A stretch of DNA of 64,000 bases from Symbiodinium natans (lineage: Eukaryota; Sar; Dinophyceae; Suessiales; Symbiodiniaceae): the NCBI GenBank assembly GCA_905221605.1, contig CAJNDS010002734.1, positions 62,001-126,000 of the forward strand, written 5' to 3'. Under the pieces are notes generated by a model, which was not told the DNA's origin, made no database searches, and saw nothing but the letters and a program-made list of their open reading frames with translations. Positions 1 to 64,000 of this stretch are shown in pieces; the first letter of the stretch is position 1; every line of letters begins with the position of its first letter. The translations under genes were made by a program, and so were the position numbers.

Positions 1-417
1 ACCCATGAACCTTCAAGTACAGATCCTTGAGATTCTCTGAGTCTGAGGCCCGAAAGGGCACATGGCCACTCGCGCCATGCCGACAGTCTAAAGCTCCCAG
101 CGCACAGTGGACCTGTTCATGTGTGGGATCGGAACATCTATGGTGTGATGCGGTGAGGCAAAATAGTAGGGTGACGTAGCAATGTAATGATGATGTAATG
201 TTCGAATGCCATATTATTGTAACTTACACTTTGTTTTTGTACTGCTGTGAGAATCGCACCCAAGCACGAAGCACCCGCGCCTGGTGTTGGGGGCAGATAT
301 GGAGACTCGCCAAGGGAGAAGAAACACAGGCATCTGTGCTCCAGCGCCAGCAGTTCCCGGCGCTTGAGACCAAGATGCTCGTGGCGGCTCGCTAAGAAGG
401 GCGGCTGGATGGCTGCA

Positions 418-543
418 TTACTTGGAGGTTCATGGGGTAGTTATACATAGGTTTAAGAGTACCCTCAACAAGGTTCTAACCGGTTATGACAGTAGAAACC
501 CTACTTATAACCCCACTTCTAAGTACCCATGAACCTTCAAGTA
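418..543. mobile_element. Family A inverted-repeat element (MITE/introner-like)
   Basis: The ends are imperfect inverted repeats: CTTGGAGGTTCATGGGG on the left and CCCATGAACCTTCAAG on the right, with internal inverted motifs such as ACTTATAACCCC. The same unit recurs at least ten times in the window. It has no coding capacity, so it would need a transposase supplied elsewhere. Confidence 0.8.
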
Positions 544-720
544 AGCTCCCCTCTCAGTATCGGGACAAGTCATGTGCTTCCATACTGCAACTGTGTTGAT
601 CGCAGACGTCAAGATGCATCTCAGGCCTCATGATCAACCAGCCGCTCGAGCAGCATGTCCGACCGGTCCTCTCTGTCGGGTGTGTGTTGTCTGCGCACGT
701 GGCATGTGCACACTGCCCAT

Positions 721-848
721 GCTTGAAGGTTCATGGGTAGTTAATAAGTGGGGTTATAAGTAGGGTAACTGCAACTCTGACTGGTTCTAACCGTATTTAA
801 AGGGCACCTTATAACCCTGCTTATACCTACCCATATGAACCTCCAAAG
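721..848. mobile_element. Family A inverted-repeat element
   Basis: This is a second copy of the same unit, running from GCTTGAAGGTTCATGGGTAG to CCCATATGAACCTCCAAAG. It shares the internal GGGGTTATAAGTAGGG motif and its inverse with the copy at 418-543. Confidence 0.8.
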
Positions 849-1942
849 TCAGGAGTGCCATTCCACTGAGGCAGGTGACCATGGAATCCATGTCGAGGAT
901 GTCCACCCAAGAAGAACCGCCTCCATCACTGAAAAATTCATGGCTAAGTCTGCACCTTCAGAGGCACTAACTGGGGTTTAGGGTTTAGGGTTTAGGGTTT
1001 AGGGCCATCATGAGCTCAGCATGTAAGCGTGAGTGTATGCACCTAGGCTCTTCCCAGCTTGCTAGCTTAATCCGACCTCGACAGTGTAGGCTTCAGTGGC
1101 ACAGCTTCGACTGCGGGACTTCTGCAACGCACTGGCGCCTGCCCCAAGAAGGGCGGAGTCGGGATAGTCGTGCCAGGACACGCCGTCTGCCAGAACGAGG
1201 ACCACGCGCATGGTGCCTCTACACAGGCGCGCGCACCCTTTTTCTAGCCCAGGACTGCTCCCTGAACCCTCAAGGGCTGTGTGTGATGGCGAGTCTGTCC
1301 CTGAACTATGCGCTCATATGACAACCAATGCTTGATGCCGGTATAAAAAGTTCACAGGTGCATATAATGTGTATACATCCACTTTTCCAATTGTCATCTG
1401 ATGCTGTTGGATCTGGCCCCCTGTTTGATACCCAAAACTGTGCAAGGAAGATTAAACCCAGGGGAGCCATGATTTTGGGGCCGGCCATCTACCAGGACCG
1501 ATGCCTGTCAGCTGCGATGGTGCAAAAAACTGCTCCCAGCCGTCCCAGGGAGTGTGAACATTGAGGCAGTGCAGGCCTGGCCATGCAAAAGGACTGCGAT
1601 GCCCTGGTGCGGTGCAGACTCAAGATAGCTGGTCGAGTCTTTGAGGCCGGGGCATATTAATGTACAAGAATGGCCGATGACCTTAGGGGGGCAAGCTGGT
1701 CGGTCTCTATGATACTACGGCCTTGACTGTGCAGGGATGTTACAAAACGAACCCATGATGCAGGTCATGCTCACCCGCACCCGACACCCCCCCTCCCCCC
1801 CAAACCGTAAACCCTAAACCCTAAACCCTAAACCGTAAACCCTAAACCCTACTTGATGATCTGCAGTCCTGAGGTCCGATCCCTCGGTGCAATGAAGGGA
1901 ACTGCCTGCACACTGGGTGTTCTGCTTCCAGAAGCTACTGAT

Positions 1943-2056
1943 TTACTAATATACATATATATATATATATGTATAAATAAATACATATACATATATACAT
2001 ACACACATATATCTATATATATGTATGCATACTTTTTTTTTTGGGGGGGGGGGGGT
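1943..2056. repeat. AT-rich microsatellite ending in a T-run/G-run junction
   Basis: An irregular (AT)n/(ACAT)n tract is followed by a run of T that changes abruptly to a run of G. The T-to-G junction recurs elsewhere in the window inside family F elements. Confidence 0.8.
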
Positions 2057-2190
2057 AGGGTTTAGGGTTTAGGGTTTAGGGTTTAGGGTTTAGGGCTTAG
2101 GGCTTAGGGCTTAGGGCTTAGGGCTTAGGGCTTAGGGCTTAGGGCTTAGGGCTTAGGGCTTCGTCCTGGGGCTTAGGGTTTAGGGTGCCT
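2057..2190. repeat. Interstitial telomere-type array (TTTAGGG and CTTAGGG variants)
   Basis: Six perfect TTTAGGG units are followed by about ten CTTAGGG units, an interruption and a few more units. Homogeneous variant blocks suggest local expansion after the array was founded. Confidence 0.95.
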
Positions 2191-2255
2191 ACTTGGAGGT
2201 TCATGGGCACTTACAACCTCAATTGTACGTCTACTTAGAAGCTACTGAGAGGACT
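2191..2255. mobile_element. Family A half element
   Basis: Only the left terminal repeat (CTTGGAGGTTCATGGG) and part of the interior are present. It abuts the telomere-type array, so either truncation or nested insertion is possible. Confidence 0.55.
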
Positions 2256-2454
2256 TACAGGCTTATAAGTGCAGTCATTATTGGGGTTATCTGTGCCCTG
2301 ACCTCCACGTAGATGAGGTCACATATGTCTTTAGTCATACAATACTCAACAACCCTATTGCTACGTAGTTTAAGGTCGAGTGAACTGTACTCCTTTATAA
2401 AGGGCATTCGGCTCTCTGGGTCTCTGTTGACTCGACCGGTCATGTGACCTCTCA

Positions 2455-5400
2455 CTCCTCTGCCTTGTCAAAGTCTTCAAGGGCCTTGAGTGGCAGTCGG
2501 ACAACCTTCCGCAAGCTTGCCGCGTCCAGAATGGGATCAACATGGATCAAAAGCCCCTGACAGAGTGGCCGTGACCCACCTCGATTACAGACATCGCCTT
2601 GTGCTCGAGCCCTGGCACGGGCAGAAGAGGGTGGTACGACCTGAGCATTGCAATCCTTGCCAGTTGCAAGAAAATTAACACCTGTCTGAGAAAGGTCGGC
2701 GCGTGCTTCCCACGATGGATCCGCAACAATGGGCACAATCGCATGCCTTGGTTTCGGATCCCACAACGGTTGCGCGTCTTGAGTGCTTCAATCTTGCAGT
2801 TGGCCTCCCAGTCTTCGTCGTCCCAATCCTCGTAGTCCTCATCCTCGTGCCGCGAGCATGGGAATTCGCAGAATGCCCGCGCAGCAATTCACGAAAGGCC
2901 TGCGTACTGTCGCATGATCAGTACGAGCAAGCAGCCATGGCCAGGAAAGTCTCAGCAACACTCTCGGCCTAAACCCTAAACCCTGAACCCTAAAAGCTGC
3001 ATGAGAGCAGGGTCTCGAGGTTGCAGGGGCTGACCAGTACACTAAGAAGCTCCTCCCACTCCTCGTCCTCGTCCTCCTAGGTTGATGCATCCACCCACAG
3101 CAAATCATGAAGCTTGGGTATGGCTTGGGATGTTCCCCCTTATACTCACAGTCCTTCATGGGGAGTATGATAGGGGATGCTACAATCCCCATTAAGGACT
3201 GTTAGTATATGATATGGGGGGAACATCCCAAAATATGGCTCTCAATCGCACCCACCCACTACTTTGAGAACCATGCTTCTTCGGTGTAGTCAATCAATCC
3301 CAGCGCGGAGTCTATCTCAGCTTTCCTCGGGTTCGACAAGGTGAACGTGACTTGAGATGCAGGATGTCAGCTGGCAAGCTCGACTCGACATGACTATATA
3401 GATAATATACATATGTATAATCTAGTATATGTATAATATATATAATATATATACATATGTATTATATATATATACTATAATGACGTTGCCGACAAGTTTC
3501 TTGGAGGGCTCAACGTACCTGAGAGGCATTTGAGTAGCTGCAGATCCACAGACCCGAATCCTTGCGTTCAGCCTCAAAAGCTCAGGATCCGCGGCTTGAC
3601 AGCTTGCGTCCGCATGCATAGAAGAGCTGGGCCGAGCCACCCTCGTGTCGTCTTCAGCAATGCCACTATCTCCTTCGTAGCAAAGTGTTTTTGGCGTGTC
3701 GTTCTCCTACAAGTCAAAGTCAGCCTGCCTGCAGCACTGCAACACCTCTTCGATACCAGATTCGCAAGACGATGCCCTTGCTTTCCCGCGTCTCAGAGCA
3801 TCCCAGACCCAGAGAGCCCAACAAATTTGGGGTTTCGGCCCCCCCTCCCAAATTTTAAACACCTCCCATATACTCTTCTAATTGGAGTATTTAAGGGGGA
3901 GGGGGGAGGGGTTAATATTTGGGGTTTCGGGGTTTCGGGTTTGATTTGAACTGGCAAGCCCCATGGTCAATCAAGCCTGCGCAGCTCGCCCGCGCAGTTG
4001 CCCTTCTTCCAGGAAGGTGTACACGACACCTGCAACAAGCAAATCTGAGCTACAGTATGAGTAATTAACCCTAAACCCTAAACCCTCAGAAGCGTCGAGT
4101 TAGGCCCGCTGTGAAAGTACTGCACGAAGACACACAGAGACTTCGCATGAAACCCCCCTTTTTTGCGGCAGAGTTGCGCGGAAATCGCGGATTGTTCCTT
4201 GGCTCCCGCATGCAGCCCTAGAATGGACCCTAGATCTTATCATAACACCCATATATAAAACCTATATTGTTGTATATATATATACACATAACCCATATAT
4301 AAAACCTATATTGTTGTACATATACCGCGTCTTATATACCTTATATAGTCCCTTGAAAGTATGGAATCACCTGAAAACGGACTGAGCCCCAAAGCTCCTG
4401 TTGTTGGCACCTAAGGGCCCATATTTATGCAATACTCGGTGCGCATCAAGGGCCGATTTAGGGTTTTAGGGTTTTAGAGTTTTGGGGTTTTGGGGTTTTA
4501 GGGCTTTAGGGTTTTAGGGCTTTAGGGTTTGTAGGGTTTTAGGGTTTAGGGCTTAGGGTCCCTAATATTTCTGCCACGTCACTTGCGGGTTTCCCTTTGT
4601 GCATAATTCTTGAGGGGCTATAGGTTTATGGCTGGCCCAAGGAACGCCTCTTGTGGCTCCAGCGCTCCCAGGCGGCGCACGTACTCGGCCGCGCTGCGCG
4701 CCACGTCGTAGTTGATGAGGATCCTCGGGGTTTGGGGCGGGTTAGGATTTAGGGTTTAGGTTGGGAGACTCGGGGCTTGATGAGGATCCGAAAAGTTTGG
4801 GGCGGAGGGGTGGCGGGGAGGTGTTGGGTACTTGATGCGAGCTGATGAGTTCGATATAGGTTAGATACATCTATATGTATATATTTATATACACATATGG
4901 ATATATTGTATATATGTAAATATATATATATATGTACGTACATACATCCAGACATACAGACATGCAACCATGCAAACATGCAAACATGCATACATGCATG
5001 CATACATACATGCATACATACATACAGACAGACACATGTTTATTGGGGGGGGGGTTAATGAAAAAATATGGGCTTTTTGAGGTCTGGATAACTTTAACTA
5101 TCGTTTTTTGCAGGCTACGTTCAAGAAAGCAAGCAAGAGTTGACATGTACTGAGGGCGCTAGAAACCTCGTGGACCTGCGTGCAGTCGATCAAAAGTTAA
5201 CCCTAAACCCTAAACCCAGAAGACAGCGTTTTTGTCCCTAAACTCTCAAAACCTTTTTTTGTCTTAAAACCCTAAACTCTAAACCCACATTTTCCGATGC
5301 AGGCGAGTTGCTGGCAGCTCCCCGGTGTCCACGATAAGCTTCCTAAGCACCGCGCGTGTACGTGTGGCGGGTTGTTCTTCGAACAAACCAAGAACTCCTA

Positions 5401-7400
5401 CGAAGGAGAAGATTGTTAGTGCCGTATAGTGGGTGGAGGTTGCAGATTCAGATTTCAGAGGCTGGTGCTTCTGTGGACCAAGGACCGGGCGGATGTTTGC
5501 CTGCGATAGCACGAAAGGAATACAAAAACCATTGTCATGCTAAGGCAGCATGAGAACGGAGTTGGGTTTTCGGCCCACCTGCATGCGATGGGATCAATTC
5601 ACCCCAGACTTCCGTAAAGCCCAACCGCGCGCGCGCGCGCGCGCGCGCGTTCAAAGCGACGCCCCACTTTGCGGATACGTGCGGTGGCATGTGCAGAAGA
5701 CGGTTAGCTCATGATGCCTTGGTTCTCCCGGAGAAACCAAATCCCCGTGGCTTGCTCTCAACAGGGCTTGTGCATGGCAGCGTCAGGGTACCTAGACACT
5801 ACCTTGCTGCTTTACGAACTGCGAAGGTTATCTGAAAATCCGAGACCGGGCTTCGTAGCATCGTTCAAAGGGGTGGGTTGTAGCCTCTGAAGCCAAGCCC
5901 AACACCTGCAGTTCCCCTCCCCGCCCCCTAAACCCTAAACCCTAAACCCTAAACCCTAACCTGAACCCTAAACCCTGAACCCTAAACCCTGAACCCTAAA
6001 CCCTAAACAACCCTAAACCCCAATGGCATTGGCCTTCTCATCGGCCACGGCGACCTTACGTGGAACCGATGATGCTGAGAACATGCTGGGCATCACTTGT
6101 AGGAAAAAGCAGCTCTACATAGGGTTCAGGGTTCAGGGTTCAGGGTTCAGGGTTTAGGGTTTAGGGTTTCTTCTGTGCAGCTCAGGTGCTGTAACTTTGG
6201 GAAAGGCTCCTCTCCTCCATCGCGGCCCACACGGAGCCCAATACCCCCATCGATCTTAACCTACACAAGCCCTTTTGTTACCCGAGGTAAGGTCTATGCT
6301 CCCTCAACTTTGGGGAGCATCGGGCTCACGAAGATGCTCCCAGTAGAATCTGCGAATCTGCACACAGCGGCAGCTGGGCAGTCCTAGCGCCACAGGCCGT
6401 GCACCTTAGCTTGCAACAGCCCAGGTGGGTCGAAACAGGTTGGCAAAGCCAGCAACTCCTCAGACATGCCATTCTAGGGTTCAGGGGTTTAAACGGTTTA
6501 GGGATTAGGGTTGGAACCGCCAAGTTTTTGTTAGCTTGCCAAGTCTATAGAGCTTGACTTTACCAGTTGTGTCTGCCTGTCCTCATCACTGCCAACCAGG
6601 CCAGGTGGCTCTTCAGCTAGCCAGCCATTGATGAGGGTGCAGCGCCCGCACGCCCAGTCGTGCGTCCAACTGCCAGGCCACGCACTTTCTCTGGCGGTTT
6701 CGTTTCAGCTCATGCATGTCCTCATTTCTCGCCAAACCCCAATGCCCACCATCACCAAGCAGTGAAGGCTAGGCCCAAGCAAACCCTAAACCCTAAACCC
6801 TAAACCCACATGCCAGAACGTCCACCAAGTCCCTGACCTTGCCTGCTCATCTCAGGGTCGAGCTTCTCGCTCAGCGGAGCATCTGCGCAATTTGGGGCGA
6901 TGAAGCTGCTATCGACATTGAAACCCTTGAGCAACGGACTTTGAGACATAGAAACCCTAAACCCTAAACCCTAAACCCTAAACCCTAAAACCTAACCCAG
7001 CATTTAGGTGTGCCTCCCGCTGTGTTTGTAGACACTGCGGCTTCCACAGCCTCGTGCACACAAGAGTCCACAACTTGCCATGTGTCCTTAAGGGAGGGAG
7101 TCAAGGGGGGTAGGTACCGCTGTAGAATCCCCTATGCTTCTCAGTATCTACTCCTCATAAACAGTTTGGCCATGCTGCAACAATTCCCACGAGGCAACTT
7201 TACCAAGTAGAACAGAAAGCTGGGTTTGGGTTGAGGACCCTAATCCCTAAACCCTAAACCTCAATCTAATTCCAGAGACTTGGCGTGGGGACCATGCAAA
7301 GAGGGCTGTTCGAGATTCGAGATTGTCAACTGATGGAAGGGTCCACTTCGCGCAACAACATTACAGGTGTCAACAGCACAAGCACAAGCCTCTCCTGCCG
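2455..7400 (-). CDS. Multi-exon gene of unknown function (gene-level span)
   Basis: Between these positions the minus strand carries a series of short open segments, each preceded by AG and often followed by GT, GC or GA. The best are listed separately; others are probable near 7262-7400, 7012-7095, 3960-4030 and 2455-2870. The last is rich in Asp/Glu and Trp, for example HEDEDYEDWDDEDWEANC. I recognise no conserved family, and the segments could belong to more than one gene. Introns are mostly telomere-type repeats and inverted-repeat elements. The shared strand with the potassium channel upstream fits the one-direction gene clusters known from dinoflagellates. Start and stop codons are not located. 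Confidence 0.4.
3129..3230. mobile_element. Family C inverted-repeat element, probable intron
   Basis: Terminal repeats are GGGATGTTCCCCC on one side and GGGGGGAACATCCC on the other. Read on the minus strand, a donor GTTCCCCCC lies inside the first repeat and an AAG acceptor closes the second, the same arrangement as the better-supported copy at 26,334-26,424. Confidence 0.7.
3396..3482. repeat. AT microsatellite
   Basis: Alternating TATA/TATG tract of about 85 bases between two coding-like segments. Confidence 0.8.
3519..3706 (-). CDS. Exon of unknown protein
   Basis: A 62-codon open segment starts after the acceptor TTGTAG and ends at CTCAG followed by the canonical donor GTACGT. The peptide is hydrophilic, beginning ENDTPKTLCYEGDSG and containing ADPELLRLNARIRV. 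No domain is recognised. The well-formed sites at both ends make a real exon likely. Confidence 0.55.
4456..4557. repeat. Telomere-like array with TTTTAGGG octamers
   Basis: Units are mostly TTTTAGGG and GCTTTAGGG rather than the standard TTTAGGG, so this array has expanded from a variant unit. Confidence 0.85.
4630..4723 (-). CDS. Exon of unknown protein
   Basis: After CCCGAG the frame reads ILINYDVARSAAEYVRRLG and continues GALEPQEAFLGPAIN. The peptide looks like a mixed helical domain. The upstream intron contains a near-copy of the exon start (GGATCCTCATCAAG near 4,780), possibly a short local duplication. The family is not recognised. Confidence 0.5.
4858..5037. repeat. AT and CATA/CATG microsatellites
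   Basis: (TATA)n passes into repeats of CATACATG/CATGCAAA, ending in a G-run near 5,045. Confidence 0.85.
5119..5175 (-). CDS. Exon of unknown protein
   Basis: A 19-codon exon between acceptor ACGCAG and donor GTAGCC reads VHEVSSALSTCQLLLAFLN. It is in phase 0 at both ends. No family is recognised. Confidence 0.45.
5295..5397 (-). CDS. Exon of unknown protein
   Basis: After acceptor TTCGTAG the segment reads VLGLFEEQPATRTRAVLRKL then IVDTGELPATRLHR. It ends before GAAAAT, which would be a GA donor of the kind seen in the channel gene. Confidence 0.5.
5626..5650. repeat. (CG)n tract
   Basis: About 24 bases of alternating CG, a sequence type able to adopt Z-DNA. Confidence 0.9.
5929..6168. 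repeat. Telomere-type arrays in opposite orientations
   Basis: CCCTAAA/CCCTGAA units at 5,929-6,020 are followed after about 100 bases by TTCAGGG/TTTAGGG units at 6,121-6,168. The two arrays face each other and could pair in RNA. Confidence 0.85.
6174..6265 (-). CDS. Probable exon, unknown protein
   Basis: The segment reads DGGIGLRVGRDGGEEPFPKL followed by QHLSCTE. It abuts the telomere-type array at 6,121-6,168. Frame chosen for absence of stops; moderate support only. Confidence 0.4.
6560..6700 (-). CDS. Probable exon with half of a RanBP2-type zinc finger
   Basis: The frame contains HDWACGRCTLINGW, which matches the first half of the RanBP2-type finger (W-x-C-x2-C-T-x2-N). The second Cys pair is not seen and would have to lie in the next exon. 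The rest (LVGSDEDRQTQLVK) is hydrophilic. Family assignment is an inference from one short motif. Confidence 0.35.
6842..6953 (-). CDS. Probable exon, unknown protein
   Basis: The segment begins MSQSPLLKGFNVDSSFIAPN and continues through SEKLDPEMSRQ before GGTCAG. The Met follows a telomere-type array directly, so either a first exon or an internal exon is possible. Confidence 0.45.
6951..7000. repeat. CCCTAAA array
   Basis: Six near-perfect heptamer units immediately upstream (minus strand) of the exon at 6,842-6,953. Confidence 0.9.
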
Positions 7401-8487
7401 ATCCGTTCAACAGCCCAAAGGACCCGAAACCCCAAACCCCAAACCCCAAACCCTAAACCCTAATTGCCCTTTCGAACCCTGTCTTTTTACAGCAAGCCCT
7501 GAGAATCCACATCTGGCCCTTTGGAACCCTGTAGACTCTAGATCCTCAACTAGGGTTTTGGGTTTAGGGTTTGGGGTTTGGGGTTTAGGGTTTAGGGGAA
7601 CCCCCACACTTGGTGGCTCATGGGACCTGATAAGAAGCGGCTACTAGTAGGGTTGCTATGGGTTATGACCTTATGTAGGGCTCTTTTCAGCTCACTTACA
7701 AGTAGGGTCATAGGGTCAGTATGGGAAATCACCCTAGGGTACTTATAATCCCACCCGAAAAGCCTACAGTAAACCCTAAACCCTAGCCCTAAACCCTAAA
7801 CCCTAAATCCTAAACCCTAAGCCCTAAGCCCTACGCCCTACACCCTAAACCCCACTTCCTACCTCACGAAGCTTCACTCTGGGCCTTGACACGGCCCGCA
7901 CGACTCCGAGCGGCGGCCGCCAGCGCCTTTGGCCCCCCGAGTTGCTTGCGCTGAGAGGGTGATAGGGGGTTTTAGGGGGTTATAGGGGGTTATAGGGGCG
8001 TATAGGGGGTTTAGGGTTTAGGGTTTAGGGTGGCTTTCGGGGCTTTGGGAGTGTTAGGAGGTCCCTGCCCCCCCTGGCCTTGTGTATTTTGTTTGACGCA
8101 TGGATCAACAGTTTAATTTGCATCCAAAGTCTCTGAGCCATGGAAAGCGTGAGCCCTGTGTTTTAAACATATGCTTTAAGAGGGGCCCTTACGTTCACAG
8201 AAGTTGCACCCGCTCGAATCCGCCCCGCTTATGTGCTTTCCTTATTTTTACACGCAAGGGGGATGAGTGAACGCGCTCGCTCCATCCGCCACGAAGGTGG
8301 CCAGTGCAGAAATGCGTTAGTGCATAAGCTTGCTCGTGTGTAAGTTTCCCCCAACTACCTTTTTGGCCACAAGATTGAGAAGGAAAAGGTCCTGGAGTTC
8401 TTATGCTTGAGCATACAGTTTGAAACATGAAGTCGGAACGGTTATACGCCAATCCGTAATCCCCTTTCGCTCAAGACAGCTTGCTGT

Positions 8488-8558
8488 GAGGCCCCTGGCC
8501 CCCCTGGCCCCCTGGCCCCCTGGCCCCCTGGCCCCCTGGCCCCCCTGGCCCCTGAAAT
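8488..8558. repeat. CCCCCTGG minisatellite
   Basis: About seven tandem copies of an 8-10-base C-rich unit (GGCCCCCT). All frames are Pro/Gly-rich, so the open frames here are products of the repeat. Confidence 0.9.
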
Positions 8559-9165
8559 TGTTGGCCCCCGGCTCCCTGACTCCCCTGACCCGCTCCTGGT
8601 GCTGGTCGCTGACTGGCGCCCCTGCCTGGCTGACCCACCGGCATTCCCCCTAGTTCTGCACGGGACCCCATTCCTTTGACCCTCGGACCCAACCCCGAAC
8701 GCCATGAAACTGACTATGATTTTCGAAGTGGACTGTTGCCTTGAGTTTAGGCCTAAACCCTAAAAGGAATAGGTTTGGGTGGCTTTGCCGCCTCGGACTG
8801 CGTGGGGTGGGAGAAAAGTGTTAGATGGCCCTCCACAATCAGGCCAAAGCTGCGCTTCGCACTTCACGAAGCTTTCGAGCTTGTTCCAAAACCTAACCTT
8901 CACAGCAGCTACGCCCCATCACAGCAAACCCTAAACCCTAAACCCTCAGCCCTAAACCCCTATGTGCCGGGAACTCAAGCTCCTGTGCTCTGGCCCTCTT
9001 GAATTTGGTCTGAGCGGCTTTGCGCCGACTTCTGTCAACGACTGCCACAGCCTCCGCCACACATGGGTTATCTTACTGTTGGTTGGGTTTAGGGTTTAGG
9101 GTTTAGGGTTTAGGGTTTAGGGCTTAGGGCTTAGGGCTTAGGGCTTAGGGCTTAGGGTTATCTTA

Positions 9166-9281
9166 CCCAGAGGGTCCACTTGTACTACTATTATGGAAAT
9201 AGGTACCCCCAAAACCCTATTTCGAAGGGATTTTGGGTACCTAATGCCATAATGGTACTACAAATGGACCCTCTGGGTTAC
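9166..9281. mobile_element. Palindromic element, family H
   Basis: The ends CCCAGAGGGTCCACTTGTA and ACAAATGGACCCTCTGGG are inverted repeats, and the interior GGTACCCCCAAAACCC pairs with GGGATTTTGGGTACC. Only one copy is in the window. Confidence 0.75.
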
Positions 9282-9589
9282 TGTTTGCTAGCAGGGAATG
9301 AGGGAATTCGGGCCCTATGAATAAAATTGAACTTGGAACCCTAGCAGTTTGGTTTTTGAATTTTAGCTGTTTCTTAGGAATCAAAATTCCTGAAAATTAA
9401 AATGTATTTCCAAGTATCCCTAAGTATATACCCTTTAAGGGATTATATACATCCCCCCCCCCCCCCCCAACTCCCTACTGACCCCCCCAACTCCCTACTA
9501 AGCAACAGTAAGTTCGGTCAGGCTTCTGCACAGCTGATTTCTGGAACCTCAACAAGTTTCCTAAATCCTAGACCCTCAACCCCAAACCC

Positions 9590-9692
9590 TACTCTCCAAG
9601 TGCAGTTCCTGGGTTTCGGAGCGAGGACGTCGGGCGCCTGCGCTTGCGAAGCTGCTTTGGCAAACACAATCGCAGGACCTTGGGCGTCCATG
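9590..9692 (-). CDS. Possible exon
   Basis: Open segment reading MDAQGPAIVFAKAASQAQAP then DVLAPKPRNCTW. It lies downstream of the channel exons on the same strand. Its relation to the channel gene is unknown. Confidence 0.3.
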
Positions 9693-9799
9693 GAGAAGGG
9701 GTTTGGGGTTTAGGGTTGAGAATGGTAGGGTTTTTTTTTTGCCACCCGACTAGCCACAGCAATGCGGGGTAGGGGTTTAGGGTTTAGGGTTTAGGGCTA

Positions 9800-9983
9800 G
9801 GGTTTAGTGTTCTCTTGCTGGTTCTGAATCGCCTCGTTGCCCTCTGCTTGCTGAGTGATTACTATTGATACGTCGAGCATGTAAAAGCTTGCTTTTGCTT
9901 GTGCCCCTCCTCGCGGCTCCCGGTAAGGCGAAGACAGTACTACCCGCAGTTCCAGTGCAAGTCTGAGTGGAAAAGGGTATACA
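9800..9983 (-). CDS. Possible 3' exon after the potassium channel
   Basis: A pyrimidine tract ending CACTCAG precedes an open segment. Two frames stay open: one reads LALELRVVLSSPYREPRGG, the other is Ser/Arg-rich. The acceptor context is good but the frame is not settled. Confidence 0.35.
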
Positions 9984-10379
9984 GAACTTAAACCCCAGCC
10001 CCAAAACCTCCCTTTTCCTTCGGTGTTCCACCGGTCTTGGTAGGCGCCCGTCATCTTCGTTGCTGTCCAACTCTGACTCTAACGCTTCTCCCCTAGGACC
10101 GGTGGACCAGCAGGTTTGTCGGATCTAGCTTGGAAGCCTTCTGGAAAGAAAAGAAGGCAGCCATACAGCCGTGAAGTTGGAAGGAGACGCAGTTTGCGTA
10201 TCTTTGCTGGGTGGGGGCATCTGTACGCGCACGGAATTACACAGAGTCATTTCGCCTACTCAGTGGGCGCGAAAGCTCAGACGGTCTTCGGGTGGGACAG
10301 GGTTGCTTCTTGAGACTTTCATTGGAGGCCGCCTGAGCTGTGAAACAGCCTGGGACATTCCGCCCACTCAGACACTCAC

Positions 10380-10488
10380 AGGAAGACACTCAGATGCCTG
10401 GCCTATGCCATATGCTGCGCGTCTAGGGGTCTCGCCCGAATCTGCGGGAAGGCGATCTAGAAGCTGTTGCAGGCGCTCATCCTCAGGG
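10380..10488 (-). CDS. Possible 3' exon after the potassium channel
   Basis: After CCCTGAG the frame reads DERLQQLLDRLPADSGETPR then RAAYGIGQASECLP. Amphipathic and plausible as cytoplasmic C-terminal sequence; the link to the channel is not proven. Confidence 0.4.
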
Positions 10489-10499
10489 CATGCCAGTGT

Positions 10500-10600
10500 A
10501 CGGGTACTTCTAAGTGGGGCTCTAAATTTCCCAAATAGGGGTTATAACATAGTTCCCCTACTTATAGCCCTACTTGTAAGTATCCATGAACCTCCTAGTA
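10500..10600. mobile_element. Family A element, diverged
   Basis: GGGTACTTCTAAGTGGGG on the left and CCCTACTTGTAAGTATCC plus ATGAACCTCCTAGTA on the right. Confidence 0.6.
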
Positions 10601-10781
10601 TTCTCCTCGACCTAATTATGCAAACCCTAAACCCTAAATCCTAAACCCTAAACCCCAAACCCTAAACCCTCATGCTGCTGGAAGCACCTTGGAGTCGTAG
10701 TCCTCGCCGCCCACGATTCCAAACTGATGAACCGCTTTCCGCACCGCGTCGACTCCCGGAGGCACCTGCGTTGTTCTTTTG

Positions 10782-10832
10782 TTTTAGGGTTTAGGGTTTA
10801 GGGTTTAGGGTTTAGGGTTTAGGGTTTAGGGC
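10782..10832. repeat. TTTAGGG array
   Basis: Seven tandem perfect heptamers. Confidence 0.95.
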
Positions 10833-10845
10833 TGCCCAAGCGCCC

Positions 10846-10956
10846 TACTTGGAGGTTCACGGGCAGCGATAAGTGGGCAACTAGAACTTTAACTGGTTAT
10901 AACCTTCTTTAGGGTACTTATGACCCTACTTATCGCCAGCTATGAACCTCCAAGTA
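10846..10956. mobile_element. Family A element
   Basis: TACTTGGAGGTTCACGGGC at one end and CTATGAACCTCCAAGTA at the other, a nearly perfect terminal inverted repeat of about 16 bases. It starts 13 bases after a TTTAGGG array. Confidence 0.85.
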
Positions 10957-11623
10957 GAGTCTTCAGGAGGTCTATGACTTTCTATGACCGGAGAGCTAGG
11001 CCAAACTTGCAGAGAATTGCTATAGCAAAGCATCACAAGCGGCCATCCCCCATGCCTCTCCGCCGCTCTTGTCAGGACTGGCAGACTTTCGTCGCTTGCG
11101 CGTACGTGGAGCACCCTTGCCTGCACATCTGCAGAACAAGACTTGGAAACCAGCCGAAGACGGCAGTACAAACCTGGAACTTGTACTGAAAACAGATGGC
11201 TTAAGCTCTACATCTGCCATTTGCCATGCTATAAACAAATGCCTTAAGAACCCGAAGCCTACTTTTTGCAGTTTAAGTATGTAAAGCCTGAAATCGGGTT
11301 TGGGGTGGTAGACGGGACTCTTCCTGCCTCCTCCTCCAGCATGATGGCGCTTAGTTCCCGCCCAAGTGCGTTCTGGAGGCATCATGCCGTGTCGAGTCAG
11401 AGTACGCGGCTAGCACAGTAGCCTTCTGAACCTATAGAGTCATAACCTGTCCTTGCTCAGAAACGCCGTTCAGTGGTCCAGGGTTGTTTTTGTCGGCACT
11501 GCACGTGCCCTCAGCTGCTTGAGCCAGATGCAGGGCTCCAGGAATTCAAGCAGCCACTGGGACTGGGAGCAAGTGAAGGGAGCGAAAATCGAAGACTCAG
11601 GAAGACGGTCAGCACATCTTTTA

Positions 11624-11770
11624 CCGTGCCATCGCTTCCAAGACAGCCCTTATGTCAGGGACTTTGCCCCATGTACTGGCTTCAGCTGGACTCTCGCATT
11701 TGCGAAGATCCAGTGGCACGGCGGCACAAGAACTCAAGTCGCCTACAGAACAGGCCTACAACAAACAACT
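11624..11770 (-). CDS. Probable exon after the channel CNBD
   Basis: The frame reads VGDLSSCAAVPLDLRKCESP then AEASTWGKVPDIRAVLEAMAR and ends at the GT donor GTAAAAG. Its 5' end coincides with the right end of the family D element at 11,769-11,868, whose TTGTAG would be the acceptor. I infer it continues the channel's C-terminal region, but the phase of the join from 11,949 is unresolved. Confidence 0.45.
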
Positions 11771-11868
11771 CTATACTCCCCTTAGAACCTTAATAAACAA
11801 AATATGTTAATACCCTCTTGGGTTTTATATGAAAAAATAAAAATAATTCCAAAGGGGGATTTATAACT
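11769..11868. mobile_element. Family D inverted-repeat element, probable intron
   Basis: Ends are CTATACTCCCCTTAGA and CCAAAGGGGGATTTATA. A second copy at 59,757-59,857 functions convincingly as an intron. On the minus strand the donor would be GTTATA and the acceptor TTGTAG. Confidence 0.7.
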
Positions 11869-11948
11869 GAGTCTGGCAGTCCCAATGCTTATGGATCATC
11901 AAAGCTGTAGTGCCTCCATGCCTACAGCGATAGCTGAAACGTGCTGGC

Positions 11949-12503
11949 CTGCCTGGCGTGCCCATGCTTTCGCAGCCTTGCTTCTGCAAGAATGCCGCGA
12001 CGGACAGCAACACGCACACAGTAGCGCCGGACGATTTGCCCAAGTCGGGGACAAGTAACGCTGTGCTTCGCAATAACATCCATGAAGTCGTCGCGTGAAA
12101 GGCATAGAACTTCCATGTACGTCAATGCATAGCCATGCACAGGGCGCACCATGGATTTGTCGGATAATACGAAATCTTCGCCCCACACGCTGCCCTTATG
12201 CTCAAGTCTGCTTGACCGCAGCACGAGGCCTTTGGACAAGATGCTCAGCACACGGAGCGTGGTCAGAAACTCCCCTTGTGCATAGGCCACGTTCTTGAGC
12301 TGGCGCACGATGTCCGCGATGCACGCGCGGTACGGCGCCACGGAGATTCCTTGGCCTTGGAGCTCCTCGATCTTCCGGACAAAGCGGTTGAAAAAGGTCA
12401 CGCGCTCCAACCAGGGGAAGTTCACCACCGTAGCGACCTCCGCCTTCAACTGAGGGCTCATGGCATCGAGCAGCGATTGCTGGGTGAGGTGCCTCGCCTG
12501 ATC
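11949..12503 (-). CDS. K+ channel exon: C-linker end and cyclic-nucleotide-binding domain
   Basis: A 185-codon exon in phase 0 starts after CATGAACTAG with [20 protein letters not shown] followed by LKAEVA is the usual start of the C-linker/CNBD in this family. The beta-roll follows ([33 protein letters not shown]), then the C-helix region ending LRKHGHARQ. The phosphate-binding cassette GE-x(n)-R-x-A is only partly seen: GEDF is present but a clear Arg-x-Ala is not, so cyclic nucleotide binding may be lost, as in EAG/KCNH channels. The exon ends at a GC donor; the frame stays open to a stop at 11,922 if not spliced. Confidence 0.88.
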
Positions 12504-14712
12504 CTAGTTCATGGTTGGGAGAAGATCAAAAATTTAAATTTATATATTCCTTAATTGGGTTTAAGTACCCTTAAAAAAGGTAAGATGGTACCCAACTATA
12601 TGACAAAGGATCTCGGTTGTGCAGGAAGAACTCCCGCACCCGCGCCTTCAGCTGGTGTGGAAGATGCTCCTCTTCCATCATCATGTTCAGGTGGTGCATT
12701 CCTTTTCTTTGTGGCACACCCATTTTTTTTTTTTTTTTTTGGGGGGGGGGGGGGGGGCGACTCTTTAAAACCCGACAGAAGAACGGACTGGTGGAAGATG
12801 AAGCTGTCTAGAAGGCATTCATTGGGTTCTAGTGGAGCTACCGGACTCGAGAGCTCCAAAGGGTTTCGGGTTTAGGGCAAGAGAGGACCGAGGCTCTCTG
12901 GCGGAATTCTTGACTCTCAGCATTGATGTCCGCCACAATTGTGCAGACCTGGCCGATGACGTAGGCCCAACAAAGTCCCGAGAGCCTTCGCGGCGCAAAG
13001 TGTAGGCTGCTCTGCAAAAAGGGCCCCCCCCTCGTTTAGAACAGCCGCCAACGACTCAAGTGTATCCTACAGATCGCGCGTATGACATTGGAGGGGTTTC
13101 CGCATGGCAATGTGCAGCCCGTGCAGGACTTCTCCGACAATGCCTTCCCCTACCGATGACTGCAACTGGGGCCTTTCCTGCATGTCCAACCGCCTCAACC
13201 CCTCTAAACCCTAAACCCTTTTTGCAACCGGGCTGGGGGACCAGCCAGTACTGAAACCCTAAACCCTAAACCCTAAACCCGAAACCCTAAACCCTTTTAC
13301 AGCAGGCCTCGGTTCACAGCAGCCCGGTTCCAGCATCACGCTCACTAGCGAGCATAACCCTAAACCCTAAACCCTAAACCCTAAACTCTACACTCTCTAA
13401 ACTCAGATCAGGAACATAACCATCATGGTGCACACAATGCGCTCCAAGATGTTCTGGGGGCCGAGATCGCCATACCCAACTGATGTCATGGTGTAGCCTC
13501 AGGGCCAGCCCCTTAACATGATCTCTTTGGGGTTTAGGGTTTAGGAGTTTAGGGTTTAGGGTTTAGGGTTTAGGGCCTGAGGACTACGATTAGAATGACT
13601 AGATATATCGGTCTCTCTCCACTCCTTCTCTTTTTCTTCTTCTCCCACTTTCTCCCTCCCTTCTCCTACATGTCGCAGTGAATTTCTACATACCCCGCCA
13701 TGCTCAGCGACAGTGCGCAAAGCGCGCTGTTGCAACTAGGACGGCGTGGGAGTCACGCAGAATTTTGGGATTCGCTTCCGGACGCGAGATCTGGGAAGCA
13801 CACGCAGACTTCGGGAGGATGCTGGAGTATGGAGTTGCAATTTCTCCCATGCATATTACCGTGGAGTAGATGCCAAAATTTGCCGAGGCACTGCAGAAAT
13901 AGAAGGCTGCAATGTAGGTGCGTAGCGAGCTGTTTTCTTCGAATCCTGTCACAGCAAGCTGCCGGCATGCCAACTCTTTACGCATTCTCAGTCGGTTTAG
14001 GGTTAGGGGTTTAGGGGGTTTAGGATTTAGGGTTTATGGTTTAGGGTGTGTTACACTGCCAGGTTCCAGGAGTTCGGCACTCTAGCCACTCTAGTCACTG
14101 AGTCAGACTCAGCTTGTGTCGGTCAATTAAATACACAAGGCAAGTGGCCAAATCGTTGATCCACTTCTGCGATGTCGTCGATCCAGCGAGGAAATTCCTG
14201 GCGCACGATGTCAAGCGTGTGCTGTAGAGCAGGCCGTTGCCACGCTTGGAGGTTCATTGGGTACTCATAAGTAGGGTTAGAAGTAGGGGAACTATGGTTG
14301 TAACCTTATTTAGGGTACTTAGACGCCCACTCAGAAGTACCCATGAACCTTCACGCATGCAGGAAGGCAATCCCTAAACCGTAACCCTAAACCCTGAACC
14401 CTAAACCCTGAACGCCTCGTCGACGACCTGTAGCGTCATAGCCCAAACGCATGCCAACCAATGGCAGATCATCGCCAAAACGCCGAGAAAGCGTACCAGC
14501 GCAAGCTGCTGTTGGTACGGGATGGAGTATGGGATCTCGATTTTGTGAAGTATCCTGCCCAGTTTCTTGTGTGGTCTGTGCCTTATGTTGAGACCTGGTA
14601 ACCTATCATAAATATTATATATATATATATACATATGCATGCATACATATATGTAAAAAAACAAATACGTATATCTATATCTATATATTTTTATGCATAT
14701 ATGTAAAGCAAA

Positions 14713-14744
<32 letters not shown>

Positions 14745-17700
14745 GCCCAAACCCGCCCCGAAACAACAGTCACCGGACATGACTTGTTGTCCCAGGAAAA
14801 CTAGCTTTACGGGGGTAAAAGGAGGGACCCCCAGAAGCCTAATCTTATTCCCCTAAAATAACCCCTACATATACCTTATATAGTCCCTACATACCTATGT
14901 AGCCTCTAAATACCCCCTAAACAACCCCTAAGGTCCCTTAGAAGGGTCCCTCCTTTAGTCCCTTAGTTTAGGGTTTAGGGTTTAGGGTTTAGGGTTTAGG
15001 GTTTAGGGTTTAGGGTTTAGGGTTTAGGGTTTAGGGTTTAGGGTTCAGGGTTCAGGGGGTTTATGGTTGATTATGCCTCTTGACAGCTAGAAACCAGCTC
15101 GTGACTTCTCGGACCCTGCAACCATTGCGCTCCATTGCAGCTCTTCGCTTCGGCCCGGAAATTGCTCAAAAGCAAAATAAACCCTAAACCCTTAAACCGT
15201 TTTGTAGCAGGCCCCTAAACCCTAAACCCTAAACCCTAAACCCTAAACCCTAAACCCTAAACCCTAAACCCTAAACCCTAAACCCTAAACCCTAAACCCT
15301 AAACCCTAAACCCTAAACCTAAACCCACCTCGACGGCTTCGCCAGGCGCAGCATCTTCAGCATCCACAGGACGCGAATCAAGCGCGTGATGCCAGCCGAT
15401 GCGGAGTATTCTGCTTGAAGGACACCTATCAGACCAAACTCCCGAATATTTCTTAATATTCTTGATATTCATATCCTCAATATCATTAGCCAATTATTCG
15501 TTTTTATCAAAAGTATCAGTATTAGTAGTCTTACTCAAACGATTAATTTTAAAATATGACGAATATGCTTAATGTGACTAGGCTATTCATATTATCAACA
15601 TGATGAAGACTACAAATATCGCTAGTATTATCGATATTGATTTTATCAAGGAGGTTTGTAAAAACGACTTTGAACTTTTTTCGACTTTGAGTTTCTGGTT
15701 GGGGGTAGGGTTGAAATGTTCAGAGGTTGTTCTCGTGGAGCCTGGGGTCTAGAAGCTTATAAGGCTGTGGGTTTACGGGCTTGGAGATGCATTGTTGATG
15801 ATGGTGATGATGGTGATGATGTAGGGCGGGTAGAAGGGCTTCAAAGAAACAGGTGCTTGGGGGTTTACGTGTTTCAGGGCGTCGAGTTTCGGATCCAAAG
15901 CTTGGGTTTGGGCTGCCGGGTTTAGCTGGTTGCGGTGGGGGGTAGGGGGTGGGGGGTGGGGGGTTGCGCGGCTGCCGGCTGCCGCCGCGGACCAAAGCCT
16001 TGCGTGGCAAGGCGGGGGCCTTCGGGTTTGCGGTTGGCCTTTAGATTTTTCCAGCGAGACCTTGCTGGTCTTGGCTGCCTTCCTTGCAACGGCCCAATCC
16101 CGCGACCCGGACATGGCGGCAGGTCACAGCCACAGCTTGAGCAGACAGAGGGCTGATGAGCATACCGCAGTACAGGAAGGCTGGACTTGTATCCGGCCCT
16201 GCGGAAGAGAAAGACCAAAACCCACAGCAAGGCACGACTGTCATGTGCAAAGCCAGAGTTTTTCAAATTTATCACCGGCCCCCTGGCCCTCAGTCAATCT
16301 GACAACTTTTCTCATCCACGGGGTCGGATACAAATCCGGCCATACGGCCCCTCATGAGTCGGTGGTTTGTGTTTACTCCACGGGGCCGGATATAAATCCG
16401 GCCCCTTTGCCCTCAATCGGACGACTTTCGTCATCCACGGGGTCGGATACAAATCCGGGCATCCGGTCCGGCCCTGCGAGGAATCTGAGAACTCTTGGCA
16501 TCCACGGGGCCGGATACAAATCCGATCTTCCGGCCTCGTGGATGAGAAAATGCGAAGACAACTTGAAGGTTTGACTGTGCAAGGCCAGTGTGTTTTTTTT
16601 CCTTGGCTAGTACAGTCGGATACAAATCCGACCGTACATGCGCTGGGGCTGTCCGAGGGTTTTTTGGGGGCCCCATGGGCAAATACCTTCGCGTGGCTGA
16701 GCGTTAGTACAGGCGGATACTCATCCCACCGTACATCCCCGGTGAAAAAAAAAACCTGGCTTTGCACATGAAAGTCGTGCCGTCATGTGGTTTTCAGCTT
16801 TTGTCATCCACGGGGCCGGATACAAATCCGACCGTGCATCCCCGGTGTCGTTTAGCTTTTCTCATCCACGGGGCCGGATACAAATCCGACCGCGCGTCCC
16901 CAGTGATACAAAAACTGGCTTTGCACATGACAGTCGTGCCTTCATGTGGTGCTTAGCTTTTCTCATCCACGGGGCCGGATACAAATCCGACCGCACATCC
17001 CCGGTGATAAATTTGAAAAACTCTGGCTTTGCACATGACAGTCGTGCCTTGCTGTGGGTTTTGGTCTTTCTCTTCCGCAGGGCCGGATACAAGTCCAGCC
17101 TTCCTGTACTGCGGTATGCTCATCAGCCCTCTGTCTGCTCAAGCTGTGGCTGTGACCTGCCGCCATGTCCGGGTCGCGGGATTGGGCCGTTGCAAGGAAG
17201 GCAGCCAAGACCAGCAAGGTCTCGCTGGAAAAATCTAAAGGCCAACCGCAAACCCGAAGGCCCCCGCCTTGCCACGCAAGGCTTTGGTCCGCGGCGGCAG
17301 CCGGCAGCCGCGCAACCCCCCACCCCCCACCCCCTACCCCCCACCGCAACCAGCTAAACCCGGCAGCCCAAACCCAAGCTTTGGATCCGAAACTCGACGC
17401 CCTGAAACACGTAAACCCCCAAGCACCTGTTTCTTTGAAGCCCTTCTACCCGCCCTACATCATCACCATCATCACCATCATCAACAATGCATCTCCAAGC
17501 CCGTAAACCCACAGCCTTATAAGCTTCTAGACCCCAGGCTCCACGAGAACAACCTCTGAACATTTCAACCCTACCCCCAACCAGAAACTCAAAGTCGAAA
17601 AAAGTCGTTTTTACAAACCTCCTTGATTTTTTGATTGATATGATGAATATCAATAATATCAATAATATCAATAATATCACTAATATCAATAATATCAATA

Positions 17701-19674
17701 ATATCAATAATATCAATAATACCAATAATATCAATAATATCAATAATATCAATGATATCAATACTATTATTGATATTATTGAAATTATTATTCGTATTAT
17801 AATTTTTATTCATATTATAAATATTATTAATATTATTAATGTTATTAATATTATTAATATTATTAGTATTATTAATATTCTTCATATGATCAATATGATA
17901 GATATTTCTAATAGTTTGTAATAATACCAATATTCATTACTAGTTTAATATTTTTACCATCTGAATTTAATATTCATTATATTGCTAGTATTAATAATAA
18001 TATTTTTATTATACTATCATCTACAATGGGTAGAATAAATATTATTAACATTATTAGCATCATTCATATGATGAGTATTATGAATATTACCACTGTTTTT
18101 CAACATTCTTGATCTTCTTAACATTCTTAACATTGTGAACATATATTCGAACTATCAATAGCAGTCACAAATTACTATGATCACGTAACATAATGCTATT
18201 GATGATCTGCTACGATGTTTATATCATGCTATCATAGGTGCTGATGGATCTTTAAAGTGGTTGGCCGGGCCGCCCTTTTTCGGAAACAACCCTTAAACCC
18301 TTAAACCCTTCAACCCTTCAAGCCTTCAACCCTTAAACCCTTAAACCCTTAAACCCTTAAGCCCTTAAGCCCTTAAGCCCTTAAACCCAGAAACCCAGAA
18401 ACCCTTAAACCCTTAAACCCCTAAACCCTGAAACCCTTAAACCCCTAAACCCTAAACCCTAAACCCTAAACCCTAAACCCTAAACCCTAAACCCTAAACC
18501 CTAAACTTTGGTAGCTTTAGCCGTGTTTTAACAAGGAAGCCGCTGCATCCCTCCCCGCCCGTGCCAGGGTTGTGGAGAATGCCAATACATGGGGGGGGGT
18601 TTAGGGTTTAGGGTTTAGGGTTTAGGGTTTAGGGTTTAGGGTTTATGCATGCGGTCTTGCGGACTGGGGTTTAGGGTTTAGTGTTTAGGGTTCAGGGTTT
18701 GGCGGCAAACCTTTTGTTCTTTGGTTTTATGGGGTTCAGGCTGCATTTTGCATCAGTTGCGCCAAGTGCCTAGGGGCCTGGAAACAGGAGGTGGAAGGCA
18801 AGATGAGAAGAATGCCCAAGGAAATGGCCCACGGGCCCACATGCTGCAAATGCAAAGGTTTGTGCTTTGCTGCCCGAAACCCTAAACCCTAAACCCTACA
18901 CCCTTTTCCCTCAACCCTAAACCCTAAACCTACAACCTCCCCATGGTGGCCCCCATGGCCGGGGCCTATCAAGTCCCAGGGTATGACGGCAAGGGCGTCA
19001 ATGAGGAACCAGTGCTTCAAGTAGTGAAGGCCCACTTTGCTCAGTCGCACTTCACGGCGCAGGCCGCGGTAAGTAGACACGGAGATCATGACGAAGAACC
19101 TAGGAAATGAGCCCTAAAAGGGTTTAGGGTCCATAGACCCTAGTAGGAGTTATAGTCGTATAGGGCATATGACCCCAACTTTAGGGTTCATTATATACCT
19201 TACTAGGAGTTATAGTAGTATAGGGCATGTGACCCCCAACTTTTTGGTTCATTTGGCCCCCCCAAGGAACTGGAGGATTAAGTCCATCAAGAAGATGGCG
19301 TCCACAGCGAGGCTGACCAAGAGCATCAGGTCCAAGGTGATGGGGAAAAGGCCAATTTGCAGCGGGGTCACGATGGCAACGTAGGCCAAAGCAAATCCTA
19401 CCACGACCTGCCAGCCAGAGGCATACCTTACTTGTCCCAGCATCCTTGGGGGAATTCAAGGTTAACCTTTGGGATTCTAAGGGGTAAAGGTCATCTACTC
19501 TACTACTAAGATACCATGCGCTCTCCGGGTCGATCATGTACCAGGGCTTGTTGAGGTGATGGGACCTCTTGCTGACTTCTCGCCAGCGCTCATCGAGTGA
19601 TCCCGAAAACGAAGTCCTAGGCCCGCCCGGAAAGTCGAGCTGGGGTTGGTCTTTTGGGTCCTGGCATGTCGCAG
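11949..19674 (-). CDS. Voltage-gated potassium channel with cyclic-nucleotide-binding domain (EAG/HCN/CNG-like), core exons
   Basis: Ten exons on the minus strand encode the full membrane core of a six-transmembrane channel: S1-S2, S3, the charged S4, S5, pore helix, the filter [13 protein letters not shown]6, C-linker and a CNBD. The GYGD filter predicts K+ selectivity. S4 with its regularly spaced Arg/Lys predicts voltage sensing. The CNBD places it in the EAG/HCN/CNG superfamily, active in a membrane as a tetramer. All nine internal junctions agree in phase; five use GT donors, one GC and three GA (GATCTG, GAGCCT, GATCCT). GA donors are known in dinoflagellates. Further exons lie upstream (to 21,589 and probably 23.0 kb) and probably downstream. 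Family membership is strong; subtype, ligand and gating direction cannot be told from this. Confidence 0.9.
12613..12701 (-). CDS. K+ channel exon: C-linker
   Basis: Twenty-nine codons, [20 protein letters not shown] then VREFFLHNR, match the C-linker pattern of the family (LP..L+..VR.FF). Phase 2-base start joins the single base left by the previous exon to give Arg. The donor is GATCCT, a GA-type site. Confidence 0.85.
12720..12758. repeat. T-run/G-run junction in a channel intron
   Basis: About 20 T followed by about 18 G. It lies in the GA-AG intron between the S6 and C-linker exons, close to its acceptor, and on the minus strand reads as C-run then A-run. Confidence 0.9.
12897..12985 (-). 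CDS. K+ channel exon: S6 C-terminal half
   Basis: [20 protein letters not shown] then NAESQEFRQ, the end of S6 and start of the C-linker (compare the usual G.xxAxxxGxxxxIxxxMN pattern). Acceptor GCGAAG; one base of the exon completes the Leu codon from the previous exon. Donor GAGCCT. Confidence 0.88.
13410..13497 (-). CDS. K+ channel exon: selectivity filter and start of S6
   Basis: [15 protein letters not shown] followed by [17 protein letters not shown] is the K+ filter signature. The preceding exon supplies the pore helix so that [15 protein letters not shown] is contiguous, the exact spacing expected in this family. Acceptor CCTGAG, donor GATCTG (GA type). Using the GA donor is the only choice that keeps the next exon in frame. 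Confidence 0.93.
13892..13958 (-). CDS. K+ channel exon: pore helix
   Basis: Twenty-two codons [20 protein letters not shown] plus FC, then one base. Acceptor GCCGGCAG and donor GTGCCT. The sequence corresponds to the turret and pore helix that precede the filter. Confidence 0.85.
14245..14355. mobile_element. Family A element in a channel intron
   Basis: GCTTGGAGGTTCATTGGGTA at the left and TACCCATGAACCTTCACGC at the right. It lies inside the 13,959-14,406 intron. Confidence 0.8.
14407..14581 (-). CDS. K+ channel exon: S4-S5 linker and S5
   Basis: Fifty-eight codons: [19 protein letters not shown], then [20 protein letters not shown] and [16 protein letters not shown]. The hydrophobic stretch with HWLACVW matches S5 of this superfamily. 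Acceptor ACATAAG, donor GTTTAGG taken from a telomere-type array directly behind the exon. Confidence 0.88.
14617..14745. repeat. AT microsatellite in a channel intron
   Basis: Alternating TATA/TATG tracts in the intron between the S4 and S5 exons. Confidence 0.85.
14818..14957. mobile_element. Inverted-repeat element, family J, in a channel intron
   Basis: TAAAAGGAGGGACCC at the left and GGGTCCCTCCTTTAG at the right form inverted ends of about 13 bases; the interior contains TACATATACCTTATATAG. Followed at once by a TTTAGGG array. Confidence 0.75.
14968..15330. repeat. Facing telomere-type arrays in a channel intron
   Basis: About 12 TTTAGGG units (14,968-15,061) and about 20 CCCTAAA units (15,210-15,325) face each other. 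The second array begins exactly at the splice donor of the S4 exon. Confidence 0.95.
15329..15410 (-). CDS. K+ channel exon: voltage sensor S4
   Basis: [20 protein letters not shown] then RLAKPSR. Charged residues recur at third positions (R-L-I-R-V-L-x-M-L-K-M-L-R), the S4 signature. Acceptor CAAGCAG. Two bases join the last base of the S3 exon to make Glu, giving PWDLIEYSAS across a 3.55-kb intron. Confidence 0.9.
15645..16278. repeat. Left arm of large inverted repeat
   Basis: Pairs base for base with 17,001-17,626 on the opposite strand; the coordinate sum is constant at 33,279 over at least 570 bases, so there are no indels until near the outer ends. The arms contain GGTGGGGGG-rich sequence and a GATGGTGAT repeat. 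Confidence 0.95.
16300..17000. repeat. Spacer of inverted repeat: dispersed copies of a GGGCCGGATACAAATCCG motif
   Basis: The motif CCACGGGGCCGGATACAAAT or a close variant appears about nine times at uneven spacing, often followed by CCGACCG and CATCCCCGGTG. Both strands stay open, giving repeated GAGYKSD on plus and RICIRPRG on minus; these are products of the repeat. Confidence 0.9.
17001..17626. repeat. Right arm of large inverted repeat
   Basis: Reverse complement of the left arm, nearly identical, which implies recent origin or gene conversion. An 8-base difference near the outer end (15,672 region) is the first indel. Confidence 0.95.
17638..17910. repeat. 9-base tandem repeat AATATCAAT and degenerate ATT-rich tract
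   Basis: About fourteen units of AATATCAAT followed by TATTAATAT-type repeats. Begins at the outer edge of the right inverted-repeat arm. Confidence 0.9.
18288..18510. repeat. CCCTTAAA/CCCTAAA array
   Basis: An octamer variant (CCCTTAAA) block changes to the heptamer CCCTAAA block, showing two expansion events. Confidence 0.95.
18966..19099 (-). CDS. K+ channel exon: end of S2 to S3
   Basis: Forty-four codons: [20 protein letters not shown], then [20 protein letters not shown] and [18 protein letters not shown] is the S3 signature. Acceptor TTTCCTAG. The first base completes the Gln of the previous exon, giving DLILQ-FFVMISV. Confidence 0.9.
19271..19430 (-). CDS. K+ channel exon: S1-S2
   Basis: [20 protein letters not shown] then [20 protein letters not shown] and [13 protein letters not shown]1 ([15 protein letters not shown]) and S2 ([13 protein letters not shown]) are both clear. 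Acceptor GGACAAG, donor GTTCCT. Confidence 0.9.
19507..19674 (-). CDS. K+ channel exon: cytoplasmic segment before S1
   Basis: [20 protein letters not shown] then [20 protein letters not shown] and [15 protein letters not shown]. The run [21 protein letters not shown] is the conserved lead-in to S1 in EAG/CNG-type channels. Donor GTAGTA; acceptor at the end of a telomere-type intron. Confidence 0.85.
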
Positions 19675-19721
19675 CTTGCACCCGAAACCCTAGCCCTAAA
19701 CCCTAGCCCTAAACCCTAAAC
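19675..19721 (-). other. 47-base intron made of telomere-type repeats
   Basis: On the minus strand this runs GTTTAGGGTTTAGGG through three further degenerate units to GGGTGCAAG. Donor GT and acceptor AG both belong to the repeat tract or its edge. Exons on both sides join in phase (VALQ-A-ATCQ). Confidence 0.6.
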
Positions 19722-19800
19722 CCTGCAAGGCCACGGCCTTTGTGAAGAGTTCGTCCACTCTCGGAGCTGTGACGATGCTTGTCATTCCTTTTGAGTCTCT
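19722..19800 (-). CDS. Probable N-terminal exon of the channel gene
   Basis: Twenty-six codons RDSKGMTSIVTAPRVDELFT plus KAVALQ, phase 0 in and phase 1 out. Acceptor GGACAG, donor GTTTAGGG. Confidence 0.6.
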
Positions 19801-19814
19801 CTGTCCTGCGGGCC

Positions 19815-19857
19815 AGGGGTTTAGGGTTTAGGGTTTAGGGTTTAGGGTTTAGGGTTC
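19815..19857. repeat. TTTAGGG array
   Basis: Six tandem heptamers between two exons of the channel gene. Confidence 0.95.
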
Positions 19858-20029
19858 AGCATCTCAAGTCCAAGCATTTCACTAGTAGAGCTCCTTACTC
19901 CGGTATCGAATATCGACCCACCCACCCAGTGGATCCCATAACATTATGAAAATATTTTACTTTATGTTTTAATCTTAAAATTTTTGGTTCAGTCGGCTGC
20001 CGGGTGGGCCCTAAACCCAAAAGGCAGCC

Positions 20030-20262
20030 CAGAGCAAAGCCTAACCTCAATAAAACCAGCCCCGCGTAGGCCCTAAACCCTAAAGCCAGCCCAGAGTAGG
20101 CCCTAAACCCTAAAGCCAGCCCAGAAGCTAGCCCACACTAGGCCCTAAACCCTAAGCCAGCCCAGAGTAGGCCCTAAACCCTAAAGCCAGTACCGAGTAG
20201 GCCCTAAACCCTAAAGCCTGCCCAGAGTAGGCCCTAAACCCTAAAGCCAGCCCAGAGTAGGC
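20030..20262. repeat. 29-30-base tandem repeat containing CCCTAAACCCTAAAG
   Basis: About seven copies of a compound unit GGCCCTAAACCCTAAAGCC plus AGCCCAGAGTA. A telomere-type dimer has been captured inside a larger tandem unit. Confidence 0.9.
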
Positions 20263-20276
20263 CCCCCGAGCAACCG

Positions 20277-21087
20277 GCAAATTTTGGTGGAAAACCGGGA
20301 AATTTCGGTGGAAAACCGGGAATTTTTAGTGGAAAAACCGGGAATTTTTAGTGGAAAAACCGGGACTTTTTAGTGGAAAACCGGGAATTTTTGGTGGAAA
20401 ACCTGTGTTTTTAGTGGAAAAACCGGGAATTTTTTGGTGGAAAAACCGGGAATTTTAAGTGGAAAACCGGTAATTTTTAGTGGAAAACCGGGAATTTTAA
20501 GTGGAAAACCGGGAATTTTTAGTGGAAAACCGGGAATATTTAGTGGAAAAACCGGGAATTTTTGGTGGAAAAACCGGGAAGTTTTAGTGGAAAAACCGGT
20601 AATTTTTAGTGGAAAAACCGGGAATTTTTAGTGGAAAAACCGGGAGTTTTTGGTGGAAAAACCGGCAAGTTTTAGTGGAAAAACCGGGAATTTAGAGTGG
20701 AAAACCGGGAATTTTTAGTGGAAAACCGGGATTGTGGAAAACCGGGAATTTTTAGTGGAAAACCGGGAATTTTTAGTGGAAAACCGGGAATTTTTAGTGG
20801 AAAACCGGGAATTTTTAGTGGAAAACCGGGAATTTTTAGTGGAAAACCGGGAATATTTAGTGGAAAAACCGGGAATTTTTGGTGGAAAAACCGGGAAGTT
20901 TTAGTGGAAAAACCGGTAATTTTTAGTGGAAAACCGGGAATTTTTGGTGGAAAACCGGGATTTGTGGAAAACCGGGAGTTTTTAGTGGAAAACCGGGAAT
21001 TTTTAGTGGAAAACCGGGAATTTTTAGTGGAAAACCGGGAATTTTTGGTGGAAAACCGGGAATTTTTAGTGGAAAAACCGGGAAGCC
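20277..21087. repeat. 21-22-base minisatellite, about 37 copies
   Basis: Unit GTGGAAAACCGGGAATTTTTA with A/G variants and an optional extra A. Some frames stay open as a 7-residue repeat (SGKPGIF), but the array sits in a channel-gene intron on the opposite strand, so coding is unlikely. Confidence 0.95.
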
Positions 21088-21169
21088 ATTAGCCATTAAA
21101 TATACATATGATAGAGAGTGTTTAGGGTTTAGGGTTTAGGGTTTAGGGTGAACCCCTTCCTTCCAAAAC

Positions 21170-21250
21170 CCTATCTTGGCCTGCCAGCTGGAAGGCAGAC
21201 GAGACATGCCGGACCTGGTCTTGCTGTTCCTGCGCAGGGTGCGCGGGCTT
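21170..21250 (-). CDS. N-terminal exon of the channel gene, Gln-rich
   Basis: Twenty-seven codons KPAHPAQEQQDQVRHVSSAF plus QLAGQDR in phase 0 at both ends. Preceded by the right terminal repeat of family K (acceptor GGGAAAG) and followed by GTTTTGG. Confidence 0.6.
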
Positions 21251-21356
21251 CTTTCCCAAAGGATCCATGTACCTATATAGTATATACTTGGGCCTTAAAG
21301 GGGTTCCTATATAGTAGCTTTAGGGCCAAAGTTCATACTATATAGGGACGTGGATC
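21251..21356. mobile_element. Family K inverted-repeat element acting as an intron
   Basis: Ends CCCAAAGGATCCATGTACCT and GGGACGTGGATCCTTTGGG, with CTATATAGTAT/ATACTATATAG inside. As a minus-strand intron it runs from a GA donor (GATCCACG) to GGGAAAG, and the two exons join in phase 0. A GT donor six bases further in is the alternative. Confidence 0.7.
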
Positions 21357-21388
21357 CTTTGGGTTTCGTTCTGCTTGACGGGAGCCTA
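21357..21388 (-). CDS. Micro-exon between two inverted-repeat elements
   Basis: Ten codons plus two bases (GSRQAERNPK). One side is the family K element, the other the family A element, each flush with the exon edge. Confidence 0.5.
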
Positions 21389-21515
21389 CTTGGAGGTTCA
21401 TGGGTAGCTATAAGTAGGGCCGAAGTAGGGTTAAGTTACAAGTCCCTGAATAAGGTCACAACCGTTAGAATGATAGTTACCCCACTTATAACCCCACTTG
21501 TAACTGCCCATGAAC
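21389..21515. mobile_element. Family A element acting as an intron
   Basis: 127 bases with terminal repeats CTTGGAGGTTCATGGGTAG and CTGCCCATGAACTTTCAAG. On the minus strand the donor is GTTCATGGG inside one repeat and the acceptor CCTCCAAG at the end of the other. The exons at 21,516-21,589 and 21,357-21,388 join in phase 1. Confidence 0.75.
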
Positions 21516-21589
21516 TTTCAAGTTTACGGACAAGATCTGACAAGCGTACTCGCGCCCACAAGGGTGTGACGTGGCCCAAAGTGGCTGTC
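21516..21589 (-). CDS. N-terminal exon upstream of the channel core
   Basis: Twenty-four codons TATLGHVTPLWARVRLSDLV plus RKLE. Acceptor TTTGCAG. A competing frame just upstream reads LKELETENKRLQDS, a coiled-coil-like peptide; both may be used in adjacent exons. Confidence 0.5.
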
Positions 21590-22189
21590 CTGCAAACGCT
21601 TGTTCTCGGTCTCAAGCTCTTTTAGCCTCAAGTGCAGCGCAGATCAACAAGATGTTGGGGGTACTCTTCTTTGACTGGGGGTTCTTTACATGGACTTTCG
21701 CAGTTTGGGCTATGTTCGAGGCACCCTAGTTTTGGCAAGTGCCCATGTGGCAACACGCGCGCATGTTCGCAAGGCAACAGGCACCTTGGACACTACAAAT
21801 CCATGGTGCTAAGGCACGTCACAGACTGGTGTTCTAGCTCACGTGTCAGCTCCGCAAGCAGCTCTCGCCAACGCACGGCTGCCATGGCAGCTCAGGGTTA
21901 ATGTACACAAGATGATGCACTGTGTTTTAGCGCATCGCATTTCAGAGCCGGCTTGGCTGCGCAGTTTTCGGGGGATTTGTCCAGCATGAAACCTTTCTCA
22001 TGCTCCTGGACCAGACCACTACATGCCACAAGGCCTGCGAAGAGTGGATGTGCTGGTTTGCCCCATTTCTGTGGGGTGGGGGGGTGGACAATACCATGAC
22101 TCACAAAACGCACCCAGGGCCGTGCAAACCGATACTCTGTGTTCTCTGTGGAGGGACGGAGGGCTGCAATGAAGCAAATCAGAGCAAGA

Positions 22190-22232
22190 GAGAGAGCGAG
22201 AGAGAGAGAGAGAGAGAGGAGAGAGAGTGAGA
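22190..22232. repeat. (GA)n microsatellite
   Basis: About 40 bases of GA dinucleotides with few interruptions. Confidence 0.95.
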
Positions 22233-22269
22233 GATCCACAGCTGAACAACATAAGGCAAACTCATGCGG

Positions 22270-22556
22270 CTCAAGAACGCAATGCTCGGGAGCATGTGAG
22301 GATGCTGCGAGCATGCGCCCTTTTGTCCCCCTCCAGCTGCGTCAAGGCCGCCATCACCTCGTGCTCGACTGCCGGCCAGAGACTCTCTGGAAGGTACCTA
22401 CTTGGGGACTTGGAGCGAGGGCCACTCCTCCTGTCTCGGAACATTGCTGCAGGGCCACGCCTTGCCTGTTGAAACGTGGCGACCTCGATCGTGAAATGGT
22501 CACGGCCTGTGACGCGGGCAATTCTGCAAGTGGTTCTGTTGCGAAGACGCTGCAAC
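22270..22556 (-). CDS. Probable exon(s) upstream of the channel, frame uncertain
   Basis: A long open stretch on the minus strand. One frame reads LPESLWPAVEHEVMAALTQL then EGDKRAHARSILTCSRAL, amphipathic and coiled-coil-like. Another overlapping frame reads VFATEPLAELPASQAVTISR. I cannot decide between them; the segment may hold two exons separated at GTAGGT. Confidence 0.45.
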
Positions 22557-22676
22557 CCTAAACCCTAAACCCTAAACCCTAAACCGCTACTTAGAAGTAC
22601 CCATGAGCCTCCAAGTAGTTTGGGTTACAGTGCACTTCTTCGTGCCATTGCAACGCCTTCTATGGCCCGTGTACCC

Positions 22677-22787
22677 AGAGAGCCCAATACCCCTTAATTA
22701 AGGAATATAGCTTAAATCACCAAGGGATCCTTATTATAGTTTAAGGAATAAATCCTTAATTCAGGGGTATTGGGCTCTTTGGGTACC
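22677..22787. mobile_element. Family B inverted-repeat element, probable intron
   Basis: Ends CCCAGAGAGCCCAATACCCC and GGGGTATTGGGCTCTTTGGG. On the minus strand the donor GTACCC follows the exon at 22,787-22,880 directly. Confidence 0.85.
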
Positions 22788-22880
22788 TAGTAGTTTGGTA
22801 TGTTGCCTCAGGTGGCTGCACCAGCGCAAAGTGGCGCAGAAGGCCATTGAAAGCCTCTAGATGGCGCGTCGCCTCCCAGC
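22787..22880 (-). CDS. Probable N-terminal exon of the channel gene
   Basis: WEATRHLEAFNGLLRHFALV then QPPEATYQTT, 30 codons with a 2-base start and a 2-base end. Acceptor ACCCAG, donor GTACCC supplied by the family B element. Confidence 0.55.
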
Positions 22881-22980
22881 CTGGGTTTCAAGCTTAGAAA
22901 GCTAAACCCTAAACCCTAAACCCTAAGCCCTAAACCCTAACCCTAAACCCTAAACCCTTAAACCCTTAAACCCTAAATCC

Positions 22981-23036
22981 CCTGTCTGCAAGCACTCTTT
23001 CCCCTCCTGCACAGCTCGGCGAGCCCCTTCGAAAGC
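22981..23036 (-). CDS. Possible N-terminal exon
   Basis: AFEGARRAVQEGKECLQTG after CTCAAG. Helical and charged, similar in character to the following exons. 3' boundary approximate. Confidence 0.4.
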
Positions 23037-23062
23037 CTTGAGTGCCTTTAAATTGGGGCTTA

Positions 23063-23140
23063 GGGCTTTTAGGGTTTAGGGTTTAGGGTTTAGGGTTTAG
23101 GGTTTAGGGCTTTTAGGGTTTACGTTTAGGGTTTAGGGAT
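23063..23140. repeat. TTTAGGG array
   Basis: Interstitial array, directly followed by a family A element. Confidence 0.9.
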
Positions 23141-23142
23141 TT

Positions 23143-23262
23143 GGAGGTTCATGGGTACTGGTAACCCCGGGTATAATTCTCCTGAGAACCTACTTAGAGG
23201 AGTCAAGGGGGCTTATAAGTAGGGTTAGAATTGGGGTTACAAGCACCCTGAACCTCCAAGTA
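23143..23262. mobile_element. Family A element
   Basis: TTGGAGGTTCATGGGTACTG at the left and CACCCTGAACCTCCAAGTAG at the right. Confidence 0.75.
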
Positions 23263-24480
23263 GGCATTTTTGGTAAGGCTCAAGACGTTTCGTTCTCCTC
23301 CGTTAAGAGGCTTCAGGAATGTCAGGGAAGGGGATGGATGCAGACACACTCGTACACAGTCGGGTGAAGCAATTACTGTTCGCCGCCTGTGGCCCAAGCA
23401 AACGAGAAAGAAAAAGTACAGTATTTTACAAATGCCCACTGCTGGCAAGGCGGCGACTCACGTGGTGCACCTTGCAACGATGCAGGGTTCAGGGTTTATA
23501 GGGTTTATAGGGTTTATAGGGTTTATAGGGTTTATAGGGTTTTTAGGGTTTAGGGTTCAGGGTTTAAAGGGTGTAGGGTTCAGCAGAGCAAAGCTGGCTC
23601 ATGACCTGGAGTGGGCCTCTGACGTGGCAGGGAAGGCATGAATTCTTGGCCATCGAGGGTGTCCATTTCGGGCCTTCTGGGTACGTAGTTCTCTACATTA
23701 GGACCATGATGTTGAGCCCTATGTATAGCACGGCATCTATTTTAAAAAACGGGACCCCGCAAAAGGGGCCCTAGTTTAGAGAACCGCCCGAATCTCCGAG
23801 CAAGTGCTGCCGGAGCCACACCCATCGCCCCCTCCAGCATCGATTTGGCCAAGTCATCGTCGAGGCCTTCCTGAGAGCGTATGCTCTGCCCCTTAGTATA
23901 TGGGACCTTAAGAGGGGACCCCTTATATACCCTACACACATTGAGGGCCATACATCGGAATCCTTTATAGGGGAGGTTAGAAGGGACCATGTTAGTGGCC
24001 CACGCAACTACCCTTAGAAAGATGTAGCCCCCGGCTTGTCCTATGCACCCCCCCTTCGGCCCAACTCAACTCGGGACTTCGGGATGGGGCAGTCTTCATT
24101 TCTCGGCCCACCATGATTATGATCACGATATGAGAATATATTATGAATATAATCATGGAATCATATACGAATATAGACATAGAATGGCATGATAACAAAA
24201 TCATATCTGTTGATATATTCACGGAATATCACTATCTTTTCTTGCGGGTGCCTGCAGCGCCGTTTCAAGGACCCAGCGCCAACGCTCAGCTTCCTTGCAG
24301 GATGCTTTGCCCAAAGCTTGCTGCGTACATCATCACACATGTGTCGGGCGTGGGTTGGAGATGCGAATGCGAATCCTAAACCCTAAACCCTAAACCCTAA
24401 ACCCTAAACCCTAAACCCTAAACCCTAAACCCTAAACCCTACAAAGCCGTCAGCCCAAAATCCGCAGAACATGCTGCTGG
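23262..24480. other. Stretch with uncertain coding content
   Basis: One possible minus-strand exon lies at about 23,270-23,390 (RRTVIASPDCVRVCLHPSPS after TGGGCCACAG). The rest holds AT-rich sequence (24,100-24,240) and a ten-unit CCCTAAA array at 24,375-24,440. A segment near 24,260-24,370 is open on both strands. Confidence 0.35.
23484..23575. repeat. GGGTTTATA octamer variant array
   Basis: Units of TTTATAGGG, a 9-base relative of the telomere heptamer, repeated about six times and then grading back to TTTAGGG. Confidence 0.9.
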
Positions 24481-24484
24481 GCAT

Positions 24485-25130
24485 CCTCTGAAGCAGGAAG
24501 CCTTGGGGACGACATGAACCCTAAAAAAAGGTTGTGGTCCATTAGGGATTTTTTGCCACCCGCCTAGCTGACTCCATTAGGGTTTAGGGTTTAGGGTTTA
24601 GGGTTTACGGTACCCTAATAGGGATGATGGTCGTGCGGGACCTCGTGGAGTATGTGACCCCCAAGGCTGTCCTCCACGGAAAGGTTTGCAAGCAACTGGG
24701 CCGCAGATGGGTCCACCTCGCAGCCATCGAGTCCTGCAGGGCCAGAATCTTAGGGTTTAGGGTTTAGGGCTTAGGGCTTAGGGTTTAGGGTTTAGGGACT
24801 GAAAGGCACCACCAGAAGGCGAAGTTCGACCTCGTTTGAGTAGAGGGTATGCGCAGTGAGACAGACATGAAACATGATCAGACATGTGCATGGTTTAGGG
24901 TTTAGGGTTTGAGGGTTAAGGTTTAAGGGTTTAGGGTTAAGGGTCTAGGGTTGCATGCAAAGCTTCCCGAGGCCTTCGAGAAATAGCTGCAGTCGATGAT
25001 GGTGAGGTGCAGCCCCTGCCAGCTGCAACCAATCGCACTTAGGGTTTAGGATTTAGGGCAAGTTTAGGGTTTAGGGTTTAGGGTTTAGTACGTGGACTTT
25101 CCGTCGTCAAAATCTGCCTGGGCATCCATG
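24485..25130 (-). CDS. Series of possible small exons, unknown protein
   Basis: Four minus-strand segments separated by TTTAGGG arrays look coding: about 25,095-25,150 (LHRMDAQADFDDGKSTY), 24,965-25,020 (GLHLTIIDCSYFSKASGS), 24,800-24,885 (FHVCLTAHTLYSNEVELRLL) and 24,630-24,735 (LDGCEVDPSAAQLLANLS). They could be the 3' part of the UPF0489 gene upstream. Boundaries are approximate and no family is recognised. Confidence 0.35.
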
Positions 25131-25530
25131 CGGTGCAGCTCTTAAAGTGAACACACAGCAGGACCGCAGTGGGCCGGTGCCAAATACAGCCACCCCGGCA
25201 CTGAACTGTAGCCAAGAAGCGGAGAGTCGCAGGCAGGTGACTGAGATTCTGGAGCAAGGCGGCACGGTAGTCCTTCAGGGCTTCAGGGGTTTAGGATGTG
25301 ACTGAAGTGTGAAGGCTGCACAGGGTCTTGTGGTCCTCTACCTCGTCAAGGCGTGAAGAGAGGCACCCACATCCAATGAGCCTGCATAGAGTTGCACGAC
25401 ATGTGCTTTGTGACTTGGCCAACTCCCCGATTCAGTTGCCCCATGAGCCTGAGGGAACTACACTGTACTTCGACTTCCTTTGTGTGGGCACCAAGGTGCA
25501 TGGGGAGAACAAAGACTATTCATATGAACA

Positions 25531-25780
25531 TTACGCATCCCAAGATAGAACCGCAAGTGGAGAACGAGGTAGACTTGACTCAAGGGGCTCCAGGGGCTCT
25601 GGCTGTGATGGCTTGCGATCAACGGTGTCAGGGGAGTTTTGTAGTATTTTTACCGAACCTGGCAGCTTCTGGATCCTGAGTGCACCCGGAGTTCTCAGCA
25701 TCCTTGTTTTGCCAGCTGCCTCACAACCATTCCTGACAACCAGGTCTTTAAAGAGCATCCAGACGAAGTTCCCGCGTGGG
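25531..25780 (-). CDS. Possible exon, unknown protein
   Basis: Open minus-strand stretch reading FVWMLFKDLVVRNGCEAAGK and onward. The plus strand is also open over the same bases, so the assignment is weak. Confidence 0.25.
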
Positions 25781-25887
25781 CATGCGCTTCGCAGCTAACT
25801 TCCGATGCGCCGGCCAACAATCTTTCAAGCATCTTTGACCCCAGTGCCTCTTGCCTTTGGCAGAAATATCATCAAAGATATTCGAGG

Positions 25888-26040
25888 GCAAGGGTTTAGG
25901 GTTTAGGGTTGGGGTTTGGGGTTTGGGGTTTGGGGTTTGGGGTTTGGGGTTTAGGGTTTAGGGTTTTTTTTTCACTCCTGCGCAGCTGGGTTTAGGGTTT
26001 AGGGTTCAGGGTTTAGGGCTTAAGGCTTGGGGTTTAGGGT
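25888..26040. repeat. TTTAGGG/TTTGGGG arrays
   Basis: Telomere-type units with a block of TTTGGGG variants between TTTAGGG units. Confidence 0.9.
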
Positions 26041-26135
26041 TACAACCTTGAAGACAACTTTGGGCCTGTTTGATGTGGACGGCCCTAAGGGAGGCTGAGT
26101 TGTCTAAAGCATGGGTGGCACCTTGTACCTTCGTT

Positions 26136-29100
26136 GTAGGGGTTAGGGTTTATGGTGTATTTAGGGTTTAGGGTTTAGGGTTTGGGGGTTCTTATCACAA
26201 GGGTTATGCTGTTTTTTTTTTTTTTTGGGGGGGGGGGGGGGGGGTAGCCATATTTGCATACACCCGTCAAAGAGACGAAGCGACGTCCTTGTTCTAGCAT
26301 CTGGCCCCATGACTGCAGGTTGTTAGCCTTCTCCTGGGATGTTTCCCCTTCTACGAACAGTTCTTAATAAGGATTATCATAAGGGGGTACTATAATCCGG
26401 ATTTTATGGGATATAAGGGTGAACATCCCAAGCCTTATCCCATGGACTCCATGCCGGTGCCTCTTCGTGCCCTCGGAATCGTCTATCGGCTGAGAGCAAG
26501 CAGAGTTGGTGTTCAACAAGCTGGATGCAGTGTCCACGAAGCTCTGGCTGAAATTTGCTTCCTGCAGCAAGCGAAGTGCCGGGTCCTCAGTTGCTGAGTT
26601 CACAAGCCCAAAAAAAGTGGACACTTTCAGTTCGAAAGGGGATTATAGTATCCCAAGAAGTATAAAGTCCCCTAAACCCTAAACCCTAAACCCTAAACCC
26701 TGTAAAGTGTACTCATTTTCAGCTGCAAAGGGTCGTAGGTAGAGAAGGTGTCTAGGTCCACGTCCAGAATCCAAGCTCTGTGTGGCCCCCGGAGCATGGA
26801 GTCTGCGGTCCAAATACCACGTTGAAGTCTGCTAAGGGCCTGGCTCAAATCGAACTTCAACAGCGCCCTCACTGCAACTTCGACTGACGCCATTTTTCCA
26901 ACATGGGGGTTTACTAAAATAGGTGACCCTAAAATAGACCCCCAAAAATAGTAGAAGGATTCCCTTGTTGTCAGGACCCCAATATATGTACGCCTAGTTT
27001 CGGAAACCCCCACATGGTGCCTGAAACAACGTGCCGACTGTCAGGGTAAAGTCGCGGTAGAGAAGCAGCCTCGGGGACAAGAATTCCCATCGGCAACAGC
27101 ATCAGCCCTGAAAACGAGCAACGCCAAATTGAGCTGTGAAAAGACCTAGGGACTTCCCCAAGTATGGTAACCCTCATTATAAGACCCCACGCCCCCCACC
27201 AACCAAAAACCAACCAAAAACAAGAAAGAAGGTGAAACCCCATCTGGGCACGTGGTGGGTTTAGGGTTTAGGGTTTAGGGTTTAGGGTTTAGGGTTTAGG
27301 GTTTAGGGTTTAGGGTTTAGGGTTTAGGGTTTAGGGTTTAGGGTTTAGGGTTTAGGGTTTAGCTGCATCCTCACAGCGTTTTGGCAGAGACATTCTGCAA
27401 TTCTGGGAGAGTGCTTCGAGGCTGTCTAGGCAACATGGAAAGAGGAGGCTCGTTGTAAGCAAAAGCTCTAGGAACCCAAGTTGTAAGAGTGAGAGCCCAA
27501 CAGTGTTCAGTATGATCTAAAACACCAAGGCGCTCTTTCTCAGCAGCTCCGTCCTCGACCTCTGTACATGAGTCCAGTTCCTGGCTGCACGTGGATTAAT
27601 CCCACAAATGTGCCTCTTCATAACACAATCCCTACTCAAAGCTTCTCTTGCCACTCTGTTTTTGCGCGTGGCTTCGCCCGACCCTAAACCCTAAACCCTA
27701 AACCCTAAGCTCTAAACCCTAAACCCTAAACCCTAAACCCTAAACCCTAAACCCTAAATGAGCTTCAAGAACCCCAACATCTCCTAGAGGTCCTAGCTGG
27801 AGGCGGGCCCCAAACAAGATCAACTGAGCACCACCTTCGGGTCATATGTGATCGTGGTAGAGCATCAAGTTAGAACCGCCACTGTACATATAGGGCTAAG
27901 AAGAACTTAATACTCTGAGATGAAAACCTGCACCTATTTAACTAAGCTGAAGCAAGCTAGGAGGTTCCGTTCATTTCATGTTACGACTTTCTGGTCATCG
28001 GGCCCGTGTGGGCGGCACATGGAACTACACACGGCCTTCGAAAGTACACAGGGCGGGGCAGTCTGCAGGTACTTCTTGCAAAGAACACCTGTGAGTAAGC
28101 AATTCCGTTCAAGGGTGCAAGTACCATCATTGAGTGCAAACACAACCTGCACAACATGGCAACAAGAGAGACCGTCTAAGCCTAAGCTTGGATGTGTCGT
28201 AAACCCCAAGCCCTAAACCCCAAACCCTAGACCCTAACCCTAAACCCTAAACCCTAAACCCTAAACCCTAAACCCTAAACCCTAAACCCTAAACCCTAAA
28301 CCCTAAACCCTAAACCCTAAACCCTAAACCCTAAACCCTAAAGCCCTGGCCTCATGTTCCATGATGCCGGTCAGCTCGGTCGCTGGGAAGACTTCCAGAA
28401 CTTCCAACTGGCGCAGACAGAGCTCCTCGAAGACGACTTCCTGAAGATCACTGGGTTTAGGGTTTAGGGTTAGGGTTTAGGGTTTAGGGTATAGGGTTTA
28501 GGGTTTAGGGTTTAGGGTATGCGATACCCTGTAGAATCCCCTAAAGGGTATGTATGTATATATAAATATAGAGGTTCTTAGTAATGAGGGAATGAGGTAC
28601 CCTACAGAATCTCTTAAAGGGTATATATAGGGCCCTAATTCCCTCTTCCCCACTAAGAACTACGCACATGGAGGGGGGGGTGGTGGTGAAGGGGCCCTTG
28701 CCGCCTTTCTCTCCCTAGAGAATTAAGAATCAACATGATCAACACCCCCCCCCCCCCCCCCCCCCCCACCCGCCACACACAGTGCAGATGGGTCTCCCCG
28801 TCTGCAGTCCAGAGATTCCACTCAACCCGCGCCTGCAACTCGGCCGCATGTTTGCATCGGTAGATAAGGTTTTGATTGTCCGAGCGGTTCAGCTATGTTC
28901 TTCCTCTAAAGCCTAGGAGCCAGCTGCAAGGCTGTCTCATGCTTCCCCGAGTCATCCTTCATTCTTGGTACATCACGACAATGTCTCGAGGGCCTTGTAC
29001 CGTCCGGGAGGTGGACCATTGTATCTGCCAATCCCAGGCAAGTCCGACCGGATCCAAACCACTGTGTCCAGCATGCCCAGGCACAGGGCGGCGGTAATGA

Positions 29101-30318
29101 AGTCGGACACGAAAACCTGCCACACGGCAGGATCAACTCTGAAGCACGCAGCTGCTCCACTCCACTGCGAGCCTTATCCACCGCGGACTTGAGCCACTCT
29201 TTGCGCTGTGTTCTGGCACATTGCACATCGCCTGAGCACGAGTCTCAGAACTGCGTCCATGACCCATTCTTTCGCGTGAAGAGCTTGTTGCAGCCCTAGA
29301 ACCCCTTTTACCCGAAAAACTATACAGTAATCAAAGCAAACTCCTTTTCGAGCGCAGAACCTATATCCCAAATATAAATCCCACCAATCCTAAAACCGGA
29401 ACCGCTAAACAGTTCCTAAAGTTCCCTAAGCCCTAAGCCCTAAGCCCTAAGCCCTAAGCCCTAAGCCCTAAACCCTAAACGCTAAAAGGCTGGAGCGCGC
29501 CAGGGGGCAATCTTCAATCTCCTCGAGAAGATCGGCCCAGATCGCCGGCTCCAGGGGTGCCATGTCGCTGTGGGAGTCGACGTGGACAAGCGTTACCTGC
29601 CAAGCCTACGGGGTTTAGGGTTTAGGGTTTAGGGTTTAGGGTTTAGGGATACTTCTCCAACAATGAAGGAACAAAAGGATTAAGCAAGATTATTCCTACT
29701 GAACAAGGAAACCCAGAGGGTTAAAAGTTCTACCGTTGGCTAAGTGAGTTTAAGAACCCAATTTCAACATTCCTGCCTACCTTATAAGAACCTAAAGGCC
29801 TTGAGAGAGGACCTCATCTACTAATTGCTGAAGAACCCCAAAAGAATTTTAAAAACATTTAAGAATCCTTATATTACCCTTACTAAGGAAGATTTTCTAA
29901 TTTTTCGGGGTTCTAAAACGACTACTAAGTCGTAAGATCCAAGGCACAGGCTGAGACCAGCTCTCCTGCGGCCCAGGATGGGAGGGCCAGTGGCGAAGGG
30001 CATCGCCATGAGCTTCGACAACCTTGTGGACGCAATGAACCCTTAAAGAGTTCATATACCTTAATCCCTAAACCCTAAACCCTAAACCGTGGCTGTATGA
30101 CCCAAACTTTAGGGTTGATTTGGGCCGCAAGGAACGTGGATGGGTGTCCGCCTTCTCCCATTTCTCCCGTCCGGATCTTGCCCGCGCGCGCCGTCGATGG
30201 CAAACAGCGGAGGGAGCCCGAATTTTGGCAGCTGCGGCGTGGCCAGCGCCAGCAAGGCCACGGCAATTCCACACGCGGAGCGCCAGCCCAAAGGGTAATT
30301 CCTGGCCTCCTCGGACAT
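26136..30318 (-). CDS. UPF0489 (C5orf22-like) protein, gene-level span
   Basis: Several minus-strand exons carry the landmarks of the UPF0489 family: LVHVDSHSDM (family pattern L.HFD.H.D), FVSDFITAALCLGMLDTVVW with WIRSDLPG (family pattern ..N.L.PAL..G....+.W.+), and WILDVDLDTFS (family pattern +LD+D.DFFS). The order and strand agree with the family. The biochemical role of UPF0489 is not established to my knowledge; conserved Asp/His residues suggest a metal-binding hydrolase-like fold, which is inference. A hydrophobic N-terminal segment (ACGIAVALLALATPQLPKFG) may be a signal or membrane anchor, which I would not expect for the family. The 3' end is uncertain. Confidence 0.65.
26205..26245. 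repeat. T-run/G-run junction
   Basis: About 15 T followed by about 17 G, just downstream (minus strand) of the exon ending near 26,260. Confidence 0.9.
26260..26333 (-). CDS. UPF0489-like gene, exon after the family C intron
   Basis: EKANNLQSWGQMLEQGRRFV then SLTGVCKYGY. 5' end fixed by the family C element; 3' end approximate. Confidence 0.5.
26334..26424. mobile_element. Family C inverted-repeat element acting as an intron
   Basis: Terminal repeats GGGATGTTTCCCCTTCT and AAGGGTGAACATCCC. As a minus-strand intron it has donor GTTCACCC in one repeat and acceptor ATCCCAG at the end of the other, 91 bases in all. The flanking exons join in phase 0 without a stop (WDKAWD-EKANNLQSW). Confidence 0.8.
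26425..26561 (-). CDS. UPF0489-like gene, internal exon
   Basis: Forty-five codons, SKFQPELRGHCIQLVEHQLC then LLSADRRFRGHEEAPAWSPW and DKAWD. Acceptor TTGCTGCAG. A second frame over the same bases also lacks stops (FVDTASSLLNTNSACSQ); I prefer the first because it continues in phase through the next intron. Confidence 0.55.
26699..26883 (-). CDS. UPF0489-like gene, exon with the LDVDLD motif
   Basis: Sixty-one codons: EVAVRALLKFDLSQALSRLQ then RGIWTADSMLRGPHRAWILD and VDLDTFSTYDPLQLKMSTLYR. ILDVDLDTFST corresponds to the acidic motif of UPF0489, with Thr in place of the usual aromatic residue. The donor is GTTTAGGG from a CCCTAAA array. Confidence 0.7.
26906..27013. mobile_element. Family E inverted-repeat element
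   Basis: Ends CATGGGGGTTTACTAAAATA and TAGTTTCGGAAACCCCCACATG with AGACCCCCAAAAATAGTAG inside. Sits between two UPF0489-like exons. Confidence 0.7.
27016..27118 (-). CDS. Possible UPF0489-like exon
   Basis: GLMLLPMGILVPEAASLPRL then YPDSRHVVSGTMW before the family E element. Frame chosen for absence of stops; not matched to a family motif. Confidence 0.35.
27258..27362. repeat. TTTAGGG array, about 15 units
   Basis: One of the longest perfect arrays in the window. Confidence 0.97.
27683..27760. repeat. CCCTAAA array
   Basis: About ten units with one variant (CTCTAAA, AAGCTCT). Confidence 0.95.
28012..28158 (-). CDS. Possible UPF0489-like exon
   Basis: VVFALNDGTCTLERNCLLTG then VLCKKYLQTAPPCVLSKAV after TTGTGCAG. 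Located between the two recognised UPF0489 motifs, as expected for the variable middle of the family. Confidence 0.45.
28200..28345. repeat. CCCTAAA array, about 20 units
   Basis: Long perfect array in the same intron cluster. Confidence 0.97.
28515..28655. repeat. Locally duplicated ACCCTNNAGAATCCCTAAAGG unit
   Basis: GATACCCTGTAGAATCCCCT and GGTACCCTACAGAATCTCTT occur about 75 bases apart, each followed by AAAGGGTATATA-type sequence; CTTAGTAATGAGG and CACTAAGAAC frame the second copy. Confidence 0.6.
28743..28768. repeat. C homopolymer
   Basis: About 25 consecutive C. Confidence 0.95.
28980..29116 (-). CDS. UPF0489-like gene, exon with the VVWIRSDLPG segment
   Basis: VFVSDFITAALCLGMLDTVV then WIRSDLPGIGRYNGPPPGRY and KALET. 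Acceptor GTGGCAG, donor GTCGTG. The segment matches the UPF0489 region around the conserved aliphatic-Trp-aliphatic-Lys/Arg motif. Confidence 0.7.
29488..29596 (-). CDS. UPF0489-like gene, exon with HVDSHSDM
   Basis: VTLVHVDSHSDMAPLEPAIW then ADLLEEIEDCPLARSS. HVDSHSDM is the family's signature His/Asp cluster. Acceptor CTTGGCAG; joins the previous exon in phase 0. Confidence 0.72.
29650..29932. mobile_element. Family F-like elements, diverged, two in tandem
   Basis: CTGAAGAACCCCAAAAGAAT and TTTTCGGGGTTCTAAAACGA form inverted ends of the second unit (about 29,825-29,925). The first unit is less clear. Confidence 0.5.
30136..30318 (-). CDS. UPF0489-like gene, candidate first exon
   Basis: The frame from an ATG at 30,318 reads MSEEARNYPLGWRSACGIAV then ALLALATPQLPKFGLPPLFA and IDGARGQDPDG, ending RRTPIH before donor GTTCCTT. 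It joins the HVDSHSDM exon in phase 0. The hydrophobic run is 17-20 residues, long enough for a signal anchor. The frame is open further upstream, so the start codon is provisional. Confidence 0.5.
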
Positions 30319-30642
30319 CCTCCAAGAATGCCCCTGTCTTGAGCCAAGCATCAGAGGCACAACGTGGCCTCCCTTCTTGCATGTCCAGCAACTCAGTGCT
30401 TTTGTTGCGGTCCTTCTTTTTTCTTTTGCTGGCCACATTAAAACTTGTTGCAGAGTCATTATACACCGTACATCGTCGGAAACCGGCACTATTTTGCTAA
30501 TACATGAGGAGCTCCGGCGTGACACTGTGGGGATTCAGCCTTCGGTCCTCTTAAGGCTTGGCTTGTTCACAGCCATACTCAGCCTGGCGCAGGCTGTGTC
30601 AAGTGGACACCACACTCAAGGCTCCAGACGTACTACGGAAGC

Positions 30643-30690
30643 AGAAACCCTAAACCCTAAACCCTAAACCCTAAACCCCAAACCCCAAAT
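30643..30690. repeat. CCCTAAA array
   Basis: Six near-perfect units. Confidence 0.9.
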
Positions 30691-31240
30691 TGCGAACCGA
30701 AGCCTCAAGCCCCGTGTGAGCTTGCATGTGGCTGCTGGCCTGCTTGGGGTGCTCTGCATGTTGATGCCAGGGAAGCCCAGCTGGCACCAGCCTCAGTACC
30801 GGAACACGGTGCACTGCTAAGGACACGGCTTCTCCACTCTCCAGGCCGATACCGGCCGATACCCCAAAAGAACGTCTGAGAGGAGCACGCCGCCCTTAAG
30901 CAGTCGTGTGCGCCCTTTGGCGCGCCAGCCTCACAAAGCTTCCACGTTGGTTTAGGGTTTAGGGTTTAGGGCTTAGGGCTTAGGGTTTAGGGTTTAGGGG
31001 CTATCGGTGAGGGCCCGGGCTCTTTGAGCTTTCGGACTGCTCCTCCTGCGGCGCCATGTTGCACCTGGCTTTGTGCTTTCCTTAAGGGTTTAGGGTTCAT
31101 AGGCGTTGCTAGGGCTTCTAGGGTTTGGGTTGCCACCTACAGAGCAGCATCAGCTGCTTAGTGTGCGCGTGAAGCTGGGCTGACTTGGGGTTTCCGAAGT
31201 TATATGGGGATCCTACTATTTGGGGGCCTATATTCTAGGC
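30690..31240. other. No gene recognised
   Basis: Mixed-composition sequence with TTTAGGG/CTTAGGG units at 30,950-30,998 and part of a family E element at 31,186-31,240. I see no supported exon. Confidence 0.45.
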
Positions 31241-31253
31241 TGCCCAGTAACCT

Positions 31254-31271
31254 AGGCTTAAAAAGGGTGCC
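31254..31271. repeat. LINE target-site duplication, left copy
   Basis: AGGCTTAAAAAGGGTGCC, identical over 18 bases to 34,110-34,127 at the other end of the retrotransposon. Confidence 0.93.
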
Positions 31272-31304
31272 ACAGATCTCAAAGAGCGGTCATGTCATGA
31301 GAGG

Positions 31305-31319
31305 GAGCCGGATCGGCTC
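31305..31319 (-). other. 3' hairpin of the LINE
   Basis: Perfect 6-base stem GAGCCG/CGGCTC with a 3-base loop, 34 bases from the element's 3' end. The stop codon TGA (31,318-31,320) overlaps its first arm. Confidence 0.6.
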
Positions 31320-34104
31320 AGCGGAGACGAGACAAAAGCTTCTGGACTTCCAGAAGTAAAGTTCTGGCGTCATTGGCCTCAGAGTTTAACGAATGAGACA
31401 AACAAGGGCGCTTGCAAAATGAAGCGAGTCGCTTAGCGAAGTTGGGACACCTAGTGAGACACGAAATGCAGAACCCATCTCTGCACGTAAGGTCAAAGGG
31501 AACATAGCAATGCTTGCCCTTCTGCCAGAAACCTATTAAGCTGGACCAACGAGCCAGCATGCCAACAAAGAAAGCATGTCTTTGGGAAGCAGAGCAAAAG
31601 TTATCCAAAAACGGATGAAGCGACTCCGAACTAAGGGACTGGGCAAGTGAGATGAGAGAGGAAAGCAAATCCTCCACAACAGGTGCAAACTTATCGCCCA
31701 AGCGCAGAGTGATCCCGTGAAACTGCACCCTGTTAATTACAACCTGAAGAGAGTCCAAAACAGCCCCGCAAAAGGAAGCCAGCCTCAAAAGCGACGAACC
31801 TTCCGGACCGGAACAGGACGAATGAGCACGTTTGGAATCGCACATTGAAGGCGTCCTACCACAAAAACAACAAATGAAGTCACGAGAAAAAGTCCAAGAA
31901 CCAATCAAGTGACCAGCTTTGTACGAGGAAATTCTTTTCCTGAATTTGGCCCACGTGCGTTGCAAAGCAAGGAGAGAAGCCAGGGGCAGCTTGCAGCCTA
32001 AGGCAGTAAGAATGACATGGTAAGGAAGAATCGCCAAGTCTTCCGCATGAAACTGTTCGAGACCACCGTCCGCACGGACAATGATTTTATCATCGATGCT
32101 CCTGTATCTACCAGAGGCAGCCTGACATATCTGAGAGCAGACAGACCACCAAGGAGGCGCAGTGGTTTTCGGAAGCGGCTTGCGCAGAGAACCGACCAGG
32201 GAAACGATATCACGACTGTGACAACCATCTAGGTCCTGAACGAAGACCGCGAGATGCTCACCAAGATTCATTTCAAACCTGTTGCGAAGATGCCCAGCAA
32301 TCACAGATGGAAAAACTTTTAAGGACTGAATGGGAGGAAAGCCAAAAGGACAGGACCAAACCGCAGGGAGAGATCTGTGCCAATATCTCTTCTGAGGGGG
32401 GGACTCATGAACATAAATACCGCAGCGAACCCACAGAGCTTCACTAAGATGCTTAAAGGAAGCCGTAGCCTGAAGCACAGTAAGCCCGTTAGCTTTGAAA
32501 AGGTCAGCGGCAGGGCCAACAAGCTCAAGAAACAAAGTGAAAGCATACAGCCACGAGACTTCACAGCTGGCGGAATTATCTCTGTTCCAGAGAGACCAAA
32601 ATAGAAACATATTGGCAAAGAGAGACAGCGAGCCTCTCCAGGAGGTCCACTCGGCACGGGAAGTAAAAGGGGACCAGTTAAAGCTCGGCATAGTGGCAAC
32701 AGACGGCCAACACGTACGAGGATGCTGGACACTACCCACCGCAGGAGTAGAGACGGACTGAGTGCAAATTTTATCAGGAGAATACCTAATCTCTCTCTCA
32801 AACGCCATCCACAGAGACAAGGTCTCACACGCCCAGTGTTGGTACTTATCCCACTTGTTCCGAACGTGAATAGGCATATCACGAGTGCAGATGAGCATGT
32901 TTTGCGCGCAGCATGGCCAATCCCTCGAAGGCGAGAGGGGGCAACGATCCCTCATGTGCTGAAATTTAGGACACTCATTAAGAAAATGAAAAATATCAGC
33001 CAATTCATAGTGGCAGTATGGACAAAAGGAATGAATCTGCTTATTCATTCGCAGCAAACGAAGCGGAGTAGGATGTGCGTTAGAAAGCGTGCGAGCGAGC
33101 ACATGCCAGAGAGGATGCTGTCTGGTCCAGGTTTTAAGAAGCTTGCAAGAGAAGTCGAGAGCGGCCTCTTTGCAACCATGCCAAGAAGCGCCTAAACTGG
33201 AAATAAGAGCACGACGCAGCGCATCCCTAAGATGGTGCTTAAGGGCAATTAAGTCAGTTTGCCCGGGCTTCCAGATAAACTGGCAGTGCGTGGTGATGCA
33301 TCCGTCAGCACGGATATGCCACCCTAAATGAGACAAGTCATCAAGAAAGAGGCGCATGGGGCCCAAACCTGCCTTACGGCTGGCAAGCGCGCTATATTCA
33401 GAAAGAGAAGCCAAAACACCGTGTTTCTGAAAGACTCTCTCCCACCGAGTGAGAGAGGAGTAAATAAGAACAGACTTGGGGTCATACCGGTGACAAGGAA
33501 GAACGAAAGCCATAACAGCAGCGTGGTTGGCAAGAGGACAGCCAAAAGAGAGGCTCAAACCTTTAGCTCTGATGGCATCCAAATCACGGTTGACAGGACG
33601 AATCATACTAGAAGTGTAAGAAAACTTCGGCAAGATAATGGAAGTGTAAACGTAAGCACGAACTTCCTTGGTGATGTTATCACCAGCCTTCTGGAGCATG
33701 TGAAAGATACGCTGCGCTTCAGAAAGTTTACCAGCAAAAAACTTCGCACGGGAGGTTTGGGGAAGAGGAAGAGGAACCCCAAGATAAATAAAAGAAACGT
33801 CTGACTGGACATCAGAACCGTCCTGCCAGCGAAGAACAGCAGGACCGTTGACGGCAAACTGCGTAGATTTCGGGCGCGTCTTAAAACCCCAGGACTCATC
33901 CCAGGCTTCAATGCTGGAGAAAAGATGTTGGAAGATATCACCATCTTCGCGGTTATGGAGACCAGAAACAAGAATACGGTCATCCACGAAAACCCAACCC
34001 TCGAACTCAAGCTCGTTGGGGATGCTATAAAGGTTGTGCAACCATTTGCTGAGGCAGGCAGCAGCAGACAGCATGGAGATCGGGTCTCCCTGCGGTACAC
34101 CGTT
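31318..34104 (-). CDS. LINE ORF2-like reverse transcriptase, C-terminal part
   Basis: One open frame of over 920 codons. It enters at SNGVPQGDPIS (RT motif B, 34,072-34,104) and continues to a Met at 34,074 and VFVDDRILVS (motif C, where VDD replaces the usual ADD). The thumb follows, then a zf-RVT-type knuckle CPYCHYELADIFHFLNEC, and a long C-terminal region with two further Cys-rich clusters (FICCFCGRTPSMC and CRDGFCISCLTRC). The length beyond the zf-RVT, about 500 residues, is unusual and unassigned. An in-frame TAA lies just upstream of motif B in the flanking DNA. No frameshift or internal stop is seen, but without its N-terminus the product cannot mobilise itself. Confidence 0.93.
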   Translation of the reverse strand, partial: NGVPQGDPISMLSAAACLSKWLHNLYSIPNELEFEGWVFVDDRILVSGLHNREDGDIFQHLFSSIEAWDESWGFKTRPKSTQFAVNGPAVLRWQDGSDVQSDVSFIYLGVPLPLPQTSRAKFFAGKLSEAQRIFHMLQKAGDNITKEVRAYVYTSIILPKFSYTSSMIRPVNRDLDAIRAKGLSLSFGCPLANHAAVMAFVLPCHRYDPKSVLIYSSLTRWERVFQKHGVLASLSEYSALASRKAGLGPMRLFLDDLSHLGWHIRADGCITTHCQFIWKPGQTDLIALKHHLRDALRRALISSLGASWHGCKEAALDFSCKLLKTWTRQHPLWHVLARTLSNAHPTPLRLLRMNKQIHSFCPYCHYELADIFHFLNECPKFQHMRDRCPLSPSRDWPCCAQNMLICTRDMPIHVRNKWDKYQHWACETLSLWMAFEREIRYSPDKICTQSVSTPAVGSVQHPRTCWPSVATMPSFNWSPFTSRAEWTSWRGSLSLFANMFLFWSLWNRDNSASCEVSWLYAFTLFLELVGPAADLFKANGLTVLQATASFKHLSEALWVRCGIYVHESPPQKRYWHRSLPAVWSCPFGFPPIQSLKVFPSVIAGHLRNRFEMNLGEHLAVFVQDLDGCHSRDIVSLVGSLRKPLPKTTAPPWWSVCSQICQAASGRYRSIDDKIIVRADGGLEQFHAEDLAILPYHVILTALGCKLPLASLLALQRTWAKFRKRISSYKAGHLIGSWTFSRDFICCFCGRTPSMCDSKRAHSSCSGPEGSSLLRLASFCGAVLDSLQVVINRVQFHGITLRLGDKFAPVVEDLLSSLISLAQSLSSESLHPFLDNFCSASQRHAFFVGMLARWSSLIGFWQKGKHCYVPFDLTCRDGFCISCLTRCPNFAKRLASFCKRPCLSHSLNSEANDARTLLLEVQKLLSRLR

Positions 34105-34109
34105 ACTGC

Positions 34110-34127
34110 AGGCTTAAAAAGGGTGCC
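34110..34127. repeat. LINE target-site duplication, right copy
   Basis: Identical to 31,254-31,271. Confidence 0.93.
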
Positions 34128-34454
34128 CTTTTTTGCTTAAAGGGGTTTATAAGGGAACCTAAAGCCCCCAAAACGGGAATAAGGGTACTACTGGGCATCC
34201 TGGTATTGAGGGTCCGCTATGTTCGTAAACCCACCTGTCAGGCATCGCCGGAGGCCGCTGATGCAGCCACAACCCGTCGCTTCTGGGCTGATGGATGCCT
34301 GGCACAACGACTTGACGCAAGTCTTCCCCAGATTCCTACATGATACCTTATGATAAGTCCTACTCTTTGAAAGTCTACACTAGAGGTCCCTTATCACCAT
34401 ATACCCCCCCCACATCTCCCACAAGCAGTCTTTAGGAACTCGAACCTAGAGCGG

Positions 34455-34562
34455 AAGTTTCTTAATCCCTGTTCCCCTAGGAAGAAAAAAGGACCCTTTT
34501 TGTTCATATACAAGAAAGCCCATAACCCAAAAAGTAAAAAGGATCCCTAACACTGATCTAGT
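34455..34562. mobile_element. Family G element
   Basis: About 105 bases nearly identical to 41,730-41,830 (for example TCCCTGTTCCCCTAGGAAG and GGATCCCTAACACTGATCTA). Not strongly palindromic. The second copy acts as an intron. Confidence 0.8.
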
Positions 34563-34570
34563 TTTCTGCA

Positions 34571-34698
34571 TTTCACAGCGGGCCTCCGAGTGGAATGCCT
34601 GTGGGGGCTGCGCCCTCTGCATTGGCTGCACACCTCGCTGCTCCTGGAACTCCAGTGAGCGGAGAGTCGAGAGCAGCTCTGGATGGAACGAGCTACCT
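34571..34698 (-). CDS. Probable exon, unknown protein
   Basis: SSFHPELLSTLRSLEFQEQR then GVQPMQRAQPPQAFHSEARC and EMQ. Lies between a TTTAGGG array and the family G element, whose donor would follow. No family recognised. Confidence 0.5.
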
Positions 34699-34917
34699 TG
34701 GCAGGGGCGGGTTTAGGGTTTAGGGTTTTGGGGTTTAGGGTTTTCAACGCATTCCTGGAACCTCCCATCTTACTTCGTGAGCTCCTGCAAGGATTGGGAC
34801 GACTGAGTTTTGGGATGACGACGCGGTTGACGCCTGCGGATTCTCTGCCAACATTGTCTTAGGACCTTTGCTTGATGCCTTCTCCTGCTGCGACCCTTGC
34901 TGGTCTCATGGCCCTTG

Positions 34918-35003
34918 CCAGGATGGGCTATTATACCCTATAATCCCCGAAAAGCCCTTTGTAGGGTTCATTATTGGGATTATAGGGCCTAGTAGCCCAT
35001 CCT
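34918..35003. mobile_element. Inverted-repeat element, family L
   Basis: Perfect terminal inverted repeat CCAGGATGGGCTA / TAGCCCATCCTGG of 13 bases and an internal CCCTATAATCCC/GGGATTATAGGG pair. One copy in the window. Confidence 0.85.
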
Positions 35004-35349
35004 GGAGCGGCAGGTCCGTGCTCACACCTCCTGCGCCGGAAAGCAACTAATCGGCCATCAACAGCCAAGCTGCTTGCAGAAGCGGGCAATAGGGACTCCC
35101 TGGCGCTGTCGACATGTTTGGGTTTTTAGGGTTTAGGGTTTAGGGTTGAGGGCTTAGGGTTTAGGGTTTGGGGTGCAGGGTTCATAGGGTTTATAGGGTT
35201 TATAGGGTCCGGGACTCTGATAGGTTTGGGTGCAACTTGAGGGCAAATGGCATCTAGAAGTCGGCACAGCCAGTGAAGCAACTGCATTAAGATATCCCCC
35301 CCCCTTCCCACCCTAAACCCTAAACTAAACCCTAAACCCCCCCCGACCC

Positions 35350-35505
35350 GTGGAGGGATCCACTTCTTGAAGCTGTGCACTGGACAGTCTGCCTTGGAAG
35401 CTGCGAGCCTGCGGCTACCTCGGATACAAGCATGTCTCCACGTTCTGCATCTACCATGGGGGGTGACAATGCATCATCACGCCGAGCCGATGAATCTGGC
35501 TACGA
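35350..35505 (-). CDS. Probable exon, unknown protein
   Basis: SSARRDDALSPPMVDAERGD then MLVSEVAAGSQLPRQTVQCT. Hydrophilic; low complexity possible. The 5' side abuts a family F element. Confidence 0.4.
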
Positions 35506-35507
35506 CT

Positions 35508-35622
35508 TGCGTAAGAACCCCCCCCCAAAAAAAAATGCTAAATATTATTCCATATGATTCCTATAAGGGCAATATAGGGATTGCTCTTAAAACAAACATT
35601 TGGGGGGTTCTGAAGCAGATAG
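35508..35622. mobile_element. Family F inverted-repeat element
   Basis: Ends CGTAAGAACCCCCCCCCAAA and TTTGGGGGGTTCTGAAG, with GCAATATAGGGATT inside. Characteristic C-run/A-run left end. Confidence 0.8.
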
Positions 35623-35734
35623 CAGCTTGCTGGACACGTGCAGCCCCGGCCTCTGCTCCGGCCTCTTTCTCTGAAAGCCATGGGAAGAGGAAGCCGAGCA
35701 TTGCCCAGCTGCTGCATGCAGCACGTTGCTTAAG

Positions 35735-35853
35735 CTACTATTTGCATAAAGACCCCCCCCAAAAAAAAAAAAATCAACATATTCTTCCTTGTAAGGGTAA
35801 TGTAGGGATTATCGTTTTCTATTTTTTGGGGGGGTTCTTGAGCATATAGTAGG
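35735..35853. mobile_element. Family F inverted-repeat element
   Basis: TTAAGCTACTATTTGCATAA then C7A13 at the left; TTTTTTGGGGGGGTTCTTGA and GCATATAGTAGGAAAC at the right. Confidence 0.8.
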
Positions 35854-35965
35854 AAACTGCCTCGGTTTCCATCATGTGCGTTCAAAGACAGAACGCGCGC
35901 TTTGTCCATGAGTTCAACAAGTTCTGCTTCTGCGGGGCTATAACTGCGTCTATGGTGAACGTCTA
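35853..35965 (-). CDS. Probable exon, unknown protein
   Basis: RRSYSPAEAELVELMDKARV then LSLNAHDGNRG. Followed by donor GTTTCC at the edge of the family F element. Confidence 0.45.
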
Positions 35966-36039
35966 GACCACACATATTGAAAATATTAAATATTTAGAAA
36001 TATTAGTTCAATATACAAAATTAAAACTCAGTTACTGTG

Positions 36040-36142
36040 GAGAGCATTCGCGCACTGGCCATGCATTTCCATGCACTTTGACTCTGCTTCATGTGCTGCA
36101 GGAGTGCCAGAGGATCATGAAGCTTCTGTCTCAAGAGCCTAT
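36040..36142 (-). CDS. Probable exon, unknown protein
   Basis: RLLRQKLHDPLALLQHMKQS then QSAWKCMASARMLSTV, helical and charged. Precedes by strand order the Arg/Lys-rich exon near 36,230-36,330 (ASRKVDTIRAKLWMTAETSP read on minus). Confidence 0.4.
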
Positions 36143-36612
36143 GGACCCTAAACCCTAAACCCTAAACCCTAAACCCTAAACCCTAAACCCTAATGGAATA
36201 GTCCATCCTTCCCTCAGGCTTCAGCATATTTTCCGCAGGCGCGAAGGGGAAGGCAGGGGAGGGGAGGTTTCGGCTGTCATCCAGAGCTTTGCTCTGATTG
36301 TGTCAACCTTCCGAGAGGCCCTCACTTAGGGCAATCACCCTAGCATCCTAGAATGCCAATTCTCCAAATCAGGGCCCCCCTTTCTCCCTGAAAAAAATAT
36401 TTAAAAATATTTTCGGAGACCTTCAAAATTAAAAAGGGGGGGGGGGGCAAGATTCAGAGAGCTGGCTAGACATAGACTATCATAGACTGACTTCCATCGT
36501 GGGTCTACAGTCTCTATGTGCGGCGAAAGAGTTTTTCTAAGCTCCGGCCTTGAATCGGCCTGTGCAGGATCTCCTCGCTGAATTCTTCGATATGAGAAAG
36601 CTATCAGTAGAG

Positions 36613-36752
36613 ACCCTAAACCCTAAACCCTAAACCCTAAACCCTAAACCCTAAACCCTAAACCCTAAACCCTAAACCCTAAACCCTAAACCCTAAACCC
36701 TAAACCCTAAAAGGTTTCCTAAAGCAGGGGGGGGGGGGGGGGGGGGGGGGGG
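36613..36752. repeat. CCCTAAA array (14 units) and G homopolymer
   Basis: Perfect heptamer array at 36,613-36,711 followed by about 26 consecutive G at 36,727-36,752. Confidence 0.97.
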
Positions 36753-36789
36753 CAGCATTGACCCCCATGCCCCTGGGAACCCTAGAAAA

Positions 36790-36872
36790 TTGGGAGCGCT
36801 AGCGCCACGCTCTCGGCGTTGAGGTGGGTGTCACGGATCGGCTGCCAAACTGCGTGTACGGAGGACACCTGA
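36790..36872 (-). CDS. Possible exon, unknown protein
   Basis: VSSVHAVWQPIRDTHLNAES then VALALPIF before a stop. Confidence 0.35.
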
Positions 36873-37227
36873 AGGTTTAGGGTTTAGGCTTTAGGGTTTA
36901 GGGAGCACCCACCGAATGTTCCATTCCACTCCCGGGTGGGCACGAGATGGGCATAGAGCAGTGACAGCCACTGCCTTTTGGGAAAGGATGCCGCTAGGTC
37001 TACCATCTACTGCAAGCTTGGGTTTAGGAAAGGGAGCTGCCATCCACGACAGGGTGCTTGCCAAATGCGACAAACCCCCCAGGCCACAACAATTCAGAAT
37101 CCTTTTACGGGGGGCTTGTCTAGATATATGACATCGTAACCGGCAACATGAATTTAAAACCACAAGCTGGAATTCCTTGAGCATCCCTCCCAACCTTTGC
37201 ATCTGGGCCAAGGCCCCCTCCCCCTAA

Positions 37228-37352
37228 ACCCTACTCGAAGGTTCATAGGTAGCTTGAAGTGGGGTCACAAGTGCCCCAAAAACAGCTACATAAGGTTGTG
37301 CTCAGCTACAAGTGCAGCTACCCTACCTACAAACCCACGTAGAAGTTCCTGA
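37228..37352. mobile_element. Family A element, diverged
   Basis: CTCGAAGGTTCATAGGTAGC at the left and CACGTAGAAGTTCCTGAAC at the right. Confidence 0.6.
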
Positions 37353-37477
37353 ACCCTAAACCCTAAACCCTAAACCCTAAACCCCGAAACCCTTGTGGCG
37401 AGAGACTGCGGGCCCGAGCCGCCACGGGCCTCAAAAGGTGGCCGATAGGTATGGAATGGCCTGGGCACTTCGGGCTC

Positions 37478-37572
37478 AGGGTTTAGGGTTCAGGGTTCAG
37501 GGTTTAGGGTTCAGGGTTTAGGGTTCAGGGTTTAGGGTTTAGGGTTTAGGGTTCAGGGTTTGGGGTTCAGGG
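37478..37572. repeat. TTTAGGG/TTCAGGG array
   Basis: Alternating heptamer variants, about 13 units. Confidence 0.95.
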
Positions 37573-37904
37573 TCCGTGGCATGTGGGAAACACCGGCTCC
37601 ATTTACCTACACTTTTGAGAGGTTTTCGGGTCTAGGGTTTACCCTTTATCTAGGGTGTGAAGTCCTACTCATAGGGTTTGGGGCCACAGGAAGCCAACAA
37701 ATCCAGGAACCAACTCCGACAACTCGGTGTTTGGCTCGTGCCGAGTTCACGGCACTAGTAAAATAAGGTATAACCGTAGGTTCCCCACTTTCATGTACCC
37801 ATGAGCTCCAAGCACAGGCCTGGCTACCTCTGCCGAAAGAAGGGGGAGGGGGAGGATGGCTTATGGAACACAAACCCGAGTTGGGGGCTTGCGACACTAG
37901 GGGT

Positions 37905-37990
37905 ACCTTTATGGGGTCCTTATTTATAAAAGGATCCTACTATTTGGGGGTCTCTATTGGGGTAAATTAGTAGGGTCCCGTAGTACCGTA
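37905..37990. mobile_element. Family E-like element
   Basis: GGGTACCTTTATGGGGTCC and TAGGGTCCCGTAGTACC ends; shares GGATCCTACTATTTGGGGG with 31,207-31,226. Confidence 0.6.
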
Positions 37991-38796
37991 AATCTGCATA
38001 GGTCTCTTTAGTCACAACAGGGCGCGTGTGCCGGCCCACGGTAAGGGATCTCCTCCGCTGTTCCACGGAGAAGGCGGGCGCCTGTAGGAATGAAGTCGCC
38101 AGCAAGTGGCTTGAAGGTCGAAATAACAATATACTAATGTGATGAGATGATAATAGAACAATAGAACAATATAACTATATAAAAATATAATGGCATAAAG
38201 ACATAACAACATAATGATATTCTTTTTCAATAAGAATACAAACATATTTGTCCGAATACAATAGGTACTGATATAACGATACATTGGTATAACAATACAA
38301 TCAGACAATCATAAAGTAATGTAACAACATAGAAATGTGTCATAATTCTATACTACACTATAACAGTCGAACAATGTAGCCTAGCAGTGCAGTAACATGC
38401 CCTGCTCTGGTGTCCCAGTACCTTCCCGAGGTTGCCCCGCACATCGTAGTCGCCAGGGCCAGGAGACGGCGGCTCCGGAAACGGAGACCTGCATGTCGGC
38501 TCTGCAAAACACGATGTGCCCTACACAGAACCGCAGGACTAGTTGTGCTGCTTTCGCGTTGGTCCGCCGTCATCATCCTCATCCTTGCTTGTAAGATTCG
38601 TATTCATCTTTATCTTCGTTGTCCTCGTCATCGTCTTAGCTATGATCATCTTTCTCGCCCTCGTTTCTGTCCTTGTTGTCCCTCCTGCTGCTCCTCCTCC
38701 GTGTCACCGACGTCATCATCGTGATGGATGGTCATGGTGATGCTGATGATGGCGACGAGTCGTAACCATCATACTCATCATCATCCCAAAGCGCTT

Positions 38797-38921
38797 ACTT
38801 GGAGGTTCCTGGGTAGTTATGGTTGGGCTTTATAAGTAGGGTAACTGTAATTACGACTGGTTATAACCTTGTTTAGGATACTTACAACCCTACTTGTAAC
38901 TACCCATTACTACCCATGAAC
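38797..38921. mobile_element. Family A element acting as an intron
   Basis: TTACTTGGAGGTTCCTGGG and CCCATGAACCTCCAAGTA ends. On the minus strand the donor is GTTCATGG after GELLKPYLE; the acceptor would be CCAAG or CCAAGTAAG. In the first case a stop codon follows at once, in the second a His-rich tail. Confidence 0.7.
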
Positions 38922-38999
38922 CTCCAAGTAGGGTTTTAGGAGCTCTCCGGCCGCCTTCTCACGCTGGGTGACCTTGGCACGGTCGGTGTCTTCGATCGC
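38922..38999 (-). CDS. Probable exon, unknown protein
   Basis: Twenty-six codons AIEDTDRAKVTQREKAAGEL plus LKPYLE, phase 0 in and out. Acceptor CCTGCAG; the last three codons TAC TTG GAG are part of the family A terminal repeat, so the element contributes coding sequence. Confidence 0.6.
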
Positions 39000-39422
39000 C
39001 TGCAGGAAGCTTCTGCCATGCTTGTATAAGGGAAGGGGGGTGTTCTGGGCCCCCTATTCCACATAAGGCCCTAATTACTCAACTGTGGTATCCCCCGCCG
39101 GTATCTAGGTTTCTTTTGCTTCTGCACTTGCAGTAAAGCAGTCCCAGCAGTGGCAAACCAATCCCAGAAGCCGAAAATGCTGGAATGCGCATGACAAAAG
39201 AGCAACAACGACGCCAACACAAGTTCTGGAGGCCAAAGTGCTGGTTAGGGTTTAGGGTTTAGGGCTTGGGGCTTAGGGTTTAGGGGTACTGTCCCTCAAC
39301 AACCACCAATCTGTTTCTCAGGGCCTGTCTGCCCCCGAAACAACAACCTCTTGAAGAGGACCTGGGGTCGAAAGAAAGGAATCCGAACCACTGACATCAC
39401 TGAGTCCGTCGTCCATTCTGAC

Positions 39423-39520
39423 CTTTATAGCAACATCGGAGGTGCACTGCCATGCACCGCACCTCCCCCCGAATGTCGGTGAAGGCGCGGCCCATGTCTG
39501 CCCAGTGGAGGAAGTGCTGC
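39423..39520 (-). CDS. Probable exon, unknown protein
   Basis: QHFLHWADMGRAFTDIRGEV then RCMAVHLRCCYK, 32 codons with one base each side. Acceptor GTGCTGCAG, donor GTCAGA. Confidence 0.6.
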
Positions 39521-39628
39521 CTGCAGCACACGAAACGCGAGGAAACGAAGTTTTATGATCCCAACCTGGGCCTGTAGACCACGGAGACGGGGCAGCCTCA
39601 ACTTCACAGAAGGGCTCCTGAGCGACAT

Positions 39629-39695
39629 GGGGTTTAGGGTTTAGGGTTTAGGGTTTAGGGTTTAGGGTTTAGGGTTTAGGGTTTAGGGTTTAGGG
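39629..39695. repeat. TTTAGGG array
   Basis: Nine perfect units. On the minus strand it starts directly after the exon at 39,696-39,744. Confidence 0.95.
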
Positions 39696-39744
39696 TGGAA
39701 GAAGCGCCCTCGCGGGTCGGCCTGCCGGCGGGCCATGGAGTACC
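39696..39744 (-). CDS. Probable small exon
   Basis: YSMARRQADPRGRFFH after CTTGAG, flanked by a family E element upstream and a telomere-type array downstream. Confidence 0.45.
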
Positions 39745-39773
39745 TCAAGTGAGCGGCCCCCACACTGCAACAT

Positions 39774-39890
39774 GGGGGGGTTTCCGAACAGAAGGGGCCC
39801 TGTAAACAAGTCCCCCAACTAATCGGATTCCCAGAATAGTAAGGACCCCAACTAGGTACCCCCTAACTTCGGCAGCCCCCCCCATATCCC
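39774..39890. mobile_element. Family E element
   Basis: GGGGGGGTTTCCGAACAGAA at the left and TAACTTCGGCAGCCCCCCCC at the right; GTCCCCCAACTAATCGG and its partner lie inside. Confidence 0.7.
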
Positions 39891-40200
39891 TCCCCTGCCC
39901 CTGCATCTGCCAAAAGTAGTAGTAAGTCGTGGCGCACAGTGGCATGTAGTCAATAGCATCCCTGCTACATCTCCTACGCTTCCGCAATACACTCGGCCCC
40001 CAGATCCCGAAACCCTTTCTGCGATGGGCTAAACCGTAAACCCGAAACCCGGAACCCTAAACCCTTGCGCCAAGATGCTGCGGATGGTAGGTCCTCCCCA
40101 CACCAGCGTCGACAGACCATTGGCCGGGCCCCGGCGTGTCTGGGATGTCCTGACATGGCGGTTGGAATGGTCCCCCTTCTACTAGGGTTAGGGTTCAGGG

Positions 40201-40306
40201 TTGGGATGTTCCCCTTACGAACGGTCCTTAATGGGATTATCGTACCCTCCACTACCATATCCCTAATCAGGACTGTTGATATAAGGGGGAGTATCCTAAC
40301 AAGAAA
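40201..40306. mobile_element. Family C element
   Basis: GGGATGTTCCCCTTACGAAC at the left and AAGGGGGAGTATCCTAAC at the right. Confidence 0.7.
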
Positions 40307-41074
40307 ACTTTTTGAGTTCTGTTAGCCCGTTTTGGGAGTAGGGTTGATGGTTGCTTATTCATGAATGGTCTGGATGTAAACCTTTTTTGGGGTAGGGTTT
40401 ATACAAGTTACTAATACATGACGTCTTCTTTGAGTTAGGTAAACCCTTTTGGGTACTTTGTGAATGGTGTGCTTGTGGATGGGGACTATGTGCGTTTTGC
40501 TTTGGACAGGGCCCTCCCTCTTCCCCCCCCCCCCCCCCAACCCCTGCAAAAAAGTACTTCAAACAATTTCCCCAAGTTTGGGAAACCAGCATTCATCGTG
40601 AGTCTTCATGCAAAACCCTAAACAAAAACCCTTGAAACTCCTTAAAACCTAAGACTTTTTAGGGCTTTGATCCGACCCTGAAAGAAAAACTCGGACGAGT
40701 CTCGTGAACCTTGCGCTCCGCCCGGGGGAACGAGATCTGGCGCCGCTGGGAGTCCTACTGCAGCAGGGCACGAAGCCCTGAACCCTAAACCCTAAACCCT
40801 AAACCCTTAACCCTAACCCCTAAACCCTAAACCCTAAACCCTAAACCCTAGGCACAGAAACTGCATGGGGGAAGGTGCTTCTTTACAGATTTTACATGTT
40901 TCACGTCGTGCGCTTGACAACCCTAAACGTTGCTTGTAGGGTTTTTAAGGGGGGGGAGTTCATGGGGGGTAGGTACCTAGCAAACCTTGGGGAAGCTTAG
41001 GGAGTTTGAGGGAGTACTGGGGTACCTTGGGTTACATACCCCCCCCGAACCCCCCTCCCTTAAGAACACCATAA

Positions 41075-41355
41075 GTTGCCTGACAGTCTTTTCTGGATGG
41101 TTCCTCGCTTGCTGGGTGAAGTTTCAGCTTCCGACTTTGCTGTTTTGAAAGTCTGTTTGGCTGAGCTTCTTCGACACCAGTACGAAAACAATACAAAAAA
41201 AACATTCAAGAGAGCCCTAAACCCGAAACCCGAAAGCACAATGGCGCGTGTTTTCATCAGAGATTTGCGGTCGTGTTCCTTTCGTCGCGGAGGCACGTCG
41301 CAGAAGATTTTCGCACGTTTCCCCGCATGCGGGCCCACAGGCTTGGTAAACATTT
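41075..41355 (-). CDS. Possible exons, unknown basic protein
   Basis: Two open minus segments: about 41,250-41,355 (KPVGPHAGKRAKIFCDVPPR then RKEHDRKSLMKTRAIV) and about 41,073-41,165 (SSAKQTFKTAKSEAETSPSK then RGTIQKRLSGN, after a T-rich tract and GTCGAAG). Lys/Arg-rich. The plus strand is also open, so strand is not certain. Confidence 0.35.
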
Positions 41356-41548
41356 CGATGCCCTACACCCTACACCCTACACCCTAAACCCTCAACCCTA
41401 AACCAAAACACCCTATATATGTACATATATACATATGTATCGTGCCACTGAAAAAGTACTTAACTCCATAAGCACTTGTACCGAACGGTCCTCTTTCTCC
41501 CGGCGTTTAGCTTAAAAACTCGAAGCCCTAAACCCTAAATCCAAAACC

Positions 41549-41660
41549 CTGCACCCAAACAGCCCAATACCCCTTAATTCAGGAATAGAGCTTCAATTAC
41601 AGAGGGAGCCTTATTATGATTTAAGGACCTTAATTAGGGGGTATTGGGCTCTTTGGGAAC
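41549..41660. mobile_element. Family B inverted-repeat element acting as an intron
   Basis: AGCCCAATACCCCTTAATT and CTAATTAGGGGGTATTGGGC, 112 bases between donor GTTCCC and acceptor GGGTGCAG on the minus strand. The exon before it is 41,661-41,729. Confidence 0.75.
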
Positions 41661-41729
41661 CCTAGAAGTTGGAGGTCGGGCGCCGGCCTCCTTGGCGGAA
41701 TACTGGCCAGGAGCTGTGCTGGACTTGGC
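41661..41729 (-). CDS. Exon between two different inserted elements
   Basis: Twenty-three codons AKSSTAPGQYSAKEAGARPP plus TSR, phase 0 in and out. A family G element is flush on one side and a family B element on the other. Confidence 0.65.
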
Positions 41730-41822
41730 CTTAATCCCTGTTCCCCTAGGAAGAAAAAAGGATCCTTTTTGTTCACATATAAGAAAGCCCATAACCCAAA
41801 AAGTAAAAAGGATCCCTAACAC
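41730..41822. mobile_element. Family G element acting as an intron
   Basis: 93 bases from donor GTGTTAGGG to acceptor GGGATTAAG on the minus strand. The exons join in phase 0 (PEIPATRS-AKSSTAPG). Near-identical to 34,455-34,562. Confidence 0.75.
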
Positions 41823-41905
41823 TGATCTAGTGGCGGGGATCTCAGGCCAGTATCTGCGGATGCGCGCCCAGTCCTCAGCCAGCCATTCAGAGCCTGCCCC
41901 CGCCC
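41823..41905 (-). CDS. Probable exon, unknown protein
   Basis: SKGAGAGSEWLAEDWARIRR then YWPEIPATRS. Trp-rich amphipathic peptide; no family recognised. Confidence 0.55.
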
Positions 41906-41931
41906 CCTTAGAGACTCTGGGAACTGACCCT

Positions 41932-42200
41932 TAAACCCCATAAACCCAACAAACCCCATAAACCCTGCAAACCCTATAAACCCTGCAAACCCCGTAAACC
42001 CGATAAAACTTTGCAAACCCTATATAGACCCTATAGCATGTTGGGAGCTGGACCTCTTGTTTGTTGTGCGAAAACCCTAATTGCACGCAGTCCCTAAACC
42101 CTAAACTCTAAGCCCCTAAGCCCCTAAACCCCTAAACCCCTAAACCCCTAAAACCCTAAAACCCTAAAACCCTAAAACCCTAAAACCCTAAACCCTTTTG
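41932..42200. repeat. CCCTATAAA, CCCCTAAA and CCCTAAAA variant arrays
   Basis: Three adjacent blocks based on 9-base, 8-base and 8-base variants of the telomere unit. Confidence 0.9.
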
Positions 42201-42283
42201 CATCCAGGTGAAACCCTACAAACTCTCAACCCTTGTTTTGACAGCAGGCTCTGAGGCTCCGCGGAGCCACAGCTTAAACCAAC

Positions 42284-42614
42284 CTCTTGAAGGTTCATGG
42301 GGTTGTAGGGTTTAGGGTTTACGCTACAAGTGGGGTCAAAAGTAGGGGAGCTATACCACTACTACAATCCCTATTCAGGCGTATGAGCCATAAAGCCCGG
42401 GTTCGTTTGGTCCCCAAACCTCCCTTAACTTGGCTGCACTTAGGAGGGTAGTTATAAAATAAATTTTTAGCTGCCTTATTAAGAAACCCAATAAACCCAA
42501 AACGGCTAAGGATCTAAAATTACAGTAAAGCACCACAAAGTTAAACTCTAAACCCAAAGCCCACTCAAACCCCTAACCGCCTCTCGTGACCCAACTACCC
42601 ATGAACCTCCAAGC
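42284..42614. mobile_element. Family A element interrupted by about 200 bases
   Basis: Left end CTTGAAGGTTCATGGGG and right end ACCCATGAACCTCCAAG are 330 bases apart instead of about 125; a TTTAGGG trimer sits just inside the left end. Confidence 0.5.
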
Positions 42615-42622
42615 TGCCCAGG

Positions 42623-42712
42623 CACCCTAAACCCTAAACCCTAAACCCTAAACCCTAAACCCTAAACCCTAAACCCTAAACCCTAAACCCTAACCCTAAA
42701 CCCTAAACCCAG
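42623..42712. repeat. CCCTAAA array, about 12 units
   Basis: Begins 12 bases from the family A right end and stops at the exon candidate at 42,714. Confidence 0.95.
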
Positions 42713-42713
42713 C

Positions 42714-42815
42714 TGCCAAGGCACGCGTCCCGAGTTGCCAAATTGCCAGCCGGGTTTGGCTTTGCGTGGCGGCACCCGCGGAGAGTAACCTGGAGAGCCC
42801 ACCGAGCCGCCCTTT
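42714..42815 (-). CDS. Probable exon, basic Gly/Pro-rich
   Basis: GGSVGSPGYSPRVPPRKAKP then GWQFGNSGRVPWQ. Ends directly at a GTTTAGGG array. Confidence 0.45.
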
Positions 42816-43007
42816 TGGGGTTTAGGGTTTAGGGTTTGGGGTTTAGATTTAGGCTAAAGGGTTTAGGGCTTAGGGTATAGGGTTCAGCAATAAACACCAA
42901 GCCCTAAAGACCTATGCCTATGCCCTAAACCTGTAAACTGCAAACCTCAAGGAAGCCTTTGAACCCCCAGATCCTCAACCGACGCTACTGGCAGCTTCTG
43001 GTTCCTA

Positions 43008-43075
43008 CCCTAAACCCTAAACCCTAAACCCTAAACCCTAAACCCTAAACCCTAAACCCTAAACCCTAAACCCTT
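43008..43075. repeat. CCCTAAA array
   Basis: Ten units. Confidence 0.95.
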
Positions 43076-43615
43076 TTTTTTGCATCTGGACTCCTTGCTG
43101 CCAGGCTGTAGGCAATGACCAGCTGCTAAACAGAAGGCCACCACACAATTAGGCCCGAAACCCTAAGCCCTAAGCCCTAAACCCTAAACCCTTCATACAC
43201 CCTATACCCTGCACCCAAGTCGCACGCAGGGCCCGGCGCGGGCTCCTTCACGCGGGCGAGTTGGGAGAGGAGGGGGGGCGGGGTGTCTCAACGCAAGGCT
43301 GAGATGGGTTTAGGATACCCTAAACCCTAAACCCTAAACTATTGGGGGGGATAAGGTTGAGATGAGCTTAGGATGCTTTCGGACCTTTCTTTGTTGGCGG
43401 GTGGGTGGGGGATGGCCTCGGTTTGGGGTGGCAACGAGAAGGGGGTACCCTTAGCATGATGAACTTGGGGGGGGGGGGGGGGCATATTTCGGGGACCTGT
43501 TTTGTGAGAAAGACCCGTTTACACCACATGTTTCGGCGTGACATGGGCTCACAAGTAGGAACACATCCTCTGATACGGGAAGAACGAGGGGCTGCTCAAC
43601 CCTAAAAAACCTAAA

Positions 43616-43750
43616 GCCCATCCCCATAAACCCCAGAAACCCTATAAACCCCATAAACCCGATAAACCCTATAAACCCCATAGACCCTACAAACCCTAAA
43701 AACCCAATAAACCCTAAACCCTACCCTTACTAAACCCTGAACCCTAAACC
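43616..43750. repeat. CCCTATAAA/CCCCATAAA variant array
   Basis: Nine-base units with point variants grading into CCCTAAA. Confidence 0.9.
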
Positions 43751-43761
43751 CCTAGGAACCC

Positions 43762-43890
43762 TATAAGGCTTGCTTTGCGGAAGTCCTTTCCCGTCTCGAA
43801 CCGCTCGCATTTTCGGCTGCTCGATTCAGGAGATGGGCCCAGCGACCATTTCGGAGCGTCCGCATGGTTGGAAAAGGACCTTGCCATGAG
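43762..43890 (-). CDS. Probable exon, unknown protein
   Basis: FSNHADAPKWSLGPSPESSS then RKCERFETGKDFRKAS. Hydrophilic; open frame preferred over two interrupted ones. Confidence 0.4.
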
Positions 43891-44129
43891 TAGGGTTATA
43901 AGTGTTCTAAAGGTAGGGTTATCAGTACCCTACGTGGGGTTACAAGTATTCCAAAAGGAGGGGGTATAAGTGCCCTAAATAAGGTTCTAGTCAGCAATAG
44001 TTATAGTTGTCCTACTACATGGTTGGAGAAGGACCTTACCTTCCAGTGGGGCTGGTTCTTGATATGGAATGAGGTACCTATCTACTCCCTTAAAGGTTGT
44101 AGAGAGGGCCCTAGTGGTTGGAAAAGACC

Positions 44130-44243
44130 TTACTTGGAAGTTCATGGGTAGTTGGAAGTAGGGTTACAAGTACCCTAAACAATGTTATAGCCAGCTATAA
44201 CTGTTGTTTCCCTCCTTCTCATAGCTTCCCATGAACCTTCCAG
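44130..44243. mobile_element. Family A element
   Basis: CTTACTTGGAAGTTCATGGG and TTCCCATGAACCTTCCAGTA ends. Confidence 0.8.
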
Positions 44244-44314
44244 TACTATACAGTGGAATCTCGAAAACCTGCACTGAACGTGTCAAAGTGATGATCTGAT
44301 TATGCATGGAGAAC

Positions 44315-44467
44315 CACGGACTTCGTGCGAAGGAGCGTAATCAGCGGGTCATGTTCGGCATCCTGGGGCAGTGATTCCGACATGAAACCGGCAGCGGGCC
44401 CATTGGTTCCCTGAACAAACCAGGAAACGACCGCGGGATTGCCTGCGAATGCTGCTGCGACGCGTTG
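44315..44467 (-). CDS. Exon of unknown protein
   Basis: Fifty-one codons in phase 0 at both ends: QRVAAAFAGNPAVVSWFVQG then TNGPAAGFMSESLPQDAEHD and PLITLLRTKSV. Acceptor GAGTCCCAG, donor GTTCTC. One of the clearest unassigned exons in the window. Confidence 0.6.
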
Positions 44468-44478
44468 CTGGGACTCTA

Positions 44479-44640
44479 TTACCTGGGACTATGACCGCTA
44501 GATTTAGATGCTTTAGGTCCATTGCCACTCGTGATCACACAGGTGCTTCGATTTGATAGGTTTGACCATTGGTCTCGGGCCAATAAGCTTCGCCGTGCAT
44601 GTCCAAGACGGGTGCCGAAAGCCTGAGACGTGCCATCCAT
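44479..44640 (-). CDS. Possible exon with candidate start codon
   Basis: From an ATG at 44,640 the frame reads MDGTSQAFGTRLGHARRSLL then ARDQWSNLSNRSTCVITSGN to a stop at 44,479. Probably part of a longer exon or 5' UTR; low support. Confidence 0.25.
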   Translation of the reverse strand: MDGTSQAFGTRLGHARRSLLARDQWSNLSNRSTCVITSGNGPKASKSSGHSPR

Positions 44641-44645
44641 TGCGC

Positions 44646-44648
44646 CTG

Positions 44649-44691
<43 letters not shown>

Positions 44692-44692
44692 G
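44646..44692. repeat. (CA)n(TA)n microsatellite
   Basis: Compound dinucleotide repeat. Confidence 0.95.
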
Positions 44693-44734
44693 TAAGAGGA
44701 ACCTCTATGTACTATTTGACATGGCTGCTTTCTG

Positions 44735-47235
44735 TATTAAAAGTTTTAATAGTTTTAATAGATTGAATTTTAAAAAAGCCTCCGAAACTATTAAAACTAT
44801 TAAAAAGAAGCATTTTTAATAGTTTTAATAGTTTTAATAGTTTCAACTTTTAAAAAGCCTTCCGAACTATTAAAACTTTAAAAAGAGAAGGCCTGGCCAG
44901 GAGATTCCTGAACTTTTAAAACTATTAAAACTTTTAAAACTATTAAAACTATTAAAACTTTTAAAGAGGCTTCCTTTTAATAGTTTTAATAGTTTGAACT
45001 TTTAAAAAGCCTCCCAAACTATTAAAACTATTAAAAGAAGCCTTTTTAATAGTTTTAACAGTTTTAACAGTTTTAATAGTTTTAATAGTTTTAAAAGTTT
45101 TAAAAGTTTTAAAAGTTCAGGAATCTCCAGGCCAGGCCTTCTCCTCTTTAAAGTTTTAATAGTTTTAATAGTTTGAACTTTTAAAAAGCCTCCCAAACTA
45201 TTAAAACTATTAAAAAGAAGCCTTTTTAAATAGTTTTAATAGTTTTAATAGTTTCAACTTTTAAAAAGCCTCCCAAACTATTAAAAATCTAAAAAAGAGA
45301 TGGCCTGGCCAGGAGATTCCTGAACTTTTAAAACTATTAAAACTTTTAAAACTTTTAAAACTATTAAAACGATTAAAACTTTTAAAAAGGTTTCCTTTTA
45401 ATAGTTTTAATAGTTTTAATAGTTTGAACTTTTAAAAAGCCTCCCAAACTATTAAAACTATTAAAAAGAAGCCTTTTTAATAGATTTAATAGTTTTAATA
45501 GTTTTAAAAGTTTCAAAAGTTCAGGAATCTCCAGGCCAGGCCTTCTCCTTTTTAAAGTTTCAATAGTTTTAATAGTTTGAACTTTTAAAAAGCCGCCCAA
45601 ACTATTAAAACTATTAAAAAGAAGCATTTTTAATAGTTTTAATAGTTTTAATAGTTTTAATAGTTTTAATAGTTTTAATAGTTTTAATAGTTTTAATAGT
45701 TTTAATAGTTTTAATAGTTTTAAAAGTTTTAAAAGTTTAGGAATCTCCAGGCCAGGCCTTCTCCTTTTTAAAGTTTTAATAGTTTTAATAGTTTCAACTT
45801 TTAAAAAGCCTCCCAAACTATTAAAACTATTAAAAAGAAGCCTTGTTAATAGTTTTAATAGTTTTAATAGTTTCAACTTTTAAAAAGCCTTCCAAACTAT
45901 TAAAACTTTAAAAAAGAGAAGGCCTGGCCAGGAGATTCCTGAACTTTTAAAACTATTAAAACTTTAAAAACTTTCAAAACGATTAAAACTATTAAAACTT
46001 TTAAAAAGGCTGCCTTTTAATAGTTTTAATAGTTTTAATAATTTAAACTTTTAAAAGGCCTCCCAAACTATTAAAACTATTAAAAAGAAGCCTTTTTAAT
46101 AGTTTTAATAGTTTTAATAGTTCTAAAAGTTTAAATAGTTTTAAAAGTTTTAAAAGTTCAGGAATCTCCAGGCCAGGCCTTCTCCTTTTTAAAGTTTTAA
46201 TAGTTTTAATAGTTTGAACTTTTAACAAGCCTCGCAAACTATTGAAACTATTAAAAAGAAGCAATTTTAATAGCTTTAATAGTTTTAAAAGTTTCAAAAG
46301 TTCAGGAATCTCCAGGCCAGGCCTTCTCCTTTTTAAAGCTTTAATAGTTTTAATAGTTTCAACTTTTAAAAAGCCTCCCAAACTATTAAACCTATTAAAA
46401 AGAAGCCCTTTTAATAGTTTAATAGTTTTAATAGTTTTAAATAGTTTTAATAGTTTAATAGTCTTAATAGTTTGAAAAGTTTCAAAAGTTTTAAAAGTTC
46501 GGGAATCTCCAGGCCAGGCCTTTGCCTTTTTAAAGTTTTAATAGTTTTAATAGTTTGAACTTTTAAAAAGCCTCCCAAACTATTAAAACTATTAAAAAGA
46601 AGCCTTTTTAAATAGTTTTAATAGTTTTAATAGTTTTAATAGTTTTAATAGTTTCAACTTTTAAAAAGCCTCCCAAACTATTAAAAATTTAAAAAAGAGA
46701 AGGCCTGGCCAGGAGATTCCTGAACTTTTAAAACTATTAAAACTTTTAAAACTATTAAAACTATTTAAACTTTTAAAACTTTTAAAAAGGCTTCCTTTTA
46801 ATAGTTTTAATAGTTTTAATAGTTACAACTTCTAAAAAGCCTCCCAAACTATTAAAACTATTAAAAAGAAGCCTTTTTAATAGTTTTAATAGTTTTAAAA
46901 GTTTTAAAAGTTCAGGAATCTCCAGGCCAGGCCTTCTCCTTTTTAAAGTTTCAATAGTTTTAATAGTTTGAACTTTTAAAAAGCCGCCCAAACTATTAAA
47001 ACTATTAAAAAGAAGCATTTTTAGTAGTTTTATTAGTTTTAATAGCTTTAAAAGTTTCAAAAGTTCAGGAATCTCCAGGCCAGGCCTTCTCCTTTTTAAA
47101 GCTTTAATAGTTTTAATAGTTTCAACTTTTAAAAAGCCTCCCAAACTATTAAAACTATTAAAAAGAAGCCTTTTCAATAGTTTTGATAGTTTTAATAGTT
47201 TCAACTAAGCCTTTCAAACTATTAAAACATTAAAA
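44735..47235. repeat. 2.5-kb composite satellite built on TAGTTTTAA
   Basis: Tracts of the 9-base unit TAGTTTTAA and its complement alternate with a conserved insert containing TTCAGGAATCTCCAGGCCAG plus GCCTTCTCC, and with CTTTTTAAAAAGCC-type hinges. Higher-order units of about 160-330 bases occur in both orientations. Long Leu/Lys-rich open frames (LLKLLKLLK) are products of the repeat. Confidence 0.95.
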
Positions 47236-47267
47236 AGATTTGAAAGTTCAGGAATTTCCTGGACAGG

Positions 47268-47825
47268 GCCCCGGGCCTCTCCCCAATACAAAACCACGAG
47301 CCCGGGCCTCCCCCCAATACTAAATTACGAGCCCGGGCTTCTCCCCAATACTAAATTACGAGCCCGGGCCTCCCCCCAATACTAAATTACGAGCCCGGGC
47401 CTCATATTAAATTACGAGCCCGAGCCTCCCCCCAATACTAAATCACGAGCCCAGGCCTGCCCCCAATACTAGAATCACGAGCCCAGGCCTCCCCCCAATA
47501 CTAAACTACAAGCCCGGGCCTCCTTCCAATACTAATCGGCCATGAGATTCCTGAACTTTCAAAACTTTTAAAACTTTTAAAACTATTAAAACTATTAAAA
47601 CTTTTAAAACTATTAAAAAAGCCTCGGGCCTTCTCCCAATACTAAATTACGAGCCCGGGCCTTCTCCCAATACTAAATCACGAGCCCGGGCCTTCTCCCA
47701 ATACTAAATCACGAGCCCGGGCATCCCCCCAATACTAAATGACGAGCCCGGGCCTCCCCCCAATACTACATCACGAGCCCGGGCCTTCTCCCAATACTAA
47801 ATCACGAGTCCGAGCCTTTCCGGAA
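47268..47825. repeat. About 31-base satellite (CCCGGGCCTCCCCCCAATAC)
   Basis: About sixteen copies of GAGCCCGGGCC(T/TT)C.CCCCAATACTAAAT(T/C)AC, interrupted at 47,545-47,620 by a fragment of the preceding TAGTTTTAA satellite. Confidence 0.93.
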
Positions 47826-47942
47826 GCGGGCCAGCCCCCCCTCCTTTTCCATTTAAATTATTTTTATTTTATGTAAATTATAAGAATTATGTAAATTATA
47901 TAAATTAGCGTCGCGTCACTTTGGTCAGATTTTGCCGGGCCC

Positions 47943-48017
47943 CGCGTAGATCCAGGCAGATTTTGTCCATGGTGATTTCTCTAAAAACACAACGGACAAA
48001 ATCTGCCTGGATCTACG
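47943..48017. repeat. Perfect 25-base inverted repeat (hairpin)
   Basis: GCGTAGATCCAGGCAGATTT(TGTCC) pairs with its reverse complement 25 bases later. A third diverged copy starts at about 48,041. Confidence 0.9.
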
Positions 48018-48096
48018 CATCACTTTTTTTGTAAGAAACAGCGCCGCGTAGATCCGGGCAGATTTTGTCCATGGTGTTTTCTCAAAAAACACGAAG

Positions 48097-49020
48097 GACA
48101 AAATTTGGCCAAATCGGGCTGCTCTTCGTCGGAGATGAGAAATGCGCGGCTCGATTTGGCCAAATTTGGCCGGGCAGCCTCCGGGCAAAATTTGGCCAAA
48201 TCGGGCTGCTCTTCGCGTGCGATGAGAAACGCACGGCTCGATTTGGCCAAATTTTGCCGGGCAGTCCCCTGGCAAAATTTGGCCAAATCGGGCTGCTCTT
48301 CGTGAGCGATGAGAAATGCGCGGCTCGATTTGGCCAAATTTTGCCGGGCAGCCTCCAGGCAAAATTTGTCCAAATCGGGCTGCTCTTCGCGTGCGATGAG
48401 AAATGCACGGCTCGATTTGGCCAAATTTTGCCGGGCAGTCCCCTGGCAAAATTTGGCCAAATCGGGCTGCTCTTCGTATGCGATGAGAAATGCGCGGCTC
48501 GATTTGGCCAAATTTTGCCGGGCAGCCTCCGGGCAAAATTTGGCCAAATCGGGCTGCTCTTCGTATGCGATGAGAAATGCGCGGCTCGATTTGGCCAAAT
48601 TTTGCCGGGCAGCCTCCGGGCAAAATTTGGCCAAATCGGGCTGCTCTTCGTATGCGATGAGAAATGCGCGGCTCGATTTGGCCAAATTTTGCCGGGCAGC
48701 CTCCGGGCAAAATTTGGCCAAATCGGGCTGCTCTTCGCGTGCGATGAGAAATGCACGGCTCGATTTGGCCAAATTTTGCCGGGCAGCCTCCTGGCAAAAT
48801 TTGGCCAAATCGGGCTGCTCTTCGTATGCGATGAGAAATGCGCGGCTCGATTTGGCCAAATTTTGCCGGGCAGCCTCCGGGCAAAATTTGGCCAAATCGG
48901 GCTGCTCTTCGTGTGCGATGAGAAATGCACGGCTCGGTTTGGCCAAATTTTGCCGGGCAGCCTCCGGGCAAAATTTGGCCAAATCGGGCTGCTCTTCGTG
49001 TGCGATGAGAAATTCGCGGC
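48097..49020. repeat. 87-base tandem repeat, about 10.6 copies, each a hairpin
   Basis: The period is exactly 87 bases, a multiple of three, with few substitutions between copies. Within each unit GGCAAAATTTGGCCAAATCG and CGATTTGGCCAAATTTTGCC are perfect 20-base inverted repeats around a 40-base loop. Several frames on both strands stay open for 250-390 codons because the period is 29 codons. Confidence 0.97.
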
Positions 49021-49034
49021 TCAAAGGGACACCT

Positions 49035-50190
49035 TTTTGGATTGGCAGCAAACCCAGCTGATGCTCATGATATCTCTCTCTATATAGAGGGGCGATGGAA
49101 CGGGTGTCCTTTTCCTTTTCAATCGTCTTCTGCATCTTCAAAGGAGAAAGAACGACACCCCCCAAGAGGGAAAAGAACACAAGAGACAGGGAGGGGAATT
49201 GAAGAGCTCCTCTCTTTACTTATTCTTTCCCTTTCCTCTCTTCCTACCTGTTCTTGTTCTTATTCGCTTCAAAAAGCAAAATAAGGGAAAGGAGCTTTCC
49301 TGGAGAGGAGGGAGGACACCTATATGTGAAGAGCAAGAAGGGTTGTTTTCTCATTCAAAAGGGACAAAGGAGAGAAGATAGATGTAGAGGAAAGTCATCT
49401 TCTTTGCGCCTTGTTTTGTCCGTCCCTCTCATTGCTTCCTGTCTCTTCTATTCCTTTCAGTACGCTTCCAGAAAAAAGGCATCCTTGTGATCTCTCCTCT
49501 CTCATTTCCCTTTCCCTTCTCTCCACCTATTACCTTTCAACTGATTAAAAAACAAGAAAGGAACTTGTATGATAAAGCAGGGGAAAGGTAAGCAGAGGGT
49601 GACTCCTTGCGCGTGGACCTTGCCGTACTTCATCATATCCCTCTTCTCGGCCTATCTCTTCTGCTTTTTTTTCTTACTGTTCTCCTTTTCATAATTCTTC
49701 CTGTTTAGTTGTTCTTATTTCGAAAAGAAAGAGGGAAGGGATAGATAAGGGAGAGAGGATCGATAAAGAAGAGTCCCATCTTATCTGTGCCTTGTTTTGT
49801 CTTTCCTGCTCCTTTATTCATCTCTCTATTCTTGTCTTTGCTCTTCCTGTTAAAAATGCAACCCTGTCTATGTCTCCTCCTCCTTCTCTCTCCCTCCTCT
49901 TCAAGGACAAAAAGCACAAGAAAATAAAAATATCAGGGGAATGGAGGCCCCTGGCCTTTCTTATCTTTCTTCAATGGTTGGGGAATGTGAGCGGGGTTGG
50001 CTGCTTGCCCGTGGCCCCTCTCCATGCTTCAGCATATGCCTCCTCTCGCCTTATCTCCTCGGTTCTTTTCATTGCTCCCAAACGGAAAAAGAAAGCGAGT
50101 TCCTTCATTTTCATTGTTCTTCCTTTGGGTTTTTGTTTCAAAGGGAAACGAACAAGAGAGAAGAAAGACAAGAAGGATAGGAAAGATGAA
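49035..50190. repeat. Segmental duplication A, copy 1
   Basis: About 1.15 kb nearly identical to 50,540-51,638, offset about 1.5 kb. Sequence is rich in CTCTTCC/GAAAGAGG and includes GCAGCAAACCCAGCTGATGC and CCTTGCGCGTGGACCTTGCC. Confidence 0.9.
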
Positions 50191-50259
50191 GACGGGTTCT
50201 ATCGAACGGGTGTCCCTTTGGATCGTTTTCTGCATCTTCAAGCGAGAAAAAAGGATGCC

Positions 50260-50410
50260 CCCGAACAAAAGCTCTCTCTCTCTCTCTCTGTCTGTATCCC
50301 TGTCGCTATTTTTTCTTTCGTTCTTTCTTTAGCTTGCTCTCTTTCCCTGTCCCAATATCTATCTCTCACTCATTCATTCTCAGTCTCTCTCTCTCTCTCT
50401 CTCTATGTGC
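50260..50410. repeat. CT-rich microsatellites
   Basis: CTCTCTCT tracts separate the two copies of duplication A. Confidence 0.8.
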
Positions 50411-50539
50411 GATGGAAGCAGGCGTCCTTTTTTTACGTTTGCTGTGTCTTCAAGGCAAAAGAAAGACATCCAAAAAGAAAACATTTAGGGGTGTCCCTTT
50501 TGCTCGTTTGACACACAGAAAGCGATTAAAGGGACAGCG

Positions 50540-51638
50540 TTTTGGATGGGCAGCAAACCCAGCTGATGCTCATGATATCTCTCTCTATATATAGGGGCGA
50601 TGGAACGGGTGTCCTTTTCCTTTTCAATCGTCTTCTGCATCTTCAAAGGAGAAAGAACGACACCCCCCAAGAGGGAAAAGAACACAAGAGACAGGGAGGG
50701 GAATTGAAGAGCTCCTCTCTTTACTTAGTCTTTCCCTTTCCTCTCTTCCTACCTGTTCTTGTTCTTATTCGCTTCAAAAAGCAAAATAAGGGAAAGGAGC
50801 TTTCCTGGAGAGGAGGGAGGACACCTATCTGTGAAGAGCAAGAAGGGTTGTTTTCTCATTCAAAAGGGACAAAGGAGAGAAGATAGATGTAGAGGAAAGT
50901 CATCTTCTTTGCGCCTTGTTTTGTCCGTCCCTCTCATTGCTTCCTGTCTCTTCTATTCCTTTCAGTACGCTTCCAGAAAAAAGGCATCCTTGTGATCTCT
51001 CCTCTCTCATTTCCCTTTCCCTTCTCTCCACCTATTACCTTTCAACTGATTAAAAAACAAGAAAGGAACTTGTATGATAAAGCAGAGGAAAGGCAAGCAG
51101 AGGGTGACTCCTTGCGCGTGGACCTTGCCGTACTTCATCATATCTCTTTTCTCGGCTTCCTTTCCTTACCCTTCTCCTGTTTTCATAATTCTTCCTTTTT
51201 GTTTTCCTTATTTCGAGAAGAAAAGGGAAGAGAGAGATAAGGGAGAGAGGATCGATAAAGAAGATGCCTTGTTTTGTCTTTCCTTATCCTTTATTCATCT
51301 CTCTTCCATTGTTGTCTTTGCTCTTCCCATTAAAAATGCAATCCTGTCTATTTCTCCTCCTCCTTCTCTCTCCGTCCTCTTCAACGACAAAAAAACACAA
51401 GGAAATCATAAGAGGGGAATGGAGGCCCTTGTCCTTTCTTATCCTTTTTCAATGGTTGGGGACATGAACGGGGTTGGCTGCTTGCCCGTGGCCCCTCTCC
51501 ATGCTCCCTCCTCTTGTGCCCAAACGGAAAAGAAAGCGAGTTCCTTTCATGTTCATTGTTATTCCTTTGGTTTTTTTGTTTCAAAGGGAAACGAACAAGA
51601 GAGAAGAAAGACAAGAAGGATAGGAAAGATGAAGACGA
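50540..51638. repeat. Segmental duplication A, copy 2
   Basis: Direct repeat of 49,035-50,190 with small deletions near its end. Partial third and fourth copies lie at about 54,180-54,590 and 55,955-56,340, and an inverted fragment at about 54,660-54,960. Confidence 0.9.
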
Positions 51639-51664
51639 ATACCATCTTCTCTTTGCCATGGGCA

Positions 51665-52540
51665 AAACCCGAGCCCTAGCTTCCAAATACACCCTATTTG
51701 AGCCACCCACCCCCCCTCCCCCGTTCTCCCCCCTCTCCTTTATAGGAAACGAAAACTGGACACGAACGATGTCCTCTATCTTTTCATGCAGCAGGAGAGA
51801 GGTCCTCTCTCTCCTAATGGGACATGAAAGTCCTCCTGTATTCGTTTTCATTGAAAGATCTGTCTCTCGAGGACATGGAAGATCTACTCTATCTCTTTCT
51901 AGTAAACACTTCTTCAAGTAGGAGAAAGGCGTTTTCATAAGTTGTAAAAAAGGAGCTCTGTCATTCCTAAAAGAGAAGGAGAGAGGGGAGCCCTTGGAGG
52001 ACCCCTTTTCAGAAGAGGCAAGGGCATTCATTACCTACACAGAGATAAAAGAGCTTTCAGATGACCTAGACACATGACTTTTTCGATTGAATTCTGTGGC
52101 TCATACTACAATAATAAAACAAAACGCATTTGATTTTTTTCAGAAAAGAGAAATAGCGCAAGGTCTACGGAAAGAACAACTTATTCAACAAAGCCAGCAA
52201 ACATAAAGAAGCAACCGAAACGAATGTTGTGCAATTTAGTTTCAGGTAGCTTCTGTGGGTTTTGTAAAAACAATACGGTATAGAAAAGCGCGTCGGTTAG
52301 ACCCTTTCTCTTCAACAACTTTCGGCTAAACCCTACACACCAAATTCGTCAAATTCTGTGGTTAGACTCGGTTAGACCCTTTCTTTGTAGAAACCTTCCG
52401 TCCATTACTCTACGCCCGAAATCTCGTCAATTCTGTGGTTACTCCCTTTCCCTCAAAAAAACAAGGGTTAACCTGTTGAAGTTTTAGATAAGAAATAGTT
52501 ATAATGGCTTCCAAAGGTTTAAATGCTTCTGCTTTTGTAG
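51665..52540. repeat. Segmental duplication B, copy 1
   Basis: Nearly identical over about 870 bases to 56,376-57,251 (offset 4,711). Contains GAGCCACCCACCCCCCCTCC near its start and GCTTCCAAAGGTTTAAATGC at its end. No convincing ORF. Confidence 0.93.
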
Positions 52541-52730
52541 AACAGGCAGTGAGTCGGTCGCGCCAGATTTTTGCAGTCGCGTTTTCTCGTGATATCTCCA
52601 AACAGAGGACGGACGTCTGGTGCGATCTACGTGCCTCCTTTTGTGAAAAGGCAGCGAGTAGATCGCACCAGCGTGTTTTCTCGTGATTTCTCCGAATAGA
52701 GGACGGACAAAATCTAGTTAAACTTCCGTT
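52541..52730. repeat. Diverged inverted motif AGTCGGTCGCGCCAG/GATCGCACCAGC
   Basis: Two related segments (52,545-52,615 and 52,660-52,710) share TTTTCTCGTGAT, TCTCC and AGAGGACGGAC. The same GGACAAAATCT motif occurs in the hairpin at 47,943-48,017. Confidence 0.55.
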
Positions 52731-52739
52731 GAATACCAA

Positions 52740-54090
52740 GAAGTGGAGGAGCTATATGCAAGGTAGGGGGAATTCCGAGTTTCTAGCGTCACTTCTCTGT
52801 CCTTTCCCATTAAGAGAAAATGAACTTTCTCATGGCATAATCAGAGAAGAGTATCTCATTCCTTTGAGGTAGAGGCGTTCTCTTCGTTCCCGTTTAAGGA
52901 GGCAAAAGCTCTGTCACGCTCTCCCACTCCTTAGCCGGTTACAAGGTAAAGGGGCGTTTGGCTTTATGTCTTCATGCTTACTGGGTAAGGGAGGGGTTTG
53001 TCATGCTTCTTTCCTAGTGGGAAATACATTGCCTATGTTAACATGTTAACAGCTGGAGGAAATCTTCATGTTTTAAGTTAGACGGAGAAGGAGCTCATTC
53101 ATTTAGTAACTACTAGGAAGTAGAGGCGCTACAAAGCAGAGACCATGTAGAGGAATTCCGAGTTCCAGAATAAGTGGAAAGGGAACTTTCTCATATCGCA
53201 TTCCTTTATAAGAGGTAGAGGAGCTCTCTTCATTGCTGTTTAAAGAGGCAAAAGCTCTGTCACGCTCTCCCGTTCCCCTCTCCGATTACGAAGTACAGGG
53301 GCTTTTGGCTTTATGTCTTCGTTCGCTTTGTCGCTCCTTTCCTATTGGGAAATAGATTGGTGCCTCTGTTAACAGCTAGGCGAACTCTTCATGGATCCCT
53401 ATCCGATTAGGACTTAGAGAGGCATGAAGCGATAAAGGAGCTGTCTTTTTCTTCCTGAGGACTGGAGGGGGTTTGTCATGCTTTATGCTTTGAGGGACTC
53501 TTCATGTCTTGTTAAACAGCGATGGCGCTCTTCATTTAATACCAATAAGAAGCAGAGTAGCTACAAGGTACAGACCAGGTAGAGGAATTTCGAGTTCCAG
53601 AATCGTTTCCCTTTCCTTTCCGATTGAAAGTGGAAACGAACTTTCTCATGCTCTATTCATCTCAGTCCTTAAGAGGTAGGAGACGCCAGCTTCATTCCGT
53701 CAAATCATGCTCCCATCCTATTGTATCATTGAAAAATGGACTGTGTTCCTGTTGTCTTTTTTGCCAGCTAGAGGAAACTCATCATGTGTTGAGTTCAACA
53801 ATGAATGGCTCTTTAATTTAATGCCAAGATGTCGTAAGTAGAGGAGCTACGAGGTAGGGACCAGGTAGAGGAATTCCGAGTCGCAGAATCGCTTCTCTTT
53901 CCTTTCCTATTGACAGTGGAAAAGGAACTTTCTCATTTCCTATTCAGATAAGTAGTACCTCATTCCTTTAAGAGGCGGAGAAGCTTGCTTCATATCGCTT
54001 CTCTTTCCTTTCCTATTGAAAGTGGAGACGGCACTTTCTCATTTTCGAAAAAAGTATCTCATTCCTTTAAGAGGCAACGGAGCCGCCCTG
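52740..54090. repeat. Imperfect 300-400-base tandem repeats
   Basis: AGAGGAATTCCGAGTTCCAG, GAACTTTCTCAT and CATTCCTTTAAGAGG recur in order at least four times. No gene recognised in this 1.3-kb stretch. Confidence 0.75.
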
Positions 54091-54092
54091 TT

Positions 54093-54176
54093 TCCTTTAA
54101 AACAAGGCGGTTCAACAGTACCAAATTTTCTTAAAGGTTGTCTTGAAAAAAATTGGTACTGTTGAACCGCCCTGTT
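54093..54176. repeat. Inverted repeat CGGTTCAACAGTACCAA
   Basis: A 17-base perfect inverted repeat around about 30 bases, nested in a second pair (GCCCTGTTT / AAACAAGGC). Confidence 0.85.
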
Positions 54177-54859
54177 TTCTTCAAACACGGCAGCACGCTT
54201 CCAGAAAAATTGCCACCTTGCTATCTCTCTCCTCTCTCACTTCCCTTTCCCTTCTCTCCTTCTAGTTTCTTTTTTAACTGATAAAACACAAGAAAGGAAC
54301 TTGCGTGATAAAGCAGTGGAAGGTAAAGCAGAGGGTGACTCCTTGCGCGTGGACCTTGCCGTACTTCATCATATCCCTCTTCTCGGCCTATCTCTTCTGC
54401 TCTTTTTTCTTACTGTTCTCCTTTTCATAATTCTTCCTGTTTAGTTGTTCTTATTTCGAAAAGAAAGAGGGAAGGGAGAGATAAGGGAGGGAGGAAAGAT
54501 AAAGAAAAATGCCATCTTCTCAGCGCCTTGTTATGTCTCTCCTTCTTCTCTATTCATCTCTCTTCTATTCTTTTCTTTGCCATTCCATTGAAACTGGATT
54601 CCTGTTATCTCTCCTCTCCTCTCTCCTTCTCTCTCGCTCCTCTTCTCCTGTTCCCCTCTAAACGATTGCTCTTTACAGATAGGTGCCCCCTCTCCTCTTC
54701 AGGAAATTTCCTTTCCCTTATTTTGCTTTTTGAAGCGAAGAAAACAACAGATAAGAAGAGAGGAAAGTGAATGACTAAGTAAAGAGAGGAGCCCTTCAAT
54801 TTCCCTCCCTATATCTGACGCTATTATTCTTTCTTGGTTGTCGCCCTTCTTTCTCCCTT

Positions 54860-55330
54860 GAAGATGCAGAAAACGATCAGGAAGGACACCCGTTCCATCG
54901 CCCATATATGAGAGAAATCATGAGCATCAGCTGGGTTTGCTGCCGATCCAAAATGGGCGTCCTTTTTAATCGCCTTCTGTGTCTTCAAACGAGCAAAAGG
55001 ACACCCTGACTAAGTGTTTCCTTGTGGTGTCCCTTTTCCTCGCTTGAAGATGCAGAAAACGATCCAAAAAGACACGCGTTCCATCGCCCATATATGGGGA
55101 GAGAGAAAAATCATGAGCATCAGTTGGGCTTGCTGCCAATCCAGAGCGGGCGTCCCTTTTAATCGCTTGCTGTGTCTTCAAACGAGCAAAAGGGACACCC
55201 TAAGTGCTTTCTTGTGGGGTGTCCCTTTTCCTCGCTTGAAGATGCAGAAAACGATCAAACAGGACACCCGTTCCATCGCCCATATATAGGGAGAGAGAGA
55301 GAGAGAGAGAAAAATCATGAGCATCAGCTG
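54860..55330. repeat. 186-192-base tandem repeat, about 2.5 copies
   Basis: GAAGATGCAGAAAACGATC starts copies at 54,860, 55,046 and 55,238. Each has GACACCCGTTCCATCGCCCA and GAGCATCAGCTGGGTTTGC, the reverse complement of the junction region of duplication A. Confidence 0.9.
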
Positions 55331-55544
55331 GGTTTGCTTACATGTTCATTGTTCTTCCTTTTGTTTCTTTCTTTCTAACGGAAATGAACAAGAGAAGAGA
55401 AAAATTAGAACCAGAAGAAAGATGAAAACGAGCACCGTCTTCTCTTTGCCTGATTTTTGCGCCTCCCTCGCCTGTCGTCATTTCTCTTCCATTCTTGTCA
55501 TTGCTTATCCCATTAGAGTTGCGTTCCTTTTGATCTCTCCTCTC

Positions 55545-55549
<5 letters not shown>

Positions 55550-55575
<26 letters not shown>

Positions 55576-56340
55576 CCTTCTCTTCTCTTGTTCTCCTGTA
55601 AATCTCAAAAACACACACAAGGAAGCTTCTTTTGCCTTTTTGAAAGAAAAAAGAAAAAAAGAGATGGGGAAACAAATAGAAGAGCTCCACTGCCTATTGT
55701 TTCATTCCCTTTCCTCTCGTTCTATGTGTTGTTTCCTTGTCGTTTCAGAGAGCAAGCAAAATGAGGGCAAGGGCTTCCTGAAGAGGAGAGAGGGCACCTA
55801 TCTGCGAAGAGCAAGAATAGTCTTGTCTTGTTTAATTATAGAGGGAAAGGGAGAGACAAGGAAGGGAGAGATTATAGATAAAGAAGAGTGCCATCTCCTG
55901 TGCGCCTTGTTGTGTTCCTCCGTCTCCTTGTTTCTTGTCTCCTCTCTTCTGTTCAGTACCCTTCCAGAAAAATAAAATGGCCTCCTTGCTGTCTCTCCTC
56001 TCTCACTTCCCTTTCCCTTCTCTCCTTCTGTTTCCTTTTAACTGATAAAACACAATAAAGGAACTTGCATGATAAACCTTGCCGTACTTCATCATATCCC
56101 TCTTCTCGGCCTATCTCTTCTGCTCTGAGGAAAGATAAAGAAGAGTGCCATCTTCTCAGCGCATTGTTTTGTCTCTCTCCTTCTCTCTCCCTCCTCTTCT
56201 CCTGTTCCTTTCTAAATGACAAAAACACAAGAAAGGAAGAACAAGAGGGGAATGGAAGCCCTTTTCCTGTCTTCTCCTGTTGCAATAAGAAGGAAAAGAG
56301 CATAGGAGATAAGGAAGGGAATTGAAGAGCTCCTCTCGCT
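55550..56340. other. Duplicated CT/GA-rich sequence without a gene
   Basis: CTCTCTCT tract at 55,550-55,575 and partial copies of duplication A. Open frames are Ser/Phe/Leu-rich on plus and Arg/Glu/Lys-rich on minus, a composition artefact. Confidence 0.6.
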
Positions 56341-56375
56341 ACTTTCTCATGCCCTTTCCTCTCTATCTACCACAC

Positions 56376-57251
56376 CAAAACACGACTCTCAGCTTCCAAA
56401 TAAACCCTATCTAAGCCGGCCACCCCCCGCCCCCCCCTCCCCCCTCTCCTTTATATGAAATGAACACTAGACACGAACGACGTCCTCTATCTTTTAATGC
56501 AGCAGGAGAGAGCTCCTCTCTCTCCTAATGGGACATGAAAGTCCTCTTGTATTCGTTTTCATTGAAAGATCTGTCTCTCGAGGAAATGGAAGATCTACTC
56601 TATCTCTTTCTAGTAAACACTTCTTCAAGTAGGAGAAAGGCTTTTTCATAAGTTGTAAAAAAGGAGCTCTGTCATTCCTAAAAGAGAAGGAGAGAGGGGA
56701 GCCCTTGGAGGACCCCTTTTCAGAAGAGGCAAGGGCATTCATTACCTACACAGAGATAAAAGAGCTTTCAGATGACCTAGACACATGACTTTTTCGATTG
56801 AATTCTGTGGCTCATACTACAATAATAAAACAAAACGCATTTGATTTTTTTCAGAAAAGAGAAATAGCGCAAGGTCTACGGAAAGAACAACTTATTCAAC
56901 AAAGACAGCAAACATAAAGAAGCAACCGAAACGAATGTTGTGCAATTTAGTTTCAGGTAGCTTCTGTGGGTTTTGTAAAAACAATACGGTATAGAAAAGC
57001 GCGTCGGTTAGACCCTTTCTCTTCAACAACTTTCGGCTAAACCCTACACACCAAATTCGTCAAATTCTGTGGTTAGACTCGGTTAGACCCTTTCTTTGTA
57101 GAAACCTTCCGTCCATTACTCTACGCCCGAAATCTCGTCAATTCTGTGGTTACTCCCTTTCCCTCACAAAAACAAGGGTTAACCTGTTGAAGTTTTAGAT
57201 AAGAAATAGTTATAATGGCTTCCAAAGGTTTAAATGCTTCTGCTTTTGTGG
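56376..57251. repeat. Segmental duplication B, copy 2
   Basis: Direct repeat of 51,665-52,540. It ends at TTCTGCTTTTGTGG; shortly beyond lies the return to telomere-repeat-bearing DNA. Confidence 0.93.
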
Positions 57252-57359
57252 CAGAAGGAGCCAGCAACAGAACGTGTCTGGCCAAAGAGATTAGGGTTTA
57301 AATAGTCCAATGTATATAAACAAAAGACCTATGTCAAATCATGCGTAAAGGTTCCTGCC

Positions 57360-57500
57360 TCATATATATATATATATATATATATGTCCTATATCCTATA
57401 TCCTATACATATATATATATATATCCTATATCCTAAATCCTATATATATATATATATAAAGTATGTATGTATGTATGTATGTATGTATGTATGTATGTGT
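57360..57500. repeat. (TA)n and (GTAT)n microsatellites
   Basis: TA tracts alternate with ATCCTATATCCT and pass into (GTAT)n. Confidence 0.95.
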
Positions 57501-57907
57501 GTGTACGGGTAGAGCAAAGGTATGTTGCCATTACATCATACCAGTAACTAAAAACAGATGCCACCAGTGCGTGTGCAAACCGGCAACACTAGCTGAAAGC
57601 GGAACACCGATATGTGCCGCTTGCCCCTCTTGCCCTCACTTGCCCCACTTACCTCAAGTTGCCTCTGGCCACCAGCCTGGTCACAAGTCTGCCTCACCCG
57701 AAGGGGGACAGTCAGTCAGGGCGCTCGCAATGGTCACATACTACAGGTGCTTAACTTGAATGCATTTTGTATGTTGTCAACACAGTACTGACATGGTATG
57801 TGTGGCTCGTTCGATCAGTGCAACGCTAAGCAGGTCTCATTTTTTGCTTCCACGGCCTTGATCACAGGCCCTTTGGGCTGAGAGTGTCCTCAGACAACGC
57901 AGAAGCT

Positions 57908-57993
57908 ACTAAACCCTAAACCCTAAACCCTAAACCCTAAACCCTAAACCCTAAACCCTAAACCCTAAACCCTAAACCCTAAACCCTAAACCT
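57908..57993. repeat. CCCTAAA array, 12 units
   Basis: First heptamer array after a 13-kb stretch without any. Confidence 0.97.
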
Positions 57994-58639
57994 AATACAG
58001 ACAGTGTGTAGCTTGTAGGTCAGACTGCATCTCACCGTGTCAGGCGCTGCGCTCGGACTTCACCGCACGGCGACGACAGAGGCGCCATGTAAATATCGCC
58101 ACAGCGACCAGCACACCACACCTCATGCTGCAGGCCACAGAAGAGAATAATAGATATATATATATATATATATGAGACATGCAAACATAAAACTATATAA
58201 CTATTCTGTACCCCAAACATCAATTAAATAACTATTACATACCCCAACAAAACCCCAATTTTTTCTACAAGATCAGGGCCAAAGTGGGTCCAAAAGGTCG
58301 GCATGCTGCAGCTGCGGCACCCAACATATGCAGTCACGTCTTCTTGCAGAACCAGCTCCTGCGAAGCTTGGTCCTTGGAATGAGGGTTTAGGGTTAAGGG
58401 TTTTTAGGGTTTTTAGGGTTTAGGGCCCTGCGATGTTGGGTGTTAACGTGAGGGCTTAGGGTTGGGCAGCCTGGCAGTGTACAGTTGCAGCTGTGAACAA
58501 CGGCAACTTGGTCTGACCAGGGAAAGCGCAAGACGGTCCGGCGCGCTGCGCATGAAGCGCCCACGATGGTTGCCACCGAGTCTCAAAGCGCAGCTCGTGG
58601 CGAAGAAGCCCCTGGTTCAAACGAGGGTCAGCGCGGGAC

Positions 58640-58822
58640 TGTTGGGTGTGAGGATCCAACCCTATGAACAACTACATCCAGTGTTTTTTGGCAAGCCTTC
58701 GGGACCAGCTTTGACGAGAGCTCCTTGGCTTGCGCCATCTCTGACTTCCAGGCAAAGGGCAAGGCAGCTTCAATGCCCAGAGCAAGTGCTTGCAGCAAAC
58801 TGCCCCTGCACTCCCCCCCCTA
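58640..58822 (-). CDS. Probable exon, unknown protein
   Basis: GSLLQALALGIEAALPFAWK then SEMAQAKELSSKLVPKACQK and TLDVVVHRV. Helical, Ala/Leu-rich. A second segment at about 58,515-58,610 (LLRHELRFETRWQPSWALHA) may follow. The plus strand also has a long frame over this region. Confidence 0.45.
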
Positions 58823-58983
58823 CTATGCCCTAAACCCTTTTGCATCTCGCCTGCTGCGACTCTACCCGGAACCCTTTCTACATCCAGGCCGAACCTTTTG
58901 CGCCATAACCCTCAACCACCCAGGCACAAGAATCCCCACCCCCTTCTTCCTAAACCCTAAACCCTAAACCCTAAACCCTAAAC

Positions 58984-59091
58984 CCTGTCGAGACTCCATG
59001 AGCTCATAGCCGCTCTTCTCGCTGCTCGTCTGGACGTATTGGCTTCCCAACGCCTGGGACAACGCCATGCCGGAAACATCCTTGGCTGCCA
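58984..59091 (-). CDS. Probable exon, unknown protein
   Basis: AAKDVSGMALSQALGSQYVQ then TSSEKSGYELMESRQ. Acceptor TTTGCAG; the exon ends directly at a GTTTAGGG array. Confidence 0.55.
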
Positions 59092-59111
59092 CTGCAAATT
59101 TTGCGCGTCGC

Positions 59112-59206
59112 TGTCCGTCTATCTATCTATCTGCATATCTGTATATGTATGTGCGTATGTGCCCCATATCCTATTCTGTATAGACAATATATATATATAT
59201 ATATGA
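59112..59206. repeat. TATC/TATG and (TA)n microsatellites
   Basis: Compound AT-rich simple repeat. Confidence 0.9.
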
Positions 59207-59331
59207 AACTGTACGAATGATGTTGTGCTCATAATATTTTTCACAAGGGACTCGACTGCTGCCCTTTCTGCCTAGGTACTCTTTATTTACATGCTGAGTT
59301 CTGCCCTAAACCCTAAACCCTAAACCCTTAA

Positions 59332-59433
59332 TTGAGGAGCAGAGCCACCGTCCCCCTGCTGGCTTTGGCCGCATCGGTCTCGGTGGCTTTGGTGGCTTTG
59401 GTGATCCGACTTACAGCCTCAACGGAGCTGTAC
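59332..59433 (-). CDS. Probable exon, unknown protein
   Basis: YSSVEAVSRITKATKATETD then AAKASRGTVALLLN, Ala/Thr/Lys-rich. Acceptor TGCCCAG. The plus strand reads Gly-rich over the same bases. Confidence 0.45.
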
Positions 59434-59440
59434 CTGGGCA

Positions 59441-59525
59441 GGGTTTAGGGTTTAGGGTTTAGGGTTTAGGGTTTAGGGTTTAGGGTTTAGGGTTTAGGGT
59501 TCAGGGTTTACGGTTTAGAGTTTAG
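59441..59525. repeat. TTTAGGG array
   Basis: About eleven units, slightly degenerate at one end. Confidence 0.95.
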
Positions 59526-59654
59526 GCAGCCACAGCCATCAATCAGACAGGTGCTTGCTACTTCTTGCTACCTTCCCCTTGTTGGCTGAGGTGGTCTTTG
59601 CCTCAAACCCTAAACCCTAAACCCTAAACCCTAAACCCTAAACCCTAAACCCCA

Positions 59655-59742
59655 ATCTTGTCGACCCAGCTGCTGCGGGTAGCCCAGCGATCGCGCAAGC
59701 TCGAAAACTCCAGAGGTCTGGAAATGCGCAAGGACATCCGAC
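59655..59742 (-). CDS. Exon after the family D intron
   Basis: RMSLRISRPLEFSSLRDRWA then TRSSWVDKI when read in the phase set by the two preceding introns. Another open frame (SDVLAHFQTSGVFELARSLG) also exists, so phase is provisional. Confidence 0.5.
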
Positions 59743-59857
59743 CTTTGACAGCACAGAACTATACTCCCCTTAGAGCCATAGTAAGAATCATATCTTTAAC
59801 ATCCTCTTGGGCTTTATATTAGCGAACAACAGAATAATTCTCAAGGGGGATATAGAC
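59743..59857. mobile_element. Family D element acting as an intron
   Basis: 115 bases from donor GTCTATATCCCCC to acceptor GTCAAAG on the minus strand; ends ACTATACTCCCCTTAGAG and AAGGGGGATATAGAC are inverted repeats. Confidence 0.75.
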
Positions 59858-59931
59858 AGGTCGACACCCTGCTAGTAGACAAACCAACACAACCCCGCGT
59901 GCCCTGATGTCTCATGGCCCGCAATCCACGT
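59858..59931 (-). CDS. Exon between family B and family D introns
   Basis: RGLRAMRHQGTRGCVGLSTS then RVST, 24 codons with one base at each end. Both edges are set by inserted elements. Confidence 0.55.
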
Positions 59932-60072
59932 CTGACACAAAAAAAAAAGAAACCCAAAGAGCCCAATACCCCCATAATTGTAAGGAATATATCCTTAAGT
60001 CACAATAAGGATCCCGTATTATTATTTAAGCTACATTCCTTAATTAGGGGGAATATAGGGCTCTCTGGGAAC
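59932..60072. mobile_element. Family B element acting as an intron
   Basis: 141 bases, donor GTTCCCAGAGAGCCC, acceptor TTGTGTCAG on the minus strand; CCCAAAGAGCCCAATACCCC and GGGGGAATATAGGGCTCTC are the inverted ends. Confidence 0.78.
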
Positions 60073-60164
60073 ATTGTGACCCGGCCCAGTGCTTCTTGCA
60101 GCCGCAGAAGCGGATACGAGAGGTCCTCCTGAGATGTCGTGGCAGCACTCGCGGTCTTTAGGGT
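60073..60164 (-). CDS. Probable exon, unknown protein
   Basis: TLKTASAATTSQEDLSYPLL then RLQEALGRVT plus two bases that join the next exon to give Ile. Confidence 0.55.
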
Positions 60165-60309
60165 CTTTGCACAGCCCGCCTAAACCCTTTCGACACCCGT
60201 TGCATGCAAGCACTGAACCATAGGGTTTAGGGTTTAGGGGCCCTCTTTGCATTCAGCCTCTCCGAACACCCTAAACCCTAAACCCTAAACCCTAAACCCT
60301 AAACCCTTT

Positions 60310-60400
60310 AAAATCCATTCCAGGTCTCCTGCTCTTCGGTTCTCCCTCTTGAACCGAAGAAGTCCTGGGATTTCACGTTGCCTCGTGTCTTGGAGGTGTC
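60310..60400 (-). CDS. Probable exon, unknown protein
   Basis: DTSKTRGNVKSQDFFGSRGR then TEEQETWNG. Acceptor GCCTGTGAG. Confidence 0.45.
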
Positions 60401-60540
60401 CTCACAGGCACAAGATAAAAGGTTTAGGGATTCAGGGTTTAGGGTTTAGGGTAAACTCGTGGCACTATCGGGCCGGTCTCTTCATAATCCATGCCCTGGA
60501 GGACACCTCCTAGCCGGCCTAGACTCACGAGGGCTCCCCT

Positions 60541-60664
60541 ACTGCCCCCCTCTATACTACCTTCCCCCCCCAGCCCCCAAAATTAAGGCTGTTTAGGGAT
60601 AATTGAGCCAAACTGAGGTTGTTTAAGGGGGAACCCAGCTCAGGCGGGAGTATAGAGGGGGGCA
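60541..60664. mobile_element. Inverted-repeat element, family M
   Basis: Perfect ends CTGCCCCCCTCTATACT and AGTATAGAGGGGGGCAG, 17 bases. One copy in the window. Located directly after a probable exon on the minus strand. Confidence 0.85.
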
Positions 60665-60668
60665 GCAG

Positions 60669-60807
60669 GCAAACCCATGATAGCCTCATGATGGTTGGCA
60701 GCCAACTCTCCAGGAATGGCAAATTTTGCACAACTTCCATGCCCTTCCTCTTTGAGTTTGTCCATTGTGGACTGCGCGACAGCACATGCCAGCTTCGTCG
60801 CCGGCAC
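60669..60807 (-). CDS. Probable exon, unknown protein
   Basis: VPATKLACAVAQSTMDKLKE then EGHGSCAKFAIPGELAANHH and EAIMG. Acceptor AACTTAG, donor GTTTGCC just outside the family M element. A longer overlapping frame exists but crosses this acceptor. Confidence 0.5.
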
Positions 60808-60899
60808 CTAAGTTCCGAGCTCGATTTTGGCAAAGCGCGCGTTGGACCTTCTGGTACACGTAGGGGAGCCCTCCATAAAGCCAAGGTCTTCCGGGTGTC

Positions 60900-61025
60900 A
60901 ACAGAGGATGTTCGGGTGATACACTTGTTAAAGATTTCTGCGTGAACAAGGGGGTCCACATCGATGCCACACTGCGGCCCAGGGGCCTCAATTCCCAGAA
61001 AATCGAAGATACGCCTCCTCAACAG
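60900..61025 (-). CDS. Possible exon, unknown protein
   Basis: RRRIFDFLGIEAPGPQCGID then VDPLVHAEIFNKCITRTSSV. A weak resemblance to the FLGI-type segment of sulfotransferases was noted but is too short to rely on. Confidence 0.4.
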
Positions 61026-61132
61026 GCCAGCGCTTTCTGATCACTTTAGGGTTTTAGGGCTGTGCAGACATGAGTCTTGAAAAATCATCCTGAGCCCACG
61101 ACAGCTGCTTCACGGGATCTGCCTTCATGTCT

Positions 61133-61495
61133 TCATAGCGAACGAACAAGGCCTGAGAAGAGACTTCGCAGGCGTTTCTGCCGATGCATGTGCCGCAGTT
61201 GGGCCAGGCGTTGTTGCGTTTTCAGCGGCATGATCTCAGAGTCGATGCATCGGCAAGCATCAGCAAGCCGGGGCCACTGCAGGGCGCTTTTCAGCCTGAG
61301 AAAGCTGTCACTGGTGCACACGTTGGGGAAAGACTCTCCGCAAGCGAACAGACACACTCTGACTTCGGAGAATCCGGGTAGCAGTTGCTGCATGGATTTA
61401 TGGTTTCGGGGTGTTGCTGGCAAAGGCGCGAAGAGCTTCCACTTGTTGTAGAACTCCCTGAGCTTCCGAACGATGAGTTTAAGCGGAAGCTTCAC
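61133..61495 (-). CDS. Open segment, strand uncertain
   Basis: The minus frame reads KLREFYNKWKLFAPLPATPR and later PLKTQQRLAQLRHMHRQKRL, 120 codons. The plus strand carries open frames of similar length. This is the boundary between minus-strand genes to the left and a plus-strand gene to the right, so a divergent promoter may lie here. Confidence 0.3.
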   Translation of the reverse strand: MKLPLKLIVRKLREFYNKWKLFAPLPATPRNHKSMQQLLPGFSEVRVCLFACGESFPNVCTSDSFLRLKSALQWPRLADACRCIDSEIMPLKTQQRLAQLRHMHRQKRLRSLFSGLVRSL

Positions 61496-61696
61496 ATGTA
61501 GGAGCTTCCGGGATATGCCAGGGCAGTGGCAGCCAAGCTTGCATGTTGCTCAACCGCATCGTACTTGTAGTCTCAGAACCCCTATCACGGCCCTCTGTCT
61601 GCATTGCCATTCTTCTCCAAGGGGCGCATACGCTGCAGCTCTCTCCTTCAGTGTCGTGGGCCACGGGTGACTTCTGATGCCGACAGACACATGCAG

Positions 61697-63079
61697 GTGC
61701 ATCTCATGCTCCTTTGGAAAGCTGTAGTTGTGCTGCGCCCAGGAGGACCCATGTCGGGCGTGCAAGACCTGCTGTACAAGGTTAGGGCTTGCTTCTCAGT
61801 ACCACTCGTAAAGTTGACTGCAGCTGACAAAGCAGTAGGCCCAGAATGCGTCAACTGCTCCGGCCTTTGTGCGGTAGTGGTAGTTAGACCTTCCAGGGTT
61901 ATGTGCCCAAACAAACGTGTGTGTATATATATATATGTATCGATATATATATATATATGTATGTGTATATAGCTACTATATAGGTCTAAGACCGACCTGA
62001 GTCCTACTTGCTTTGTGGCGACCTGCTGCTCTCGACTTCTGCTGTCAACAATAAAGTCGGGCCTGAAAACGTCCAGAGGATCTCTGTACAGGATGATCGC
62101 CTGATCATACCTTCGGAGACAACAAGTGAGACCATAAACTACTACTTGCTTAAGAACTCCTAAAAAACAAAAAACAATAATCCCCATATTCCCCTTATAA
62201 GGAAGAATACTTAACCCTAAACCCTAAACCCTAAACCCTAATGAGGGGTTCTTAAGCAATTGGTAGTAAACTGTGGGGCAAGACTAAGCCATGGCTCCCT
62301 TCAAGGACTTGTTGGACGTCAGTGAGCAGAGGCAGATGACGTGACTACTCTTTGCTGAAGAGCCCCAAAAGAATGAAACACAATAATCCCGGTATTGCCC
62401 TTACAGGGAAGAATATTTAATCTTTTGAGAGCCCCAAAAGAATAAAACATAATAATCCCTATATTACCCTTACAAGGAAGAACTTTTTTTTTTTTTGGGG
62501 GGGGGGGGGTTCTGATTCTTAAGTCATTTGTAGATGAACAAGTCCTGGCTGCGTAATCTCGCAGGGGATGTGCAGCGCAGCCTTGCCCAGCTCATCCGGG
62601 TTTAGGGTTTAGGGTTTAGGGTTTAGGGTTTAGGGTTTAGGGTTTAGGGCTTAAGAATTAGAAAAGGGGTTTTTGGGGGGCTACTATAGGATGATTACAA
62701 AGGGACCATAAGGGAATATTGCTAGTAATTCTTCCGACCCCTTATAGTACTTCCTACGAATTTGTGGCATCTGAACTTCACCTCTTCAGGATTCTGACTG
62801 GGACCTTCATGGACCTGACTGCTCCATATATGCACCGACGCCGCACGCGAAACATCAGTCTGGTGCCAGGCCTTCGTTCGATCGCTGGCTCGATTCCACC
62901 TCAGGATCGTCGGACAACAGGTGACAGAAGAGGCGCTGCTACGCATTTCACGGCTACATCCCCCCATGTTCATCGACTTTCTTGTGCTGTATGATATACC
63001 TGACTGGACGCGAGCCAATGCACCAATGCCAGCCCGAGTTGGCAAGAAGTTCTTTGTCGCGCAGACGGAAGCCTCTTGA
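61697..63079 (+). CDS. 3' part of a plus-strand gene of unknown function, six exons
   Basis: Six exons agree in phase: 61,697-61,780, 61,814-61,873, 62,002-62,125, 62,289-62,317, 62,534-62,599 and 62,870-63,079. They read VHLMLLWKAVVVLRPGGPMS...YK, LTAADKAVGPECVNCSGLCA, SYLLCGDLLLSTSAVNNKVG..., MAPFKDLLD, MNKSWLRNLAGDVQRSLAQL(IR) and a 69-codon last exon ending VGKKFFVAQTEAS and TGA. Donors are GTTAGG, GTAGTG, GTGAGA, GTCAGT and GTTTAGGG, better consensus than in the minus genes. A predicted start was not found; upstream exons probably lie left of 61,697. No domain is recognised. It is the only plus-strand gene I can support. Confidence 0.65.
61919..61975. repeat. (TA)n/(GTAT)n microsatellite inside an intron
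   Basis: Lies in the intron between the second and third exons of the plus-strand gene. Confidence 0.9.
62126..62288. mobile_element. Family F element plus CCCTAAA array forming an intron
   Basis: 163 bases from donor GTGAGACC to acceptor GACTAAG. ACTACTTGCTTAAGAACTCC and GGGGTTCTTAAGCAATTGGT are the inverted ends; four CCCTAAA units sit in the middle. Exons join to give SETT-MAPFKD. Confidence 0.75.
62318..62533. mobile_element. Intron with two tandem family F elements
   Basis: GAGCCCCAAAAGAATGAAAC and GAGCCCCAAAAGAATAAAAC mark two near-identical half units about 70 bases apart; the intron ends with a T13G13 junction, TTCTTAAG and TTTGTAG. Donor GTCAGTGAG. Confidence 0.7.
62600..62869 (+). 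other. Intron starting in a TTTAGGG array
   Basis: The donor GTTTAGGG is the first unit of a seven-unit array. A family F-like fragment follows (GCTTAAGAATTAG to about 62,760). Acceptor GGTGCCAG. Confidence 0.55.
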
Positions 63080-64000
63080 CCATACGACTCCATGCCATTG
63101 TGCCCACGATTGTTTCGTTTCTGCTTTGTTTTGTTTTTAGGATTTAGATGCTTTGGGTACAGCTGTCAGTATCCTAGTGAGAGAGTAGCACTGCCATGGT
63201 GTGCTGCGTGATGGGTAAAGACCGAAGTTCGTTTCCGCAAGTTAACAGTGTTCCCAAAGCCAAAACATGTTTCTTACGGTTGTGCGCCGTCGTTTCCCCT
63301 TCTCAGACCATGCAGAATTGTGTTTCTTCGAAAGTCGGTTGTGGACGTTAAGGGCATCCTGGGTAAACTCCAATTCCGGTCCGGTCAGTTTTGTGGTTCT
63401 GGCTGTTTTGGCTGTTCCTAGCTGACCTGAATGCGTGGGTCCCTTTTTGGGTCTTTCAATTACGGGTGCAGCGCTATATGTGGACCAGAAAGGGACGCTT
63501 ATTAAGAGGACTTTCCATGTCGCCTCCTCTAGTTACCTCACTTTATAAGCTGTCTATGATGAGCCGCCCGTCCATTGCTCTTGCTGCCAAGAGGCTGTCG
63601 GATCATTGACTCGAGCGTGCTGGGTGGAAAAACAAGACCTTGTCTGAAATGCCGGGGCAATCAGCGCAAAGCACGCTCGTAAACCCGAAACCTTAAACCC
63701 TACTGGTGGGTTTTTTGGACCCATTCGAACCAGGCGGCAGCAGCCTTTCGACTGGATGCGCTCTGCATACTCCTGTCCTGCAGCACAGGGCAGTGCAACG
63801 TGTCAAGCTGTGTCTTCGGGTTTCGGGTGTAGGGTCACCAGATTTGTTGGCCACTGCATAAGTAGACGTCAGCAAGAATTCTGAAGCAAAACGCCCTCTT
63901 GAACCCCTTCTTGCTCTAAACGAACCCTACACCAACCCCACTGACGGTGGTAGCGCAGCCGTCCTACCAGCGCCGCCGCTTTCTCCAGAGTCATCCTGGT
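63080..64000. other. 3' flank of the plus-strand gene, no further gene recognised
   Basis: Probable 3' UTR and intergenic sequence with TTTTGTTTTGTTTTTAG near 63,125. Open frames near 63,391 and 63,693 lack splice or homology support. Telomere-type units are sparse here (one degenerate group near 63,680). Confidence 0.45.

Follow-up and report, generated by a model that had tools for sequence, protein, structure and literature searches.

Results

The locus and its features

The window analysed here, i.e., the whole stretch of 64,000 nucleotides of Symbiodinium natans DNA under study, carries a minus-strand locus in which a short candidate exon lies between two repeat elements of separate families, hereafter G and B, with a further candidate exon on the other side of G (Table 1). 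In a first-pass annotation both elements had been read as complete introns around a 23-codon exon. The sequences quoted there were found in place on the minus strand, together with the other copies of both elements in the window, and the 93-bp boundary given to G had to be moved, as the repeat extends 8-9 bases past the proposed donor and the unit that recurs in the genome is 101 bp.

Table 1. Elements G and B in the window, with the target-site duplications (TSDs), predicted intron and candidate exons at the locus; a caret marks a splice junction, predicted or possible
Feature	Positions	Strand	Description
Candidate upstream exon	41835..41893	minus	Ends ...WARIRRYWPEIP; possible acceptor GGGGCAG^GC
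Left TSD copy, GCCA	41831..41834	minus	Would supply the predicted GC donor
Element G, window copy	41730..41830	minus	101 bp, CTAGATCAGTG...GGGATTAAG, ends in AG
Predicted 105-nt GC-AG intron	41730..41834	minus	Left TSD plus element; inferred from family behaviour
Right TSD copy, GCCA	41726..41729	minus	First bases of the downstream candidate exon; acceptor AAG^GCC
Candidate downstream exon	41661..41729	minus	AKSSTAPGQYSAKEAGARPPTSR; 3' end uncertain
Element B, window copy	41554..41657	minus	104 bp, inverted repeat CCCAAAGAGCCCAATACCCC...GGGGTATTGGGCTGTTTGGG, 27/30 bases matching; TSD not recognisable (TT/TG)
Second copy of G	34461..34561	minus	TSD AAAA/AAAC (one mismatch), without a usable donor
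Copy of B	22674..22783	minus	TSD TA/TA
Copy of B	59953..60069	plus	TSD AA/AA

Structure and copies of element G

Self-comparison of the window returned G as a 102-bp repeat at 97% identity (41730-41831 against 34461-34562), and the flanks of 30 excised loci, when compared, delimited a unit of 101 bp with sharp ends (CTAGATCAG...GGGATTAAG), flanked at most of these loci by a 4-bp direct repeat. The element terminates in AAG, and its other end, read in reverse orientation, also finishes in AG; the terminal inverted repeat is imperfect (9/13 ungapped at the ends) and is accompanied by an inner inverted repeat of 11 bp (GGATCCTTTTT/AAAAAGGATCC).

The 17-bp 5' end of G has 254 exact matches throughout the genome searched (759,417,921 bases in 2543 contigs), some of these copies being partial, and at least 40 of the matches listed (500 candidates, 40 scored) showed 98-100% identity over 101-102 bp. 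Once 13 partial or short-flanked matches and 5 duplicates had been set aside from 86 element matches, 68 distinct full-length copies were left, with an exact 4-bp TSD in 51/68 and at most one base differing in 60/68, chance agreement being 1.1% for mismatched flank pairs. Moreover, flanks were unrelated among the loci read. Since the full-length copies compared are 91-100% identical to the window copy, the family looks young. In brief, G is a dispersed DNA element of 101 bp with a 4-bp TSD, probably of the kind known as MITEs, which are nonautonomous DNA transposons with inverted repeats.

Some copies depart from this form and are possible nested or longer relatives of G, with L063 interrupted by AT-rich DNA, L077 repeating its middle part, and L066, L080 and L081 matching at the 5' side only. 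RNA folding of the predicted G intron was no more stable than that of shuffles (z -0.08), so that a hairpin bringing the splice sites together is unsupported and was dropped as a candidate. In viral contigs, with records near the window's own genome possibly excluded, an exact-pattern search for G gave 0 matches.

Target sites of G and coding context

TSDs starting GT, GC or GA were classed as donor-type, and those whose final C is preceded by A, T or G as mirror-type. Donor-type TSDs adjoin 30/254 of the G 5' ends and the mirror class 28/254; therefore, the family overall is not biased to spliceable sites. GT, GC and GA starts are all present among donor-type TSDs, and counting GG starts alone, none was found beside the 254 5' ends.

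All 30 donor-type loci were excised, of which 25 were usable (full length, enough flank) and 5, partial or interrupted, were dropped. The left TSD plus the element was then removed and the sense frame checked across the junction, a test that assesses coding exons only and that G copies inside long introns escape. Over 180 nt the sense frame was open in 15/25 donor-type copies against 6/43 other G copies (Fisher p 1.2e-4), and over 120 nt in 19/25 against 14/43 (p 5.8e-4). Over 240 nt it was open in 8/25 against 2/43 (p 3.7e-3), the latter divided into mirror-TSD (0/12), TSD-less (1/8) and other-TSD copies (1/23, drawn mostly from the 30 closest relatives of the window copy and thus not random). 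Furthermore, none of 10 additional non-donor copies had an open 240-nt sense frame (0/10), these being a non-random set taken from the first 20 places listed, with already-used ones avoided and one of them partial.

Among mirror-TSD copies, the sense frame was open in 2/12 at 120 nt and in 0/12 at 180 and 240 nt; this class consists of 10 of the 20 copies fetched (of 28) plus L037 and L038, with L108 repeating L038 and the other 9 fetched copies being partial, TSD-less or without a match. Their antisense frame was open in 6/12, 2/12 and 0/12 at 120, 180 and 240 nt, and on these counts introns made by G in reverse orientation were rejected.

Donor-type TSDs are associated with coding context among the G copies compared, and this association at the level of the family is beyond chance. 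Open frames alone are no proof of splicing, since donor-type copies also had an open antisense frame at 180 nt in 12/25 and a frame open with the element retained in 7/25. In the longest joined frame, 21/25 donor-type copies hit a stop inside the insert if it is retained, that frame differing in L010 and L084 from the one argued for here. In this context, a subset of G copies look like predicted introns in coding DNA. Whether copies lie mostly outside introns, a question that the first pass had raised, was followed up as coding context, with a divided outcome: long (240-nt) frames span a part of the donor-type copies and few others.

Coding DNA holds few of the other G copies that were sampled, so that G seems to be chiefly a short transposon, which turns into an intron where its target happens to allow it. 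By the coding context of its copies, the family taken together does not have the look of a dedicated introner. The non-donor results at 240 nt, together with the counts of 30 and 28 for the two TSD classes, speak against exon enrichment, not gene enrichment.

Protein similarity at individual G loci

At L087 (TSD GAGG) the element interrupts RCC1-type repeats, and its exact removal leaves an interrupted repeat of 35 amino acids, like its two neighbours; three internal repeats align without gaps across the junction, with 24-26 of 35 residues identical, and a donor of the type first proposed, inside the element, would insert four extra residues. L084 (TSD GAGT) corresponds to the end of a glutathione S-transferase (GST), where GST_C_3 scored 27.7 bits for exact removal against 24.5 with 12 nt kept. 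A PDB search with the GST peptide gave three weak matches (E 0.007, 0.19 and 0.51), two of them gapless from three residues before the junction and one with a 4-residue gap beside it; weak as they are, and one of them gapped, they are not decisive on the junction. L085 (TSD GTAT/GTCT, one mismatch) interrupts a VWD-like motif, GDPHLASFD^GLLYSFNGLGE, which is gapless across the junction, the VWD match (E 0.042) being under the Pfam cut-off; an internal donor would hit a stop there, and a search of the genome for a paralogue of the L085 peptide found none. Two loci do not discriminate between donors, namely L064, where ankyrin repeats begin (Ank_2 87.3 bits for exact removal against 88.0 with 12 nt retained), and L089, which adjoins an RRM_2 domain. 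Judged by these alignments, the RCC1 repeats fit an exact removal of G, and the GST and VWD motifs fit it more weakly.

The L084 boundary recurs in two other GST-like loci, L120 and L121 (G000:C2212 for L084; C2066 and C1002 for the others), whose exon-like boundary is at that codon too (FQ^E). In the stretch of L120 and L121 that was read, inspection by eye showed no G-like sequence beside the boundary; the L084 intron is a young G copy. The shared position supports the boundary, and implies that the intron position either predates the G copy or took two separate hits; parallel insertion and intron replacement are the two options.

Candidate exons at the window copy

Removing 41730-41834 restores the pre-insertion sequence, and the joined candidate exons read SEWLAEDWARIRRYWPEIP^AKSSTAPGQYSAKEAGARPPTSR, with the predicted junction ATCCCC^GCCAAG. 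Under a codon model trained on 10 gene fragments of the host genome, which replaced a poor earlier one trained mostly on a LINE ORF, the 42 joined codons reach 8.45, a value that real coding windows also show and that places them in the top 3.2% of the 3994 windows of equal length without a stop. The codon signal of the candidate exon is modest. No Pfam domain matched the candidate exons, and no paralogue of the candidate exon peptide was found in the genome. Pfam was also searched with 10 ORFs, chiefly from the neighbourhood of the site and of the second G copy, and with two more sets of window ORFs (100 and 114), giving weak scattered matches, none at the locus; ARAGORN and Rfam (gathering thresholds) found nothing.

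The phase 0 join without a stop, which had been put forward for the 93-nt version of G, is real and at the same time uninformative, because the 93 nt are themselves stop-free in that frame, which is open even with the element retained. Moreover, 40% of random window stretches of about 104 nt have, on a given strand, a GT within 8 nt and an AG within 8 nt of opposite ends, and 75% of random 69-nt stretches of the window are open in at least one frame of a given strand. At such levels the picture of two introns, as originally drawn, is not beyond chance.

Element B

The 112-base intron formerly attributed to B takes its ends from the flank, since B occupies 41554-41657 (104 bp) and both the alleged donor GT (41659-41660) and the acceptor AG (41549-41550) lie outside it. 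When CCC...GGG ends were required and no more than 3 mismatches allowed in each inverted repeat, we obtained 19 clean-ended copies, which define an inverted-repeat element (CCCAAAGAGCCC...GGGCTCTTTGGG) of 94-117 bp whose ends are without splice sites and which has a 2-bp TSD in 16/19 copies, against 11% for mismatched pairs. One conserved end pattern has 438 exact matches in the genome, two being possible per copy. With both orientations considered, a GT within 6 nt upstream plus an AG within 8 nt downstream accompanies 5/19 copies, the window copy included, and the other two window copies are without that AG beside the matching end. With B removed, the spanning frame on either strand averages 71 codons over the 19 copies, compared with 61 at random positions; in one orientation 4/19 copies span at least 110 codons, and none of these four, on visual inspection, is clearly one gene across the site. 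B RNA folds strongly (z -5.88), as expected for an inverted repeat, and an exact-pattern search of viral contigs and GTDB genomes, with records near the window's genome possibly excluded, returned 0 matches.

B is a MITE with a 2-bp TSD, unrelated to G, whose arrival was separate and whose own ends do not make it an intron; the ends, TSDs and frames of the 19 copies give no clear sign that it makes introns. At L054, around position 1417, a B copy with TSD GA comes just after a stretch encoding a P-loop-like peptide (VVVGDTSSGKST), and this copy may be in an intron next to an exon.

Other features of the window and genome

A 21-base segment of the spliced leader of dinoflagellates, as quoted in PMC8045281 (in excerpt), has 205 exact matches in the genome. 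In the window, a 931-codon open frame at 31318-34113 (minus) encodes a LINE-type reverse transcriptase with the motif FVDDR, its frame broken upstream; the RVT_1 match (E 7.4e-5) is below the curated cut-off and covers the C-terminal part of the profile, and the ORF has one weak relative in viral contigs. Judged by eye, 11925-12503 and 19282-19422 (minus) are likely exons of a cyclic-nucleotide-gated-channel-like gene, with a cNMP_binding match below the cut-off (E 0.019) and a membrane-segment-like stretch upstream.

Repeats of several kinds were also noticed. A palindromic family of about 116-140 bp occurs at 422-541, 722-846, 21387-21523, 38796-38930 and 44124-44245, its copies being 70-75% alike and in both orientations. 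Palindromic stretches of 80-115 bp, 73-84% self-complementary, lie at 9165-9278, 21255-21363, 3125-3231, 34918-35005 and 54099-54178, and are probably more MITEs. The arms of an inverted pair (15645-16278 and 17001-17627; 634 bp, 98.9% identical) enclose repeated units of 58-62 bp. Tandem arrays comprise a 21-bp unit x 38 at 20272-21084, an AT-rich 9-bp unit (TTTTAATAG) in higher-order repeats at 44737-47201, and an array at 48035-49087 in which several frames are open on both strands. Segmental duplications join 49023-50194 to 50528-51637 (89% identical) and 51663-52538 to 56376-57249 (97% identical). Dozens of short TTTAGGG/CCCTAAA arrays are spread across the window.

Discussion

A probable target-dependent intron

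We consider it probable that G is a MITE with a 4-bp TSD which becomes an intron when that TSD starts GT, GC or GA, and that B is an unrelated MITE. As we propose it, G would insert with duplication of a 4-bp target; with a GT-, GC- or GA-starting target inside an exon, and the element in sense orientation, the 5' splice site would come from the left duplicate, and the 3' splice site from the terminal AAG of the element followed by G. Splicing would then take out one duplicate plus the element, and the coding sequence would be exactly restored. For the window copy the TSD GCCA predicts in this way the GC-AG intron at 41730-41834. We infer splicing at the window copy and at other G sites from these features of sequence, and for the window copy in particular we rate the odds of splicing in a real transcript as slightly better than even.

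The evidence favours the first two TSD bases as the probable donor rather than an internal GT, as an internal donor would allow any TSD, yet coding context tracks G[ACT]. Thus, of the two splice sites that G had been said to carry, the acceptor is indeed the element end, and the donor GTGTTAGG, 8 nt inside the element, gives way to the TSD; the internal GT was rejected on the TSD-class bias and the RCC1 and GST alignments. Likewise, the reading of both elements as introners survives for G in kind, a subset of copies being predicted introns, fails for G in mechanism, and finds no support for B in view of its ends, TSD and frames. The first-pass annotation was right about G, but the evidence it stated did not carry that conclusion.

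Other readings of the locus

A serious contender, which we place somewhat short of even, is that the window copy sits in noncoding DNA and stays unspliced, its "exons" being chance open stretches, even if other copies are introns. The lack of a Pfam domain and of a genome paralogue found at the locus is consistent with this, as are the short stretch of TTTAGGG-type repeat DNA directly downstream of B, the 98-codon open stretches on both strands, and the 10/25 donor-type copies without an open 180-nt sense frame. Against it, a donor is available in GCCA and an acceptor in AAG^G, the joined codons stand high among stop-free windows in the codon score given above, and the flanks of the window copy are GC-rich (0.66/0.59).

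As regards the other side of the downstream exon, B may lie inside a longer intron. In one version of this, B is a passenger in, or at the start of, an intron running from near CTTCTAG^GGTT to far downstream; we hold this tentatively, as possible but rather less than evenly likely. The open frame ends within B, coding-like codon use appears further on, on both strands, and Symbiodiniaceae introns have a mean length of several hundred bases (PMC11453091, in excerpt), but further downstream no exon belonging to this gene was identified.

It is improbable that donor-type copies lie in coding DNA merely since GC-rich coding DNA offers G-starting targets, with no splicing involved. Flank GC is indeed higher for donor-type (0.558) than for other-TSD copies (0.505); however, the mirror class makes the same 4-bp demand, with a lower flank GC of 0.521, and has no copy open at 180 nt, the retained insert would bring a stop to most donor-type copies in the longest joined frame, and protein repeats run without gaps across the junction. 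Finally, that G and B are both complete introns with their own sites (GTGTTAGG...ATTAAG and GTTCCC...GTGCAG) is very improbable and was rejected: the dinucleotides are present, the G acceptor is the element end and an internal donor would leave 12 nt in full-length copies and keep the frame, but coding context goes with G[ACT] TSDs (15/25 against 6/43 at 180 nt), the RCC1 and GST alignments favour exact removal, and the GT and AG of B are flank to an element with a 2-bp TSD in 16/19 copies that resemble random positions.

Relation to known introners

The preferred reading, G as a MITE turned into an intron by its target site, has close parallels. Introners of S. microadriaticum, as described in excerpts of Gozashti et al. 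(2022; PMC9860276), have a 4-bp TSD, as G has, terminal inverted repeats, and an element-carried 3' site with a TSD-derived 5' site, as predicted for G; the example given there is 115 bp long, against 105 for the predicted G intron. G differs in that its inverted repeats are imperfect and few of the sampled non-donor copies are coding. With this type G shares many near-identical copies and the 4-bp TSD, and a carried 3' site, a TSD 5' site and a restored frame are predicted computationally for the donor-type subset. As predicted introns, then, the G copies would behave like the published S. microadriaticum type. In the same source, gene enrichment of introner copies is given for 161/175 introner genomes (PMC9860276, in excerpt).

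Many families and recent activity are described for introners in dinoflagellates, Polarella glacialis among them (Roy et al., 2023, via PMC11453091, in excerpt), and the likeness of G to these and to S. microadriaticum introners is one of described features. Introner elements of Amoebophrya have border repeats of 3-5 nt and intron inverted repeats, in which they are G-like, and highly varied non-canonical splice motifs, unlike the predicted GT/GC/GA-AG of G (Farhat et al., 2021; PMC7789003, in excerpt). Among MITEs in general, both G and B fit in being short, TSD-flanked and many-copy, B having long inverted repeats and a 2-bp TSD. Since the kind of element is already described in another Symbiodinium, G is a good example of it and not a new class.

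Significance

In a table of seven dinoflagellates, six have GC donors in 25-58% of introns and AGG acceptors in 80-97%, and the seventh has GC donors in <0.1% and AGG acceptors in 56.5% (PMC10666404, in excerpt). A G-starting 4-bp duplicate before an AG-ending element would yield a G-something donor and an AG^G acceptor at once. It is an unlikely, though conceivable, extension that the dinoflagellate splice code itself (GT/GC/GA donors, AG^G acceptors) is the footprint of introners like G.

G would insert largely regardless of genes, and copies in sense orientation at G[TCA] targets would persist in exons, as introns. For one 101-bp element this amounts to a testable rule, in which the 4-bp target sequence predicts which insertions can become introns, and the predicted spliced and unspliced copies of G in a single genome form a natural experiment on intron birth. 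Should other families follow this rule, the combination of GT/GC/GA donors with AG^G acceptors in dinoflagellates would be accounted for.
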